Virus record (IMG/VR): IMGVR_UViG_3300025131_000141
Location: 1-38,675 of that record
Source: a virus
Strand: one strand, 5' to 3'
DNA length: 38,675 bases
Position numbers and translations under genes: made by a program
Shown here: positions 1-38,675 of the stretch, one piece after another
Layout: every line of letters begins with the position of its first letter
How positions within the stretch are numbered: position 1 is the first letter of the stretch
The notes under the pieces: model-generated
Told to the model about the DNA's origin: nothing
Databases searched by the model: none
Seen by the model: only the letters and a program-made list of their open reading frames with translations

Positions 1-335
1 GTACCGGACCGATTTATGCGCAGATGAACGGTGGAAGTGCTACTCTCTTGCGCACTGACCGTCCGACTGATGCCATTCTGGCTGATGATGCCCTCCTGGG
101 TATCGGCCCGGTTGGTGACTTCAGTTTTGCGTTCCATCGGGATGTGCTGACTTTCGTTAGTCGTCCCCTCGCGAAGGATCCGGATGCCAATATGGCCGTC
201 TTGGACCATAACGGACTGGCTCTCCGTGTTGAGTTGAGTCGTGATTCCGTTGGACAAGGTAAGCGGGTAACCGTTGACCTTCTGTACGGGATTAAGGTCC
301 TGGACACCAATCTCGGATTCCTGCTCTACAGCTAA
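1..335 (+). CDS. Major capsid protein, C-terminal part (partial)
   Basis: The frame is open from the left edge of the window (frame starting at base 3) to TAA at 333-335, giving about 110 residues of a C-terminus. The segment FSFAFHRDVLTFVSRPL, the later VDLLYGIKVLD and the final small strand resemble the C-terminal part of P22-type coat proteins with the HK97 fold, where an 'FHRDA' element is followed by an 'LYG' strand. The position supports this: a strong hairpin follows, then connector and tail genes. The start lies outside the window. The assignment rests on pattern and gene order, so an unrelated head protein is possible. Confidence 0.6.
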   Translation, partial: TGPIYAQMNGGSATLLRTDRPTDAILADDALLGIGPVGDFSFAFHRDVLTFVSRPLAKDPDANMAVLDHNGLALRVELSRDSVGQGKRVTVDLLYGIKVLDTNLGFLLYS

Positions 336-341
336 AGGCCC

Positions 342-367
342 GGCGGGTGGGGTAACTCCCACCCGCC
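342..367 (+). terminator. Hairpin after the capsid gene
   Basis: GGCGGGTGGG (342-351) and CCCACCCGCC (358-367) form a perfect 10-bp GC-rich stem with a 6-nt loop, seven bases after the capsid stop. Only a weak TTACC follows instead of a T-run, so it may be a leaky terminator or an mRNA-stabilising 3' structure that lowers expression of the tail genes relative to the coat protein. Confidence 0.6.
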
Positions 368-377
368 TTACCTGATT

Positions 378-797
378 ATGGTTACATCACGAGCTAAACA
401 GACTAGGAAGGTGCTCTACAGGCTGAAACGCCTATTAGGTGAACCTATCACTGTGCGTAATCGGGTAATTCACGATGTCGCTCTCGACACTGGGTTAGTA
501 ACTGAGAATTTCGTAGGATATCACGTTCGTCGAGCAATCGTATTGGATGTAAGCATTGGGCTTAAGTTCAGTTTTGATCTGGCCTACATTGCATCTGGTA
601 AGAATTTTACCTACGGAGCTAATTACAGTGTTGGTGAGCGGAATTTGCTCATTGATGCCAAGGATGTGACAGGCGACTTGACCGTCACTTCTGAGGTCGT
701 AATCAATGATAAGGTGTATCAGGTGAAATCTACACCTAACTACGTTGAGTCACTACTTTACGCAGTGACGATCTCACTACTAGGGAGTGAGGAATGA
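378..797 (+). CDS. Putative head-tail connector protein
   Basis: This 139-residue protein has a basic N-terminus (RAKQTRKVLYRLKRLLGE) followed by alternating beta-rich segments and an ending that overlaps the next gene by ATGA. No family was recognised. Its place between coat protein and tail-terminator candidate is where adaptor or head-closure proteins lie in siphoviruses, which is the basis of the call. No clear ribosome binding site precedes the ATG at 378, and the upstream hairpin ends only 10 bases before it, so the start is somewhat uncertain. Confidence 0.45.
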   Translation: MVTSRAKQTRKVLYRLKRLLGEPITVRNRVIHDVALDTGLVTENFVGYHVRRAIVLDVSIGLKFSFDLAYIASGKNFTYGANYSVGERNLLIDAKDVTGDLTVTSEVVINDKVYQVKSTPNYVESLLYAVTISLLGSEE

Positions 798-1306
798 GCA
801 CCAAACGATACTGGGATAAATGGATAACTGCCTCAGTTTATAAGCACTTTAATGATAACATCACGACGGTGCCTATCTTCTTTACACACGTTTTCGCTGA
901 GACAGCCAGTGCCCTAGGACACAGTATCGTCAGCAAGAAACAGGATGAAGCGGAACTGCTGGAAGTGAGAATGGATGGTCCATGGTTGTACGTAGAAGGA
1001 AAGACGGACTGGACGGCGCGAGTGGAATTGAATATCCTGGTTCAGCGCAACCTACGTGGCAGTAACATCTATCGTTTCAACGAATTACTTGGTCTGGTGA
1101 CAGACAATATGACGAAAGTACCTGTATACAAATATGGTTCCGAGACAGCAGATGATGAAACATTCGTTGGCTGTTTAACCATATCTGGAACAGGGCGGAG
1201 AGGTAGCGGCATCGAAATCAATAAGTTTGGTCGTATTGACAAGACAATACCCTTGGTACAAGGGACTGTTGAAGCTCATTACGAGATCACGTTGGAGGAA
1301 ACCTAA
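794..1306 (+). CDS. Putative tail terminator / completion protein
   Basis: This 170-residue protein starts at ATG 794 inside the GAGGAATGAG junction (4-bp overlap with the previous gene). It is mixed alpha/beta, with WLYVEGKTDWTARVELNILVQ as a central strand pair. No signature motif was recognised. The order connector, this gene, tail tube matches the usual place of the tail terminator (lambda gpU-like) protein in siphoviruses. The function is inferred from position only. Confidence 0.4.
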   Translation: MSTKRYWDKWITASVYKHFNDNITTVPIFFTHVFAETASALGHSIVSKKQDEAELLEVRMDGPWLYVEGKTDWTARVELNILVQRNLRGSNIYRFNELLGLVTDNMTKVPVYKYGSETADDETFVGCLTISGTGRRGSGIEINKFGRIDKTIPLVQGTVEAHYEITLEET

Positions 1307-1740
1307 TGTCTACGCGCGTAGATTTGAGAGATGCAACCCTGACGATTGGTGGCGTAACCGCCAAGATTGCTGATGGTACTCTTACCATCGAGCAAGCTCG
1401 GAATATCGAGTATGTACTCGATAGACGGCAGTTGGATGATGTGCGACAAGGGGACGATGTGCCCTTGACCGTGGATATGTCCATTCGTTGGCTGTACTCG
1501 AACGGTAGTTTGCGTACGGCAATTGATGGTAATGGTGGTGAGACCTCCTCGGACTCATCGCCCTGCCGACCGTATGCCTGCGATCTAGTCTTGGCCCTTG
1601 ATCCTAGTTGTTCTAGCTTGGGTCAGAGTGTGGAGATCAGCGATTTCAGGTATGAAAACATCACTTTCGATGCGCCCAACGGAGTGATGCGAGTACGAGG
1701 TCGGGCGAATGTGACGACGCCAGTATTTGGTAGTGAGTAA
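1306..1740 (+). CDS. Putative major tail tube protein
   Basis: This 144-residue protein starts at ATG 1306 (TAATG overlap) with a good ribosome binding site, TTGGAGG. It is beta-rich, with 'DATLTIGGVTAKIADGTLTIE' type strands, 'VPLTVDMSIRWLY', and a C-terminal 'VEISDFRYENITFDAPNGVM' segment. This layout is common in tail tube proteins, whose C-terminal half carries the 'f.....s.d.p.g.i.v.G' pattern. It sits just before a strong double hairpin and the tail chaperone, which is the expected place of the abundant tube protein. A central SSDSSPCRPYAC stretch is unusually rich in Ser and Cys. Confidence 0.5.
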   Translation: MSTRVDLRDATLTIGGVTAKIADGTLTIEQARNIEYVLDRRQLDDVRQGDDVPLTVDMSIRWLYSNGSLRTAIDGNGGETSSDSSPCRPYACDLVLALDPSCSSLGQSVEISDFRYENITFDAPNGVMRVRGRANVTTPVFGSE

Positions 1741-1742
1741 TG

Positions 1743-1794
1743 ACCACCCTATTTTAGGGTGGTGTACATCCCCGCCCTCGTAATGAGGGCGGGG
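1743..1794 (+). terminator. Double hairpin after the tail tube gene
   Basis: Two perfect stem-loops lie back to back: ACCACCCT (1743-1750) with AGGGTGGT (1756-1763), loop 5 nt; and CCCCGCCCTC (1770-1779) with GAGGGCGGGG (1785-1794), loop 5 nt. There is no T-run, so this is a partial terminator or an mRNA 3'-protecting element between the tube gene and the lowly expressed chaperone gene. Confidence 0.6.
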
Positions 1795-1822
1795 CCTTAA
1801 CAGGAACCCAGCGGAAGGACGA

Positions 1823-2359
1823 ATGATGAAATTCAAGGGCAAGGCAGTAACTAAAGCAGATCCGGTGATTGTGGTGATCCCTAAGGGTGATGATCACATC
1901 GTATTCACGTGTAAGCCAGTCGAGGACTATAAGCCGTTCGACGCGCTCTGCCCTGAACCGGTTGAACAAGTGTTTAAGCGACCAAACGGGGAGATTGTGG
2001 AAGGGGCTGATCCGAATTACGAGAAGGCAAATGGGGATTGGTTCCTTCGTAAGTTCAACTATATGTTCTATCAGTCTATTCAAGGTGACGGGATTGAATT
2101 CGAGACAGTTGACGCTAACAAACCAGACACTTGGGAGAATGCAGAACAGGAACTGCGTGATAATGGCTTCTCCTCGCTTGAAGTGAGTAAGCTCATCACA
2201 GCTTGTCAGACTGCGAACGGTCTGAATAATGATGCAATACAGGCGGCAACAGACTCTTTTTTAGCTTCTCGGCGGGAGGGGTCAAAGCTGAGCCCGTCAT
2301 CCCAGACTACCGATCAACCCGCTACTGCATCTGGCGAGTCTGCGAAAGATGGGGAATGA
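1823..2359 (+). CDS. Tail assembly chaperone, short form (gpG-like)
   Basis: This 178-residue protein starts at ATG 1823 (another ATG at 1826) behind GGAAGG. It sits between tail tube and tape measure, the position of lambda gpG. The N-terminal half is mixed, with FLRKFNYMFYQSIQ; a helical segment, WENAEQELRDNGFSSLEVSKL, precedes a low-complexity Ser/Thr tail. The gene contains a canonical slippery heptamer at codons 146-147, beyond which the protein continues in the -1 frame in the long form. The chaperone role rests on gene order plus the frameshift arrangement. Confidence 0.65.
   Translation: MMKFKGKAVTKADPVIVVIPKGDDHIVFTCKPVEDYKPFDALCPEPVEQVFKRPNGEIVEGADPNYEKANGDWFLRKFNYMFYQSIQGDGIEFETVDANKPDTWENAEQELRDNGFSSLEVSKLITACQTANGLNNDAIQAATDSFLASRREGSKLSPSSQTTDQPATASGESAKDGE
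2257..2263 (+). promoter_or_regulatory. T TTT TTA slippery site for -1 ribosomal frameshift
   Basis: In the zero frame of the chaperone gene the codons are TCT TTT TTA, giving the heptamer T_TTT_TTA (X_XXY_YYZ), one of the classic -1 slippery sequences. The -1 frame is open from here, through the zero-frame stop at 2357-2359, to TGA at 2491-2493. A weak CGGG (2273-2276)/CCCG (2293-2296) pairing downstream could be part of a stimulatory structure. Confidence 0.75.
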
Positions 2360-2493
2360 GGCCTCCCGCGGTCAGTGAAGAATGGGCCAACATACCGGGT
2401 TTCGTTCAGGCTTCTTTAATAGCTTACGAGAATTTAAGGCAACTAGAAGATGCCAACGAGCGCAGCGCCCTTATTCAAGCTGGCCAACATTGA
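2263..2493 (+). CDS. Tail assembly chaperone, -1 frameshift extension (gpT-like part of long form)
   Basis: This is the -1 frame extension after the slippery site: 76 residues joined to the first 147 of the short form, giving a 223-residue long product (1823..2493 with a -1 shift at 2263). It contains SEEWANIPGFVQASLIAYENL and ends RSALIQAGQH, a small helical domain like the T part of gpG-gpT chaperones. The same frame also has an ATG at 2356 overlapping the zero-frame stop (ATGA), so coupled re-initiation giving a 45-residue protein is an alternative. It overlaps the start of the next gene by 44 bases. Confidence 0.65.
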   Translation, partial: SFSAGGVKAEPVIPDYRSTRYCIWRVCERWGMRPPAVSEEWANIPGFVQASLIAYENLRQLEDANERSALIQAGQH

Positions 2494-2971
2494 TAAATTT
2501 GCTACTGGGCCGGCAACTGCCCAGCAGCAATTAGCAATCAAACGATTCTGGCGTTTGGCTATACGGGAATTCGTCCGTGTAGCCATTCGCCACGTTAACT
2601 GGCAAACTGGGATGACTAGAGGCTCATTTATACCATTAGCAACAGCCGTACAGGCTAAGACTGCTATACAAGGTGTTTTGTCAGGCACATCCTTATCTGG
2701 CAAACGTTACTGGCACATTGGTTCTCCTTTTCACAAACAGCCCCAAACAAGAACCCTAGGTGAGCGGGCAGGACAGGATGCTTATAATATAGGTTGGGGT
2801 TCACCAACTAAATTGCATCTCACCTTTGAGTTTAGGATTAGTACAATCCAGCATCAGGTGCACGAGAGTCTGTGGCAGAGTTTGGATGCTGGGATAGAGG
2901 CAATGGAAGCCTTCATTGACATGAATAGTCCTGCGGGATTAGATGATACATTTGGGAGCTTTTGGGTGTAA
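2450..2971 (+). CDS. Tail protein of unknown function upstream of the tape measure
   Basis: This 173-residue protein starts at ATG 2450 inside the chaperone extension. It has a basic helical N-terminal half (QLAIKRFWRLAIREFVRVAIRHVNW), then WQTGMTRGSFIPLA, slightly like the 'tG.Lr.S' pattern of small virion proteins, and a C-terminal beta part, LHLTFEFRISTIQHQV. No family was recognised with certainty. Because it lies between chaperone and tape measure, a structural role in tail or neck is inferred. Confidence 0.45.
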   Translation: MPTSAAPLFKLANIDKFATGPATAQQQLAIKRFWRLAIREFVRVAIRHVNWQTGMTRGSFIPLATAVQAKTAIQGVLSGTSLSGKRYWHIGSPFHKQPQTRTLGERAGQDAYNIGWGSPTKLHLTFEFRISTIQHQVHESLWQSLDAGIEAMEAFIDMNSPAGLDDTFGSFWV

Positions 2972-2973
2972 AT

Positions 2974-5900
2974 ATGCCAAACGAAAAAGAACTTAAATGG
3001 ATCTTAGATTCCACACAGCCGCAGTTGTCGCTGGAGAATCTGGGGAAAGTATTTCGTACCTTCCAGGATAGTGGGGAAAAGGCCGCTGAAGCATTCATTA
3101 ACTTTTCCCGTAAGGGGAATGTTACTACTGCAACCCTAAAAAAGATTGATGAGCAGGGTAGGACTACTACTAAAACTCTCCAAGCAATGGGCGATGGTTG
3201 GGTACAGGTTGCTGCTAAAACTGATAGAGCAGTTGAAGCCTTTCAGCGATTTAATACTGCACAAGAGGCGGCAAGGCAAGTTGGTACCCTTGGCACTTTG
3301 GCTGGACAAAGCAGTGATTCAATTGCGGCGACAATAAGTGCTCGTGAGCTAGTTGATCAAGCGGGAATCAAATACAGAAAATATAGGGCTCAGGCTGATG
3401 CGAATATAGCTGGTGTCCAAGAATTACAAACGGCTGAAATTAACGCAACGAAAGCAGAATTAGAAGCTGAGCGAATATCAACCAGACAAAAGTTAGACAA
3501 TAGGCATAACTTACGGGAGCTGAATAGGTTAGGCCATAAAGAGGCTTTACAGCAGAATGAACAGCGAACACAAGCTAGTCAAATAGCAGCGCAACATGAG
3601 CGGGATAATACGAGGAATAATGCATCATTAGAACGTGCACAATTTGCAAAAACTCAACAAGAGATAAAGGCTGCTGATTTCCAGCGTTTTATAGCTCGTA
3701 AAAATGCTGCTGAAGTGGCCAGAGTAACTAAAAGCCGACAGGTAGCGGATGCTATAGCCGATCAGAAAAAAATTGAAGATCAATTGGATGAGAGTAAACG
3801 CCAAGCAGCAACAAATGCCAGGCAAGCTGCACTTAATCAAAATATCCAACTTCGAAAAAATCGAAATCTACGGGTGCAAGCTAATAGAGAGGCAGCAGAA
3901 GGGATTAAACGCGTTCGTATTGAGCAAATGCGGGCCAATTCAATGGCTACTAAGTTCAGTCAGACTTGGTCTAATATTGGTAGGATAGTCAAGGTCTCCC
4001 TTATCCATCGAGCTATCTTTGCCTTAACCAGAGGGATAGCTGAGGGAGTTAAGGGTGCGGTGGAGCTACAGAAGCGTATTGCTGAGATAAGAACTATATC
4101 CCAGGGCCAGCCTATAATGGTGCCTGGTTGGATTGAGGGACTAAGGGCAATATCTGATACTAGTGGTCAGGATATAGGTGCAGTTACGGAAGGTGCGTAT
4201 CAAGCTCTCAGTAACCAAATTACACAGGGTGTCGATACATTTGGATTTCTTCAAGAGGCAGCTAAATTCGCAAATGTGGCTGTTACTACAGTCGACCAAT
4301 CAGTCAACCTACTTACTGCATCATTGAATGCTTTTGGGCGGACTTCTGGTTCTGCAGGAAAAACAGCGGCACAGTTGTTTAAGACAATTGAGTTGGGTCG
4401 GTTACGTGCTGATGATATGGCCAATTCTTTTGGGCGGATCGCTGTCCTTGCCAACCAACTAGGTATTGCTAATACTGAACTACTTGCCTCGATTAGTACA
4501 CTTACTATCCAGGGTATGAAATACAACGAGGTAGCTACACAGTTACGCGGTTTGATGATTTCTCTTATTAAGCCCACCAAGGACATGCCTAAATTTTTGG
4601 CCAGTATGGGTGTTGAAACAGGTGAGGCAGCTATTGCAATTGATGGGCTTTGGGGTGTAATGTCTAAATTGCAGGATTTCACTAAAGGTAGTGCGAGCGA
4701 ATTAGCTAAATTAGTACCGCGTATCCGTGGTATCACGGGTGCCGCTGGATTGAGTGGACGAGGATTGCGACAGTATCTTGAGAACTGGAAAGAGATTTCA
4801 TCGGCCCAAGAGGACTATGGTAAGGCTGCTGAGATTATTTTGAATAATGTGGGTAAGCGTCTCGAAATTGGAGCAACTCAGCTCAAGAGTTTCTTTCGAG
4901 TAGATATTGCCAATGAGATGCTGATGACGCTAGATAAGCTACCTGGCGGTATTGACAAGGTAGTTGCTAGTTTGCAAGGACTGGTTCGTGTTACTGTGCG
5001 TGGATTAGTTCCAGGTATAGCGGCAGCTCTTATTGGTTTCAAAGGCTTGCAGGCTGCTTTTGTTGCGACTGGTCCAATTATATTATTGGGGCTGACGATT
5101 GATATGCTTTGGACCAAACTGCGTGAAGGCACGGAGATTATCAAAGCCCAGGCCAAATTCTGGCGTGAGTATTATGCCGCTCAATTAACTGCCACTAAAG
5201 AGTTTTCGGCCGCGATTTTGGAGGCTCATAAGGATAGAGTATCACAATTAACGTCCCAGGTAATCTCGGCTAGTGCTGAGCGAGTTAAGGCTCTCAGTGG
5301 ACGGATATCTGAGAGTATTGCGGCTGAGAAAAAGATAACTAATGCGGTAGTTCAGGAGTTTGACGTCCGTAAGAAGGCATTTGATCAGATGGAGGCTGCT
5401 CAACGGAATCTAATTAGTGGTAAACGACAATCATCAGATGCCTTTTTGGATGAAGCAAAGACTGCTCGTGGGGAGCGTATTGATATTCTTGTCGAAGGTC
5501 GTGGTGGCGGTCGTGGCTTTATGGGCCAACAACGGGGTTTCAAGCGGCAATTAACTTATCTTCAGAATGCTCAGAAACAGATAAAGGTAGGTTCTGATGC
5601 TTACTTTGACATACAACGACGTATCCGAGATATCCTGAAGCAGAGAGTGGATGCGGCAATTCAGTTTGCAAAGACAGATAAGAAGGGTAAGAGTAAGAGT
5701 GAGATTAGGGAGATTGAGAGAGCCGAGAGGTCGATCAACACCTTAATTAACCAAAGATTGCGCTTTCTGATTAGACTTGAGAAGCAATCTGTAGCAATGG
5801 CAAAGCAACGAGCAGCAGAGGCTAATGTTGAGGAAGCGCGTTTAATCCGATTTCAAGCTCTTCGGCAGGATTTCACTCTTGCCTTTAAGACAGTCAAGGG

Positions 5901-6846
5901 CGTGGATACTGAAAAGGCTGCTAAGGCTGGTGATGCAGGAACTCTTGCCCAGCAGACAGAGAACCTTAAACAGTTGATTAAAACACAGAAGGCACTTGGT
6001 CTAGATCCTAGTGTCACAGAGAATGCAGTACGCAGTCTCTTCAAAACAATGGAAAATCTATTTGTAAAAGAGGTTGAGTTAACAAAACAACAAACCGGTC
6101 TAAATCTAGAGAAGGATTTGAACGCAGCGGCGGAGGAAAGCGTTAGAAGAATGAATGAGGTCGCTACTACTGGAGCGCAACTGAGTTCTACTTTTGCGGG
6201 GATAACTGCTGATATATTGTTGGCTAAAAAGGAAGCATTTGGACGGGGGTTAGTGCTGCAGAAGGGGGCAAGGGCTGCCGATCGTCCACCTTATCGGCCT
6301 ATTGTGGAAGAGGGTGATCAGGTACTAACCGCCGCGTTACGTGCCTTCAGAGAAGCTCTCGAAACAGGTGGACCACTTGAAAAGAGTCGACAAGCACTCC
6401 TCGAAGCCTCGCAGAATATGTTAAAAATAGCAGATCCGACATTCCTTCAAAGGATGGAGGGGTTACGGGGTCAATTAGAGAGAATGAATCGTATATTGGA
6501 ACAGGACAAACCCTTCCAAATTCTTAAAGGTAAGAGCGCTGTTATCGATGCTGTTCAGACTCTAAGAGTAGCCCAGAAGGCAACTGAGAATATTGATGGA
6601 TTGCAAAGTGTATCTGCTCGCATGATAGACAATGCCCAGATACGCTCAAAGGCTATTGAGAAGCTAACGACGCAATTGGGTGAGATGGTGCTACAAGCAC
6701 AAGGTGGATCAGGTGGTGGGGATACTTACCAGATTGATAATATTACTATTCAGGGAAAAGGATCAGCGAAAAGTACCGCTGATGGGTTAGTTGATGAACT
6801 GCGGCAACGTAAATCAAGAGTGCGGCCGAGGACGGTAACACCATGA
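2974..6846 (+). CDS. Tail tape measure protein (TP901-type)
   Basis: This is the largest gene (1290 residues), which fits a tape measure that sets tail length. ATG 2974 is chosen rather than an in-frame TTG at 2962 that would overlap the previous gene. Residues of about 60-330 are Gln/Ala/Arg-rich coiled coil. From about 341 comes a TP901-like core, with ELQKRIAEIRTIS, GQDIGAVTEGAYQALS, FANVAVTTVDQSVNLL and TTLTIQ-like repeats ending in RGLMISLIKPTKDMPKFL. A hydrophobic stretch near 668-712 (GIAAALIGF, GPIILLGLTI) is a likely membrane segment. A second long coiled coil follows and the end is basic. It overlaps the next gene by ATGA. Confidence 0.9.
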   Translation: MPNEKELKWILDSTQPQLSLENLGKVFRTFQDSGEKAAEAFINFSRKGNVTTATLKKIDEQGRTTTKTLQAMGDGWVQVAAKTDRAVEAFQRFNTAQEAARQVGTLGTLAGQSSDSIAATISARELVDQAGIKYRKYRAQADANIAGVQELQTAEINATKAELEAERISTRQKLDNRHNLRELNRLGHKEALQQNEQRTQASQIAAQHERDNTRNNASLERAQFAKTQQEIKAADFQRFIARKNAAEVARVTKSRQVADAIADQKKIEDQLDESKRQAATNARQAALNQNIQLRKNRNLRVQANREAAEGIKRVRIEQMRANSMATKFSQTWSNIGRIVKVSLIHRAIFALTRGIAEGVKGAVELQKRIAEIRTISQGQPIMVPGWIEGLRAISDTSGQDIGAVTEGAYQALSNQITQGVDTFGFLQEAAKFANVAVTTVDQSVNLLTASLNAFGRTSGSAGKTAAQLFKTIELGRLRADDMANSFGRIAVLANQLGIANTELLASISTLTIQGMKYNEVATQLRGLMISLIKPTKDMPKFLASMGVETGEAAIAIDGLWGVMSKLQDFTKGSASELAKLVPRIRGITGAAGLSGRGLRQYLENWKEISSAQEDYGKAAEIILNNVGKRLEIGATQLKSFFRVDIANEMLMTLDKLPGGIDKVVASLQGLVRVTVRGLVPGIAAALIGFKGLQAAFVATGPIILLGLTIDMLWTKLREGTEIIKAQAKFWREYYAAQLTATKEFSAAILEAHKDRVSQLTSQVISASAERVKALSGRISESIAAEKKITNAVVQEFDVRKKAFDQMEAAQRNLISGKRQSSDAFLDEAKTARGERIDILVEGRGGGRGFMGQQRGFKRQLTYLQNAQKQIKVGSDAYFDIQRRIRDILKQRVDAAIQFAKTDKKGKSKSEIREIERAERSINTLINQRLRFLIRLEKQSVAMAKQRAAEANVEEARLIRFQALRQDFTLAFKTVKGVDTEKAAKAGDAGTLAQQTENLKQLIKTQKALGLDPSVTENAVRSLFKTMENLFVKEVELTKQQTGLNLEKDLNAAAEESVRRMNEVATTGAQLSSTFAGITADILLAKKEAFGRGLVLQKGARAADRPPYRPIVEEGDQVLTAALRAFREALETGGPLEKSRQALLEASQNMLKIADPTFLQRMEGLRGQLERMNRILEQDKPFQILKGKSAVIDAVQTLRVAQKATENIDGLQSVSARMIDNAQIRSKAIEKLTTQLGEMVLQAQGGSGGGDTYQIDNITIQGKGSAKSTADGLVDELRQRKSRVRPRTVTP

Positions 6847-7214
6847 GCTTCCTAATAGCACAAGGCGCGAATGAGATGCTTCTTAGTGAACCCCAACTCA
6901 TGAACAGGGATATGTTCACTAAGAAGCAGCGTACGATGTTTAATCGTAGTGGACAGAGTTTCGTCGGTGAGCGTGAGTGGGGCTCTAAGATCAAGTATAG
7001 TCTCTCTTTCAATCAGAAGCTACGGGATAGTGTGCTGACGATGGATGGGCTAGTTACGTTCTTCAATACAGTGCTCGGTCAGACACTAACGATCACGTCA
7101 GCAGCCCTTACTTATCTAACGAGTGGTTATATACTGGTGCCACCGACAGTTAGAGACGCTGGTGTGTCTGAGGGGTGTAACTGGGCCACTTTTGACCTGG
7201 AGATCTGGCAATAA
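6843..7214 (+). CDS. Putative distal tail / tail-tip protein
   Basis: This 123-residue protein starts at ATG 6843, overlapping the tape measure stop. It contains KQRTMFNRSGQSFVGEREWGSK and ends CNWATFDLEIWQ, mixed with beta strands. The next gene has a similar size and a similar ending pattern, suggesting related tail-tip subunits. No family was recognised. Position after the tape measure suggests the distal tail (Dit, lambda gpM/gpL) area. Confidence 0.45.
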   Translation: MSFLIAQGANEMLLSEPQLMNRDMFTKKQRTMFNRSGQSFVGEREWGSKIKYSLSFNQKLRDSVLTMDGLVTFFNTVLGQTLTITSAALTYLTSGYILVPPTVRDAGVSEGCNWATFDLEIWQ

Positions 7215-7573
7215 TGGTCACCTTCACAGGGTATAAAAGTGGGGATACGGTCTCAGTTGACCTACCCAATCCACAGGATGATAGCCGTAATGAGGACAGT
7301 GTTGCGGTATTTCAGAAAGCCGAGGATGACACGCAATTCTCATATATCAGAACAGGTGGGTATGTTATTTTTAATCTGAGATTTAACAATTTAACTGAAA
7401 CGGAATGGGATGATCTGTGGGATGTGTGGCGTGCCGCCGCCGCGCAGGATCAAGTGAATTATACTGATCAATTTAGCACAGTTTATAGCGGCCACTTTCT
7501 CAATGATGAGATCGAGCGCGAATACATTGATAACTGCAATTCATTCGTGAGCATACAGTTTAAGGGTGTATAA
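7214..7573 (+). CDS. Putative tail-tip protein
   Basis: This 119-residue protein starts at ATG 7214 (TAATG overlap) and shares its stop with the next start in the same way. A central TGGYVIFNLRFNNLTETEWDDL reads like a beta sandwich followed by a short helix. The tight coupling on both sides puts it in the tail-tip operon between tape measure and the large hub protein. The function is inferred from position. Confidence 0.45.
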   Translation: MVTFTGYKSGDTVSVDLPNPQDDSRNEDSVAVFQKAEDDTQFSYIRTGGYVIFNLRFNNLTETEWDDLWDVWRAAAAQDQVNYTDQFSTVYSGHFLNDEIEREYIDNCNSFVSIQFKGV

Positions 7574-10323
7574 TGAGAGTCATCGACGGTGGAGTAGATG
7601 CAAAGGTCACTACTAGGATCGGCACTGAGCCGCTGATCATAGTATGGGTTGATTGGCCTAGTGGGGCAGTATACTATAGTGAGAAAGCATATAAAACGGC
7701 TAGCCCCTGGCTAAAGAGCGTTGGTGACATCAGTGTAAGTGGCACATATAATGAGTTGAATAGTGTCAGTACTGTGCAGATCCAGCTCATTGACCCAGAA
7801 GAATCACTTGAGGATCTATACCAGCAAGATGAAATAGAGGGTATTGATTGTACTGTCTATCTCACTTATCCTAACATAACAAACTACAATCAGATGGAGC
7901 CATTGCTTAAGGGCAGAATCAAGGGTGATAGTTCCTTTGATACAGGCACTAGTATTCTCACTTTTAGTGTTGAGAATATCTTCAGTGATCAGAAGATTGG
8001 CTATGCCCCAGAGGATGGCGATATCACGGATATGTCGCCTGATGCAGTCGGCGTAGCTTGGCCTGTCTCCTTTGGCTCGGTGCTTAAGATCCCCGCTATT
8101 AGAGTGAAGAAGGCTGTTGTTGGTCAGGCTGGGGAAACAGTCAGTGCAAATCAAACCAGTTTCATCATTGAGAATGGTTCCTCGTTTCCTCAGAATAGCT
8201 CAATAGATATTAAGATTGGGCAGATCGGTTTCACCGGTACGTTCAACGGCAATGTCTTTACGCCGAGCGCAGATAATATCGTCCTACATAGCAATCTAGG
8301 CCTAGATACTAATCTAGGTACTGATGGACAAATAGCATACCTCGACGAATATAAGCATATCGTCGGGTTATATTGTTATGTTGATCACCCTACCTATGGA
8401 GATATGTTCAATAAATGTGTTGCACAGAGTGGGAAGAAATGCTGGTTCTCTAAGCCGTGGCGGGAGAATGGTACTTCTAATGAGCGGGTGCTAGGGGCAA
8501 CAGATATTTTGAAGGAAGTGAGTGGATGGCCACGTGAGTCATGGAGTGATAGCTATCAGCTTGAGGGTTTCTACGAGGATAGTGTGATGGTACACTATCG
8601 AGCTAATGCTGGTGGTTGGTGGATTCCTGCCGGCGTGGAGGTATCAACAGTTGAAACATTCGATGATCTATATGTCTTTAATTGCTTGACCACAATTGAC
8701 TCAGTAGCAGAAGTATACGGTTGGCGCACATTCAATGACAAGCGACTATTCTCGCCTATTCCATCCAGTTATTATACGAAGAACCTAAGTAATACACTTA
8801 ATAGTGTGGCTTGTGCCACGCTGGAGTTCCACACTAGACTAGAGGATTATCCTGGTGAGAACTGGGATGGTGACATCTTCGTCTCTGTACGCGGCTCACT
8901 AGCTGGTGATACCGGTGATATTGTTAAATGGATAATTGATAACTACACTGGGTTAGCTAGTGATAGTGGTTCCTTCGCGGGCGTCAGCACGTCATTGACT
9001 AATTTCCCCAGCCATTTCCACATTAACAAAGTGTGGAATGCCCTCGATTTAGCTCAAGAGATAGCTTGGCAGGCACGGTGCTCGTTGTACGTAAAGAACG
9101 GCACTGTCTTCATGGATTACCTAAGTGAGATCGTTGCCGGCGTAGGAACGATCACACTAGCTGATGTACTACAAGGTAGTCTCACTTATGGTAGACGGCC
9201 ATCCCGTGATATAGTCACAAGAATCGAAGCTAACTGGCTCAAAGACCACAGTGGTCGTCCCTCCGCCACACAGCAATACGTATACGAGAATAACATTGAT
9301 TCATTCGGTATGCAAGAAGAAACATATGATTTCTTCATATACAATATCTTCGAGCTAGTGGAGGCATCAGTCGATTTCTGGGGGTACAGGAAGAGTCAGG
9401 CATGGATGCACGTTACTTTTGTTACGCCACTATTCAATCTAAAGTATGAATATCTTGATGTATTGACTATCAATATGCTGGATATCTCCTCTGTACGTGG
9501 CGTACTGATGGAGCAAACTATATCGGATTTCCTTAGTGAGACACCCATAACGAATAGGGTAGAGATAGCAATGGCATCGGATTCTGCTGTCTCTGAGGAT
9601 ACACAATATTGGGGCGCACCATATGTTGCCCTACCTGATGATCCCACTGACAACATGGCGGAGATTGACTATGACCCGATAAAGAAGCCAGGAACTATAA
9701 CGTGGCGAGGTAGGACAGATGACGATGAAGATGATATCTCCTGCTATTTTAGAGTGAGGACAAAGACGGAGATAGAGCGTAGTACGAATTTCAACGTTAG
9801 GATTGATGCATATGATGAGCGACGTAAAGTTCGTCTCAGTATTAATGTAGATGTGCGACTGATTCTACAAAGTAGTGACGGTAGTGATGCTCTTAGTGAC
9901 ACAACTAAGACTTTGAAGAACGGTCGATGGGAGGGTAATCTTCAGGTTACAGGTGGGACAGGTGATGATGTTGCTCAGATTGAAGTTATCCAGGAGGGTG
10001 GTGATCGCGGTGCAACTAAATGTACTTCTGGCTCATCTGAGTTCTTTGATATTTCGGGGACAGCAATCAGTCCGTCACCTGGAGACATAGGGCCGGCTTA
10101 CTTAATCCCCGTTAAGGTCACCAGTAAACACGATAACACTACTTATGTTTGTAGTATATATGAGGATGGAACAGATGCTGCGGCCACACAGACGGGTGTT
10201 GGGGTGAAGGTCAATCAAATAGCTGCCAATCAAACTATCCCTAATGACACTATTCTTTCTGCTCACAGGCAAAAGTGGGCTGGAGTGTGGTGGCTTACAA
10301 TAGATGTGACGAGGTTATACTAA
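7573..10323 (+). CDS. Tail hub / tail-tip attachment protein
   Basis: This 916-residue protein is the first large gene after the tape measure and the two small tip proteins, the place of the central hub (Tal or lambda gpJ-like). The N-terminal part shows a 'VQIQLIDPEESLEDLYQQDE' and 'LLKGRIKGDSSFDTGTSILT' pattern, typical of proteins that define a local axis or hub. A middle region of about residues 270-700 contains GGWWIPAGVEV and WARCSLYVKNG-like strands. The acidic C-terminal 200 residues look like beta-sandwich domains exposed to the host. No peptidase motif was seen. An alternative is a fibre-bearing minor tail protein. Confidence 0.6.
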   Translation: MRVIDGGVDAKVTTRIGTEPLIIVWVDWPSGAVYYSEKAYKTASPWLKSVGDISVSGTYNELNSVSTVQIQLIDPEESLEDLYQQDEIEGIDCTVYLTYPNITNYNQMEPLLKGRIKGDSSFDTGTSILTFSVENIFSDQKIGYAPEDGDITDMSPDAVGVAWPVSFGSVLKIPAIRVKKAVVGQAGETVSANQTSFIIENGSSFPQNSSIDIKIGQIGFTGTFNGNVFTPSADNIVLHSNLGLDTNLGTDGQIAYLDEYKHIVGLYCYVDHPTYGDMFNKCVAQSGKKCWFSKPWRENGTSNERVLGATDILKEVSGWPRESWSDSYQLEGFYEDSVMVHYRANAGGWWIPAGVEVSTVETFDDLYVFNCLTTIDSVAEVYGWRTFNDKRLFSPIPSSYYTKNLSNTLNSVACATLEFHTRLEDYPGENWDGDIFVSVRGSLAGDTGDIVKWIIDNYTGLASDSGSFAGVSTSLTNFPSHFHINKVWNALDLAQEIAWQARCSLYVKNGTVFMDYLSEIVAGVGTITLADVLQGSLTYGRRPSRDIVTRIEANWLKDHSGRPSATQQYVYENNIDSFGMQEETYDFFIYNIFELVEASVDFWGYRKSQAWMHVTFVTPLFNLKYEYLDVLTINMLDISSVRGVLMEQTISDFLSETPITNRVEIAMASDSAVSEDTQYWGAPYVALPDDPTDNMAEIDYDPIKKPGTITWRGRTDDDEDDISCYFRVRTKTEIERSTNFNVRIDAYDERRKVRLSINVDVRLILQSSDGSDALSDTTKTLKNGRWEGNLQVTGGTGDDVAQIEVIQEGGDRGATKCTSGSSEFFDISGTAISPSPGDIGPAYLIPVKVTSKHDNTTYVCSIYEDGTDAAATQTGVGVKVNQIAANQTIPNDTILSAHRQKWAGVWWLTIDVTRLY

Positions 10324-11304
10324 ATGAGCTATGAAGAGCCAGCTAGTTGGACAGACGTAGATGCTGGGGGCAATGCCATATCCTGGGCATCTATGACAAA
10401 TAAACTCATATATCCGGCTGTAGAAATGATACGTCGAGCTATCGATGAGAGGACACTTGGCGGGAGTACAAGTTTGAGTGAACTGGAACCAGGAGGTTCA
10501 CTTATCCCCACTGGATGGATGTATGCTGTTGAACAAGAAATAGATGCGTTGGTACCTCTGTTTGTTGATCATACACAAGTGGGTGGGTCAGATGCTTTTG
10601 AGGATGTCTCCATTATTCCAATGTGGACCATAGCTAATTTGATGACAGCAATTAGTGAGACTCGTATTACACATACTGATACTGGTCATCAAATACCTTT
10701 AGCGGCTTGGGCTGTACAACAATACAAAATGTTGAATATGCTCCGATGGCGGCGCTATTGGGATACAATCATTGATCTAAAAGAGAACACCGAAGAAATT
10801 AAGGTAGTTGAAAATGTCACTACTTGGGGCACTGTTGAGTCCTCTTTCCCAGGCCAATCGTGGAATGCAGTGGAGACTGAAGATGGTGCATTATTCGCGA
10901 TGGCTTGGGCTCAAGCTGCTGACGATTTCTCAGCCCAGCGAGAACGTGTAACTGCACAGTATAAACAAACATCTCATGGGTTTGATGTGGCATTAGATAT
11001 ATATGTCAGACCTGAAAATCACGCGTTAATTGATAATTGGGAATGTAATGATTTCGGCTCACCGTCTGAAGCTAATTTAGGTCTAGATTTCCAGGTAACA
11101 ACACCTGCAGAATATGATAGTAATCCCACAGATATTGGGGTAGTGGCCGACTATGATACAGTTCCTGTTGCGGAACCAGCAGAAGGAGAGAATGCAGGTT
11201 ATCGTTTAGGGGAGATGGATGCTGGCTTGAATGAGAATGCTGCTGGATTAATTGTAGTGGCCAAGTTTGACGTGGCAGGTGGCTTTGTGTGGAAGGATTG
11301 GTAA
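10324..11304 (+). CDS. Virion-associated protein, possible receptor-binding or fibre component
   Basis: This 326-residue protein starts at ATG 10324, directly after the hub stop. The N-terminal 170 residues are helical and hydrophobic (WASMTNKLIYPAVEMIRRAIDER, WTIANLMTAISETRI). The C-terminal half is acidic and beta-rich and ends FDVAGGFVWKDW. No repeat, collagen or chaperone domain typical of large fibres was seen. It is the last gene of the tail operon before the sugar-enzyme cassette, so a distal tail role is inferred. Confidence 0.4.
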   Translation: MSYEEPASWTDVDAGGNAISWASMTNKLIYPAVEMIRRAIDERTLGGSTSLSELEPGGSLIPTGWMYAVEQEIDALVPLFVDHTQVGGSDAFEDVSIIPMWTIANLMTAISETRITHTDTGHQIPLAAWAVQQYKMLNMLRWRRYWDTIIDLKENTEEIKVVENVTTWGTVESSFPGQSWNAVETEDGALFAMAWAQAADDFSAQRERVTAQYKQTSHGFDVALDIYVRPENHALIDNWECNDFGSPSEANLGLDFQVTTPAEYDSNPTDIGVVADYDTVPVAEPAEGENAGYRLGEMDAGLNENAAGLIVVAKFDVAGGFVWKDW

Positions 11305-11305
11305 G

Positions 11306-12343
11306 ATGTTATTCGGCTTCGGACACTGCGAGGAACCGTTCAGATCCAATGTAGTGGATATACTAGAGGCAAACGGACTATCTGTCCAAAGCAAGAAGAG
11401 TGTCAATCCTGTATTCTGGGATGGCACCTTTGCTTGGAATATGGGCTATCGGTTGGATGAGTTCAAGCGAGAGCGTAATATTCTGGCCATGGAGAATACT
11501 GTTCTCGGTGATAGTAAGAACTACTATTACTTAGACATTGATGGTTACGGCTATACTGGCTCAATACGTAAGTATCGGTGCGATGAACTGGCCACTGTGA
11601 AGGGCACATACGCTGAGGACGGCCCGATCCTAATCTGCCTGCAAGGTCCGACCTACCAGACTACGCGGGGTATGTACCACGATACCTCTAATTACACTAA
11701 CCACTTCCTTGAGCAATGCTATAAGTACCTACCTGAGTGGAAGTATGAAGTGCGTATGCATCCGAGTCATAGGAATTATCCTATCAGAAATATGCGTAGT
11801 GATTGGACGATTGATCCGTGGGATATGAAGCTACATGATAAGTTGCCACACTGCCGTGGCATTGTCACAATTAATAGCAATTGTGCTATCCAAGCTATGT
11901 ACGCAGGTGTGCCAGTAGCAACACTTGGACGCGGCCCCTGGAGCGAAGCTAATGCGGCTTTTGATTGCTACGTAGCTTCCAATTTGAGGATGTTCCTACA
12001 TTATAAAGTGAATACACTCTCGGTTAGGAGTTTCCTTGCTAAGTTCCGCCGCTTCTGTTTATGTGCTGACAGCACTAAAGAGGATATCCTACACTGCCCA
12101 CCTTTCAAGAAATTCATTGATCGGTTGCTCTTCAAAGAGATCAAGACAGCTAATGCAATGAATGATTACAAGAAGGTGAAAGCCAAGATCCTTGTGAGTG
12201 AGGACAGCCTGTTACAGGCATTCCTAGAAGAGCATGAGCTTTTAGTTGAAAATAGCGACACTATGTCAGCCTGCCAAAAGAATGCGCGTCGGAACCATTT
12301 CGTAGGAAAGTATAATGCTAACTATCGTCATGTCCACATATAA
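11306..12343 (+). CDS. GT-B type glycosyltransferase-like protein
   Basis: This 345-residue protein is started at ATG 11306, which has GGAAGGA nine bases upstream; an upstream in-frame TTG would overlap the previous gene and is not preferred. The C-terminal half contains HCRGIVTINSNC and AIQAMYAGVPVATLGRGPWSE near residues 185-215. This is the acceptor-to-donor helix pattern of capsule-type or CDP-glycerol/Kdo-like transferases: a Ser/Asn-rich loop, then 'ea...G.Pv...G'. An 'MHPSHR' segment near 150 is also typical of that group. It opens a run of six sugar-related genes. The substrate cannot be told. Confidence 0.6.
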   Translation: MLFGFGHCEEPFRSNVVDILEANGLSVQSKKSVNPVFWDGTFAWNMGYRLDEFKRERNILAMENTVLGDSKNYYYLDIDGYGYTGSIRKYRCDELATVKGTYAEDGPILICLQGPTYQTTRGMYHDTSNYTNHFLEQCYKYLPEWKYEVRMHPSHRNYPIRNMRSDWTIDPWDMKLHDKLPHCRGIVTINSNCAIQAMYAGVPVATLGRGPWSEANAAFDCYVASNLRMFLHYKVNTLSVRSFLAKFRRFCLCADSTKEDILHCPPFKKFIDRLLFKEIKTANAMNDYKKVKAKILVSEDSLLQAFLEEHELLVENSDTMSACQKNARRNHFVGKYNANYRHVHI

Positions 12344-12989
12344 CAGAGACCACTTGCTCAGGCTTACCCTTCCTCGCTTACGCAAATATACAGATGCCAA
12401 GGTTATACTAATAGATGATGGTGTGGTTGGAACAGGGCCGGAGCTAGCAGCACAGTATGATTGTAAGTATGTATTGACTGAGAACACTGCGTGGCGCTCA
12501 CCAGTAACCAGCCACAATCTAGGTGCTGGTATGGTGACCACACCATATATGGCGCTAATGTGTGCTGAGATCTACCTAGTTAACGATTGCATCACACCGA
12601 TGCTATTCAATGTTAAGCACTTTTCTTGCATGGCGATACCGACAGGCCGCCACGGTGGTGGAGCTAATCTGAATGCTCTTCAGGATGGTCGACCTGTGCC
12701 TTATAAAGGTAGTGTCCTCAATACATACCTACCTTTCTTCATGATGTTTCGCACTGCTGATTACGTTGGTTATAGTGAGGAATTCGCTCACGGCCATGGC
12801 TGGGATGATGATGATTTCGTTCTGCGTATGAACATACCATATGGATTAACATATGGTCGCTGCATACACTTGAAGCATGCTAAGGGTCATTCAGTCCGCA
12901 AAAATCTACGTTCCAATACAAGAGTCTTTAAGCGACAAAAATACAACGGTCTGTATTCAAAGAAGAGTATTGAAAATGGAGCTTTCTGA
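12315..12989 (+). CDS. Family 2-like (GT-A) glycosyltransferase
   Basis: This 224-residue protein begins MLTIVMSTYNRDHLLRLTLP, the classic GT-A start, followed by VILIDDGV (about residues 30-37) where the nucleotide-sugar-binding Asp pair lies. GHGWDDDDFVLRM near 165-177 fits the 'W.DeDf..R' catalytic-site pattern of family 2 enzymes. ATG 12315 has GGAAAG upstream and overlaps the previous gene by 29 bases. It probably transfers a sugar from a nucleotide donor; the acceptor is unknown. Confidence 0.8.
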   Translation: MLTIVMSTYNRDHLLRLTLPRLRKYTDAKVILIDDGVVGTGPELAAQYDCKYVLTENTAWRSPVTSHNLGAGMVTTPYMALMCAEIYLVNDCITPMLFNVKHFSCMAIPTGRHGGGANLNALQDGRPVPYKGSVLNTYLPFFMMFRTADYVGYSEEFAHGHGWDDDDFVLRMNIPYGLTYGRCIHLKHAKGHSVRKNLRSNTRVFKRQKYNGLYSKKSIENGAF

Positions 12990-13506
12990 AAGCAGGATAA
13001 GATCAGTTGTGGAGGAGGAGGTGTGGGTAGCCGGCAAGGGTCCATCTCTGGACACCTACAATTGGGGCAATAGTAACGGCTGCAATTTCGGCCTAAATGA
13101 AGCTGCCTTTCTCGTGCCACACTGTGTTGGTGCCTTCGCTGTGGACACGAAGATACTGGAGAAATTCACGCGTGAGTTAGCACTCCCTACTATTGTCTTC
13201 ATTGAGCACCGCAAAAGATTCACCTATGAAAAGTATTTCAAATTCAACCGACCGAAACACTTCGCCTTTAGTGGTGGCGTTATACTAGTAGCAACACAGG
13301 TATTGAGCTATTTCGGTGTTAAAGTGATCCATTTCGTAGGCTGTGATAGTATCACACAGCGACAGGAAGATCGTGGTTATGCTAAGGGTATAAGGAAGAT
13401 AAAAGGGCAAGGTACGAATAATGATTTTTTTAAGGTTATCAATACTAGGTTAGTCGAGAACTTAGATAAGATGGGTTTGGAGGTAGTATGGGAACATACC
13501 GAGTAG
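12976..13506 (+). CDS. MptE-like / DUF115-like protein, copy 1
   Basis: This 176-residue protein is started at ATG 12976. Earlier in-frame starts would lie far inside the upstream gene. VWVAGKGPSLDTYNW near the N-terminus is the 'GkGPSLd' nucleotide-binding loop of the MptE-like/DUF115 family and of related sialyltransferase-like folds. LNEAAFLVP, GAFAVD and IHFVGCDS fit the later conserved positions. Known relatives are linked to surface glycosylation or pterin diphosphate transfer. It is followed by a diverged tandem copy. No substrate can be assigned. Confidence 0.6.
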   Translation: MELSESRIRSVVEEEVWVAGKGPSLDTYNWGNSNGCNFGLNEAAFLVPHCVGAFAVDTKILEKFTRELALPTIVFIEHRKRFTYEKYFKFNRPKHFAFSGGVILVATQVLSYFGVKVIHFVGCDSITQRQEDRGYAKGIRKIKGQGTNNDFFKVINTRLVENLDKMGLEVVWEHTE

Positions 13507-14091
13507 GGAAGGACGTATGGTCAGCCGGCAAGGGGGCATCCCTTGATACATATAACTGGTCACTTGCTAATGATTGGCGCTTTGCTTTGAATGAAGCAGC
13601 TATGATTGTGCCTCGTTGTATAGGGGCCTTCGCTGTTGATATCGAATCAATGTGGAATATAGTAAAATATAAAGCCAATCAGTGTACACTGTTTATTGAT
13701 CCCGAGTATGTATGTACGGTCAAGAGTGTTGAGAAACTGAAGAATACCAAGTTAGAGGTGAAGCAATACCATGAGTTACGCCAAGGCATTCACTACAAAA
13801 CGATCTTTGGTGTAGTTAAGCCAGCGATACAATCACTATACTCCTTCGGTGCAAGAAGAATACATTTCATTGGTTTCGACAGTATGGAGGGCTACCATAA
13901 AGGAACGATGGATGGATGGATGTAACGTAGCGAATAGTCTAAGACTATTTAATTGCAAAGTACCAAGAAATAATAATTACTACCATTTCAGTATTCATGT
14001 ACTTGCTATGCTTAGGACACTTGAAATGGAGGGTATCTGGCATCTACCGAGTGGCGACCTAACTTTGGAGTTTCTCCGTGAGCCTGAATAA
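13488..14091 (+). pseudogene. MptE-like / DUF115-like protein, copy 2, frameshifted at a (GATG)4 repeat
   Basis: The ATG at 13488 has an ideal GGAGG. The frame runs to TAA 13923-13925 (145 residues) and matches copy 1 through VWSAGKGASLDTYNW, LNEAAMIVP, GAFAVD and RIHFIGFDS, though GPSL has become GASL. Past the stop, the +1 frame continues the homology: RNNNYYHFSIHVLAMLRTLE aligns with TNNDFFKVINTRLVENLDKM of copy 1 and ends at TAA 14089-14091. The frame changes exactly at four GATG units (13907-13922). Loss of one unit would give a full-length protein of about 200 residues. It may be a phase-variable OFF state, a dying copy or a sequencing error. Confidence 0.7.
13907..13922 (+). repeat. 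(GATG)4 tetranucleotide repeat
   Basis: Four perfect GATG units sit inside the second MptE-like gene, directly before its in-frame TAA. The downstream homology is in the +1 frame, so three units (or six) would keep the reading frame open and four close it. Repeats of this kind are prone to slipped-strand mispairing. Confidence 0.9.
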
Positions 14092-14995
14092 ATTCACATC
14101 AACAGCATTGTTGCCGACTAAGGTGCTACGTAAGCACCCAATCGACAAAAACAATCATATTATCCCATACCATATACAATTGTATCCAACGCATAAGTGC
14201 AATCGGAATTGCCACTATTGTGTGCTCAGTAAACTGGACAGAACAGTCGAGATGCACTTTGATGAGATATGTGCATTACTGCGTCACTTCTGGTTCTTAG
14301 GCACACGTGCCGTAACGTTGACCGGTGGTGGTGAACCAACACTACACCCTAAATTCTGGGAGATAGTTGCCTTTTGTTACAATGAAGGCATTGAAACAGG
14401 GCTCGTAACCAATGGAGATTTCCTCCATAATGCGCCAAATATAGCGCATACTCTCACTTGGATTCGAATGTCAGTTAATGACATAACTAAGGTGCCTAAA
14501 GCTATCGAGAGCCTAATTAATATCGACGTTGGACTGTCTTTGGTTATTACTGATCGAACACCACTTTGCCAAGTGGAAGCATTGTGTGAACTAGCTAATG
14601 CTTACAAGCACGTAACGCATGTACGCTTTGCGCAGGATGTGGTGCATTTGCCAAAAACGATCTTTGAAGAGGCGAAGAAAGTGGCCGCAGGATTGACGGA
14701 TAAGGCTGTCTTTCAAAACAGAGACAGTCCAACTGTAGGTACTAGGCAGTGTCTAGTTGGTCAGCTTAGACCGCTGATTACAGCCAATGGTGATGTCTAC
14801 CCGTGCTGTGGTATTCAGTATTCTACCCGGTGGCAAGGTAAGTACCCGGCCAAGTATAAGTATTGCCACTGGACTGATTATGAACTAGGAATGAAGGCAT
14901 TCGACGGAAGTATTTGCGAACGCTGTGATTTCATGAACTATAATACGTTACTTCAAGCCATGACAGAACCGGTTGAGCATGAGGAGTTCATTTGA
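14078..14995 (+). CDS. Radical SAM enzyme
   Basis: This 305-residue protein is started at GTG 14078, with GGAG eight bases upstream; no upstream ATG is available and the N-terminal part fits. THKCNRNCHYCVL holds the CX3CX2C [4Fe-4S] motif (Cys41, 45, 48). GGGEPTLHP near 90 is the SAM-binding 'GGE' motif. C-terminal cysteines (QCLVGQLRPL, YPCCG, ICERCDF) look like a SPASM/twitch-type second cluster site, which favours a modifying enzyme over a lyase. It lies between the MptE-like copies and a glycosyltransferase, so a role in building or modifying a sugar or peptide substrate of that cassette is inferred. Confidence 0.85.
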   Translation: MSLNKFTSTALLPTKVLRKHPIDKNNHIIPYHIQLYPTHKCNRNCHYCVLSKLDRTVEMHFDEICALLRHFWFLGTRAVTLTGGGEPTLHPKFWEIVAFCYNEGIETGLVTNGDFLHNAPNIAHTLTWIRMSVNDITKVPKAIESLINIDVGLSLVITDRTPLCQVEALCELANAYKHVTHVRFAQDVVHLPKTIFEEAKKVAAGLTDKAVFQNRDSPTVGTRQCLVGQLRPLITANGDVYPCCGIQYSTRWQGKYPAKYKYCHWTDYELGMKAFDGSICERCDFMNYNTLLQAMTEPVEHEEFI

Positions 14996-15771
14996 TGAAT
15001 TTTGTAACATTCTACACGTTAGGTAATCGTTACGAGCAAGTGGTACAGAAACTACTTGAGTCAGCTGAGAAACACGATATCGAAGTATACGCAGAGGGTG
15101 TTGAGGATAGGGGTACGTGGGTTGCTAACTGTGGCATTAAGCCTGAGTTCATCCGTAAGTGTTATGATATGTTCGATGAACCATTTACATTTGTGGATGC
15201 TGATGCTCAGTTCCACGGCCAACCTGTGCTCCTCGATGAGTTAGATTGTGACATAGCTGTGCATTATATGCGAAAGGAACTGCTCTCAGGCACTGTCTAT
15301 GTGGGCAATACCGAAGGCGCGCTGGAGGTGTTGGACGCGTGGGTAGCAGAGCAAAAGAAAGCCCATAGAGACTGGGATCAAAGAACACTTCAGCGCGTAC
15401 TCGAACGTCTTGATGTTAATGTAACTGAGTTACCGCAACAGTACACAGCAATCTTTGATAGAGACATTGAAAATAGGATCATTGTGCACTATCAAGAGAG
15501 TAGGAAGGGTAGGCGGGGGACTGAAGGAATGATGGCGAAGCCGGTTGACGAACCGTCAACGCCAATTAATATCCTGCATACTCGGGCCGAGATTGAGTCC
15601 ATGATACAGACGAACTGTAATCGGAACCCAGGTGTGAGAGTGCATTCGAATGGCACTCTCAGCATCTGTCGTCCCTCAGAGAAGGTAACTACTTATCTTA
15701 AGAAGCATTACCGACAAGTGCATGAGGGCAACGAAAAGATCTGGGCTCCGATTGACAGTACCTCTACGTGA
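14995..15771 (+). CDS. Nucleotide-sugar transferase with DxD motif
   Basis: This 258-residue protein starts at ATG 14995 (TGATG overlap with the radical SAM stop). FTFVDADAQFHGQP near 64-76 is the metal-binding DxD loop, followed by DIAVHYMRKELLSGTVYVGN and RDWDQRTLQRVLE. These three elements match the nucleotide-diphospho-sugar transferase fold (GT8/GT77-like): the donor site, the 'l.sGt.y...t' strand and the 'wDQ..l' motif. The last 80 residues are a separate, Cys-containing, positively charged tail with no recognised family. The stop overlaps a convergent gene by 8 bases. Confidence 0.75.
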   Translation: MNFVTFYTLGNRYEQVVQKLLESAEKHDIEVYAEGVEDRGTWVANCGIKPEFIRKCYDMFDEPFTFVDADAQFHGQPVLLDELDCDIAVHYMRKELLSGTVYVGNTEGALEVLDAWVAEQKKAHRDWDQRTLQRVLERLDVNVTELPQQYTAIFDRDIENRIIVHYQESRKGRRGTEGMMAKPVDEPSTPINILHTRAEIESMIQTNCNRNPGVRVHSNGTLSICRPSEKVTTYLKKHYRQVHEGNEKIWAPIDSTST

Positions 15772-16099
15772 TGTAGATCGGTTGATTAGTGTCTTCAGCA
15801 ACATACAGTAATATGCAGAAATCACTAAGCCATTCTCTTTCAGTGCTAGGTACCCAGTTAATTAGGATATGCTCTAGTGTTTCTAAAAGAATGGCGGCCT
15901 CTTGATCAGTTATCATCGTCGTGAATGTGAAGAATTTAATGGCCGGATGTCCATCCAATCGTGCGATGGCATCCGGCCATGTCAGTTTAGTCCCCTTGTG
16001 TACACCATAACTAGCTAGCACTAACCCTCTAATGCGTGACAATTTGAGACTACTCAGCCACACATTAAAATAGTCTTTCTCACCGATTTTGAAGTTCAT
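15764..16099 (-). CDS. Hypothetical protein at the end of the minus-strand operon
   Basis: This 111-residue protein starts at ATG 16099, coupled to the upstream zinc-ribbon gene by ATGA. It has an alpha/beta character, with FFTFTTMITDQEAAILLETLEHIL, a Trp/Ser-rich SSTEREWLSD-like segment and a hydrophobic end. No family was recognised. It is the last gene of the minus-strand unit and overlaps the convergent glycosyltransferase end by 8 bases. Confidence 0.5.
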   Translation of the reverse strand: MNFKIGEKDYFNVWLSSLKLSRIRGLVLASYGVHKGTKLTWPDAIARLDGHPAIKFFTFTTMITDQEAAILLETLEHILINWVPSTEREWLSDFCILLYVAEDTNQPIYIT

Positions 16100-17022
16100 T
16101 CGTCTTCATACTCCTCTAGTCCCGCTACATTCTTGAGTAGTTCCATTGCCTTAGCCCGTATTACAGCGGGTGACGGCGGTTGTCCGCGCTGGACTATTCC
16201 CTCAATACGGGTGCAAGTAGCGTCAAGTAGTTCCTTAATTAGTGGCATGATTGAGGGTTGGCGCATACTGTCAGGCAATGGTTTCCAGAAGGCCCTCTCC
16301 CAATCTATACTACCATCACAAAATGACTTTCCATCCCAATACGCATACCTCCCATTTACGGCTTTTGCCAACTGAGATATCTCATAGAAGCACTTCACAT
16401 TAGGCTCCATGAAATCAGTGTGGAAACGTTCTATTGTATCATTAGGACCGGCTGAAGTGCTGTACCTATTACACTTCTCACACAGGTGGATTAGTTTATC
16501 TTTGTCAATTACGATTTTATAATCACAGTGAGTGCATTTCATAGTTTCATTTACCTCCTCAAGTGTCCAAGCATGATGGCATTTGCTACAACAGTAAATG
16601 GCTGGATTGTCTCTTGTTGGTAGAATAGTATCGAAACTAGTCGAACCACATGCATTGCATTTATTGCTTATAGATTCATCCTTCTTATTTTGACAGTCTA
16701 TCCGACCCTTAGAGCATGCTTTACAGAGATATTCTCTATTTGGTCCATTGGGCATACCGGTAGTCGCTGTTTCTCCACACTCGTAAGTGACCATTTTCTC
16801 AGTATCCTTTTTTAACCACACATTCTCGCAATGTTTGCAGTAACAAATTGTGGGCTCGAAGTCAACACGAGCGATAACGTCAACGTCAGGCGCACCACAT
16901 TTTGGGCATTTCATCGTCTCTTCCTTTTCATTTAGCCCTATAAACATACAAGTATGACAATAATCACCACCTACAGTTTGACTGCAATTAACTGAACCGC
17001 AAGACTGACACACAGTTATCAT
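16096..17022 (-). CDS. Multi-zinc-ribbon protein with internal duplication
   Basis: In this 308-residue protein the first about 185 residues carry roughly ten CxxC-type pairs: CQSC, CHTC, CPKC, CKHC, CKAC, CNAC, CSKC, CTHC and CEKC. Two units are clear internal duplicates: residues 38-69 (CPKCG...D.I...P.ICYCKHC..VW) and 122-152 (CNACG...D.I...P.IYCCSKC..AW). The C-terminal 110 residues have no cysteine array and include YAYWDGKSFCDGSIDWERAFW and a helical end. The upstream neighbour overlaps by 4 bases. A role in nucleic-acid or protein binding through metal ribbons is inferred; no enzyme motif was seen. Confidence 0.6.
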   Translation of the reverse strand: MITVCQSCGSVNCSQTVGGDYCHTCMFIGLNEKEETMKCPKCGAPDVDVIARVDFEPTICYCKHCENVWLKKDTEKMVTYECGETATTGMPNGPNREYLCKACSKGRIDCQNKKDESISNKCNACGSTSFDTILPTRDNPAIYCCSKCHHAWTLEEVNETMKCTHCDYKIVIDKDKLIHLCEKCNRYSTSAGPNDTIERFHTDFMEPNVKCFYEISQLAKAVNGRYAYWDGKSFCDGSIDWERAFWKPLPDSMRQPSIMPLIKELLDATCTRIEGIVQRGQPPSPAVIRAKAMELLKNVAGLEEYEDE

Positions 17023-17612
17023 ATCCTAGTCATCCTCTTGTATGTTTCCGCCATTGCTAAGCAATCAGTTAATACTGCGATTGGCCTCTCCCGAGCCACC
17101 TTCATCGTTACACAAAGATAACTGAAACTGAACTTAGGGAATGGTGTCTCTGTTGAGCGCAACCCTGCCTTATCATTTAGGAATTGCGCTGTTGCACACA
17201 GGCTACGTTCGTGAAAGAAAAGCCTGTCATAGTCATCTTTGAGCCAATTTCTTAGGAAAAGTGTTTCCATGTGGCTGTAGACTAGTGGTATGATTTTACG
17301 TGGATTACCGTTTTTATCAGTACCGATCCCCATTCTACGTATCCAGTTCTCAAATGTGTCAATTGCATCGATTGACTCTATCCCTAGTTCTAATGCCTCG
17401 TAAAGATCTGCTTTTTTGATTTTAGCTCGATGTGGATGATCAGGTGCCTTCAGCATACGAAAAGAAGACTTAGTCTTATTACGATCTAAGCCATCTTTTA
17501 ACATGAGACAACCTATCTCAAGAATCTCGTGGAGGAACGGATTTTCCCCTGTCGTTGTCATTGCTAGTGCTACAATCGGTCGTCCGTTCAGATGCTGCAT
17601 GAATTTGGGCAT
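17019..17612 (-). CDS. DEDD-exonuclease-like protein with lost catalytic residues
   Basis: This 197-residue protein has GGAGAG upstream of ATG 17612. The fold of a DnaQ/oligoribonuclease-type 3'-5' exonuclease is recognisable: VALAMTTTGENPFLHEILEIG in place of the usual 'valDtETTG..p..deIiEIG', then SHMETLFLRNWL for the ExoII block, FHERSLCATA, and ERPIAVLTDCLAMAETY for 'eRPHRAL.DclataE.Y'. The D and E of ExoI, the N and D of ExoII and the His of ExoIII are all replaced; only the ExoIII Asp remains. It is therefore probably a non-catalytic, nucleotide- or protein-binding derivative. The gene overlaps the upstream gene by 95 bases. Confidence 0.65.
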   Translation of the reverse strand: MPKFMQHLNGRPIVALAMTTTGENPFLHEILEIGCLMLKDGLDRNKTKSSFRMLKAPDHPHRAKIKKADLYEALELGIESIDAIDTFENWIRRMGIGTDKNGNPRKIIPLVYSHMETLFLRNWLKDDYDRLFFHERSLCATAQFLNDKAGLRSTETPFPKFSFSYLCVTMKVARERPIAVLTDCLAMAETYKRMTRI

Positions 17613-18069
17613 TACTCTTCTCTCCGTGCTCGTCGAACCAACGTAGGAACAAAAGATTACATATTACATGGGCCATAGTAGCAACCCCGCTCTTAGTATC
17701 TACACGTTCACCTTGCATGTAGGCACTAATGTGGCGCATTAAAGCACCTTCGTAACGCTCTATCCCTACCTCCATCCAGTTATTATCACTGTACTCGATT
17801 GCACCCAATGTGAGGACTTTGACTATTTCGTCGAGATAAGGCCAGAAGGGTTTCATCAGTTCCCATCTATTCTTGCCCTTATCGTGCTTGGTACCTAATG
17901 GTATCCCTCCTGCCCGCAGGTTGAGCGTGTCATTAGGGCCAAACTCTCCATCCGTGAACATTAGTCGCGCCGCCTTTTTCTCTTCATCTGTCATGGGCTT
18001 CCTAAACTCCTCTAGTGTCCGCTTATTCTCATCTAGGATGTGTTGTATGTATGGGTCTAGAGTGTGCAT
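17518..18069 (-). CDS. dATP/dGTP diphosphohydrolase-like protein (DUF5664)
   Basis: In this 183-residue protein, residues of about 60-150 match the pattern of the dATP/dGTP diphosphohydrolase-like DUF5664 family: KHDKGKNRWELM, LDEIVKVLTLGAIEYSDNNW, ERYEGALMRHISAYMQGE, D..SG.....AHVICNLLFL. The Glu, His and Asp positions of that domain are intact. Known relatives act on purine deoxynucleoside triphosphates and are common in phages. The C-terminal about 30 residues (Ser/Asp/Arg-rich) are encoded in the 95-base overlap with the downstream exonuclease-like gene. It probably tunes the nucleotide pool. Confidence 0.75.
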   Translation of the reverse strand: MHTLDPYIQHILDENKRTLEEFRKPMTDEEKKAARLMFTDGEFGPNDTLNLRAGGIPLGTKHDKGKNRWELMKPFWPYLDEIVKVLTLGAIEYSDNNWMEVGIERYEGALMRHISAYMQGERVDTKSGVATMAHVICNLLFLRWFDEHGEKSNAQIHAASERTTDCSTSNDNDRGKSVPPRDS

Positions 18070-18308
18070 GCGTCACCACAGTCAGCCTCCTCTTCCGTGG
18101 TATCGGAAACTACCTCTGCCAAACACTCATACCGTCTGCCTATCTTTGTTTCCTCCATCAATCTGATTGTATACCTGATGGTTAGGAGGGTGTAATGACA
18201 GGGCTGAATCAAATGGATAGCACTCATAGCAGCCCTGTGCTGCAAGTCTATCCGCTGTTCAACTGTCAACTCATCGGTAGTTATCTCTTTTCGGCCTATG
18301 TAGGTCAT
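18057..18308 (-). CDS. Small hypothetical protein
   Basis: This 83-residue protein starts at ATG 18308, coupled by ATGA to the upstream zinc-ribbon gene, and overlaps the DUF5664 gene by 13 bases. It contains two hydrophobic helical stretches (HRAAMSAIHLIQPCHYTLL, IRYTIRLMEE) and an acidic, Cys-containing end. No family was recognised. Confidence 0.5.
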   Translation of the reverse strand: MTYIGRKEITTDELTVEQRIDLQHRAAMSAIHLIQPCHYTLLTIRYTIRLMEETKIGRRYECLAEVVSDTTEEEADCGDACTL

Positions 18309-18502
18309 GAGAGTGGTGGTCCTCCAACTATGAAACCGTGTTTGTTAGGATGGCCTGCTTTACCACAGGCGCTACATTGATAGAATTTATTGTTGGCTAT
18401 ATGTTCATAATCATGGGTACAACGCTCTTGTACAAATTTGATTGTGTCATCACGTTGCTTGTTTGCGAAATCAAGTATTGCCTTGGCTGTGTATGGGGTC
18501 AA
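18305..18502 (-). CDS. Small zinc-ribbon protein (TTG start)
   Basis: The start is TTG at 18502, preceded by GGGGAGG with an 8-base gap; no in-frame ATG exists early enough, so a TTG start is supported. The protein (65 residues) has CTHDYEHIANNKFYQCSAC followed by GKAGHPNKHG, one CxH/CxxC metal site behind a helical N-terminus (KAILDFANKQRDDTIKFVQE). The same layout recurs in the two genes immediately upstream (57 and 68 residues), so the three look like diverged copies. It overlaps the 57-residue gene by 4 bases. Confidence 0.6.
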   Translation of the reverse strand: MTPYTAKAILDFANKQRDDTIKFVQERCTHDYEHIANNKFYQCSACGKAGHPNKHGFIVGGPPLS

Positions 18503-18672
18503 AAGTTATCCTCCCCTGTGATAGCAATTTCAGATGCATGGCAGATACTACAATAAACAGGATCACGTTCCCGATCCCACTTATGTGGACATAATTCCCA
18601 TATTCTATGTATTTCTTCCCAATGCTTTTTCCAAGCGTCTTTTTTTGCCTGTTTCACTTCTGCTTCCGTCAT
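18499..18672 (-). CDS. Small zinc-ribbon protein
   Basis: This 57-residue protein has an ATG at 18672 that overlaps the upstream stop by ATGA. A charged helix (EVKQAKKDAWKKHWEEIHRI) is followed by CPHKWDRERDPVYCSICHAS, a single zinc-binding site with the same helix-then-CxH...CxxC layout as its two neighbours. Confidence 0.6.
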   Translation of the reverse strand: MTEAEVKQAKKDAWKKHWEEIHRIWELCPHKWDRERDPVYCSICHASEIAITGEDNF

Positions 18673-18875
18673 GATTGCTTCCCCAATTTACGGACTGGGA
18701 TGATTTGACCGGCTTCATTAGCAACACCACATGCAGCACACACCTCACAAATGTAATATGTTTCCTGTGGGTACCATTCATGGCGACAGAGTTTCTGTAA
18801 CAACTGGAATAGTTCCTCGTGTTGCTTGTTGCTAAGGTCCATAATTTCCTTGATGTCGCATATCTCCAAACTCAT
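18669..18875 (-). CDS. Small zinc-ribbon protein
   Basis: This 68-residue protein starts at ATG 18875, one base after the primase-helicase stop, with AAGGTG upstream; an earlier in-frame ATG at 18902 lies inside the primase gene and is less likely. A helix (DIKEIMDLSNKQHEELFQLLQ) is followed by CRHEWYPQETYYICEVCAACG, again one Cys/His metal site. It is the first of three related ribbon genes. Confidence 0.6.
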   Translation of the reverse strand: MSLEICDIKEIMDLSNKQHEELFQLLQKLCRHEWYPQETYYICEVCAACGVANEAGQIIPVRKLGKQS

Positions 18876-18876
18876 A

Positions 18877-21537
18877 TCACACCTTAGATTTAAGAAACCC
18901 ATTAACTGGAATTAGTGACTTCTCGCCTATCTTTGACACGTTACAACTATGTGCTGTTCCTTTCGGTATGATGTTCCCAATATAATGACTACTGTCCTTA
19001 CCGCGGCCCTTAGGATACTTCTCTGGATTTAGCTCCTTACCGAACTTACGTTTCGTCCAGTTCAGTTCCGCAGTGGCGTCACTCGTCGCCAGGAAGAGGT
19101 CAAACAGATCACCATACTTAGTCGCCATGCCAGGAGCATATGAACATTGTTCCTCCAGGAATATCTCCACTTCGTTCCGATTCATGCCCTGTAATGCCTC
19201 CTTATGGGCACTTGTAATAGTAGGTAGATTAAGTCTACCAGTCGCTTCAGGCAGCTCAAGCCGCTGTATAGCGGCTAAGAAATCAGATGCTTCTTTCTCA
19301 AGTAACGATAGTAATGTTCGTTTGCTTATCTCCTCTGTTAGGTCATCCACAAAGATTATGACAATACGTGTATCACCTCTGAAGACTGGGCAGTAACTGT
19401 GATGATTTGCACACTGTACCCAATGCGTTGTATTCTTAGTATGGTAGGGGGCATGATACATCGGTCGAATCAATAGCTCCCTTCCTGTTACCCAATCTTT
19501 TATTCTATTGTGAGCGATCTTATTCGTTCCCAGATTAACCTCCTCTACTACACAAATGATTGCACCATCAAGTTCACCATTGAAATTGGAACTACTAGTT
19601 AAGGCTTGATCAGCGCGCTGATACCCTTTCGTCACTAAAAGTGATAGTGCCTCGTGAAAGATACTCTTTCCACTATTCTCTGGGCCATAAAAGAATAGAT
19701 AAGGTAGTGGCTCTGTGGGTTGCTGAAAGATACTCGCTATCCAACATTTAAGATAATCGCTCCCGGTTAGGATACCTGCATTTTGACACCACGCATTCTC
19801 TTTAACTGGACCGTCTAAATTTTCCCCACAGTGATCCAATATACGGAGCCAATTTGGGTAATTTAGTTCCTCTTCCTGTGTGGGGTGAAAACGAAATTGA
19901 GCAGCGTTAAAGTTCCATTCACGGTCACCAGGATACTCACTTTGAAAGGGCTTATTAACAAGTGACCATGGACGCTTAATCGCGTTACCGATGATTGACG
20001 TTACTTCATGGCTGTTTAATCCCTCCGCAGCTAGAGCTGCACGAATATGCACTAAGGGCTCACCTTTCCATGTTTCATCTGTGTGGATCATCCAGCCGGC
20101 GTCACTACCTGTTTGTTCAACGATGTGGCGTATGAAATCATCATAGTTCCCCATCTCTAATTCAGTTGAGGGTGATATCTGTGGTTTGGCGACTTTTGTC
20201 CATACTTTAGGCTTACGCAACCATGTCCCCATATCCTCTATTCTGTCATTCTTATCCCCTTCCACTTCAATGACTAATCGGCCATCCTTGGCTTGTTTGA
20301 GCTTAGTTTCACGTCCCTGCTGCCGCATTCCGACCTCAAAGAACACACCCATCATCTTCGCCGCAGCTGCCGCTGAATTAGTGTCCAAGAAGACGAAGCC
20401 ACCAGACGGATCTTCGATACCTTCGAATGCTTTGCATGTGGTTATGAAATCAGGCTCCCGATTATAAAAACATCTAGTCCATCCTTGACCGTCTTGATCC
20501 CACGATATGTCCTCCTGTACCCCCATACCGTATCTACGCACAACCCAAGCTCCCTTCCTAATGGGGAAGAGAAAGCAGTTGTGGGCGCTACTGTGGGAGC
20601 TATTGGTTCTGAATATACCCTTGAAAGAGAGTGCTGTGAAGGCATCGGCGAGATGTGACGTGTGCGTGACCAGCATATGGTGATCGCTATCCCACCACCA
20701 TACACATTCATTAGTATCTAACCATGCTATCAGTGCCTTGTGAGGTTCCTCAAGAGCCGCCTTAGTAAGTTGACCGTATAAGTCAGCAAAAGCAGTCTTA
20801 TTCTTAATTACACTAGGGGCATTCTTGCGTCGGTTACCCTTCACTACTTCGAGATGGTCACGCCAATTGATTGGAGGATCAATCTGCTCAGTTGATTCCT
20901 TCATCAATGTGAGTCCGTCGGTGCCAGCCATCTTTCTATGCCACACCCACAGAATACCGCCGCAAGCATCTACCTTCGACTGGAAGTCAATGGATGTAAG
21001 CGCTGCCAATTGACCAAGGACAGCCCTAGCCAGAGCAGCATGTTCAGTGTGGTTAACTGTAACATTGGGGTTGAGGTAGACGTAGATATGCAGGCCATTG
21101 CCAGAAGTAGATTTGCGAAGCTCAACCCAGGGTATATCAGATACGGCATCTATTATCTCCTTAATCTCTATATCGGTTAGCCCTTGCTTGTGACTGATTA
21201 TATCATCAAAATCAAAGGCTACCCACTCACTGCATTCCAATACCCAATTCCATCCTGTCAGACCTATGCCCTCAGCATGTACACTTAGGTCAAAGCGTAT
21301 TTCTGTATCAGTATATTCGGGTTCTGACATGGCCTTATACGGTATGCGTATCGGTTTCCATGTCGTTAAGTGGTCGGTCCATCCCTGCCACTTGTGTCCT
21401 AAATACTCGCCTTCAATACGCTCACCCTCACCTCGGGCTACATTTACCTGTACCTCCATTTCATGGCTATACTTCGATGCTAATTCAGGCAGTGTTTCAT
21501 TCTGTAAGAATAGCTGGATTGCCTTGGTCTTATTCAC
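18877..21537 (-). CDS. AEP-type primase fused to SF3/D5-like helicase
   Basis: This 886-residue protein has an N-terminal archaeo-eukaryotic-type primase: WVAFDFDDI (Asp109 and Asp111) and STSGNGLHIYVYL (145-156), the 'sG.G.H' motif of primase-polymerases. A long linker leads to a C-terminal ATPase with Walker A FYGPENSGKS (about 613-620), Walker B AIICVVEEVNL (about 660) and the sensor stretch CANHHSYCPVFRGDTRIVII, as in D5/SF3-type replication helicases. It therefore probably primes and unwinds phage DNA at the origin. It is the largest minus-strand gene and lies about 1 kb from the divergent control region. Confidence 0.85.
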   Translation of the reverse strand: MNKTKAIQLFLQNETLPELASKYSHEMEVQVNVARGEGERIEGEYLGHKWQGWTDHLTTWKPIRIPYKAMSEPEYTDTEIRFDLSVHAEGIGLTGWNWVLECSEWVAFDFDDIISHKQGLTDIEIKEIIDAVSDIPWVELRKSTSGNGLHIYVYLNPNVTVNHTEHAALARAVLGQLAALTSIDFQSKVDACGGILWVWHRKMAGTDGLTLMKESTEQIDPPINWRDHLEVVKGNRRKNAPSVIKNKTAFADLYGQLTKAALEEPHKALIAWLDTNECVWWWDSDHHMLVTHTSHLADAFTALSFKGIFRTNSSHSSAHNCFLFPIRKGAWVVRRYGMGVQEDISWDQDGQGWTRCFYNREPDFITTCKAFEGIEDPSGGFVFLDTNSAAAAAKMMGVFFEVGMRQQGRETKLKQAKDGRLVIEVEGDKNDRIEDMGTWLRKPKVWTKVAKPQISPSTELEMGNYDDFIRHIVEQTGSDAGWMIHTDETWKGEPLVHIRAALAAEGLNSHEVTSIIGNAIKRPWSLVNKPFQSEYPGDREWNFNAAQFRFHPTQEEELNYPNWLRILDHCGENLDGPVKENAWCQNAGILTGSDYLKCWIASIFQQPTEPLPYLFFYGPENSGKSIFHEALSLLVTKGYQRADQALTSSSNFNGELDGAIICVVEEVNLGTNKIAHNRIKDWVTGRELLIRPMYHAPYHTKNTTHWVQCANHHSYCPVFRGDTRIVIIFVDDLTEEISKRTLLSLLEKEASDFLAAIQRLELPEATGRLNLPTITSAHKEALQGMNRNEVEIFLEEQCSYAPGMATKYGDLFDLFLATSDATAELNWTKRKFGKELNPEKYPKGRGKDSSHYIGNIIPKGTAHSCNVSKIGEKSLIPVNGFLKSKV

Positions 21538-21800
21538 TTATGCCTCGATGCTTGCGCCTTCGCTTGAACTACAGGATTGCGAAAACCATGATTCTTGCCT
21601 CTCTTGAACCCTCTCCTCCTTCCTGTTTTCTTCTTTGCTGTGTAATGGCTTTTTGTCCAGTAGCCAACCAACCAACCCAACATAAAGACAGCCTGCTCTC
21701 TATTTACCTGGAATCTGTGCATGTAATCATTCACCAGATGATGACTAGGTTGGAATGATCGTGCCGCTGTCTCTAGTACGCCTAGCTCAGTTAAATTCAT
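21534..21800 (-). CDS. Small basic hypothetical protein
   Basis: This 88-residue protein has an ATG at 21800 that overlaps the upstream stop by 4 bases; the end overlaps the primase start in the same way. The N-terminal half is helical (HHLVNDYMHRFQVNREQAVFM). The C-terminal 35 residues are strongly basic (KKKTGRRRGFKRGKNHG), which suggests nucleic-acid binding. No family was recognised. Confidence 0.5.
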   Translation of the reverse strand: MNLTELGVLETAARSFQPSHHLVNDYMHRFQVNREQAVFMLGWLVGYWTKSHYTAKKKTGRRRGFKRGKNHGFRNPVVQAKAQASRHK

Positions 21801-21988
21801 GTGTTCACCTTTTGATCGGGTAATCTTTCCAATTCCTTCTTGGCCTCCTCTAATACATTACGAATTCGAGTAGTCCGCATAAATGTTTCATAATCAAGTT
21901 GTTTGACACCACCCCTGTGGTGGATAATAGGTACCACTTCATTGTCCAACTTACGCATAGTCGCTGTTACTTTACTTAGCGCGCTCAT
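21797..21988 (-). CDS. Small hypothetical protein
   Basis: This 63-residue protein has an AAGGAG seven bases before ATG 21988. It is mainly helical, with LDYETFMRTTRIRNVLEEAKKELERL. It overlaps the upstream gene by 17 bases and the downstream one by 4. No family was recognised. Confidence 0.5.
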   Translation of the reverse strand: MSALSKVTATMRKLDNEVVPIIHHRGGVKQLDYETFMRTTRIRNVLEEAKKELERLPDQKVNT

Positions 21989-22313
21989 CTTTGTACTCCT
22001 TGACTACAGAATCAAATTCATTCAGGACAGTCTCGATTAGTAGTTTCTTAAATTTGTCTCGTAACCATTGTGGGTCACGCAACTCAATGCAGGCCATCTG
22101 CCACCTGAAATTCAAACATAGATCAAGATAGCCAGTGGTAAAATGATGTTCAATAGCCTCCTTAATAGGACCTAATTGTTGCCATTTGGTATAGGTTATG
22201 TCATCAAGTTGCTCCTGAAGGGTATCAATGTGGGCCACCGCATTCTTTAGTTGATTACGTAATCGGAAGTTGCTCTCTTTTGCTCGTTGGTACTCAGTTA
22301 ATAGTTTCTTCAT
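21972..22313 (-). CDS. Hypothetical protein with N-terminal coiled coil
   Basis: In this 113-residue protein, residues 1-40 (EYQRAKESNFRLRNQLKNAV and onward to LQEQLDD) form a coiled coil. The rest is a mixed helical domain with KWQQLGPIKEAIEHHF and LRDPQWLRDKFKKLL. It overlaps the upstream gene by ATGA. No family was recognised; a small scaffold or regulator fits the heptad pattern. Confidence 0.5.
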   Translation of the reverse strand: MKKLLTEYQRAKESNFRLRNQLKNAVAHIDTLQEQLDDITYTKWQQLGPIKEAIEHHFTTGYLDLCLNFRWQMACIELRDPQWLRDKFKKLLIETVLNEFDSVVKEYKDERAK

Positions 22314-22504
22314 GGACGTTCTCCATGCAATATCTCCGCTACACGTTGGTTGATGTAGCTTCTGTTTATGTAATCACTCACGTGATGGTAAGACGATTTA
22401 CATGTAGGGATAGTCGGCCCACTGTATGGCAGACTGTACATCCTACGCATGTGCTCCTTCGTGTACGTGCGCCTCTTTTTAATAAGGTTAATGCACGCGC
22501 CCAT
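22310..22504 (-). CDS. First gene of the minus-strand operon, hypothetical
   Basis: This 64-residue protein is started at ATG 22504, with an ideal AGGAGG eight bases upstream; an in-frame GTG 39 bases earlier has no such site. It is basic, with INLIKKRRTYTKEHMRRMY and YHHVSDYINRSYINQRVAEI, which reads like a small DNA-binding domain. It is the first gene after the divergent control region, so a regulatory or early role is plausible but unproven. Confidence 0.5.
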   Translation of the reverse strand: MGACINLIKKRRTYTKEHMRRMYSLPYSGPTIPTCKSSYHHVSDYINRSYINQRVAEILHGERP

Positions 22505-22556
22505 AATCAATTCCTCCTGTTCTACTTTATCCAACTGTAGCACGCGACGACAGAGG

Positions 22557-22570
22557 TGATTGTGTAATCA
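22557..22570. promoter_or_regulatory. Palindromic operator site 1
   Basis: TGATT GTGT AATCA, outside the left arm of the inverted repeat, on the side of the minus-strand operon. Confidence 0.75.
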
Positions 22571-22581
22571 AAAGCGCAGAC

Positions 22582-22595
22582 TGATTACGAAATCA
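22582..22595. promoter_or_regulatory. Palindromic operator site 2
   Basis: TGATT ACGA AATCA, 25 bases from site 1 and 23 bases from the left arm. Confidence 0.75.
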
Positions 22596-22618
22596 AATGC
22601 TGACATTTATTAGCTAGT

Positions 22619-22860
22619 AAATGATTTGATTACACGGCGTGTAGGACTTTTACCTACTATATTCCCAAAAAACCGAAAAACGGAACTATGTAGTTCCTAA
22701 TACTTCTCCAGCACTCTCTTTTCTATCTCTCTATTATGTAGTAGGACTATATTTCCTTTGTAGTAAAGTATGTAAGTAAGAATAGAAGAAAGTCCGATTT
22801 TGCGGCTTTTTGGGAATATAGTGGTATGTAGGTTGAAAGCGTCGTGTAATCAAATCATTT
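22619..22860. repeat. Large imperfect inverted repeat (about 240 bp)
   Basis: The outer arms are perfect: AAATGATTTGATTACACG at 22619-22636 and its reverse complement at 22843-22860. Inner arms at 22651-22675 and 22803-22826 share ACTATATTCCCAAAAA and nearby CCG...CGG blocks, at almost the same distance from the outer arms (20 and 21 bases). Between them lie about 125 A+T-rich bases with no gene and a small palindrome, GGAACTATGTAGTTCC (22682-22697). Each inner arm carries an outward-facing TATAGT that could be a -10 element. Confidence 0.85.
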
Positions 22861-22870
22861 TCGACATTAT

Positions 22871-22884
22871 TGATTATGCAATCA
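22871..22884. promoter_or_regulatory. Palindromic operator site 3
   Basis: TGATT ATGC AATCA, 10 bases after the right arm. Together with the preceding T, TTGATT (22870-22875) followed after 17 bases by TGTAAT could alternatively be read as a weak sigma70-like promoter. Confidence 0.75.
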
Positions 22885-22886
22885 CT

Positions 22887-22900
22887 TGATTCTGTAATCA
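22887..22900. promoter_or_regulatory. Palindromic operator site 4
   Basis: TGATT CTGT AATCA, starting 16 bases after site 3, with the same symmetrical core. Confidence 0.75.
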
Positions 22901-22913
22901 CTTATTAACCTGG

Positions 22914-22927
22914 TGATTATGTAATCA
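22914..22927. promoter_or_regulatory. Palindromic operator site 5
   Basis: TGATT ATGT AATCA, between site 4 and the minigene SD. Confidence 0.75.
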
Positions 22928-22950
22928 AGTAAGTACATAGGAGGAACCTA

Positions 22951-22959
22951 ATGCGTTGA
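22951..22959 (+). other. Met-Arg-stop minigene in the leader of the ParB-like gene
   Basis: A perfect AGGAGG (22939-22944) stands six bases before ATG CGT TGA, a two-codon reading frame. A second Met-Arg-stop (ATG AGG TGA) follows at 22968-22976 without its own SD. They lie in the leader of the gene that starts at 23016 and could act as a translational or drop-off control element. Confidence 0.45.
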
Positions 22960-22986
22960 TACTTACGATGAGGTGAGTGTGAGTGT

Positions 22987-23000
22987 TGATTGTGTAATCA
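22987..23000. promoter_or_regulatory. Palindromic operator site 6
   Basis: TGATT GTGT AATCA, ending one base before the AAGGAG that serves the ParB-like gene, so a bound protein could block translation signals or the leader. Confidence 0.75.
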
Positions 23001-23015
23001 GAAGGAGAGAGAACG

Positions 23016-24053
23016 ATGTCTGACGAAGCGACGATTATTCCGACAAGTAAGCTCAAGACGGTGTCCGTTGATAGGTGCGTGGCATCACCCACTCTTATGA
23101 GGGAAGTGGACAAAGAGAGTGAGGAATTCATCGGGATCTGTGACAGTATTCGGCAAGAGGGATTTATCTCAGCGGTCACGGTTAGACCGGCAGAACGGGG
23201 GCAGAAAGATTACGACTATTATGTCGTTGATGGTCTTCACAGATTCCTCGCCGCGCAGACAGTTGGTATGACTGACATTCCCGTTGTCATTCGCAACATC
23301 GACGAAGCGGAGGCTTTGAAGGTGATGTTGATGGGCAACATCCACAAGAAGGATGCGAAGCCTTTTGAAGAGGCTAAAATGATTCGGGCAGTATTGGCGA
23401 ATGAGCCAACTATGACGATCACCGACATGGGACAGTCCCTCGGTAAGAACGTTATTTACATCCGTAAGAGGCTCAAGCTCGTTGCCAAAATCACGAATCC
23501 TGAGATTATGAAAGAAGTGGATTCGGGTAAAATCAACCTGAATAACGCTATCGAGCTGTCACGTCTGCCTGCTGCTGATCAGGTTGCCATGTTGGCCGAT
23601 GCCAAGACCATGTCTTCACAGGAATTTACTGCGAATGTTGAATCGCATCTGACTGAGGCTCGTAAGGCCGCCAACAAAGGTGAAAAAGCCGCACCTAAAT
23701 TCGAACCCCATTTGATTCTGCAAACAAGGAAGAAACTCCGTGAGGAGATGGAATCTCTTACAGCAGGTCATGCCCTCTGCGCTGACCTCAAGACCCCTCT
23801 TGAGGGCTACGCTGTCGCCTTGAAGTGGATTCACTCTATGGACCCATTGACCTTGGAAGAAAGACAGGCGAAGTGGGAAGAAAAGCAACTACAAAAGGAG
23901 CAAGACAAACAGCGAAGGACGATGGAAGCATCGTTGAGGAAGACCGAGAAGACGCGGAAGGAGTTGGCAGAAGCGGAAGCATCAGCCCAAACCGCAACTG
24001 ATTGGCTCCAGAAGCACAGTAACGAAATCGCAGCAGCAGCAGTGAACAGTTAA
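23016..24053 (+). CDS. ParB-like nuclease/DNA-binding domain protein 1
   Basis: This 345-residue protein starts at ATG 23016, with AAGGAG eight bases upstream. The N-terminal 110 residues are a ParB/Spo0J-like domain: RQEGFISAVTVRPA, YYVVDGLHRFLAAQTVGMTDIPVVI (the 'vdG.hR..Aa...G...ip..v' core) and MGNIHKKDAKPFEEA. A helix-turn-helix region follows (TITDMGQSLGKNVIYIRKRL). The last 120 residues are a charged coiled coil. The protein may bind the palindromes just upstream of its own gene, which would give autoregulation, partition or origin control; that link is inferred from proximity. Confidence 0.8.
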   Translation: MSDEATIIPTSKLKTVSVDRCVASPTLMREVDKESEEFIGICDSIRQEGFISAVTVRPAERGQKDYDYYVVDGLHRFLAAQTVGMTDIPVVIRNIDEAEALKVMLMGNIHKKDAKPFEEAKMIRAVLANEPTMTITDMGQSLGKNVIYIRKRLKLVAKITNPEIMKEVDSGKINLNNAIELSRLPAADQVAMLADAKTMSSQEFTANVESHLTEARKAANKGEKAAPKFEPHLILQTRKKLREEMESLTAGHALCADLKTPLEGYAVALKWIHSMDPLTLEERQAKWEEKQLQKEQDKQRRTMEASLRKTEKTRKELAEAEASAQTATDWLQKHSNEIAAAAVNS

Positions 24054-24067
24054 GGTAAAATAAGAAA

Positions 24068-24757
24068 ATGGCAAAGAAAGAACTGACAGTAGCGGATAGT
24101 GTTCTGCCGGCGACAGCGGACGAACTGGGTGCCCTCCCAACGGGGATGGTGAAGCAAGAGGAGGCAATCAATCAGTATGAATTGAGTGGGTTCCTCCCTC
24201 GAATGCAGGTTTGTAACGCGACGTCGGATGCATGTAAGGTCCACGGTGTACCCATTGGCAACATGGCAGTCGTACCCTTCGGCTCGAAGTCAGTTGACGT
24301 CGGTACTCAGGTGGATGTTTTTCCAATTGCTTACAGAATGTTTGCATTGGATACACGCCAAGAGAAGGGTATGTCGAGTTCCGACCCTAATCATCAGGTG
24401 TACAAGGACATTCTAGAGGCATTCAGTGCCGGAGCGAAGTTCACGTATCATGGCCCTCAGGTATTGTGTTACATTCCGATTCACGGGTTCGTATCCGTGT
24501 ATTACGGAACGAAATCAATGGCCTATGTCTTTGCTCAGGTCAAGGTACAGATGAATCCGCGTGTTTGGTGTTCCATGGAACCCAAGCTCATCGAAAAGAA
24601 CCGGAATTCCTGGTATGTAATCGAAACGAGAGCTACCGGGGCCGAGTTCGAGCTACCTCCGACGTCTGAGATTCAGAAGGTTCTGGATAAGTTCCTTGTG
24701 GAAGAGACTACGGGCGTTGAGGAGGAAGAGGAGGAAGTGGAAGGCCGCAGTGTCTAA
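24068..24757 (+). CDS. Hypothetical acidic-tailed protein, possible ssDNA-binding protein
   Basis: This 229-residue protein has a mixed beta-rich body with QYELSGFLPRMQVCNATSD, VVPFGSKSVDVGTQVDVFPI, FVSVYYGTKSMAYVF and CSMEPKLIEKNRNSWYVIET. It ends in a strongly acidic tail (EEEEEEVEGRSV). A beta-rich domain with an acidic C-terminus is the layout of phage ssDNA-binding proteins, and it lies between a ParB-like gene and a helicase. No definite family was recognised, so this function is an inference; a structural or regulatory protein is also possible. Confidence 0.4.
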   Translation: MAKKELTVADSVLPATADELGALPTGMVKQEEAINQYELSGFLPRMQVCNATSDACKVHGVPIGNMAVVPFGSKSVDVGTQVDVFPIAYRMFALDTRQEKGMSSSDPNHQVYKDILEAFSAGAKFTYHGPQVLCYIPIHGFVSVYYGTKSMAYVFAQVKVQMNPRVWCSMEPKLIEKNRNSWYVIETRATGAEFELPPTSEIQKVLDKFLVEETTGVEEEEEEVEGRSV

Positions 24758-24766
24758 CTAAACAAC

Positions 24767-24818
24767 GGGCCGCATCGGGTACTCACCTCGCCTGTCTCTA
24801 CACCACCCGATGCGGCCC
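24767..24818 (+). terminator. Long-stem hairpin with 24-nt loop
   Basis: GGGCCGCATCGGGT (24767-24780) and its exact reverse complement (24805-24818) form a 14-bp stem around a 24-nt pyrimidine-rich loop. No T-run follows. It could be a terminator, an mRNA-stabilising structure or a protein-binding RNA element after the 24068 gene. Confidence 0.6.
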
Positions 24819-24834
24819 ACCTCAGGAATTGATC

Positions 24835-25248
24835 ATGGTCCCTATCGCTATCACTATACCCGATCCAGCCGCTATACAAAAAGCTACACAAGAGTTCAAG
24901 GTCGGCATTGATTGTAAAAGCAGAAACCCGAGTGATCTATTGTCAAGCACTGATGACAGTAGATTCGTGCACTTAGTGGTTGTCGAGACGGTAGATCGAA
25001 AAATAGTGATGGAGCTAACTAAGTATGTCGATGTGAAAGTGGCCCATGTGGATGAGTTTGGTTATTATTCATTCATAGGGGGGACGGTTGATAATTGGGA
25101 GCTACTAATAAAGGAATGGTGTACGGATGAATTTGACACTGATGCTGAGCGCCGCTTCGGTACCGATGTATACAGAATACTGAAGTCCCTATCGCTCACT
25201 ACTATTAACGTCAGTACACACGCGGATGGATCATTTATATGCAAGTGA
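24835..25248 (+). CDS. Hypothetical protein
   Basis: This 137-residue protein is started at ATG 24835 (AGGA seven bases upstream); a TTG two codons earlier is possible. It contains beta-alpha elements: FVHLVVVETVDRKIVME, YYSFIGGTVDNWELLIKEW and FGTDVYRILKSLSLTTINV. No family was recognised. It overlaps the helicase gene by 10 bases. Confidence 0.45.
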   Translation: MVPIAITIPDPAAIQKATQEFKVGIDCKSRNPSDLLSSTDDSRFVHLVVVETVDRKIVMELTKYVDVKVAHVDEFGYYSFIGGTVDNWELLIKEWCTDEFDTDAERRFGTDVYRILKSLSLTTINVSTHADGSFICK

Positions 25249-27125
25249 CATTGGCTACAACACACAAGCGTCTCGCAACTATTACTCGAATAAACAACAG
25301 ATTATCATTCGATTTCCGCTATGATCTTGGAATCAAAGATCACATTAAGGCCCAATCAGGGGCTCGCTTTGATTGGACGAGTAACATGTGGAGTTTCGAT
25401 ATTACTCCACATAATATGTTCCAGCTTGCCTACCTTCTACGTTTGAATCCACCAGACCCAAACTCGGAACTACCTCTCGGTTTCAATCCATACGCGCTAT
25501 GGGAGTCCCCTACCTTGGGACTCACTTACGAGCGGCCCCTCTACTCCCATCAAAAAGCCATGGTCGAGCACGGCATAGCGCACCACTATGTCGTTTTCGC
25601 GTGTGAAATGGGTACTGGTAAGACTCTTTCTGCCATCGAAATGATGGAGCGCATTGAGGGTGAATGCTGGTATGTCGGTCCCAAAGCAGGCGTGTATGCC
25701 GTCACACGTGAGTTAAATAAATGGAAGAGTAAGGTGCGCCCACGTATGTTAACATATGAGGGTATGAAGAAGGTACTCAGTCAGTGGGATGGTAGTAAGG
25801 CACCACGAATGCTCATCTTCGATGAGTTTCACAAGATCAAGAATGAGACTGCCCAACGCAGTAAGGCAGCACGTCATCTTGCCGATGCCATCAGACGAGA
25901 ATATGGTCAGGATGGTTTCATAATCGGAATGAGTGGTACGCCGGCACCGAAGTCACCTTTGGATTGGTGGTGGCCTTGTGAAGTGATTGCGCCGGGGTTT
26001 CTACGGGAAGGAACGAAGGGGAAATTCAAGCGTAGGCTGGCGTTTACTGAGAAGAGAGAAGGATTGTATGGTGCCTATGAACATCTGCTATCTTGGCGTG
26101 ACGACGAGGAAAAGTGTGAGGTATGTGGTCAATATTGGGAGGAGGCAATAGAGCATCACGTACCTGAGGTACCTGATTATCACATATTTAAGCATAGTAC
26201 CAATGAGGTAGCTGGGCTGTTTGAGCGGATGAAGGGATTGGTGCTAGTGCAGTTCAAGAAGGACTGTATACAGTTGCCTGAGATGACCTATGAGGTGATT
26301 AAGGCGAAGCCAACAGTCGATATGCTGCGGGCAATGCAGACTATAATCAATACGTCTACACGTGCAATTACAGCACTTAGCCGGTGTAGGCAACTGAGTG
26401 ATGGTTTCCAGTACGTAAAGGAAAAGGAAGGTGATGAGATATGTGCGGCATGTGATGGTAAAGGCAAAGGTATTCATCCTATTGCAACGGATACAGAAGG
26501 CCCCAATACAGACACTGTGTATGAGTTTGAGGAGGGACCATGTGCTGAGTGTAACGGAACAGGAAAACAGCCTATAATCGTCAGGAATGTAAAGGATGTG
26601 ACGTCGCCTAAAGATGAATACTTAATGGGGGAGGTAGAGAAACATGAAGAGATAGGCAGGCTAGTGATCTGGGCCGGCTTCCAAGCCAGTATCGAAAGGA
26701 TTACACAACTATTAGTAGCAAAGGATTGGGCGGTACTTAGGCTCGATGGCCGAGGTTACATTCCATACAATACAGATGCATCAGTCGAGACACTGATGAA
26801 TGAGATGGACTGGTCAACTAACCCAGGAACAATTGAGAAACTATGTATCGTTGCCAATCCACAGGCAGGAGGAACAGCCAATACTTTCACAGCTAGTCCC
26901 ACCGCTATCTACTTCAGCAATACATTCGATGCTGATGCACGGCAACAGAGCGAACCGCGTATCCATAGGATGGGCATGGACCCAAATAGAGGCGCGAGAA
27001 TAGTCGATATATTCTGCCTCCCAACGGATGTTTTAATCTATGATAACATCCACTTGAAGAAGAAACTGCAAGGTATGTCAATGGGGCAACTAAAGGAGCA
27101 ATTGTGGACCAGCAAACAGAAATAG
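25239..27125 (+). CDS. SF2 (SNF2-like) helicase with a DnaJ-type zinc insertion
   Basis: This 628-residue protein shows Walker A FACEMGTGKTLSAIE (about 120-135), DEFH box LIFDEFHKIKNE (about 193), motif III IIGMSGTPAPKS (about 229) and motif VI-like DARQQSEPRIHRMGMDP (about 567-583), so it is an ATP-driven SF2 translocase of the SNF2/SMARCAL1-like kind. The N-terminal 90 residues (FRYDLGIKDHIKAQSGARFDW) resemble the HARP-type domain that often precedes such motors. Between the two motor domains are CEVCGQYWEEAIEHH (about 293) and a DnaJ-like pair, CAACDGKGKG (about 403) and CAECNGTGK (about 435). It probably remodels DNA at replication or recombination intermediates. Confidence 0.85.
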   Translation: MQVTLATTHKRLATITRINNRLSFDFRYDLGIKDHIKAQSGARFDWTSNMWSFDITPHNMFQLAYLLRLNPPDPNSELPLGFNPYALWESPTLGLTYERPLYSHQKAMVEHGIAHHYVVFACEMGTGKTLSAIEMMERIEGECWYVGPKAGVYAVTRELNKWKSKVRPRMLTYEGMKKVLSQWDGSKAPRMLIFDEFHKIKNETAQRSKAARHLADAIRREYGQDGFIIGMSGTPAPKSPLDWWWPCEVIAPGFLREGTKGKFKRRLAFTEKREGLYGAYEHLLSWRDDEEKCEVCGQYWEEAIEHHVPEVPDYHIFKHSTNEVAGLFERMKGLVLVQFKKDCIQLPEMTYEVIKAKPTVDMLRAMQTIINTSTRAITALSRCRQLSDGFQYVKEKEGDEICAACDGKGKGIHPIATDTEGPNTDTVYEFEEGPCAECNGTGKQPIIVRNVKDVTSPKDEYLMGEVEKHEEIGRLVIWAGFQASIERITQLLVAKDWAVLRLDGRGYIPYNTDASVETLMNEMDWSTNPGTIEKLCIVANPQAGGTANTFTASPTAIYFSNTFDADARQQSEPRIHRMGMDPNRGARIVDIFCLPTDVLIYDNIHLKKKLQGMSMGQLKEQLWTSKQK

Positions 27126-28099
27126 TAGAGCAACCTGAGGTCGAGGTCGAGGTCGAGCAAAGAGTAGAGCGTCTTCTTCTCAGAGACATCTGGGTCAATG
27201 AGGAGTTCAATTGTCGGGGGAGAATCATACCGTCTGAGTGCGTAGATTTGGCTAAGGCGATTGAAGCTCAGGGATTGATTCAACCGGTAACGGTCTGTCC
27301 AGTTCCAAGCGATATGGCGAATCCACTTAATAAGAAGTACCTTCTTGTTTGTGGTTATCGACGCGTCCTGGCTATGCACAGGATACTGAAATGGGAACGT
27401 GTGCCCAGTGTAATCTCGACTCGCGTTGACTCCCTCAGTATGGCTATGGCATACAATCTGAGTGAGAACCTGAAGCGAGAGGACTTGGACATTCTTCAGG
27501 AGGCTCTCGCAATTGCGAAGCTCAAAAAGCTCGCTGTGCGTCGGGATGCTATCATGGAACAGATGGGGGTGAGTAATGGTTGGCTCCAGATACGTGAGCA
27601 GCTATTGCAGCTACCTGTTGAAATCTTTCCCTCCATTAAAGCGGAATTCATCAATCAAACAGATATCCGCGAGCTATACACGATGCTCAGGCTAGAGGGA
27701 CGGGATGCCTGCTTGGAGATGGCTGGTGAAATACGGGAGGCTAAGCAAAAGGGCAATACTCGGATCAATAAAAGCAGTATCGAGATGGGGAAAAAGAAGA
27801 AAACGAAGAGGGCGAGAAAGAAGCAAGAGATGGTAGAGATGATACACCACTTGCTGGCTACCATCGGTGAAGAGACAGCTACGTTTGCCTTGGCGTGGGG
27901 CTCCGGTGAGCTGTCAATGGGTGATTTCGATACCAAGATGGTGCAGCATATACAGGCTCAAAACGCTATGTTGGAGAATATGAGAAAATACATCATAGCC
28001 ACAATGGAGGGTATTGCTGTTCCTGATGGTGTAACGGATGCGCTGATACAATGGATTGACGATCAAGAGCGTATCTATATTCAGTATGGGGATCTGTAA
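27104..28099 (+). CDS. ParB-like protein 2
   Basis: This 331-residue protein is started at GTG 27104, with AAGGAG just upstream, overlapping the helicase end by 22 bases. LRDIWVNEEFNCRGRIIP, LAKAIEAQGLIQPVTVCPVP, LLVCGYRRVLAMHRILKWERVPSVI and NLSENLKREDLDILQEA make up a ParB/Spo0J N-terminal domain with an intact 'GyRR..A' box. An HTH-like region (DAIMEQMGVSNGWLQIREQL) and a basic KKKKTKRARKKQ linker precede a helical end. It is the second ParB-like protein within 4 kb and may act on the same or similar sites as the first. Confidence 0.8.
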   Translation: MDQQTEIVEQPEVEVEVEQRVERLLLRDIWVNEEFNCRGRIIPSECVDLAKAIEAQGLIQPVTVCPVPSDMANPLNKKYLLVCGYRRVLAMHRILKWERVPSVISTRVDSLSMAMAYNLSENLKREDLDILQEALAIAKLKKLAVRRDAIMEQMGVSNGWLQIREQLLQLPVEIFPSIKAEFINQTDIRELYTMLRLEGRDACLEMAGEIREAKQKGNTRINKSSIEMGKKKKTKRARKKQEMVEMIHHLLATIGEETATFALAWGSGELSMGDFDTKMVQHIQAQNAMLENMRKYIIATMEGIAVPDGVTDALIQWIDDQERIYIQYGDL

Positions 28100-28428
28100 T
28101 GAAATATCGAAAAAGACCTATTGAGGCATCACAATGGAAGAAGAACGGTGATCATCCTAAGGATGCTTGTGAGTATATTCCTGTTGAAGAGGGTGCTGGT
28201 CTGGCTTTAACAGAGGGTAAAGTAGTTCGCTATTATAGAGACCCCTCACTCAACGGTCAGCTAGAATGCCCTCACTGTGGCCGTAAGTCTCATGATCATG
28301 GTTGGATTGATACACTTGAGGGTGGTCATACAGTATGTCCAGGTGATTGGATAATCACTGGCATCAAAGGCGAATATTACCCTTGTAAGCACAGTATCTT
28401 CATGCTCACATATGAGAGGGTCACATGA
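28099..28428 (+). CDS. Conserved small phage protein with a CxxC motif
   Basis: This 109-residue protein overlaps the previous stop by one base. KYRKRPIEASQWKK at the N-terminus and a C-terminal CPGDWIITGIKGEYYPCKHS with FMLTYERV form a pattern often seen in phage proteins. A metal site may be formed by CPHCGRKSHDH. I do not know a function; it belongs to the replication operon. Confidence 0.55.
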   Translation: MKYRKRPIEASQWKKNGDHPKDACEYIPVEEGAGLALTEGKVVRYYRDPSLNGQLECPHCGRKSHDHGWIDTLEGGHTVCPGDWIITGIKGEYYPCKHSIFMLTYERVT

Positions 28429-28514
28429 GTAGGGTGTGGATCCACACAAGCAACAGGAAGAATAAAAAGAAAAAGCGCAAAGTGGTGAAGGCAAGCAGGA
28501 GGAAGAACAGATGA
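28425..28514 (+). CDS. Tiny highly basic protein
   Basis: This 29-residue protein starts at ATG 28425 (ATGA overlap) and ends at TGA 28512-28514, which overlaps the next ATG. It has about 14 Lys/Arg residues (NRKNKKKKRKVVKASRRKNR), so nucleic-acid or membrane-surface binding is conceivable. The overlap pattern on both sides supports real translation, but such a short frame could also be spurious. Confidence 0.4.
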   Translation: MSRVWIHTSNRKNKKKKRKVVKASRRKNR

Positions 28515-28660
28515 ATAAGTTTGTGGTGGATGAGATCACAGGTGGCGTTGCACTGATCTTCGCCCTTATCGTTTTCGCCTTCATCGCCGGCTTCTATCTA
28601 GGCCACGAGACAGGCGAAGCCAAAGCATTGGCTCAGATCTATTTGGAGACAGAAAAGTGA
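28511..28660 (+). CDS. Small single-pass membrane protein
   Basis: This 49-residue protein starts at ATG 28511. Residues of about 10-31 (GGVALIFALIVFAFIAGFYL) form one membrane segment, followed by an acidic end. It overlaps both neighbours by 4 bases. Confidence 0.5.
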   Translation: MNKFVVDEITGGVALIFALIVFAFIAGFYLGHETGEAKALAQIYLETEK

Positions 28661-28794
28661 TTTTAGTATATCTAGCAGGGATATGTTTAGCTGTTCTCAT
28701 TGTCGGTCGTGAAATCATACATGCTATTGATGGCGTCATATATGAAATATATGAATTGAGGATGCAGATCGAAAGAGAGAGTATGAACAGATGA
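28657..28794 (+). CDS. Small single-pass membrane protein (GTG start)
   Basis: This 45-residue protein has a GTG start at 28657 that shares bases with the previous stop (GTGA). An N-terminal membrane segment (ILVYLAGICLAVLIVG) is followed by an amphipathic helix (EIIHAIDGVIYEIYELRMQI). It overlaps the next ATG by ATGA. Confidence 0.45.
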   Translation: MILVYLAGICLAVLIVGREIIHAIDGVIYEIYELRMQIERESMNR

Positions 28795-28952
28795 AACCAG
28801 ACTTTTATGATAACGTACTGGGGCAGCCAGTTAAGGTTCAAGGTACATTGTTCAGGTGCCCTAAATGTTGGAAGATACACCCTAGTTTGAATAAGGCAGT
28901 CAAATGTCACGGCATGAAGAGTAAGCACATACATAGGAAGGTACTGTCATGA
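28791..28952 (+). CDS. Small zinc-binding protein
   Basis: This 53-residue protein starts at ATG 28791. LFRCPKCWKIHPSL and KAVKCHGMKSKHIH give a CxxC...CH...H set that could bind one zinc ion. It overlaps both neighbours by 4 bases. No family was recognised. Confidence 0.5.
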   Translation: MKPDFYDNVLGQPVKVQGTLFRCPKCWKIHPSLNKAVKCHGMKSKHIHRKVLS

Positions 28953-29191
28953 AATTATGGATACTTGAACCGTGTGTTAACCGTGAGTATGATCCATGGA
29001 AAGCCGGCTATGATACATATGCCGGTCACGTAATCAGAGCAGAGACAGAGCGCAAGGCTCGCGAAATAGCGGCTCGACACCACGGTGACGAGGGTGCTAA
29101 TGCGTGGCTACACTCGACGCTCTCAACGTGCATTGAACTATTACCTGAAGGCCCAGAGGGGACTGTACTATACAGTTACATTGGGTCCTAA
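28949..29191 (+). CDS. Conserved small phage protein
   Basis: This 80-residue protein has a beta-alpha N-terminus, MKLWILEPCVNREYDPWKAG, then GHVIRAETERKAREIAARHH and CIELLPEGPEGTVLYSY. The 'DPW...V.RA.te..AR.iA....' pattern is common in small phage proteins of unknown function. It overlaps the upstream gene by ATGA. Confidence 0.55.
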   Translation: MKLWILEPCVNREYDPWKAGYDTYAGHVIRAETERKAREIAARHHGDEGANAWLHSTLSTCIELLPEGPEGTVLYSYIGS

Positions 29192-29216
29192 AGTCCAATC
29201 AAACTAAAGGTAGATC

Positions 29217-29396
29217 ATGAGCAGTTATGCATACATCAGAGTAAAGCGGGGCAAGGGGTTCGACTCGATTATGTTGGAGGATTTGAGTGAGGGAGAAAGG
29301 ACCAGCCTATTGCAAAGCAAGGGTACTGATGAGTTGATTCGGTGGATTAACATGCTGTGTGATGCACTGAAGGACAATGAAGGGACTGTAGAGTGA
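29217..29396 (+). CDS. Small hypothetical protein before the polymerase
   Basis: This 59-residue protein starts at ATG 29217 and ends at TGA 29394-29396, overlapping the polymerase GTG. Beginning YAYIRVKRGKGFDSIMLEDL, it is mostly helical with an acidic character. No family was recognised. Confidence 0.5.
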   Translation: MSSYAYIRVKRGKGFDSIMLEDLSEGERTSLLQSKGTDELIRWINMLCDALKDNEGTVE

Positions 29397-31720
29397 TCTA
29401 TGCTGACACAGAAACATGTGGACTATATGGTCCGATTGTGTTAATGCAGTGGGCTATCGATGATGGCCCAGTGCATATGCTCAATCCGTGGACCACTACT
29501 ATTGATACCACTATAGACTGCATACAGACTATTGTGGATAGTGATAGTGTGTGGTTCAATGTAGCATTTGATTGGTTCCACCTGTGTCAAATGTACACAA
29601 CACTGACATTACTAAGAGGACTACAGGGTAATTCAATTCCTATCATTGATGATTACGCAATCATGGAGGGCCAAGCTCGTGAAGTAGACATATGCTTAAA
29701 ACCAAAAGGCGTGTTCGACATTATGTTACACGCCAGAAAGGGTCCGTATCAGGCTTTAATGGATAGAAAGCCAATCAGGATCAAAAGAGTACCTCGCGTT
29801 CTAGCGCAACCATTAGCTGATAAGCTAACTGAGCTGATTAAGCTGAAGGATGTGCTCTTTGCTAAGAAGGCAGATAGTAGTAAGCGTTGGTCTGTACTGG
29901 AGGCAACCAACACACTTGGCGAGGTTGATGATGATTTTAGAGACCTGGAACTTAGCTTTGCCCCTAGTGGTGGACTTAAGGCTCTTGCCGTCGATGCTCT
30001 TGGTGCTACGGTGCAACATTATGTCGATATTGCTATTGATAGCCAGTTTCTACCTAAGGAAGTGGGCTACGCACCTTTCGCATTAGCGCCATACAAGAAG
30101 AATAAACGCTGGGTACAACCAAGGGTAGGCGACTGGAAAGGCAAATGGCCAGATGTAATCACACAGCATATCAGTCATTGGGAGAATAATCAACAAGCAA
30201 GGGAGTATGCAGAGCATGATGTAACCTATGTAAGGTCGCTATATAACTATTTTAAGCGCCCTGCTATTAATGACAAGGACAGCATATTGGCGGCTATGGT
30301 AGGTGCCGTTCGCTGGCGGGGATTCACACTCGATATACCTAAACTAAAGGCTCTACTTACGGCTAATCGGACAGCACGAGGTAAGCTAGTGCCGCTGAAT
30401 AGCCCACAGGTATGTAGGGTATACCTAGAGCAAGTGATGTCGGACACCGAAAAGATCGTTTTGATTGACAATGATAAGGTGACAACAAAGAGAACTATAC
30501 TAGAGGAAGTGGCACAGTGGACGGTCGATGAAGTGTGCGACGATTGCTATGGTGCCGGCTGCGACAAGTGTGTTGATGGCTTAATCAAAGGAACTGAGAA
30601 ACATAAGGCCGCTGTAAGAGCACAGAACATAGTTGATTACAGAAGACTGTGTCATGCTATTAATATGTTCGAGAAGCTGTTAACAGCGGGTAAGTTTCAC
30701 GCATCATTTGAGGTGATTGGTACTCTCAGTAGTAGGATGAGTGGTGGCGACGGTCTAAATGCGCAGGGGATTAATCACGCTAAAGATGTGCGAGAATGCT
30801 TCACATTAGCTAACAAAGGCCACGTACTCGAAGGAGGTGACTTCGACTCATTTGAGATTAGTATAGCTGATGCGGTCTATGATGACGATTGGCTACATGA
30901 GCAGCTACTGAGTGGAAAGAAACTACACGGATTAATGGGGGAGAATTTCTTCCCCGGAAAGAGTTATGATGAAATACTTTCGACTGATGGTTCGGTTAAT
31001 CAAGTGGATGATCTCTACAAAAGATCAAAGCAAGGGGTGTTCGCCTTGCTCTACGGAGGCACACCATACACTCTCCACATCCGAGTTGGCATTGCTACCG
31101 ACGTCGCAGAGGAAGCAGAACGAAGCTGGCTCAAACGATGCAAAGGATGGGGAGAAGCAAGAGCTAGAATCTTTGACAAATTCTGTACAATGCGCCAGCC
31201 TGGAGGACTTGGAACAAGAGTAGAATGGCATGAGCCAGTACAGTACATAGAATCAATCCTAGGCTTTAGGAGGTATTTCACTCTAGAGACACAGATATGT
31301 CACGCATTGTATAAGCTGGGTGAAGAGCCACCTGAGGAGTGGGTACGATTCCCTGTTAAGGTGACTAGGCGTGATCGAGAACAGACGGCAGGTGGTGCGT
31401 TGAGGAGTGCTCTCTTCGGTGCTGCATTCAAAATCCAAGCTAGGATTATGCGAGCAGCAGCTAATCATGAGATACAAAGTCCTGGTGGTGAGCTAACGAA
31501 GGAGGTGCAAAGTGATCTGTGGACGCTACAGCCGGCAGGCATTAACTCCTGGCATGTGCAGCCGCTCAATGTCCATGATGAGGTGAAGTCACCTTGCATT
31601 CCTTCATTATGTGGTAAACAAAAGGAGATAGTGGAAGCCTTCATAGAGAGGAGAAAGGCAACGGTGCCACTGTTGGCGATGGATTGGCTCACGGGACTTA
31701 ATAACTGGGGAGACAAATGA
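29393..31720 (+). CDS. Family A DNA polymerase with 3'-5' exonuclease
   Basis: This 775-residue protein starts at GTG 29393 (GTGA overlap; GAAGGG upstream). The exonuclease motifs are YADTET (Asp5, Glu7), WFNVAFDWFHL (about 53-63) and YAEHDVTYV (about 272). The polymerase motifs are A, GGDFDSFEIS (about 480); B, KRSKQGVFALLYGG (about 543-556); and C, NVHDEVKS (about 725). All catalytic Asp/Glu and the Lys of motif B are present, so it should be an active replicase with proofreading. A DnaJ-like VCDDCYGAGCDKCVDG insertion lies near 381, which is unusual. The motif A form DFDSFE differs from the usual DYSQIE. Confidence 0.9.
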   Translation: MIYADTETCGLYGPIVLMQWAIDDGPVHMLNPWTTTIDTTIDCIQTIVDSDSVWFNVAFDWFHLCQMYTTLTLLRGLQGNSIPIIDDYAIMEGQAREVDICLKPKGVFDIMLHARKGPYQALMDRKPIRIKRVPRVLAQPLADKLTELIKLKDVLFAKKADSSKRWSVLEATNTLGEVDDDFRDLELSFAPSGGLKALAVDALGATVQHYVDIAIDSQFLPKEVGYAPFALAPYKKNKRWVQPRVGDWKGKWPDVITQHISHWENNQQAREYAEHDVTYVRSLYNYFKRPAINDKDSILAAMVGAVRWRGFTLDIPKLKALLTANRTARGKLVPLNSPQVCRVYLEQVMSDTEKIVLIDNDKVTTKRTILEEVAQWTVDEVCDDCYGAGCDKCVDGLIKGTEKHKAAVRAQNIVDYRRLCHAINMFEKLLTAGKFHASFEVIGTLSSRMSGGDGLNAQGINHAKDVRECFTLANKGHVLEGGDFDSFEISIADAVYDDDWLHEQLLSGKKLHGLMGENFFPGKSYDEILSTDGSVNQVDDLYKRSKQGVFALLYGGTPYTLHIRVGIATDVAEEAERSWLKRCKGWGEARARIFDKFCTMRQPGGLGTRVEWHEPVQYIESILGFRRYFTLETQICHALYKLGEEPPEEWVRFPVKVTRRDREQTAGGALRSALFGAAFKIQARIMRAAANHEIQSPGGELTKEVQSDLWTLQPAGINSWHVQPLNVHDEVKSPCIPSLCGKQKEIVEAFIERRKATVPLLAMDWLTGLNNWGDK

Positions 31721-32091
31721 GAGCACACACAAAACGGGAACTACGAAGATGGAGGGCAATTGACTATTTTTTACGTCGGGATTGGTTCCCTATATGGTTC
31801 ACCCGACAGCCGGAGGCACTTAAAGAGACTTTTCAGTCTCATGTGAAATCGGGTGATTTAGACGCAATGCGCACATTGGTCCGTGACTCAGACTGTCTTG
31901 AGATCATGACATACGGCGAACTACTGTGGTTGGCAAGAGAGTATCGAATACATAATTATTCACGATTGAATAGAACAGAATTAATGGAGGCAATCCATGC
32001 GAAAAGACGAGCTAACCAAACTAATCCAGAACAAGATTCGGATGCTGGATACAATTTGCCAGATGGCGGGAGTGGAGCTAAAACTAGCTGA
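31717..32091 (+). CDS. Small basic protein with SAP/Rho-N-like segment
   Basis: This 124-residue protein has an ATG at 31717 that overlaps the polymerase stop. It has a basic N-terminus (TKRELRRWRAIDYFLRRDW). MTYGELLWLAREYRI and NYSRLNRTELMEAI (about 70-98) match the pattern of SAP/Rho-N type helix pairs that bind nucleic acid. Its last 30 residues overlap the next gene. Function is unknown but DNA-related by position. Confidence 0.5.
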   Translation: MRAHTKRELRRWRAIDYFLRRDWFPIWFTRQPEALKETFQSHVKSGDLDAMRTLVRDSDCLEIMTYGELLWLAREYRIHNYSRLNRTELMEAIHAKRRANQTNPEQDSDAGYNLPDGGSGAKTS

Positions 32092-32311
32092 TGACCTACC
32101 GATGTCAAGACTGTATTTTGTACATACCTGGCTGAAGGGACTGTTGCTTGGCCCTGTCAAGGAGGTGAAAATGTATATGAATGCTACCGATCCTGAGCAC
32201 TGGGATCTGAAGAATCGCAGTTTCCAGCAGCTACCTAAGGTGAAGAAACTCAAGAGAGCGGTATTGGCATTCAAAAAAGCATGTTACAAAGCACCGAAGG
32301 AGCTAAAATGA
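31997..32311 (+). CDS. Small hypothetical protein
   Basis: This 104-residue protein starts at ATG 31997 with GGAGG upstream, 95 bases inside the previous gene. It is helical (KDELTKLIQNKIRMLDTICQ, KKLKRAVLAFKKACYKA) with a basic end. No family was recognised. Confidence 0.55.
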   Translation: MRKDELTKLIQNKIRMLDTICQMAGVELKLADDLPMSRLYFVHTWLKGLLLGPVKEVKMYMNATDPEHWDLKNRSFQQLPKVKKLKRAVLAFKKACYKAPKELK

Positions 32312-32544
32312 CCCATCGAGATGTCACTAGAATCCTTCATCAGTGTAAGTTCAAGCCAAAGGGAACAGCTATCAATGAGATGCGGTTCTGTCTGGCAAAG
32401 GGACACCAGTATTACCGACTACAAGCGAAGATAGCACTTGCTGAGATTGAGGAGTGTACTGATGATGGGATGCTTAAAGCTGGTCTGATTGATGCAATTC
32501 GATTCCTCGCCATAGCAATCCATGAATTGGAGGAACCCTCGTGA
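32308..32544 (+). CDS. Small helical hypothetical protein
   Basis: This 78-residue protein is started at ATG 32308, with an ideal AAGGAG and an ATGA overlap. It is helical, with RDVTRILHQCKFKP, HQYYRLQAKIALAEIEECTD and DAIRFLAIAIHELE. No family was recognised. Confidence 0.55.
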   Translation: MTHRDVTRILHQCKFKPKGTAINEMRFCLAKGHQYYRLQAKIALAEIEECTDDGMLKAGLIDAIRFLAIAIHELEEPS

Positions 32545-32753
32545 GTAACTTCACTAATGCAATGATTGTGTTCTCACTGTTAACGTTGGGCGTGTTTACC
32601 ATAATTAATAACAGTGAAATAGTGGCACTAGAGCGAAAAGTAGCAGATTTGATTGAAGTGGCAGAAGGGCACATGGAGGTAATGCAAGGCCATAGCAAAC
32701 TACTAGAAGAATATGACGCCTTAGTTGGAAGGATGATTAAGCTACATGAATAA
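32541..32753 (+). CDS. Small membrane protein with coiled coil
   Basis: This 70-residue protein has a GTG start at 32541 with GGAGG upstream and a GTGA overlap. One membrane segment (MIVFSLLTLGVFTII) is followed by a coiled coil (EIVALERKVADLIEVAEGHM). The layout resembles a small membrane-anchored spanin or holin-adjacent protein, but nothing proves a lysis role. Confidence 0.5.
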   Translation: MSNFTNAMIVFSLLTLGVFTIINNSEIVALERKVADLIEVAEGHMEVMQGHSKLLEEYDALVGRMIKLHE

Positions 32754-32919
32754 GCTAACTATGTGGTGGCGTCGGCGTAAGCTAAGGAAGCTGCCGACTA
32801 CGAGTAAAACCCATGAGAGTGCTTATATAGACTGGGAAATATTATGTTATCGTCGTGATCAGCTAGAGATAATGAACTTTTATCTGAAACATATGGAGTT
32901 TGATGACTATGCTTATTAG
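32746..32919 (+). CDS. Tiny basic hypothetical protein
   Basis: This 57-residue protein has an ATG at 32746 that lies inside the previous stop region. It has a basic start (MWWRRRKLRKLP), and the rest is helical and Tyr-rich. No family was recognised; it could be spurious, but the gene spacing is consistent with its neighbours. Confidence 0.4.
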   Translation: MNKLTMWWRRRKLRKLPTTSKTHESAYIDWEILCYRRDQLEIMNFYLKHMEFDDYAY

Positions 32920-33151
32920 TATACTAATGGCGATACTTGTATTGATTATGATGCGGATGTACTACACACAGTACGCCATCGTACAAGGTATAGGGTTAGC
33001 ATCAAAAGTGGCCCAAGCACAGGAGCAAGTGAACCAAGACGTACGAACTGCAATTAAACTAAATAGTGAGGCTATATCAATAATATTGGAGGCACTGAAA
33101 CGTGTTGAAAGAACTACTGAAGAAGCGAAGAGAAGCGCTAGCGATATGTAG
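32903..33151 (+). CDS. Small membrane protein with coiled coil
   Basis: This 82-residue protein is started at ATG 32903, which has GGAG upstream. MLISILMAILVLIMMRMYY is one membrane segment, and the remainder is a helix rich in Gln/Asn/Ala (KVAQAQEQVNQDVRTAIKLN). It has the same TM-plus-coil plan as the 32541 and 34151 genes. Function unknown. Confidence 0.5.
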   Translation: MTMLISILMAILVLIMMRMYYTQYAIVQGIGLASKVAQAQEQVNQDVRTAIKLNSEAISIILEALKRVERTTEEAKRSASDM

Positions 33152-33212
33152 GGAGTGTCTGTCGGCCGATTATAGCCCTGATATTACTAGTGACATCCCT
33201 TCGTTTGTGTGA
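33102..33212 (+). CDS. Tiny hypothetical protein with CxxC
   Basis: This 36-residue frame runs from GTG 33102 (GGAGG nine bases upstream) to TGA 33210-33212, with KELLKKRREALAICRECLSA. It overlaps the previous and following genes. The SD is good, but the frame is very short and may not be real. Confidence 0.3.
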   Translation: MLKELLKKRREALAICRECLSADYSPDITSDIPSFV

Positions 33213-33420
33213 TAAGTGTGGTCACACATGGACGTTCGGCAAGAGTGGCGGTAAGTACGCTCAATACAGTGAGGATACTATCGCTCAGACAAGAGCTAAG
33301 GTGGATGAGCAACCTAATACGTCCACCTCCAGTCAAGAGACCATTGATAAACTGAAGGCATCACTTTCAGGCAATGTGGAGTATACAATCAATGACGCCC
33401 TCAACTGGATTGACCTCTAG
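33190..33420 (+). CDS. Small zinc-ribbon protein
   Basis: This 76-residue protein is started at GTG 33190, with no clear ribosome binding site; a start further in cannot be excluded. RLCDKCGHTWTFGKSGG gives a CxxC site like the ribbons on the minus strand. The remainder is polar and helical (KVDEQPNTSTSSQETIDKLK). Function unknown. Confidence 0.45.
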   Translation: MTSLRLCDKCGHTWTFGKSGGKYAQYSEDTIAQTRAKVDEQPNTSTSSQETIDKLKASLSGNVEYTINDALNWIDL

Positions 33421-33433
33421 GGATGATTTACCT

Positions 33434-33595
33434 GTGACTATACATGAGAAGGAAGTAAATGCTTTCGTTAAGAAGCGTGAATGTGAGCGTAAGCGTAAGC
33501 AACGTACCCATCAGGTATACTGGAGGAATTATTACTATGACGATTATGGAGATGGTTACGGCGACGACTCACTATTTGATGCTGGTGATCCCTAA
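33434..33595 (+). CDS. Tiny basic/Tyr-Asp-rich protein (doubtful)
   Basis: This 53-residue frame from GTG 33434 has a basic part (KKRECERKRKQRTHQVYWR) followed by a Tyr/Asp/Gly-rich end (YYYDDYGDGYGDD). An upstream ATG at 33374 is in the same frame. There is no clear SD. The composition is unusual, but that alone does not make it a gene. Confidence 0.3.
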   Translation: MTIHEKEVNAFVKKRECERKRKQRTHQVYWRNYYYDDYGDGYGDDSLFDAGDP

Positions 33596-33607
33596 AGGAA
33601 CTGAGCT

Positions 33608-33847
33608 ATGCACTTATGGCAAGCAACATACTTATACAAGGATAAATGGAAGGCAGAATGGGTGGAGAGAGTGGCGTATGTAGCCACTGAAGGTGATAGC
33701 ATACGCGATGTGACTCGCACAATAATGGCTATGTACCCAAAGTATAATGAGCCCTATATTGACGTACAAAAGGCGACTATGATGGGCCAGGTGCACGTCG
33801 AGAAAACAGTAGAATATGGAAGGATAATCAATGAAAATATCGACTAA
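33608..33847 (+). CDS. Small hypothetical protein
   Basis: This 79-residue protein has an AAGGA upstream of ATG 33608. It contains YLYKDKWKAEWVERVAYVA and an alpha/beta end; it overlaps the next gene by 17 bases. No family was recognised. Confidence 0.5.
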   Translation: MHLWQATYLYKDKWKAEWVERVAYVATEGDSIRDVTRTIMAMYPKYNEPYIDVQKATMMGQVHVEKTVEYGRIINENID

Positions 33848-34154
33848 GCTGGCTATATGGGTAATTGTGGTTGGGGTACACTGTTGGCTCTGGAGCTTCC
33901 TACTTGAGAAGCCAAAGGAACCGAAGTCTCCCGAGATGTCACTCAACGCTGGGGGAACCGAGCTATGGCGGCATAGCGTTGATAGTGCCCCTACCGAACA
34001 CTCCGTCTTCCTACCAATTAGTGAGCCAACAGAAATACCTGATGTAGGGATCAAAGTATACTACAGGGATAAGCTGATGTTAAAAGTAGACACAAATGGT
34101 GGTGTGTGGTCAAGTGATAAGAAGTGGTTCAATCTGTATGAGGAGTCCAAATGA
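33831..34154 (+). CDS. Membrane-anchored or exported hypothetical protein with a duplicated C-terminal motif
   Basis: This 107-residue protein starts at ATG 33831 with AAGGA upstream. KLAIWVIVVGVHCWLWSFLL is a signal- or membrane-like N-terminal segment with a basic start. The C-terminal VWSSDKKWFNLYEE segment recurs in the unrelated 37827 gene, encoded by an identical 44-bp DNA stretch. No family was recognised. Confidence 0.5.
   Translation: MKISTKLAIWVIVVGVHCWLWSFLLEKPKEPKSPEMSLNAGGTELWRHSVDSAPTEHSVFLPISEPTEIPDVGIKVYYRDKLMLKVDTNGGVWSSDKKWFNLYEESK
34103..34146 (+). repeat. 44-bp exact direct repeat, copy A
   Basis: This is identical to 37922-37965. It encodes the same segment (VWSSDKKWFNLYEE) at the C-terminus of the 33831 protein, in the same frame as at the other site. 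Confidence 0.9.
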
Positions 34155-34297
34155 TTATTATAGTTATTGTAGTGTTGACTCTCATCCTGTTGTTGGAGGT
34201 GTCAGATGAACTATTCACCTACTTAAGGATGAGACAATGCAGTCTGAAGAAACTGGAGCAGAGAGTAACGGAACTGGAGCGAAGAAGTAATGATTAA
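34151..34297 (+). CDS. Tiny membrane protein with coiled coil
   Basis: This 48-residue protein starts at ATG 34151 (ATGA overlap). IIIVIVVLTLILLLEVSDEL is one membrane segment, followed by KKLEQRVTELERRS, a short coiled coil. It resembles a third member of the TM-plus-coil set. Confidence 0.45.
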   Translation: MIIIVIVVLTLILLLEVSDELFTYLRMRQCSLKKLEQRVTELERRSND

Positions 34298-34628
34298 GTT
34301 CGAACTAGGCAGCAGCTACGTCGTTAGTCCGTTGGTACGGTACACGCAGACTAATCTATTCTTCCTGTTCAAGGGGAACCTTATCAAGAGGCATGTCTAT
34401 AAGCATCTGATGATGCAATGCAACAGATGCATGGCATGGATTCGAGTGAAGTCAGTGCGTAGCGACTGCGAAACATGTGGCTGCCGACACAATACCAGAA
34501 CAATAGAGGAGGTACTTGAATGTGGAAGCTTTCCAGACAAGCGCACACAACAAGGAAGCGAAGATACAGAAAGCGATCAAACTGATGCTGGAGAAGCGAA
34601 GTTGGTTCGTGAAAGTGACGACAGCTAG
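34290..34628 (+). CDS. Small zinc-ribbon protein with acidic tail
   Basis: This 112-residue protein starts at ATG 34290. The middle holds MQCNRCMAWIRVK and SDCETCGC, two CxxC pairs able to bind zinc. The last 36 residues are acidic (EDTESDQTDAGEAKLVRESD) and are encoded in the overlap with the next gene. No family was recognised. Confidence 0.5.
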   Translation: MIKFELGSSYVVSPLVRYTQTNLFFLFKGNLIKRHVYKHLMMQCNRCMAWIRVKSVRSDCETCGCRHNTRTIEEVLECGSFPDKRTQQGSEDTESDQTDAGEAKLVRESDDS

Positions 34629-34872
34629 TCAGTATATGAGTGGGTTCCCTGATTTGTTTGCTACACACAAAGACTACGGTCAACGCTGGATCGAGGTGAA
34701 GCTACCTGGCATGAAAGGCAGTCACTTCACAAAAGCACAACTGAAGGACTTCCCTCAGTTTGAGAAACACGGCTGTGGCATCTGGATAATGACAGCCGAC
34801 ACAGAGAGAGAATACATGAAGCTATTTAATAAGTCGAACTGGTCAACCTATTTGTTTTTGAAGAGGAAATAA
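34522..34872 (+). CDS. VRR-NUC family nuclease
   Basis: This 116-residue protein is best started at GTG 34522, with AGGAGG nine bases upstream. EAKIQKAIKLMLEKRSWF, KVTTASQYMSGFPDLFA, YGQRWIEVKLPGMKG, FTKAQLKDFPQF and HGCGIWIMT match the small stand-alone VRR-NUC fold. The 'GfPDl.a' Asp, the 'iEvK' Glu/Lys and the 'Q' helix are all present, so it should be an active metal-dependent nuclease. A structure-specific role (Holliday-like junction or flap) is likely from the family. Confidence 0.85.
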   Translation: MEAFQTSAHNKEAKIQKAIKLMLEKRSWFVKVTTASQYMSGFPDLFATHKDYGQRWIEVKLPGMKGSHFTKAQLKDFPQFEKHGCGIWIMTADTEREYMKLFNKSNWSTYLFLKRK

Positions 34873-34874
34873 TC

Positions 34875-35078
34875 ATGTGTGGCAAAGAAGTATGTCGAAT
34901 TGCTATGATAGTCGCCTGCGGAGTAGTAGGCATCGCACTGTGCGTCACAGCATTTGTATGTCAAAGTAAGAATGTAGAGGGTGCCTGGGTGATCGGAGTG
35001 CCAGCAGTGTTACTACTCCATGCTTGTGGGCACGGACTAAGAGGTACACCATATGAAAATCCAAAAGATAATCAGTAG
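34875..35078 (+). CDS. Small two-pass membrane protein
   Basis: This 67-residue protein starts at ATG 34875. It has two hydrophobic helices, IAMIVACGVVGIALCVTAFV and WVIGVPAVLLLHACG, with a short polar link and a polar C-terminus. Size and two segments fit a holin-like shape, but no lysis genes are near, so that is only a possibility. It overlaps the next gene by 26 bases. Confidence 0.45.
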   Translation: MCGKEVCRIAMIVACGVVGIALCVTAFVCQSKNVEGAWVIGVPAVLLLHACGHGLRGTPYENPKDNQ

Positions 35079-35268
35079 GAACAGAAGGGACTTCGTAGCT
35101 AAATATATCTGTGAACACTGCACGGCGACCGTTACGACACATGGCTATGATGACGCTCATTTCCATAATGAGGTGATTCCTGCTATGGTTTGTAAGACAT
35201 GCGGTAAGACAGCCGGCATTGATTACTTGTCGCTGGCGACTAAGTATGATGCAGAGGAGGTAGTATGA
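35053..35268 (+). CDS. Small zinc-ribbon protein
   Basis: This 71-residue protein has DFVAKYICEHCTATVTTHGYDD with a second pair, VCKTCGK, that together can bind zinc. 'CehC....GYDD..Fh..ViPam.CktCgk' is a pattern often found in phage zinc-ribbon proteins. It overlaps the next gene by ATGA. Function unknown. Confidence 0.6.
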   Translation: MKIQKIISRNRRDFVAKYICEHCTATVTTHGYDDAHFHNEVIPAMVCKTCGKTAGIDYLSLATKYDAEEVV

Positions 35269-35453
35269 TAAGAACCCCCGAGGAAAGGACTAAATCGTTA
35301 TTTGATTTAGCTGAACAACAGGGGTTAGACGCACCCACTGAGGATATGGTCCAGGATGCAATCAATGACGCTATGGCTGATGCATTGGCCAACTATAGCA
35401 CACCGAAAGAGTATGAGCGTTTCTATTCTGACTGGGAACATAGGTGTTACTAA
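35265..35453 (+). CDS. Small acidic hypothetical protein
   Basis: This 62-residue protein is coupled by ATGA. It is helical and acidic, with AEQQGLDAPTEDMVQDAIND and YERFYSDWEHRC. No family was recognised. Confidence 0.5.
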   Translation: MIRTPEERTKSLFDLAEQQGLDAPTEDMVQDAINDAMADALANYSTPKEYERFYSDWEHRCY

Positions 35454-35454
35454 T

Positions 35455-35907
35455 ATGGGCCTAGACACATCACATGACTGCTGGAGTGGCGGATACGGAG
35501 CCTTCATGACATGGCGGGAGGCTATAGCAAAAGCTGCTGGTTACCCGCCGTTAAGGCTAATGCAAGGATTCTATAAGCCTAGGTATGCCTTTAAACTACA
35601 GTTTGACAGTCCATTCTTTGGCACAGTTGAACAGGATGTATACATAAAGCAACTACTACGATCAGTAGCCGGTAAGCTACCTATCGAGTGGGACTATTAC
35701 AGCCAGGATGTACTAACGTCACTACTTAGTCACAGTGACTGTGATGGTATCCTTGAGTGTGATATATGCAGTGATCTAGCGGGGCGTTTAGACGAGCTAC
35801 TACCCAAGTTGGAGCAGGAAGATGACTGGATACTGCCGGCAACGATACAATTCATTGGTGGACTACGCGAAGCCTACCTCGCCGGGGAAGATGTGGTATT
35901 CTCATGA
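35455..35907 (+). CDS. Conserved phage protein of unknown function
   Basis: This 150-residue protein is started at ATG 35455, just after the previous stop. MGLDTSHDCWSGGYGAFMTW at the N-terminus and SLLSHSDCDGILECDICSDL in the middle are conserved signatures I associate with a widespread phage family of unknown function. The 'SHD' and 'HSDCDG' parts, with several Cys/His/Asp residues, suggest a metal site. Confidence 0.6.
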   Translation: MGLDTSHDCWSGGYGAFMTWREAIAKAAGYPPLRLMQGFYKPRYAFKLQFDSPFFGTVEQDVYIKQLLRSVAGKLPIEWDYYSQDVLTSLLSHSDCDGILECDICSDLAGRLDELLPKLEQEDDWILPATIQFIGGLREAYLAGEDVVFS

Positions 35908-36149
35908 GATCCGACATGCGCTGGCGCAGATTAAGTGATACCGAATCAATTGCGCACATGGATGGTGCTGTAATATTTAGGTACATTGAATACTATCATA
36001 GATCACACGGTACCAACTATAAGGCGTTGCGATGCAACCTACCTATTCGATTAGGTATGCATGTAATCAACGAGACTACTACCTTTCAAGTAGTCCCAGG
36101 TATCTGTACTCAGGATATCTTCGTGGATAGTTACCGGCATGCCAAATGA
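35904..36149 (+). CDS. Small hypothetical protein
   Basis: This 81-residue protein overlaps the previous stop by ATGA. It is mixed, with AVIFRYIEYYHRSHGTNYKA and CNLPIRLGMHVINE. No family was recognised. Confidence 0.5.
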   Translation: MRSDMRWRRLSDTESIAHMDGAVIFRYIEYYHRSHGTNYKALRCNLPIRLGMHVINETTTFQVVPGICTQDIFVDSYRHAK

Positions 36150-36193
36150 TTGGCTAAGGCTATAAGTTAGCAGTTTGCAAGGAGATTATACTC

Positions 36194-36433
36194 GTGAAGG
36201 TCAATGTCTGCCATTCTGACTATATTGAAATCGCCCATAGAATAACTGAGGAAATGATTAAAGGAGGACCGTTGCCGCACCCTAAGATGGAAAGAGGACC
36301 GGATCATGTACGGATTGATTTGGAGCACTGCACACTATATGGCTTCGTTAGCGATTGGGTTATCCTCGGGGAGGGTGAGCCCGACATAGTGTCGGCAAAC
36401 ACATACAGATGTAATTACGCTGAGGTAAAGTAA
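36194..36433 (+). CDS. Small hypothetical protein (GTG start)
   Basis: This 79-residue protein is started at GTG 36194, with AAGGAG upstream. The 44-base gap before it holds only that SD. MKVNVCHSDYIEIAHRI and RIDLEHCTLYGFVSDWVIL are beta/alpha elements. No family was recognised. Confidence 0.5.
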   Translation: MKVNVCHSDYIEIAHRITEEMIKGGPLPHPKMERGPDHVRIDLEHCTLYGFVSDWVILGEGEPDIVSANTYRCNYAEVK

Positions 36434-36434
36434 T

Positions 36435-36914
36435 ATGAAAGTGTCCGTTTATGTTGACATCAGTAACTTGTTCTTTGCGTTGAAAAGTACGTATGATGGA
36501 GGGAAACTGAACTATAAGAAATTGTATGGGTATTGTAGTGAGCTAGGTGAAGTGGTGGTGGCCCGAGCCTACGGTGGCTATTTCAAAGGCAATAAGAAAT
36601 TCATCGATGCCCTCACACACGCCGGATTCGAGCCTAGATTCCAGCCGTGTAAGGTGTACAAAGAAAGGGTTAAATGTAACGTCGATCCCGAATTATCCAT
36701 GGATATAATCGAACACGTGAACTCCACCGACACTGATATGATTATACTCTGTTCGGCTGATGGTGATTTCCGCCGTACAATTGAGTATTGTCAAAGTAAG
36801 AGGGTGAGGGTCACAGTGATAGCTCGACAGATAAGTAAGGCGCTATTGAATGTAGCTGATCATTGTGTTGAGATACCGAGGAGCCTACTTTATGAAGATG
36901 ATAAAAGTAAATGA
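36435..36914 (+). CDS. NYN-domain (PIN-like) RNase
   Basis: This 159-residue protein has YVDISNLFFAL (Asp8, Asn11), YGGYFKGNKKFIDALTHAGF, CNVDPELSMDIIEHV and IILCSADGDFRRTIEYC (about 105-118), which are the four acidic-pocket motifs of the NYN/LabA-like (DUF88) family. All the key Asp and Asn residues are there, so it should be a metal-dependent RNase or nuclease. It overlaps the next gene by 23 bases. Confidence 0.8.
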   Translation: MKVSVYVDISNLFFALKSTYDGGKLNYKKLYGYCSELGEVVVARAYGGYFKGNKKFIDALTHAGFEPRFQPCKVYKERVKCNVDPELSMDIIEHVNSTDTDMIILCSADGDFRRTIEYCQSKRVRVTVIARQISKALLNVADHCVEIPRSLLYEDDKSK

Positions 36915-37356
36915 AGATCAGTGTATGGTTGCGTCGTGGGCGATGGCATTGAGTACGACAATAGATACGTTAGTGGAGGAGATTGGTGTTGACGGTAGGG
37001 AGTGGGTATGGCCGGAAGCCGGCACTACACCGGCTAAGCGTCGCTCCCATCATCCTCTCGAATTCTACCATAGCTGCCTCAAGCGCAATAAGATTCCTGT
37101 TTATGTAATCAATCGGCCCGGCCTCAGTCCTGGCACCAATTACGAACCAATCGAGATAGTGTATAGTGTGCCTGATTATAAGCGGGCTGTACTCATGGAT
37201 AATACTCACGCTGTCGCCTATGATGGTACCTATTATTATGATCCTGCCGATGGAATCAAAAAGGACACATTTGATTGGAGAATCGGTTGGGCCTTGATTG
37301 ATTTGATTACACTGAATACAATGCACAAAGATATAGTAATTAACGAAATAGTGTAG
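36892..37356 (+). CDS. C39-like cysteine peptidase-fold protein
   Basis: This 154-residue protein is started at ATG 36892, with GAGGAG eight bases upstream. NEDQCMVASWAMALSTTIDT places Cys11 in a 'QC..as.Am' context. Later THAVAYDGTYYYDPADG gives His106 and Asp117, the order and spacing of papain-like C39-type peptidases (Cys near the N-terminus, then His and Asp in 'H.v..dg..y.DP'). It may cut a peptide or be a non-secretory toxin or immunity-type protein. The activity is inferred from motifs. Confidence 0.6.
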   Translation: MKMIKVNEDQCMVASWAMALSTTIDTLVEEIGVDGREWVWPEAGTTPAKRRSHHPLEFYHSCLKRNKIPVYVINRPGLSPGTNYEPIEIVYSVPDYKRAVLMDNTHAVAYDGTYYYDPADGIKKDTFDWRIGWALIDLITLNTMHKDIVINEIV

Positions 37357-37373
37357 TAATTCCGACATATTGC

Positions 37374-37402
37374 TTGACAAAAGCCCTCTCGCGTGTTATA
37401 TT
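37374..37402 (+). promoter_or_regulatory. Sigma70-like promoter
   Basis: TTGACA (37374-37379), a 17-base spacer, and TATATT (37397-37402) give a perfect -35 box and a five-of-six -10 box. It lies in the 117-base gap after the 36892 gene and points at the 37474 gene and the operon beyond. Confidence 0.8.
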
Positions 37403-37413
37403 AATAATGGGTG

Positions 37414-37436
37414 GATTACGCGCGGGCCGCGTAATC
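37414..37436. promoter_or_regulatory. Inverted repeat downstream of the promoter
   Basis: GATTACGCG (37414-37422) and CGCGTAATC (37428-37436) form a 9-bp inverted repeat around 5 bases. The right part continues as CGCGTAATCAAATCA, nearly identical to CGTGTAATCAAATCA in the right arm of the 22619-22860 repeat. It may be an operator or an RNA hairpin in the leader. Confidence 0.7.
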
Positions 37437-37468
37437 AAATCAAACGTGGGTGTGACCAGTATGGAGGT

Positions 37469-37482
37469 TGATTATGGAATCA
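37469..37482. promoter_or_regulatory. Palindromic operator site 7
   Basis: TGATT ATGG AATCA, of the same type as the six sites at 22557-23000. It covers the start codon of the 37474 gene and lies just after its GGAGG, so binding could block translation or transcription start. Confidence 0.75.
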
Positions 37483-37596
37483 GAAGAGACAATCACATGG
37501 AACACAGAACCGATGACGGCACCAGAGTGTGTTAGATTATTGCTCCTGTTTGAAAAGAATAGGATCTGTCTAGCACGAACTAAAAAAGGATATTGA
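37474..37596 (+). CDS. Tiny first gene of the 37.4-kb operon
   Basis: This 40-residue protein starts at ATG 37474, which has GGAGG six bases upstream and lies within the palindrome. It reads MESEETITWNTEPMTAPECV with a basic end. No family was recognised. Confidence 0.55.
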   Translation: MESEETITWNTEPMTAPECVRLLLLFEKNRICLARTKKGY

Positions 37597-37605
37597 GGTG
37601 GAGTT

Positions 37606-37830
37606 ATGAGTGAGCAGAGTGTAATTATGCGTGGCATCAGGGATGGTCTAGAGGACGTGTGGATACGCTGTCACGCAGAGAATATCGTGGCGCTGCGCGA
37701 GATGCGCGAGAAGCTGAAGCCAATTAAGCGGGATTATATGCTCAACAGTACCCACCACAAAGAGCTATTTGTGTTAGCTTGCCAAATGGAACTGATTATC
37801 GAATCAATGGAGAGGGAGAGTATGGGATGA
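37606..37830 (+). CDS. Small helical hypothetical protein
   Basis: This 74-residue protein starts at ATG 37606 with GAGGTGG upstream. It is mainly helical, with IVALREMREKLKPIKRDYML and ELFVLACQMELIIESMERES. It overlaps the next ATG (ATGA). No family was recognised. Confidence 0.5.
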   Translation: MSEQSVIMRGIRDGLEDVWIRCHAENIVALREMREKLKPIKRDYMLNSTHHKELFVLACQMELIIESMERESMG

Positions 37831-38033
37831 CTACTATACAAAGATTACAGAAAATGAGGGATGAAGTAATTAAGGAAAGGATAAAGTATTGTCGTAAGGT
37901 ATACGGCGAGCGCGTAGGTGATGTGTGGTCAAGTGATAAGAAGTGGTTCAATCTGTATGAGGAGTGGCTAGTTCTGAACAATCTAGTAACACAATTTGAT
38001 CACACTATTGAAGACTTGAGGGATCTACAATGA
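37827..38033 (+). CDS. Small protein sharing the WSSDKKWFNLYEE motif
   Basis: This 68-residue protein is started at ATG 37827 (ATGA overlap). Helical ends flank GDVWSSDKKWFNLYEEW, the segment also found at the C-terminus of the 33831 protein and encoded by the identical 44-bp repeat. The rest of the two proteins does not match. Confidence 0.5.
   Translation: MTTIQRLQKMRDEVIKERIKYCRKVYGERVGDVWSSDKKWFNLYEEWLVLNNLVTQFDHTIEDLRDLQ
37922..37965 (+). repeat. 44-bp exact direct repeat, copy B
   Basis: This is identical to 34103-34146, about 3.8 kb away and in the same orientation and reading frame. Confidence 0.9.
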
Positions 38034-38227
38034 AAACATACCTATACAAGATCGGCCGAGCTACGGTAGGTAAGATAGTCCATATTCAAAAAGATAAATG
38101 GACGCTGATTCTGCCGTACAGCGCTGAAGTAAGTGCCTATACTAATCTACGCGACGCAAAGAGGGAGCTATTTGGGCGGTTTCCTCTTGAGGTGCAAGGG
38201 AGCATCTGCACTGTGGTGACGAAATGA
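38030..38227 (+). CDS. Small hypothetical protein
   Basis: This 65-residue protein is coupled by ATGA. It contains beta strands YLYKIGRATVGKIVHI and DKWTLILPYSAEV. It overlaps the next gene by ATGA. No family was recognised. Confidence 0.5.
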   Translation: MKTYLYKIGRATVGKIVHIQKDKWTLILPYSAEVSAYTNLRDAKRELFGRFPLEVQGSICTVVTK

Positions 38228-38421
38228 ATATACCACCAGTGCCAGGATTGTATCTGATTCAAGGTCACAATAGAGCTAATAACACGTGGATGCTCGCCGC
38301 ATGGACAGGTAAGGCGTGGCTTAACGCTGTGCATGACACGAAGTGGCTTATGATCAACGTGGGACAATGGAAGCATCTGACGATGCAACAGAATCTCGAC
38401 ATCGCAAGGAGTATATCATAA
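38224..38421 (+). CDS. Small protein with a WLxAVHDxKWL motif
   Basis: This 65-residue protein starts at ATG 38224 (ATGA overlap). It contains WLNAVHDTKWLMI, which also appears, diverged, in the partial gene that follows. No family was recognised. Confidence 0.5.
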   Translation: MNIPPVPGLYLIQGHNRANNTWMLAAWTGKAWLNAVHDTKWLMINVGQWKHLTMQQNLDIARSIS

Positions 38422-38675
38422 TGGACTACGGTTTTATCAATGTATTTCGTAATCAGACTGAACAAAATATTTGCAAGCAACTGGCGGAAGAGCACCCGAT
38501 GCTAAGCTACGGCGCTGCTGCATCCATAGTATTCACTAGGTGGCTAAGCGCCGTCCATGACGGTAAGTGGCTATTGAGTAAAGACGAGAGTGACTCAATC
38601 ATTGATGTGCGTGAGGAGGATGAGGCACGAGCACTAGTGGCGGAGCTACGGTCACTACCATCAGATACCATCTTC
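38421..38675 (+). CDS. Small protein with a WLxAVHDxKWL motif (partial)
   Basis: The start is ATG 38421 (TAATG overlap), and the frame is open to the window end for 85 residues. It contains RWLSAVHDGKWLL, related to the WLNAVHDTKWL of the gene before it. The codons differ, so the copies are not recent. The rest is helical and acidic. Confidence 0.5.
   Translation, partial: MDYGFINVFRNQTEQNICKQLAEEHPMLSYGAAASIVFTRWLSAVHDGKWLLSKDESDSIIDVREEDEARALVAELRSLPSDTIF

Follow-up and report, generated by a model that had tools for sequence, protein, structure and literature searches.

A block of six genes at positions 11306-15771 (+) of the window, the whole 38,675-nucleotide stretch of viral DNA analysed here, is well supported as a phage-borne glycan-modification cassette that includes a radical SAM enzyme. 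Most likely it places an unusual sugar on the virus's own particle or on the host surface. We give a probability of about 0.5 to the more specific reading that the block is a glycan-modification module made with the tail genes, with a virion protein as the likeliest acceptor. To our knowledge, the few known phage glycosylation systems mostly use one or two transferases. A radical SAM partner recurring within head and tail operons would imply that unusual sugars are made by the phages themselves, with consequences for adsorption, host defence and immune recognition.

Six overlapping genes downstream of the tail genes

The six open reading frames (ORFs) are consecutive and overlap or abut one another, as an earlier note on this DNA had described, and all lie on the plus strand. 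ORF 1 begins 2 bases beyond the preceding ORF (10324-11304), with no terminator-like site found between the tail genes and the block, and the 3' end of the block overlaps a convergent ORF (15764-16099, -). The note's placement of the block right after the tail genes also holds, since upstream lie the gene at 2962-6846, a tape measure by its PHROGs match (tail length tape measure, E 9e-23), and a large gene (7573-10323, +) that probably encodes a tail tip or fibre. The large gene had no PHROGs match at E 0.1 and no match among phage records; its homologues precede the cassette in loci L010, L011, L012 and L017. In these four distant relatives a variant of the block occupies the corresponding genome position, and because it is kept there, with changes, we do not regard the block as a chance arrangement. 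Searching for the same gene order, as the note had proposed, returned the full six-gene set, among the matches listed, only from a sister record (L002), with the variant kept in the four relatives. The stretch had no near-match to phages at the DNA level.

Two transferase genes pass their family cut-offs and keep the identities first read from them. ORF 2 (12315-12989, +; 224 aa) is a GT-A family 2 (GT2) glycosyltransferase (PF00535, 23.9 bits against a cut-off of 23.3), and the profile of its alignment (A5, n=11) matches chondroitin synthase (3e-16) and beta-1,4-galactosyltransferase (8e-8) in the PDB. A DxD metal site is a feature of GT2 transferases; it is absent from ORF 2, which has 'CAE' (CAE/PE) where DxD is expected, and N68, E85 (11/11), D165, H185 and H188 are invariant in the alignment. 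ORF 6 (14992-15771, +; 259 aa) is a PF03407-like nucleotide-sugar transferase (Nucleotid_trans, 23.3 bits against a cut-off of 22) with a DxD motif at residues 69-71, in which D69 and D71 are invariant in 7/7 sequences. In L011, L012 and L017 its homologue and an MptE-like domain form a single fused protein. A PDB search with the ORF 6 profile gave no match at E 1. ORF 1 (11306-12343, +; 345 aa), noted as a GT-B gene, is present, but its family matches fall below the Pfam cut-offs (PF05159, Capsule_synth, 16.1 bits against 20; PF20471, 15.5 bits against 27) and cover residues 175-210 only. Because no relative except the sister record was found in phages (tblastn), the viral_contigs scan or the PDB, its assignment as a putative capsule-synthesis/DUF6716-like, GT-B-like glycosyltransferase is tentative.

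The reading of ORF 3 (12973-13506, +; 177 aa) and ORF 4 (13488-13925, +; 145 aa) as two MptE/DUF115-like genes stands for the predicted fold and less well for the Pfam family or for an intact second gene. Their PF01973 scores, 16.7 and 14.9, lie below the cut-off of 34.6; the same family matches 11/21 relatives of the MptE-like protein at E 0.01. The profile of the 21 relatives matches the sialyltransferase CstII (1ro7) at E 6.2e-9 over positions 1-186 of 197, and the predicted structure of ORF 3 (pLDDT 79.4) aligns in VIA with the pterin kinase MptE-type HPPK (Z 10.9), a Maf glycosyltransferase (9.8) and Cst-I (8.2). On the CstII profile match and the VIA alignments, we assign the family as GT42-like sialyltransferase homologues with a predicted MptE/DUF115 fold. 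Foldseek gave no match to this model at E 0.001 (the best, at 1.7e-3, being an MptE-type kinase), and tblastn of ORF 3 against phages gave none at E 0.01. ORF 4 is 37% identical to ORF 3 over 140 columns, and its match to the family profile stops at residue 140. It is probably shortened by a frame break, because it ends at 13925, directly past four copies of GATG (13907-13922, +), and an out-of-frame ORF (13849-14091, +; 80 aa) lies behind. That ORF is possibly the remainder of the protein; its homology to the lost C-terminus is not significant (hmmsearch -1.5; blastp E 2.6). With one gene probably broken and no sugar-nucleotide biosynthesis genes within the block, the note's description of a complete pathway is unsupported.

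The radical SAM enzyme and its neighbours

ORF 5 (14078-14995, +; 305 aa) belongs to the radical SAM superfamily by its core domain (PF04055, 48.1 bits against a cut-off of 29.5, E 1.9e-12) and by the CX3CX2C motif already noticed (C41, C45 and C48), invariant in 37/37 sequences. Twitch domains are truncated SPASM domains with ligands for one auxiliary cluster, and the C-terminal domain of ORF 5 is of this type by its cysteine pattern, with putative ligands for one such cluster. Only C225, C243, C280 and C283 are invariant in this part (37/37; C244 in 26/37), with spacings of x17 in 33/37 and CX2C in 36/37. The SPASM identity suggested earlier was rejected, as these are four extra invariant cysteines against the seven of SPASM, and PF13186 scores 14.6 bits, below its cut-off of 21.5. 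In the available text of PMC6231123, SPASM is defined by seven cysteines that bind two auxiliary clusters. A four-cysteine Twitch cluster is also present in BtrN (available parts of PMC9012708 and PMC6231123), and this pattern is linked with two-electron oxidations such as that of BtrN (PMC9012708).

The structure model of ORF 5 is confident (pLDDT 92.5). DesII and BlsE are sugar-acting enzymes and SkfB and SuiB peptide maturases. Foldseek places DesII first (7.6e-11), with BlsE also among the best matches, and VIA gives Z scores of 21.6 for SkfB, 21.1 for SuiB, 19.2 for DesII and 19.0 for BlsE; because SkfB and SuiB score at or above DesII and BlsE, these values leave room for a peptide substrate. 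Fold matches also include viperin and BtrN, and identity to the sugar-acting DesII, BlsE and BtrN is 13-20%. Viperin identity was rejected (NCBIfam viperin equivalog, 49.7 bits against a cut-off of 180). ORF 5 was also not classed as a RiPP maturase of the SkfB/SuiB type: it has no N-terminal peptide-recognition (RRE) domain, and in the model the approximately 40 residues before C41 contain a short helix and a single strand.

The radical SAM family is widespread in phage contigs. Our viral scan (the first 600 stretches listed, best 80 of at least 139 relatives) yielded loci that are not a random sample; with 5 repeated loci dropped, 83 were left, 66 of them scoring at least 200. Among the matches listed, a methyltransferase is labelled within 5 kb of the radical SAM gene in 46 of these 66 loci, and methyltransferases and glycosyltransferases are its usual neighbours. 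The earlier note had raised the gene standing alone elsewhere as a point against a pathway. A labelled glycosyltransferase lies within 5 kb in 42 of the 66 loci, again among the matches listed, and 24 listed loci (for example L028, L029, L034, L040 and L043) have none labelled in that range, so the objection is answered in part. The neighbour labels are not independent, as the profiles behind them started from sequences that we had read, some of them at these very loci. Labelled glycosyltransferases thin out with distance, from 66/258 genes (26%) within 1.5 kb to 19/184 at 1.5-3 kb, 12/219 at 3-5 kb and 6/230 (3%) at 5-8 kb, across 59 listed viral loci scoring at least 200 (14 near-duplicate or repeated loci dropped, genes below 100 aa excluded). 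Because the enzyme stands repeatedly beside other transferases and methyltransferases, its partnership with transferases is real and its partners are variable; as read from sequence, similar transferase sets recur, freely reshuffled, in many unrelated phages.

The island adjoins capsid or head-tail genes in seven viral loci (L004, L014, L016, L018, L020, L024 and L046), and capsid labels were checked in L004, L014 and the genome contig L153. The ORF caller takes the longest ORFs and can miss genes, as with the L004 capsid gene, hidden under a longer minus-strand ORF. A single origin of the viral radical SAM enzymes was rejected because virus and genome-contig rows intermix on a 74-row tree, with 13 label changes (at least 10 forced).

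Proposed role and rival explanations

We infer the reactions, acceptor and timing of the module as follows. The block would be expressed with the late genes. Drawing on the host's activated sugars, two to four transferases (GT2, PF03407-like, one or two MptE-fold GT42-like proteins and perhaps GT-B) would carry out the cytoplasmic assembly of a short glycan. The Twitch-type enzyme would generate a 5'-deoxyadenosyl radical that would oxidise or epimerise a sugar of the glycan, its nucleotide-sugar donor or an acceptor residue. The acceptor would most likely be a tail or head virion protein, with a host surface glycan second. Support for this module comes from the glycosyltransferase and radical SAM families, the fold matches of ORF 5, its Twitch pattern and the distance gradient, together with the shared position in the four distant relatives and the island beside capsid or head-tail genes in seven loci. 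The lack of room for a peptide-recognition domain, of membrane-like stretches, of a terminator before the block and of PF00303 supports it further.

Alternatively, during infection the module may alter a host surface glycan (LPS, capsule or S-layer sugar) and thereby exclude other phages, which we consider possible but doubtful. Comparable islands in cyanophages and pelagimyophages are read as host-surface modification in the available parts of PMC7824862 and PMC7029224, and relatives of the radical SAM enzyme scoring at least 200 have a labelled glycosyltransferase within 5 kb in 18/24 cellular genome contigs, some of them phage-like (L091, L153). Transferases of the soluble core-LPS type would remain compatible with this reading, but the island stands among head and tail genes, and no flippase, polymerase or membrane-anchored transferase was seen. 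No block protein contains a strongly hydrophobic 19-residue stretch (Kyte-Doolittle mean at least 1.8), nor do 126 of 129 radical SAM neighbours (two on each side, on the same strand and of 90-700 aa, from the 37 A2 loci).

A direct action of the radical SAM enzyme on a phage protein, by a RiPP-like cross-link, epimerisation or oxidation, with the transferases then glycosylating that residue, is unlikely. The top VIA matches to SkfB and SuiB and the virion-gene neighbourhood would suit such a role, but the short N-terminus, the first rank of sugar-acting DesII in Foldseek and the usual methyltransferase and glycosyltransferase neighbours argue against it. Very improbable is glycosylation of hydroxymethylated phage DNA against restriction: phage glycosyltransferases are known to act on DNA (available parts of PMC7029224 and PMC12619734), but the thymidylate-synthase/hydroxymethylase family PF00303 occurs in 0/9 records, which may be fragments, with the control positive in 9/14 genomes. 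Counting against the module with a virion-protein acceptor are the 24/66 viral loci with no labelled glycosyltransferase, the standing of SkfB and SuiB at or above DesII and BlsE, and the match of the MptE-like fold to a pterin kinase as well.

Known systems and the GATG tract

The earlier note knew of no phage system with exactly this gene combination. That stands for the six-gene set, found only in the sister record among the matches listed, but the general combination is reported: the host-recognition island of pelagimyophages (HTVC008M and others), which lies in the structural region close to the tail fibres, carries radical SAM cassettes along with glycosyltransferases (available text of PMC7029224). 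The combination is thus not wholly undescribed in phages, and the block is a variant of it. The HTVC008M protein AGE60492 is a full-length relative of ORF 5 (25%, E 8e-16) and adjoins glycosyltransferase-like and methyltransferase genes. Pelagimyophages differ in being large T4-like phages whose radical SAM enzyme has 456 aa with an N-terminal extension and is partnered by, among others, genes of the carbamoyltransferase and UDP-glucose dehydrogenase types; in locus L006 no MptE-like label lies within 4 kb. Jumbo cyanophage sugar-cluster islands likewise combine several glycosyltransferase families, with a proposed change of surface polysaccharide, but include sugar kinases, epimerases and nucleotidyltransferases, and the main text of PMC7824862 does not contain the term 'radical SAM'. 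For the acceptor, the would-be model is mycobacteriophage virion glycosylation, in which transferases glycosylate capsid and tail-tube subunits (Freeman et al. 2023, via PMC12619734); the available part of PMC12619734 mentions no radical SAM partner there.

DesII, BlsE and BtrN belong to cellular antibiotic biosynthesis, and their likeness to ORF 5 is one of predicted fold. The GT42 enzymes CstI and CstII and Maf flagellin transferases resemble the MptE-like proteins in profile (E 6e-9 to CstII) and fold, but the latter are shorter (145-177 aa) and the block has no CMP-sugar synthase gene. The gtr-type O-antigen conversion cluster features a membrane flippase and a membrane transferase, unlike the block, whose proteins have no membrane-like segment.

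As a tentative wider reading, the Twitch radical SAM family (C-terminus HxxF[VIL]) may work with an interchangeable cast of transferases, methyltransferases and sulfotransferases, encoded among the head or tail genes in unrelated phages, and supply virions with radical-made, non-standard sugars as a general viral glycan-diversifying system. Concrete test loci are L004, L010-L018, L020, L024, L046 and L153, alongside an enzyme family with a confident structure model. The tetranucleotide tract may, in the same tentative reading, switch one transferase on and off; a four-copy tract arose in 0/300 mononucleotide shuffles of the window, and the region is identical in the sister record.

Position, precedents and proposed acceptor

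The block of six plus-strand ORFs (11306-15771) directly follows the tail genes, as the earlier note had read it: a tape-measure gene (2962-6846) and a large gene (7573-10323) lie upstream, and a 326-aa ORF ends at 11304. Its downstream edge abuts a convergent minus-strand group, whose members include a primase-type gene and one for a protein (phrog_801) resembling dATP/dGTP pyrophosphohydrolase; a search for terminator-like sites across 9500-17000 found none. The window is a virus record from IMG/VR, 38,675 bases long; a sister record, IMGVR_UViG_3300025141_000151 (49,947 bases), has identical coordinates in the block region, with 9 differences over 20,915 bases compared. Two ParB-like genes (PHROGs; 23016-24053 and 27104-28099) lie in the replication region.

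That no described phage system has exactly this combination appears to hold for the exact set, but glycosyltransferase and radical SAM cassettes are already known. Like the block, the pelagimyophage host-recognition island joins the two in a phage, where they were interpreted as changing the host surface (PMC7029224). Glycosyltransferase clusters are described in jumbo cyanophages (PMC7824862), and for phage samples from the Tasman Sea radical SAM genes are listed alongside glycosyltransferase genes among the frequent ones (PMC7150976). Our literature search, whose coverage mostly stops short of subscription journals, found no paper on the block's gene set, which is apparently undescribed, or on this Twitch-type radical SAM family in head or tail operons. 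We therefore regard the block as a variant of a reported type.

Because it sits among head and tail genes, its position suggests late synthesis and a virion protein as acceptor. Sugars would be added inside the cell, as suggested by soluble transferases and by our seeing no flippase or membrane-anchored enzyme in the block. The commonest DNA-glucosylation route is disfavoured, since PF00303 was absent from all nine records searched.

Related loci

Four phages (L010, L011, L012 and L017) carry a variant of the block at the same genome position, between homologues of 7573-10323 and 17019-17612; the order recurs but the gene set changes. All four share a GT2 gene, the radical SAM gene, a PF03407-like gene and, either on its own or fused, an MptE-like domain. 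The window's radical SAM enzyme groups with theirs and that of a Nitrospirota contig (L090) on the tree, with L013 one step outside. Relatives of 17019-17612 (minus strand) carry DTETTG, a DnaQ-like motif; by eye, the window copy reads AMTTTG instead and so may lack the catalytic acids.

In a second group (L014, L018, L020 and others) the radical SAM gene sits with MptE-like, glycosyltransferase and sulfotransferase genes, flanked by capsid genes on one side and head-tail genes on the other. L153, binned as Zixiibacteriota, shares this arrangement; its capsid-operon island also holds a second radical SAM gene (10096-11664), with a SPASM-like match and a fused methyltransferase domain. In HTVC008M and SynMITS9220M01 the gene lies among glycosyltransferase and methyltransferase genes, and in SynMITS9220M01 among heptose genes too. 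Among the matches listed (best 80 of 139 relatives), transferases labelled by profiles seeded partly from the same loci, and so not independent, fall from 26% of the nearest genes to 3% with distance (59 viral loci). Of 129 close neighbours scanned with Pfam, 27 matched GT2 (PF00535) and 17 a methyltransferase family (PF13489). Counting against the association, 24 of 66 viral loci among the matches listed lack any labelled transferase within 5 kb. Two archaea-binned contigs, L094 (Diapherotrites) and L097 (Archaeoglobaceae), carry the radical SAM gene together with glycosyltransferase genes, next to unidentified genes that may encode viral structural proteins.

The encoded enzymes

We infer every reaction of the block's proteins. 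The radical SAM enzyme (ORF 5, 14078-14995) keeps CX3CX2C and four C-terminal cysteines in 37/37 aligned relatives. The radical SAM call stands, but the SPASM-like one does not: SPASM has seven cysteines, Twitch is the one-cluster form, and BtrN ligates its auxiliary cluster with four cysteines (PMC6231123, PMC9012708). These papers link Twitch or SPASM enzymes whose clusters are fully cysteine-ligated with two-electron oxidations (BtrN), from which we would guess an oxidised or epimerised sugar as product. The model is confident (pLDDT 92.5, pTM 0.90). Foldseek places the sugar-acting DesII and BlsE at the top; VIA-align ranks the peptide-acting SkfB (21.6) and SuiB (21.1) first, then viperin-like enzymes (19.9), DesII (19.2, spanning 285 residues) and BlsE (19.0). 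On the modelled fold alone, neither a sugar nor a peptide substrate is favoured. Conservation is unusually high at the C-terminus (H fifth-last in 32/37, F second-last in 35/37); this near-invariant HxxF[VIL] tail (14978-14992) forms the family's very last residues.

Two transferase assignments were borne out. ORF 2 scores above Pfam's cut-off for GT2, and its family profile matches chondroitin synthase and beta-1,4-galactosyltransferase in the PDB; CAE occupies the usual DxD place, and its glutamate, one late D and two H are invariant in 11 aligned relatives. ORF 6, read as a DxD nucleotide-sugar transferase, passes the PF03407 cut-off, with the DxD pair invariant in 7/7. The GT-B reading of ORF 1 is left with two matches in one short stretch, both sub-threshold.

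ORFs 3 and 4 match MptE-like families weakly. A profile of 21 relatives matched the GT42 sialyltransferase CstII across the domain (6.2e-9), and the model (pLDDT 79.4) aligned with an MptE-type kinase (Z 10.9), a Maf transferase (9.8) and Cst-I (8.2). Fusion to the ORF 6 homologue in three relatives favours a transferase role for this domain. A GATG x4 tract (13907-13922), unchanged in the sister record, ends the second MptE-like ORF where the frame shifts into an overlapping ORF; it could be a slippage switch or mark a dead gene.

Follow-up and report, generated by a model that had tools for sequence, protein, structure and literature searches.

One of two tandem copies of a glycosyltransferase-like gene in a tailed-phage genome loses its reading frame at a short GATG repeat. 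The probable explanation is a fairly recent slippage frameshift in this tract, which truncates (or splits) one duplicated gene of a glycosyltransferase cassette and may be open to reversion at a low rate. The DNA analysed was the whole of a 38,675-nt stretch of IMG/VR record IMGVR_UViG_3300025131_000141 (the window), and the features under discussion are listed in Table 1. An earlier reading made from the letters alone (the sequence-only reading) had described two tandem MptE-like genes, the second of them stopped by a TAA after four GATG units at the place where it loses frame, and the sequence and the open reading frames agreed with this description. Copy 2 starts at ATG 13488 with a strong Shine-Dalgarno-like site, and the +1 frame is open from 13849 to its TAA. 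The frame change was placed by homology between about 13893 and 13922, and the repeat makes up most of that span.

Table 1. Features of the window discussed in the text (position 1 is the first base of the window).
Feature	Position	Strand	Details
Possible capsule-synthesis or glycosyltransferase-like gene	11267..12343	+	Weak match; E 0.009, below cut-off
Family 2 glycosyltransferase (PF00535), same cassette	12315..12989	+	E 4.4e-5, just above cut-off
Copy 1, uninterrupted tandem paralogue	12976..13506	+	176 aa; overlaps start of copy 2
Copy 2, frame-0 part, predicted GT42/MptE-fold protein	13488..13925	+	145 aa; ended by TAA 13923-13925
(GATG)4 tandem repeat	13907..13922	+	Four units, 100% matches
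Copy 2, 3' part in +1 frame	13923..14091	+	Predicted last helix and strand of the domain; stop 14089-14091
Radical SAM gene	14078..14995	+	GTG start overlaps +1-frame stop of copy 2
Nucleotide-diphospho-sugar transferase-like gene (PF03407)	14992..15771	+	
Replication gene (DUF5906)	18877..21537	-	Far side of cassette; about 52% identical in related phages

The cassette is placed between the tail genes and the replication genes of the opposite strand, and overlapping stop-start junctions are the rule throughout it. The sequence-only reading had taken the DNA for a phage and the interrupted gene for a sugar-related one; a tape measure gene was found, which identifies a tailed phage, and copy 2 is surrounded by the family 2 glycosyltransferase, radical SAM and other glycosyltransferase-like genes. 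In IMGVR_UViG_3300033145_000191 (G002), genes of these kinds lie beside an uninterrupted relative of copies 1 and 2, also between tail genes and an opposite-strand replication gene, the latter 52% identical to that of the window. The glycosyltransferase and radical SAM genes form a conserved cassette in a group of uncultured tailed phages. In IMGVR_UViG_3300037424_000911 (L014, 4658-7427), a sialyltransferase-like gene of PHROG_4603 type lies beside similar radical SAM and methyltransferase-like genes, an arrangement that points to recurrence of the cassette with an alternative enzyme. The replication gene of IMGVR_UViG_3300028388_003352 (L040, 5339-8061, minus strand) is split into two overlapping frames by a frameshift or an error, and its counterpart in the window is one frame of 886 aa.

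Copies 1 and 2 belong by predicted fold to the GT42-sialyltransferase/MptE-fold family, and their activity is putative. Against PF01973 (MptE-like), they scored 16.7 and 14.9 bits, both under Pfam's gathering threshold of 34.6, in a weak match covering the last part of the profile. By hhalign (probability 94%), both are distant relatives of phage proteins of PHROG_4603 type ('alpha-2,3-sialyltransferase'), for which a PDB search gave a match to Cst-II, a GT42 enzyme (E 1e-4). The read-through product of copy 2 (P0002), in which one four-base word is read at the tract, was modelled with a mean pLDDT of 61. Residues 1-193 of the model align with Cst-I, Cst-II and a Pasteurella sialyltransferase at Z about 10, and with the MptE enzyme of M. 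jannaschii and a Maf glycosyltransferase at Z about 9-10 (8sd5_A, 10.0; 5mu5, 9.3). The repeat falls in a low-confidence loop of the model, and the tail forms its last helix (161-175) and strand (179-184). The fold, a GKGPSL-like first motif and a G-x-D motif are shared with Cst-I, Cst-II and PHROG_4603, whereas the HWHxxH-type histidine motif that follows the G-x-D motif in the PHROG_4603 phage family was absent from both copies in the alignment, and hmmscan gave no match of the PHROG_4603 profile to copy 1 or to the copy 2 read-through. The model of copy 2 likewise has the fold of PF01973, a family of 6-hydroxymethylpterin diphosphokinases that also occurs in Maf glycosyltransferases.

Homologues were sought at the DNA level with a degenerate pattern encoding W-x-A-G-K-G-[PA]-S, which yielded four new viral contigs; together with second members in three of them, seven uninterrupted homologous genes were obtained. 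Three related phages (contigs L039, L040 and L042) carry a second, more distant MptE/GT42-like member of about 240-290 aa with an extra N-terminal part. Judging from these sequences, duplication is common in the family. Neither DNA nor protein searches of the INPHARED phages matched copy 1 or copy 2, and the strict WxAGKG[PA]S pattern found nothing in cellular genomes. A looser pattern gave 11 matches in cellular genomes; these were rejected, since none resembled a full-length member and no profile score exceeded 11.8 bits, which is what the selecting motif itself contributes. The work thereby defines a small GT42/MptE-fold protein family, found here only in viral contigs.

A family profile was built from the seven uninterrupted homologues and copy 1 (n = 8), with copy 2 left out. 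The frame-0 part of copy 2 matched profile positions 12-128 and the +1-frame tail positions 130-172, with no gap between them. The 58-aa tail alone scored 9.1 bits, a value reached by none of 5000 shuffles (maximum 3.3), and its addition lifted the profile score from 92.6 to 102.9 bits, which none of 5000 shuffled tails did (maximum 97.7). When 4056 six-frame segments of the window were ranked against the profile, the tail came first once the in-frame stretches of both copies were set aside. The codon bias of the phage was present in the tail in the +1 frame only (0.075 per codon; off-frame 95th percentiles, 0.038 and 0.060), and its 55 codons without a stop were equalled in 3.6% and 0.9% of off-frame segments. 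Because of the profile continuity, the six-frame ranking and the +1-only codon bias, the tail is, on sequence evidence, a genuine continuation of copy 2 and the frameshift is real. The sequence-only reading had based this on homology to copy 1 continuing in the +1 frame, an argument that was weak as stated because the tail compared with copy 1 alone was not significant (shuffle p = 0.11), but that held against the eight-member profile. The 3' part, searched as a protein, did align with the family, and the match of the two parts to consecutive profile stretches is in line with the net +1 frameshift within the tract that had been proposed. Against the more distant PHROG_4603-type profile with copy 2 alone, the tail added nothing, and this comparison was set aside.

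The repeat is the only tetranucleotide tract with at least four copies in the window and also in 123 kb of this phage and related phages, and such a tract was present in 0.33% of order-2 Markov sequences of the window's length. It is located about 70% along copy 2, in a loop that varies in length among members in the family alignment. Because GATG contains ATG and the unit is four bases long, ATG occurs in every frame of the tract (13908, 13912, 13916, and 13920).

A second contig, IMGVR_UViG_3300025141_000151 (G001, 49,947 bases), runs colinear with the window from base 1, their identity being 99.94% over 38.5 kb. About 20 substitutions separate the two, together with two indels (one hexanucleotide unit at 27137-27157 and about 60 bases near 38,460), and these make the consensus of G001 distinguishable from that of the window; between 8350 and 16452, there are zero differences. 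G001 also has exactly four GATG units. The hexanucleotide tract, GAGGTC, has 3.5 units in the window and one unit fewer in G001, and is placed at the overlap of two genes, one helicase-like (25239-27125) and the other ParB-like (27104-28099); the one-unit change keeps both overlapping frames. The larger indel corresponds to window positions 38457-38517, absent from G001. Six of the approximately 20 substitutions lie within 27 bases (35176-35202), resembling a small recombination patch. The shared first base of the two records could be a real genome end or a common assembly break, and a 39-base stretch of the window (37631-37669) has a second copy, 97% identical, in the 11 kb by which G001 is longer (L011, 3488-3526), forming a dispersed repeat. 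No other tract allele was found from either flank, in a search that may not have covered the records nearest the window's genome, and the uninterrupted relatives carry no such GATG tract.

Both the slippage origin of the frameshift and its recency are what we regard as most likely. A unit would have been duplicated by slippage in a short GATG tract, in a loop tolerant of length changes, putting the 3' quarter of the gene out of frame; slippage would be the simplest source of a four-base change at exactly this site. As sequenced, the gene would yield mainly a 145-aa fragment whose Rossmann-like core stops short of its final helix and strand; because these are missing, the fragment is probably inactive. 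Intact copy 1 perhaps covers for copy 2. The frame would be restorable by slippage, unit counts in multiples of three keeping it, and because there are only four units, reversion should be rare and the locus less like an evolved switch than like an ordinary frameshift that can revert. A recent event is suited by the coding bias of the tail, its 55 stop-free codons and a stop that still overlaps the start of the next gene. The overlap between the GTG of the radical SAM gene and the +1-frame stop is what a copy 2 that had until recently been full-length, with translational coupling, would show. Against a slippage frameshift, a switch too would show a rare tract coinciding with the loss of frame, and the loop length in the family appears to fit a tract-less ancestor as well as one with three units. 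No relatives of intermediate distance were found with which to date the event or obtain an earlier unit count, and the window and G001 are too close to reveal decay.

Phase variation, as the sequence-only reading had proposed, would make the GATG tract a contingency switch in which slipped-strand mispairing during phage replication toggles the glycosyltransferase-like gene, the consensus being the OFF state. The tract is a non-triplet unit repeated inside a reading frame, like that of a contingency locus, rare by chance and exactly at the frameshift of a sugar-related gene whose +1 part still resembles coding sequence. That slippage takes place in this phage is shown by the hexanucleotide tract, which differs by one unit between the window and G001, and repeat-driven phase variation is already known in phages for simple repeats (PMC11868660). 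However, four units are fewer than the repeat number of a hypermutable tract, for which surveys of phase variation set the cut-off at five or more tetranucleotide units (PMC5953494, PMC6321876). They are also fewer than the 5-11 units with which Haemophilus influenzae mod switched rarely if at all, in the experiments of De Bolle et al. as reported in PMC2992063, where 17-38 units switched at rates rising with length. Comparison of GATG counts across relatives, suggested by the sequence-only reading, gave four units in both the window and G001 despite the substitutions elsewhere, one allele from either flank, and relatives without the tract; hypervariability is not supported by these two genomes, which are weak evidence on this point. 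With the tract in a variable-length loop well into the gene, a switch is unlikely. The particular form of a tetranucleotide switch on a phage sialyltransferase-like gene, with mixed GATG counts giving on and off states or a fused product against a split, restart-translated one, is to be regarded as improbable to a similar degree.

An error in the repeat during sequencing or assembly, with the true gene intact, was also raised by the sequence-only reading, and a metagenome consensus with a short tandem repeat, a known site of indel errors, gives it some ground. Reads span a 16-base tract easily, however, and a random assembly error is unlikely because G001, distinguishable over 38 kb, has the same four units; we give this account very little credence. 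A functional split gene, in which translation stops at TAA 13923 and restarts at ATG 13912 in the +1 frame to give pieces of 145 aa and about 59 aa that may assemble, is possible, since each of the three frames receives an ATG from the repeat; a variant has the peptidyl-tRNA hopping four bases along the repeat. ATG 13912 shares the frame of the tail and precedes the stop by 11 bases. Seven bases upstream of it is AAGGA, and its anti-Shine-Dalgarno energy is -5.6 kcal/mol, the median for the starts of this phage being -6.25. Overlapping stop-start junctions are usual in the cassette, and the tail is without sign of decay. Yet sites as good precede about 15% of internal ATGs, the uninterrupted relatives are single polypeptides, and the protein may not tolerate a cut in its Rossmann-like core ahead of the final helix and strand. 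No special RNA structure was found; RNA folding was unremarkable (z -0.35), and a 7-bp hairpin after the stop was absent from the list of stems of at least 8 bp. A split gene, hopping included, is therefore doubtful. Programmed -1 frameshifting was rejected, as it would enter the +2 frame, which has stops, and inspection by eye showed no +1 signal of the known prfB type.

An invariant tract would make the slippage frameshift a clean case in which a short repeat has disrupted one member of a duplicated pair of phage genes. A tract that varied within the population would carry repeat phase variation in phages beyond homopolymers in receptor-binding genes, to a tetranucleotide in a glycan-modifying gene. 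The closest bacterial parallels are the lic1/licA CAAT and mod AGTC loci of H. influenzae, where unit changes shift the frame and licA is a surface-sugar-modification gene (PMC2992063). Those tracts average 15-27 units and vary between strains, and the licA tract is at the 5' end (PMC2992063), whereas four units are present here, the same in two genomes, and the tract of copy 2 is far along the gene. Among phages, the polyG receptor-binding protein genes of Campylobacter phages (Sorensen et al. 2021, as cited in PMC10877375 and PMC11868660) likewise combine repeat-driven frameshift with a gene of host interaction; as described in those citing papers, they differ in having a homopolymer, experimentally shown variation and another kind of gene, whereas the tract described here is a tetranucleotide known from sequence alone.

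Follow-up and report, generated by a model that had tools for sequence, protein, structure and literature searches.

A mirror-symmetric inverted repeat as a probable divergent control region with likely operators of a ParB-fold regulator, possibly merged with a replication origin, in a family of uncultured phages

Between two divergent operons of an uncultured phage lies a nearly symmetrical inverted repeat of about 240 bp, and this locus raises the question of whether such a repeat serves as a replication origin, as a centromere or as a pair of promoters, the three readings offered in a preliminary description. The window, meaning the whole stretch of 38,675 nucleotides analysed, is an IMG/VR virus record and an uncultured phage contig, and it shares 99.9% identity with a 49,947-base contig across the 11 kb compared. 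Judged from sequence, the description that fits the region best is a divergent control region that carries likely operators of a ParB-fold regulator and possibly includes an origin as well.

Geometry and conservation of the inverted repeat

The perfect outer arms and inner cores claimed for the repeat are present: the outer arms at 22619-22636 and 22843-22860 are reverse complements at 18 of 18 positions (95% when taken over 21 nt), and the inner cores at 22656-22671 and 22807-22822 pair at 16 of 16 (84% when taken over 32 nt). The near-symmetry also holds, with the outer pair centred at 22739.5 and the inner pair at 22739 and with outer-to-inner gaps of 19 and 20 nt on the two sides. At its full extent, the left inner arm (22656-22687, minus strand) is a putative promoter of the left operon and the right inner arm (22791-22822, plus strand) a putative promoter of the ParB-side operon. 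Each carries the outward TATAGT ascribed to it (22656-22661 on the minus strand, 22817-22822 on the plus strand), the TGATTTGATTAC elements lie further out where they had been placed, and the A+T-rich centre separating the inner cores (22672-22806) has a GC content of 36%. Two nested pairs of elements thus face outward from one centre, and the inner arms combine a matching TATAGT with upstream sequence that is specific to the phage. With a best inverted-repeat score of 19, the intergenic region exceeds its 20 shuffles, whose mean is 8.3 and whose maximum is 9. Inverted pairs of exact 14-mers no more than 400 bp apart occur at just two other places in the window, both of them short hairpins. 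Searches for structured RNAs and tRNAs gave no Rfam match and no tRNA match. An invertible switch was considered and rejected, as the centre is found in one orientation only among near-identical contigs and the window aligns with contig G001 as one piece; among other sets of near-identical contigs, duplicates of the intergenic region show no differences.

The inverted repeat is genuine, and it characterises the family as a whole instead of being peculiar to one contig. The family set comprises 80 related primase loci, and in all 71 loci with enough upstream DNA for the layout to be counted, including two added loci, a divergent ParB-like gene lies opposite the prim-pol-helicase gene, usually about 440 bp away. 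An inverted repeat that scores above all 20 shuffles of its own region is present in 46 of 54 distinct intergenic regions, with mean scores of 19.6 for the real and 8.8 for the shuffled sequence. Clear arms are seen in 30 distinct regions; there the left-right score is 24.4 within a phage and only 5.3 between phages, so it is the symmetry that is conserved and not the sequence of the inner arms. The conservation among relatives that the preliminary description proposed to look for is therefore found in the first respect and missing in the second.

The adjacent ParB-like protein and the TGATT sites

On the left side, small minus-strand open reading frames lie between the intergenic region and the gene for an 886-aa prim-pol-helicase (18877-21537, minus strand) with DUF5906 and PHROG primase matches. 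Residues D109, D111 and H150 of this protein are invariant among relatives, and we take them to be AEP / prim-pol motifs. A terminator-like hairpin is present on the plus strand at 22446-22471, within the left-side small open reading frames. On the right side lies the gene for a 345-aa ParB-like protein (23016-24053, plus strand) that matches Pfam ParB_N at 3e-12. Its family profile matches Spo0J (9e-27), KorB (6e-15), Noc and ParB, and its predicted structure (pLDDT 91.7) matches the same ParB/Noc/KorB folds. Residues G73, R76 and N108 are invariant in the family, for which a CTP-dependent DNA clamp would be a candidate activity. Rightward of this gene follow a helicase, a second ParB_N protein (27104-28099, plus strand) and a family A DNA polymerase, and at least two ParB_N proteins occur in each of the 21 contigs searched, often some 4-5 kb apart. 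Annotated relatives give no DNA match to this phage, and their primase matches cover at most one third of the protein at less than 30% identity. The host signal consists of three MAG fragments only, which span three phyla. The structural-gene half of the window also encodes a radical SAM domain protein (14078-14995).

The surroundings of the repeat hold a feature that the preliminary description did not mention. The window contains ten copies of the palindrome TGATT-N4-AATCA, where base composition predicts 0.06, and six of the ten flank the repeat within about 450 bp (22557-23000). Two of these lie to its left, TGATTGTGTAATCA at 22557-22570 and TGATTACGAAATCA at 22582-22595, and four to its right, namely TGATTATGCAATCA at 22871-22884, TGATTCTGTAATCA at 22887-22900, TGATTATGTAATCA at 22914-22927 and a further copy of TGATTGTGTAATCA at 22987-23000, which is 15 nt ahead of the ParB-like start codon. 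Distal palindromes are found at 28344-28357, 29650-29663, 37469-37482 (TGATTATGGAATCA) and 37793-37806 (TGATTATCGAATCA); several copies apart from those at the 37.4-kb promoter described below sit within genes, and copies recur along the ParB-side operon. The 49.9-kb contig has 13 copies, none of them left of 22.5 kb. The outer arms are built from the same half-site as the neighbouring palindromes, arranged as an operator-like tandem TGATT-TGATT in the left outer arm (22619-22639, plus strand) and as its mirror in the right (22840-22860, minus strand). Both TGATT-N4-AATCA and TGATTTGATT are candidate sites of the ParB-like protein, which is the predicted and likely binder of the TGATT sites.

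The motif is enriched on the flanks of relatives as well, with ATCAAATC/GATTTGAT present on the left flank of 27 of 52 regions and on the right flank of 26 of 52, where about one is expected. The GATTTGAT motif is absent from about half of the family, and some clades swap in another short repeated word, such as TGAG, GATG, GGTC or others. Operator type, in classes assigned by eye, clusters on the ParB tree, and the primase tree fits equally well at 10 changes each. Tree congruence was tried as a means of choosing between the ParB-like protein and the primase as the binder, and the equal fit leaves the trees silent on this point, so that the likely binder is named from proximity and fold. In one relative (L093, contig G010) the intergenic region extends to 1.6 kb, and its ParB side carries CCGGTCCCC-type repeats in about 16 copies.

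Proposed divergent promoters and KorB-like control

Among the three original readings, a pair of mirrored promoter-plus-leader units is the best supported, in part. Across the family, TATAG is oriented outward in 83 cases and inward in 53, although -10-like matches come easily in A+T-rich DNA, and AGTCAG outward in 34 and inward in 4; the best -10 match within the clear arms of relatives is likewise better in the outward direction (p=0.004). Other promoter features do not follow this pattern, as a -35 TTGACA at a distance of 16-18 nt was not found in the inner arms, the search for a -35 common to the aligned arms yielded none, and the combined -35/-10 score slightly favours the inward direction. 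The twin-promoter claim draws further support from elsewhere in the same genome, where a canonical sigma-70 promoter (TTGACA-17-TATATT, 37374-37402, plus strand) is followed by an inverted repeat GATTACGCG/CGCGTAATC running into the same kind of tandem site, AATCAAATCA (37414-37442). The tandem site lies about 30 nt downstream of this promoter, with a palindrome after it, which ties the TGATT motif to a promoter. There is thus moderate confidence that the inner arms are promoters.

On balance, the region is probably a mirror-symmetric control island in which divergent early promoters are combined with operators of a ParB/KorB-fold protein, and which possibly doubles as a replication-control site. 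The inner arms would act as divergent early promoters with one common recognition sequence, and the phage-specific upstream element would perhaps replace the -35. The adjacent ParB/KorB-fold protein would bind the TGATT sites in both leaders and the distal sites of its own operon, repressing or tuning both directions together, its own gene included, and would function in the manner of KorB, not in that of a partition protein of the ParABS kind. As the left operon encodes the replicative prim-pol-helicase, such an island would couple transcription to replication, and it may itself be the origin.

The KorB protein of plasmid RK2 is a ParB-fold protein that can repress through operators both close by and distant, which are located upstream of promoters (PMC11790492). 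The phage region resembles the RK2 KorB-OB system in its inferred ParB-fold DNA binder, in several palindromic putative operators that are both clustered and spread, and in a link to the control of replication genes. It differs in that the TGATT sites lie downstream of the putative -10 and not upstream of the target promoter, no KorA was identified, the half-site is TGATT, the replicon is a phage and two ParB_N proteins are present. By analogy, the ParB-like protein may have a KorB-like mode of action. Many copies of one regulator site across a phage genome are also a property of the stoperators of Cluster A mycobacteriophages, which are asymmetric sites (PMC9283540), whereas the sites described here are palindromic and their likely binder is a ParB-fold protein.

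Replication, folding and partition as possible alternative functions

A possible but doubtful reading, which is compatible with the promoter reading, is that the inner arms form a bidirectional origin in which the neighbouring prim-pol-helicase recognises a pair of start sites, one on each strand; the need for a single enzyme to read both arms would then explain why they match within a phage. The only solved structure matched by the family profile of the prim-pol-helicase is the NrS-1 phage polymerase (8e-10, in the helicase region). The recognition sequence of NrS-1 is 8 nt long and occurs twice, once per strand (PMC7102993), and reads TTTGGTTA (PMC8718748), while in the plasmid RSF1010 the primase uses a single 40-nt ssi start site on each strand (PMC4434180). 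The phage region, where mirrored arms adjoin a prim-pol gene, is similar to both arrangements, with a prim-pol encoded by the replicon itself and a candidate recognition sequence that is present once per strand and rare elsewhere. In the five contig groups G001, G004, G005, G007 and G008, each strand carries the arm core once, with almost no other copies apart from one extra match at 2 mismatches in G007, and in a sixth group, G003, only one of three tested stretches is found once per strand; a unique promoter pair would, however, likewise give one core per strand, and the matching TATA elements suit promoters better than an origin.

The likeness to NrS-1 lies in the related prim-pol-helicase, in its helicase region, and in one site per strand with a suggested origin, and the arms differ from the NrS-1 sites in being up to about 60 nt long and phage-specific. 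The motif TTTGGTTA was rejected as a general arm element, being present in only 2 of 52 regions. The comparison with ssiA/ssiB of RSF1010, which shares an AEP primase and one start site per strand, is limited in that the phage region shows no ssi-type hairpin, carries flanking putative operators of ParB type and is expected to hold promoters in the same stretch. DnaA boxes are enriched in the intergenic regions of the family (9 in 41 kb versus 13 in 602 kb), with eight of the nine in one clade. The change in GC skew proposed as a check on the origin was not seen, as third-position skew in seven contigs reveals no replichore effect and no consistent difference between leading and lagging strands. 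The origin claim thus keeps its adjoining prim-pol gene, its single arm core per strand and the DnaA-box clusters of one clade, and lacks a replichore skew. Two to three exact DnaA boxes (TTATCCACA) are present on the primase side in loci L082, L087 and L095, all of one clade.

A broader combination is unlikely, in which the arms are both strand-specific start sites of the prim-pol-helicase and divergent early promoters, the two functions being gated by an orphan ParB-fold clamp at the flanks and each phage keeping its own private pair of matched arms. If the arms were twin prim-pol start sites, the family would provide many natural examples of how such replicons pick their start.

It is decidedly improbable that the arms are complementary for the reason that DNA or RNA must fold on itself as a cruciform or hairpin. 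The single-strand DNA fold of the intergenic region has a z-score of -9.2, and changes in both arms are seen between close relatives, with 6 concerted both-arm sites and 7 one-arm sites when L059 is compared with L104. Set against this, the arms are usually 50-200 nt apart and are imperfect in many phages, and the same complementarity would arise from two copies of one binding site or from gene conversion between the arms. The least probable function is that of a partition centromere at whose palindromes the ParB-like protein would load. The protein does have a ParB fold with the ParB_N and HTH domains, and there are palindromes next to its gene, but a ParA-type ATPase (PF13614, PF01656) is absent from all 21 contigs, some of which are possibly incomplete, no tyrosine integrase was found in them, and the palindromes recur along the ParB-side operon.

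A survey from 2025 reports that orphan ParB-fold proteins are widespread on mobile genetic elements including phages, with a range of roles whose exploration has just begun (PMC12704722). The region described here adds one orphan ParB-fold family, from about 50 uncultured phage lineages, whose candidate cognate sites change clade by clade, which makes binding and specificity directly testable.

Within the leader of the ParB-like gene, positions 22939-22959 contain a strong AGGAGG and, after it, a minigene of two codons, ATG CGT TGA. A GGAGG with a start codon behind it that meets a stop codon either immediately or one codon on is present in 8 of 62 leaders, where 0.26 are expected, and the form start-Arg-stop is found in six of these eight. 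The arrangement resembles the bar minigenes of lambda.
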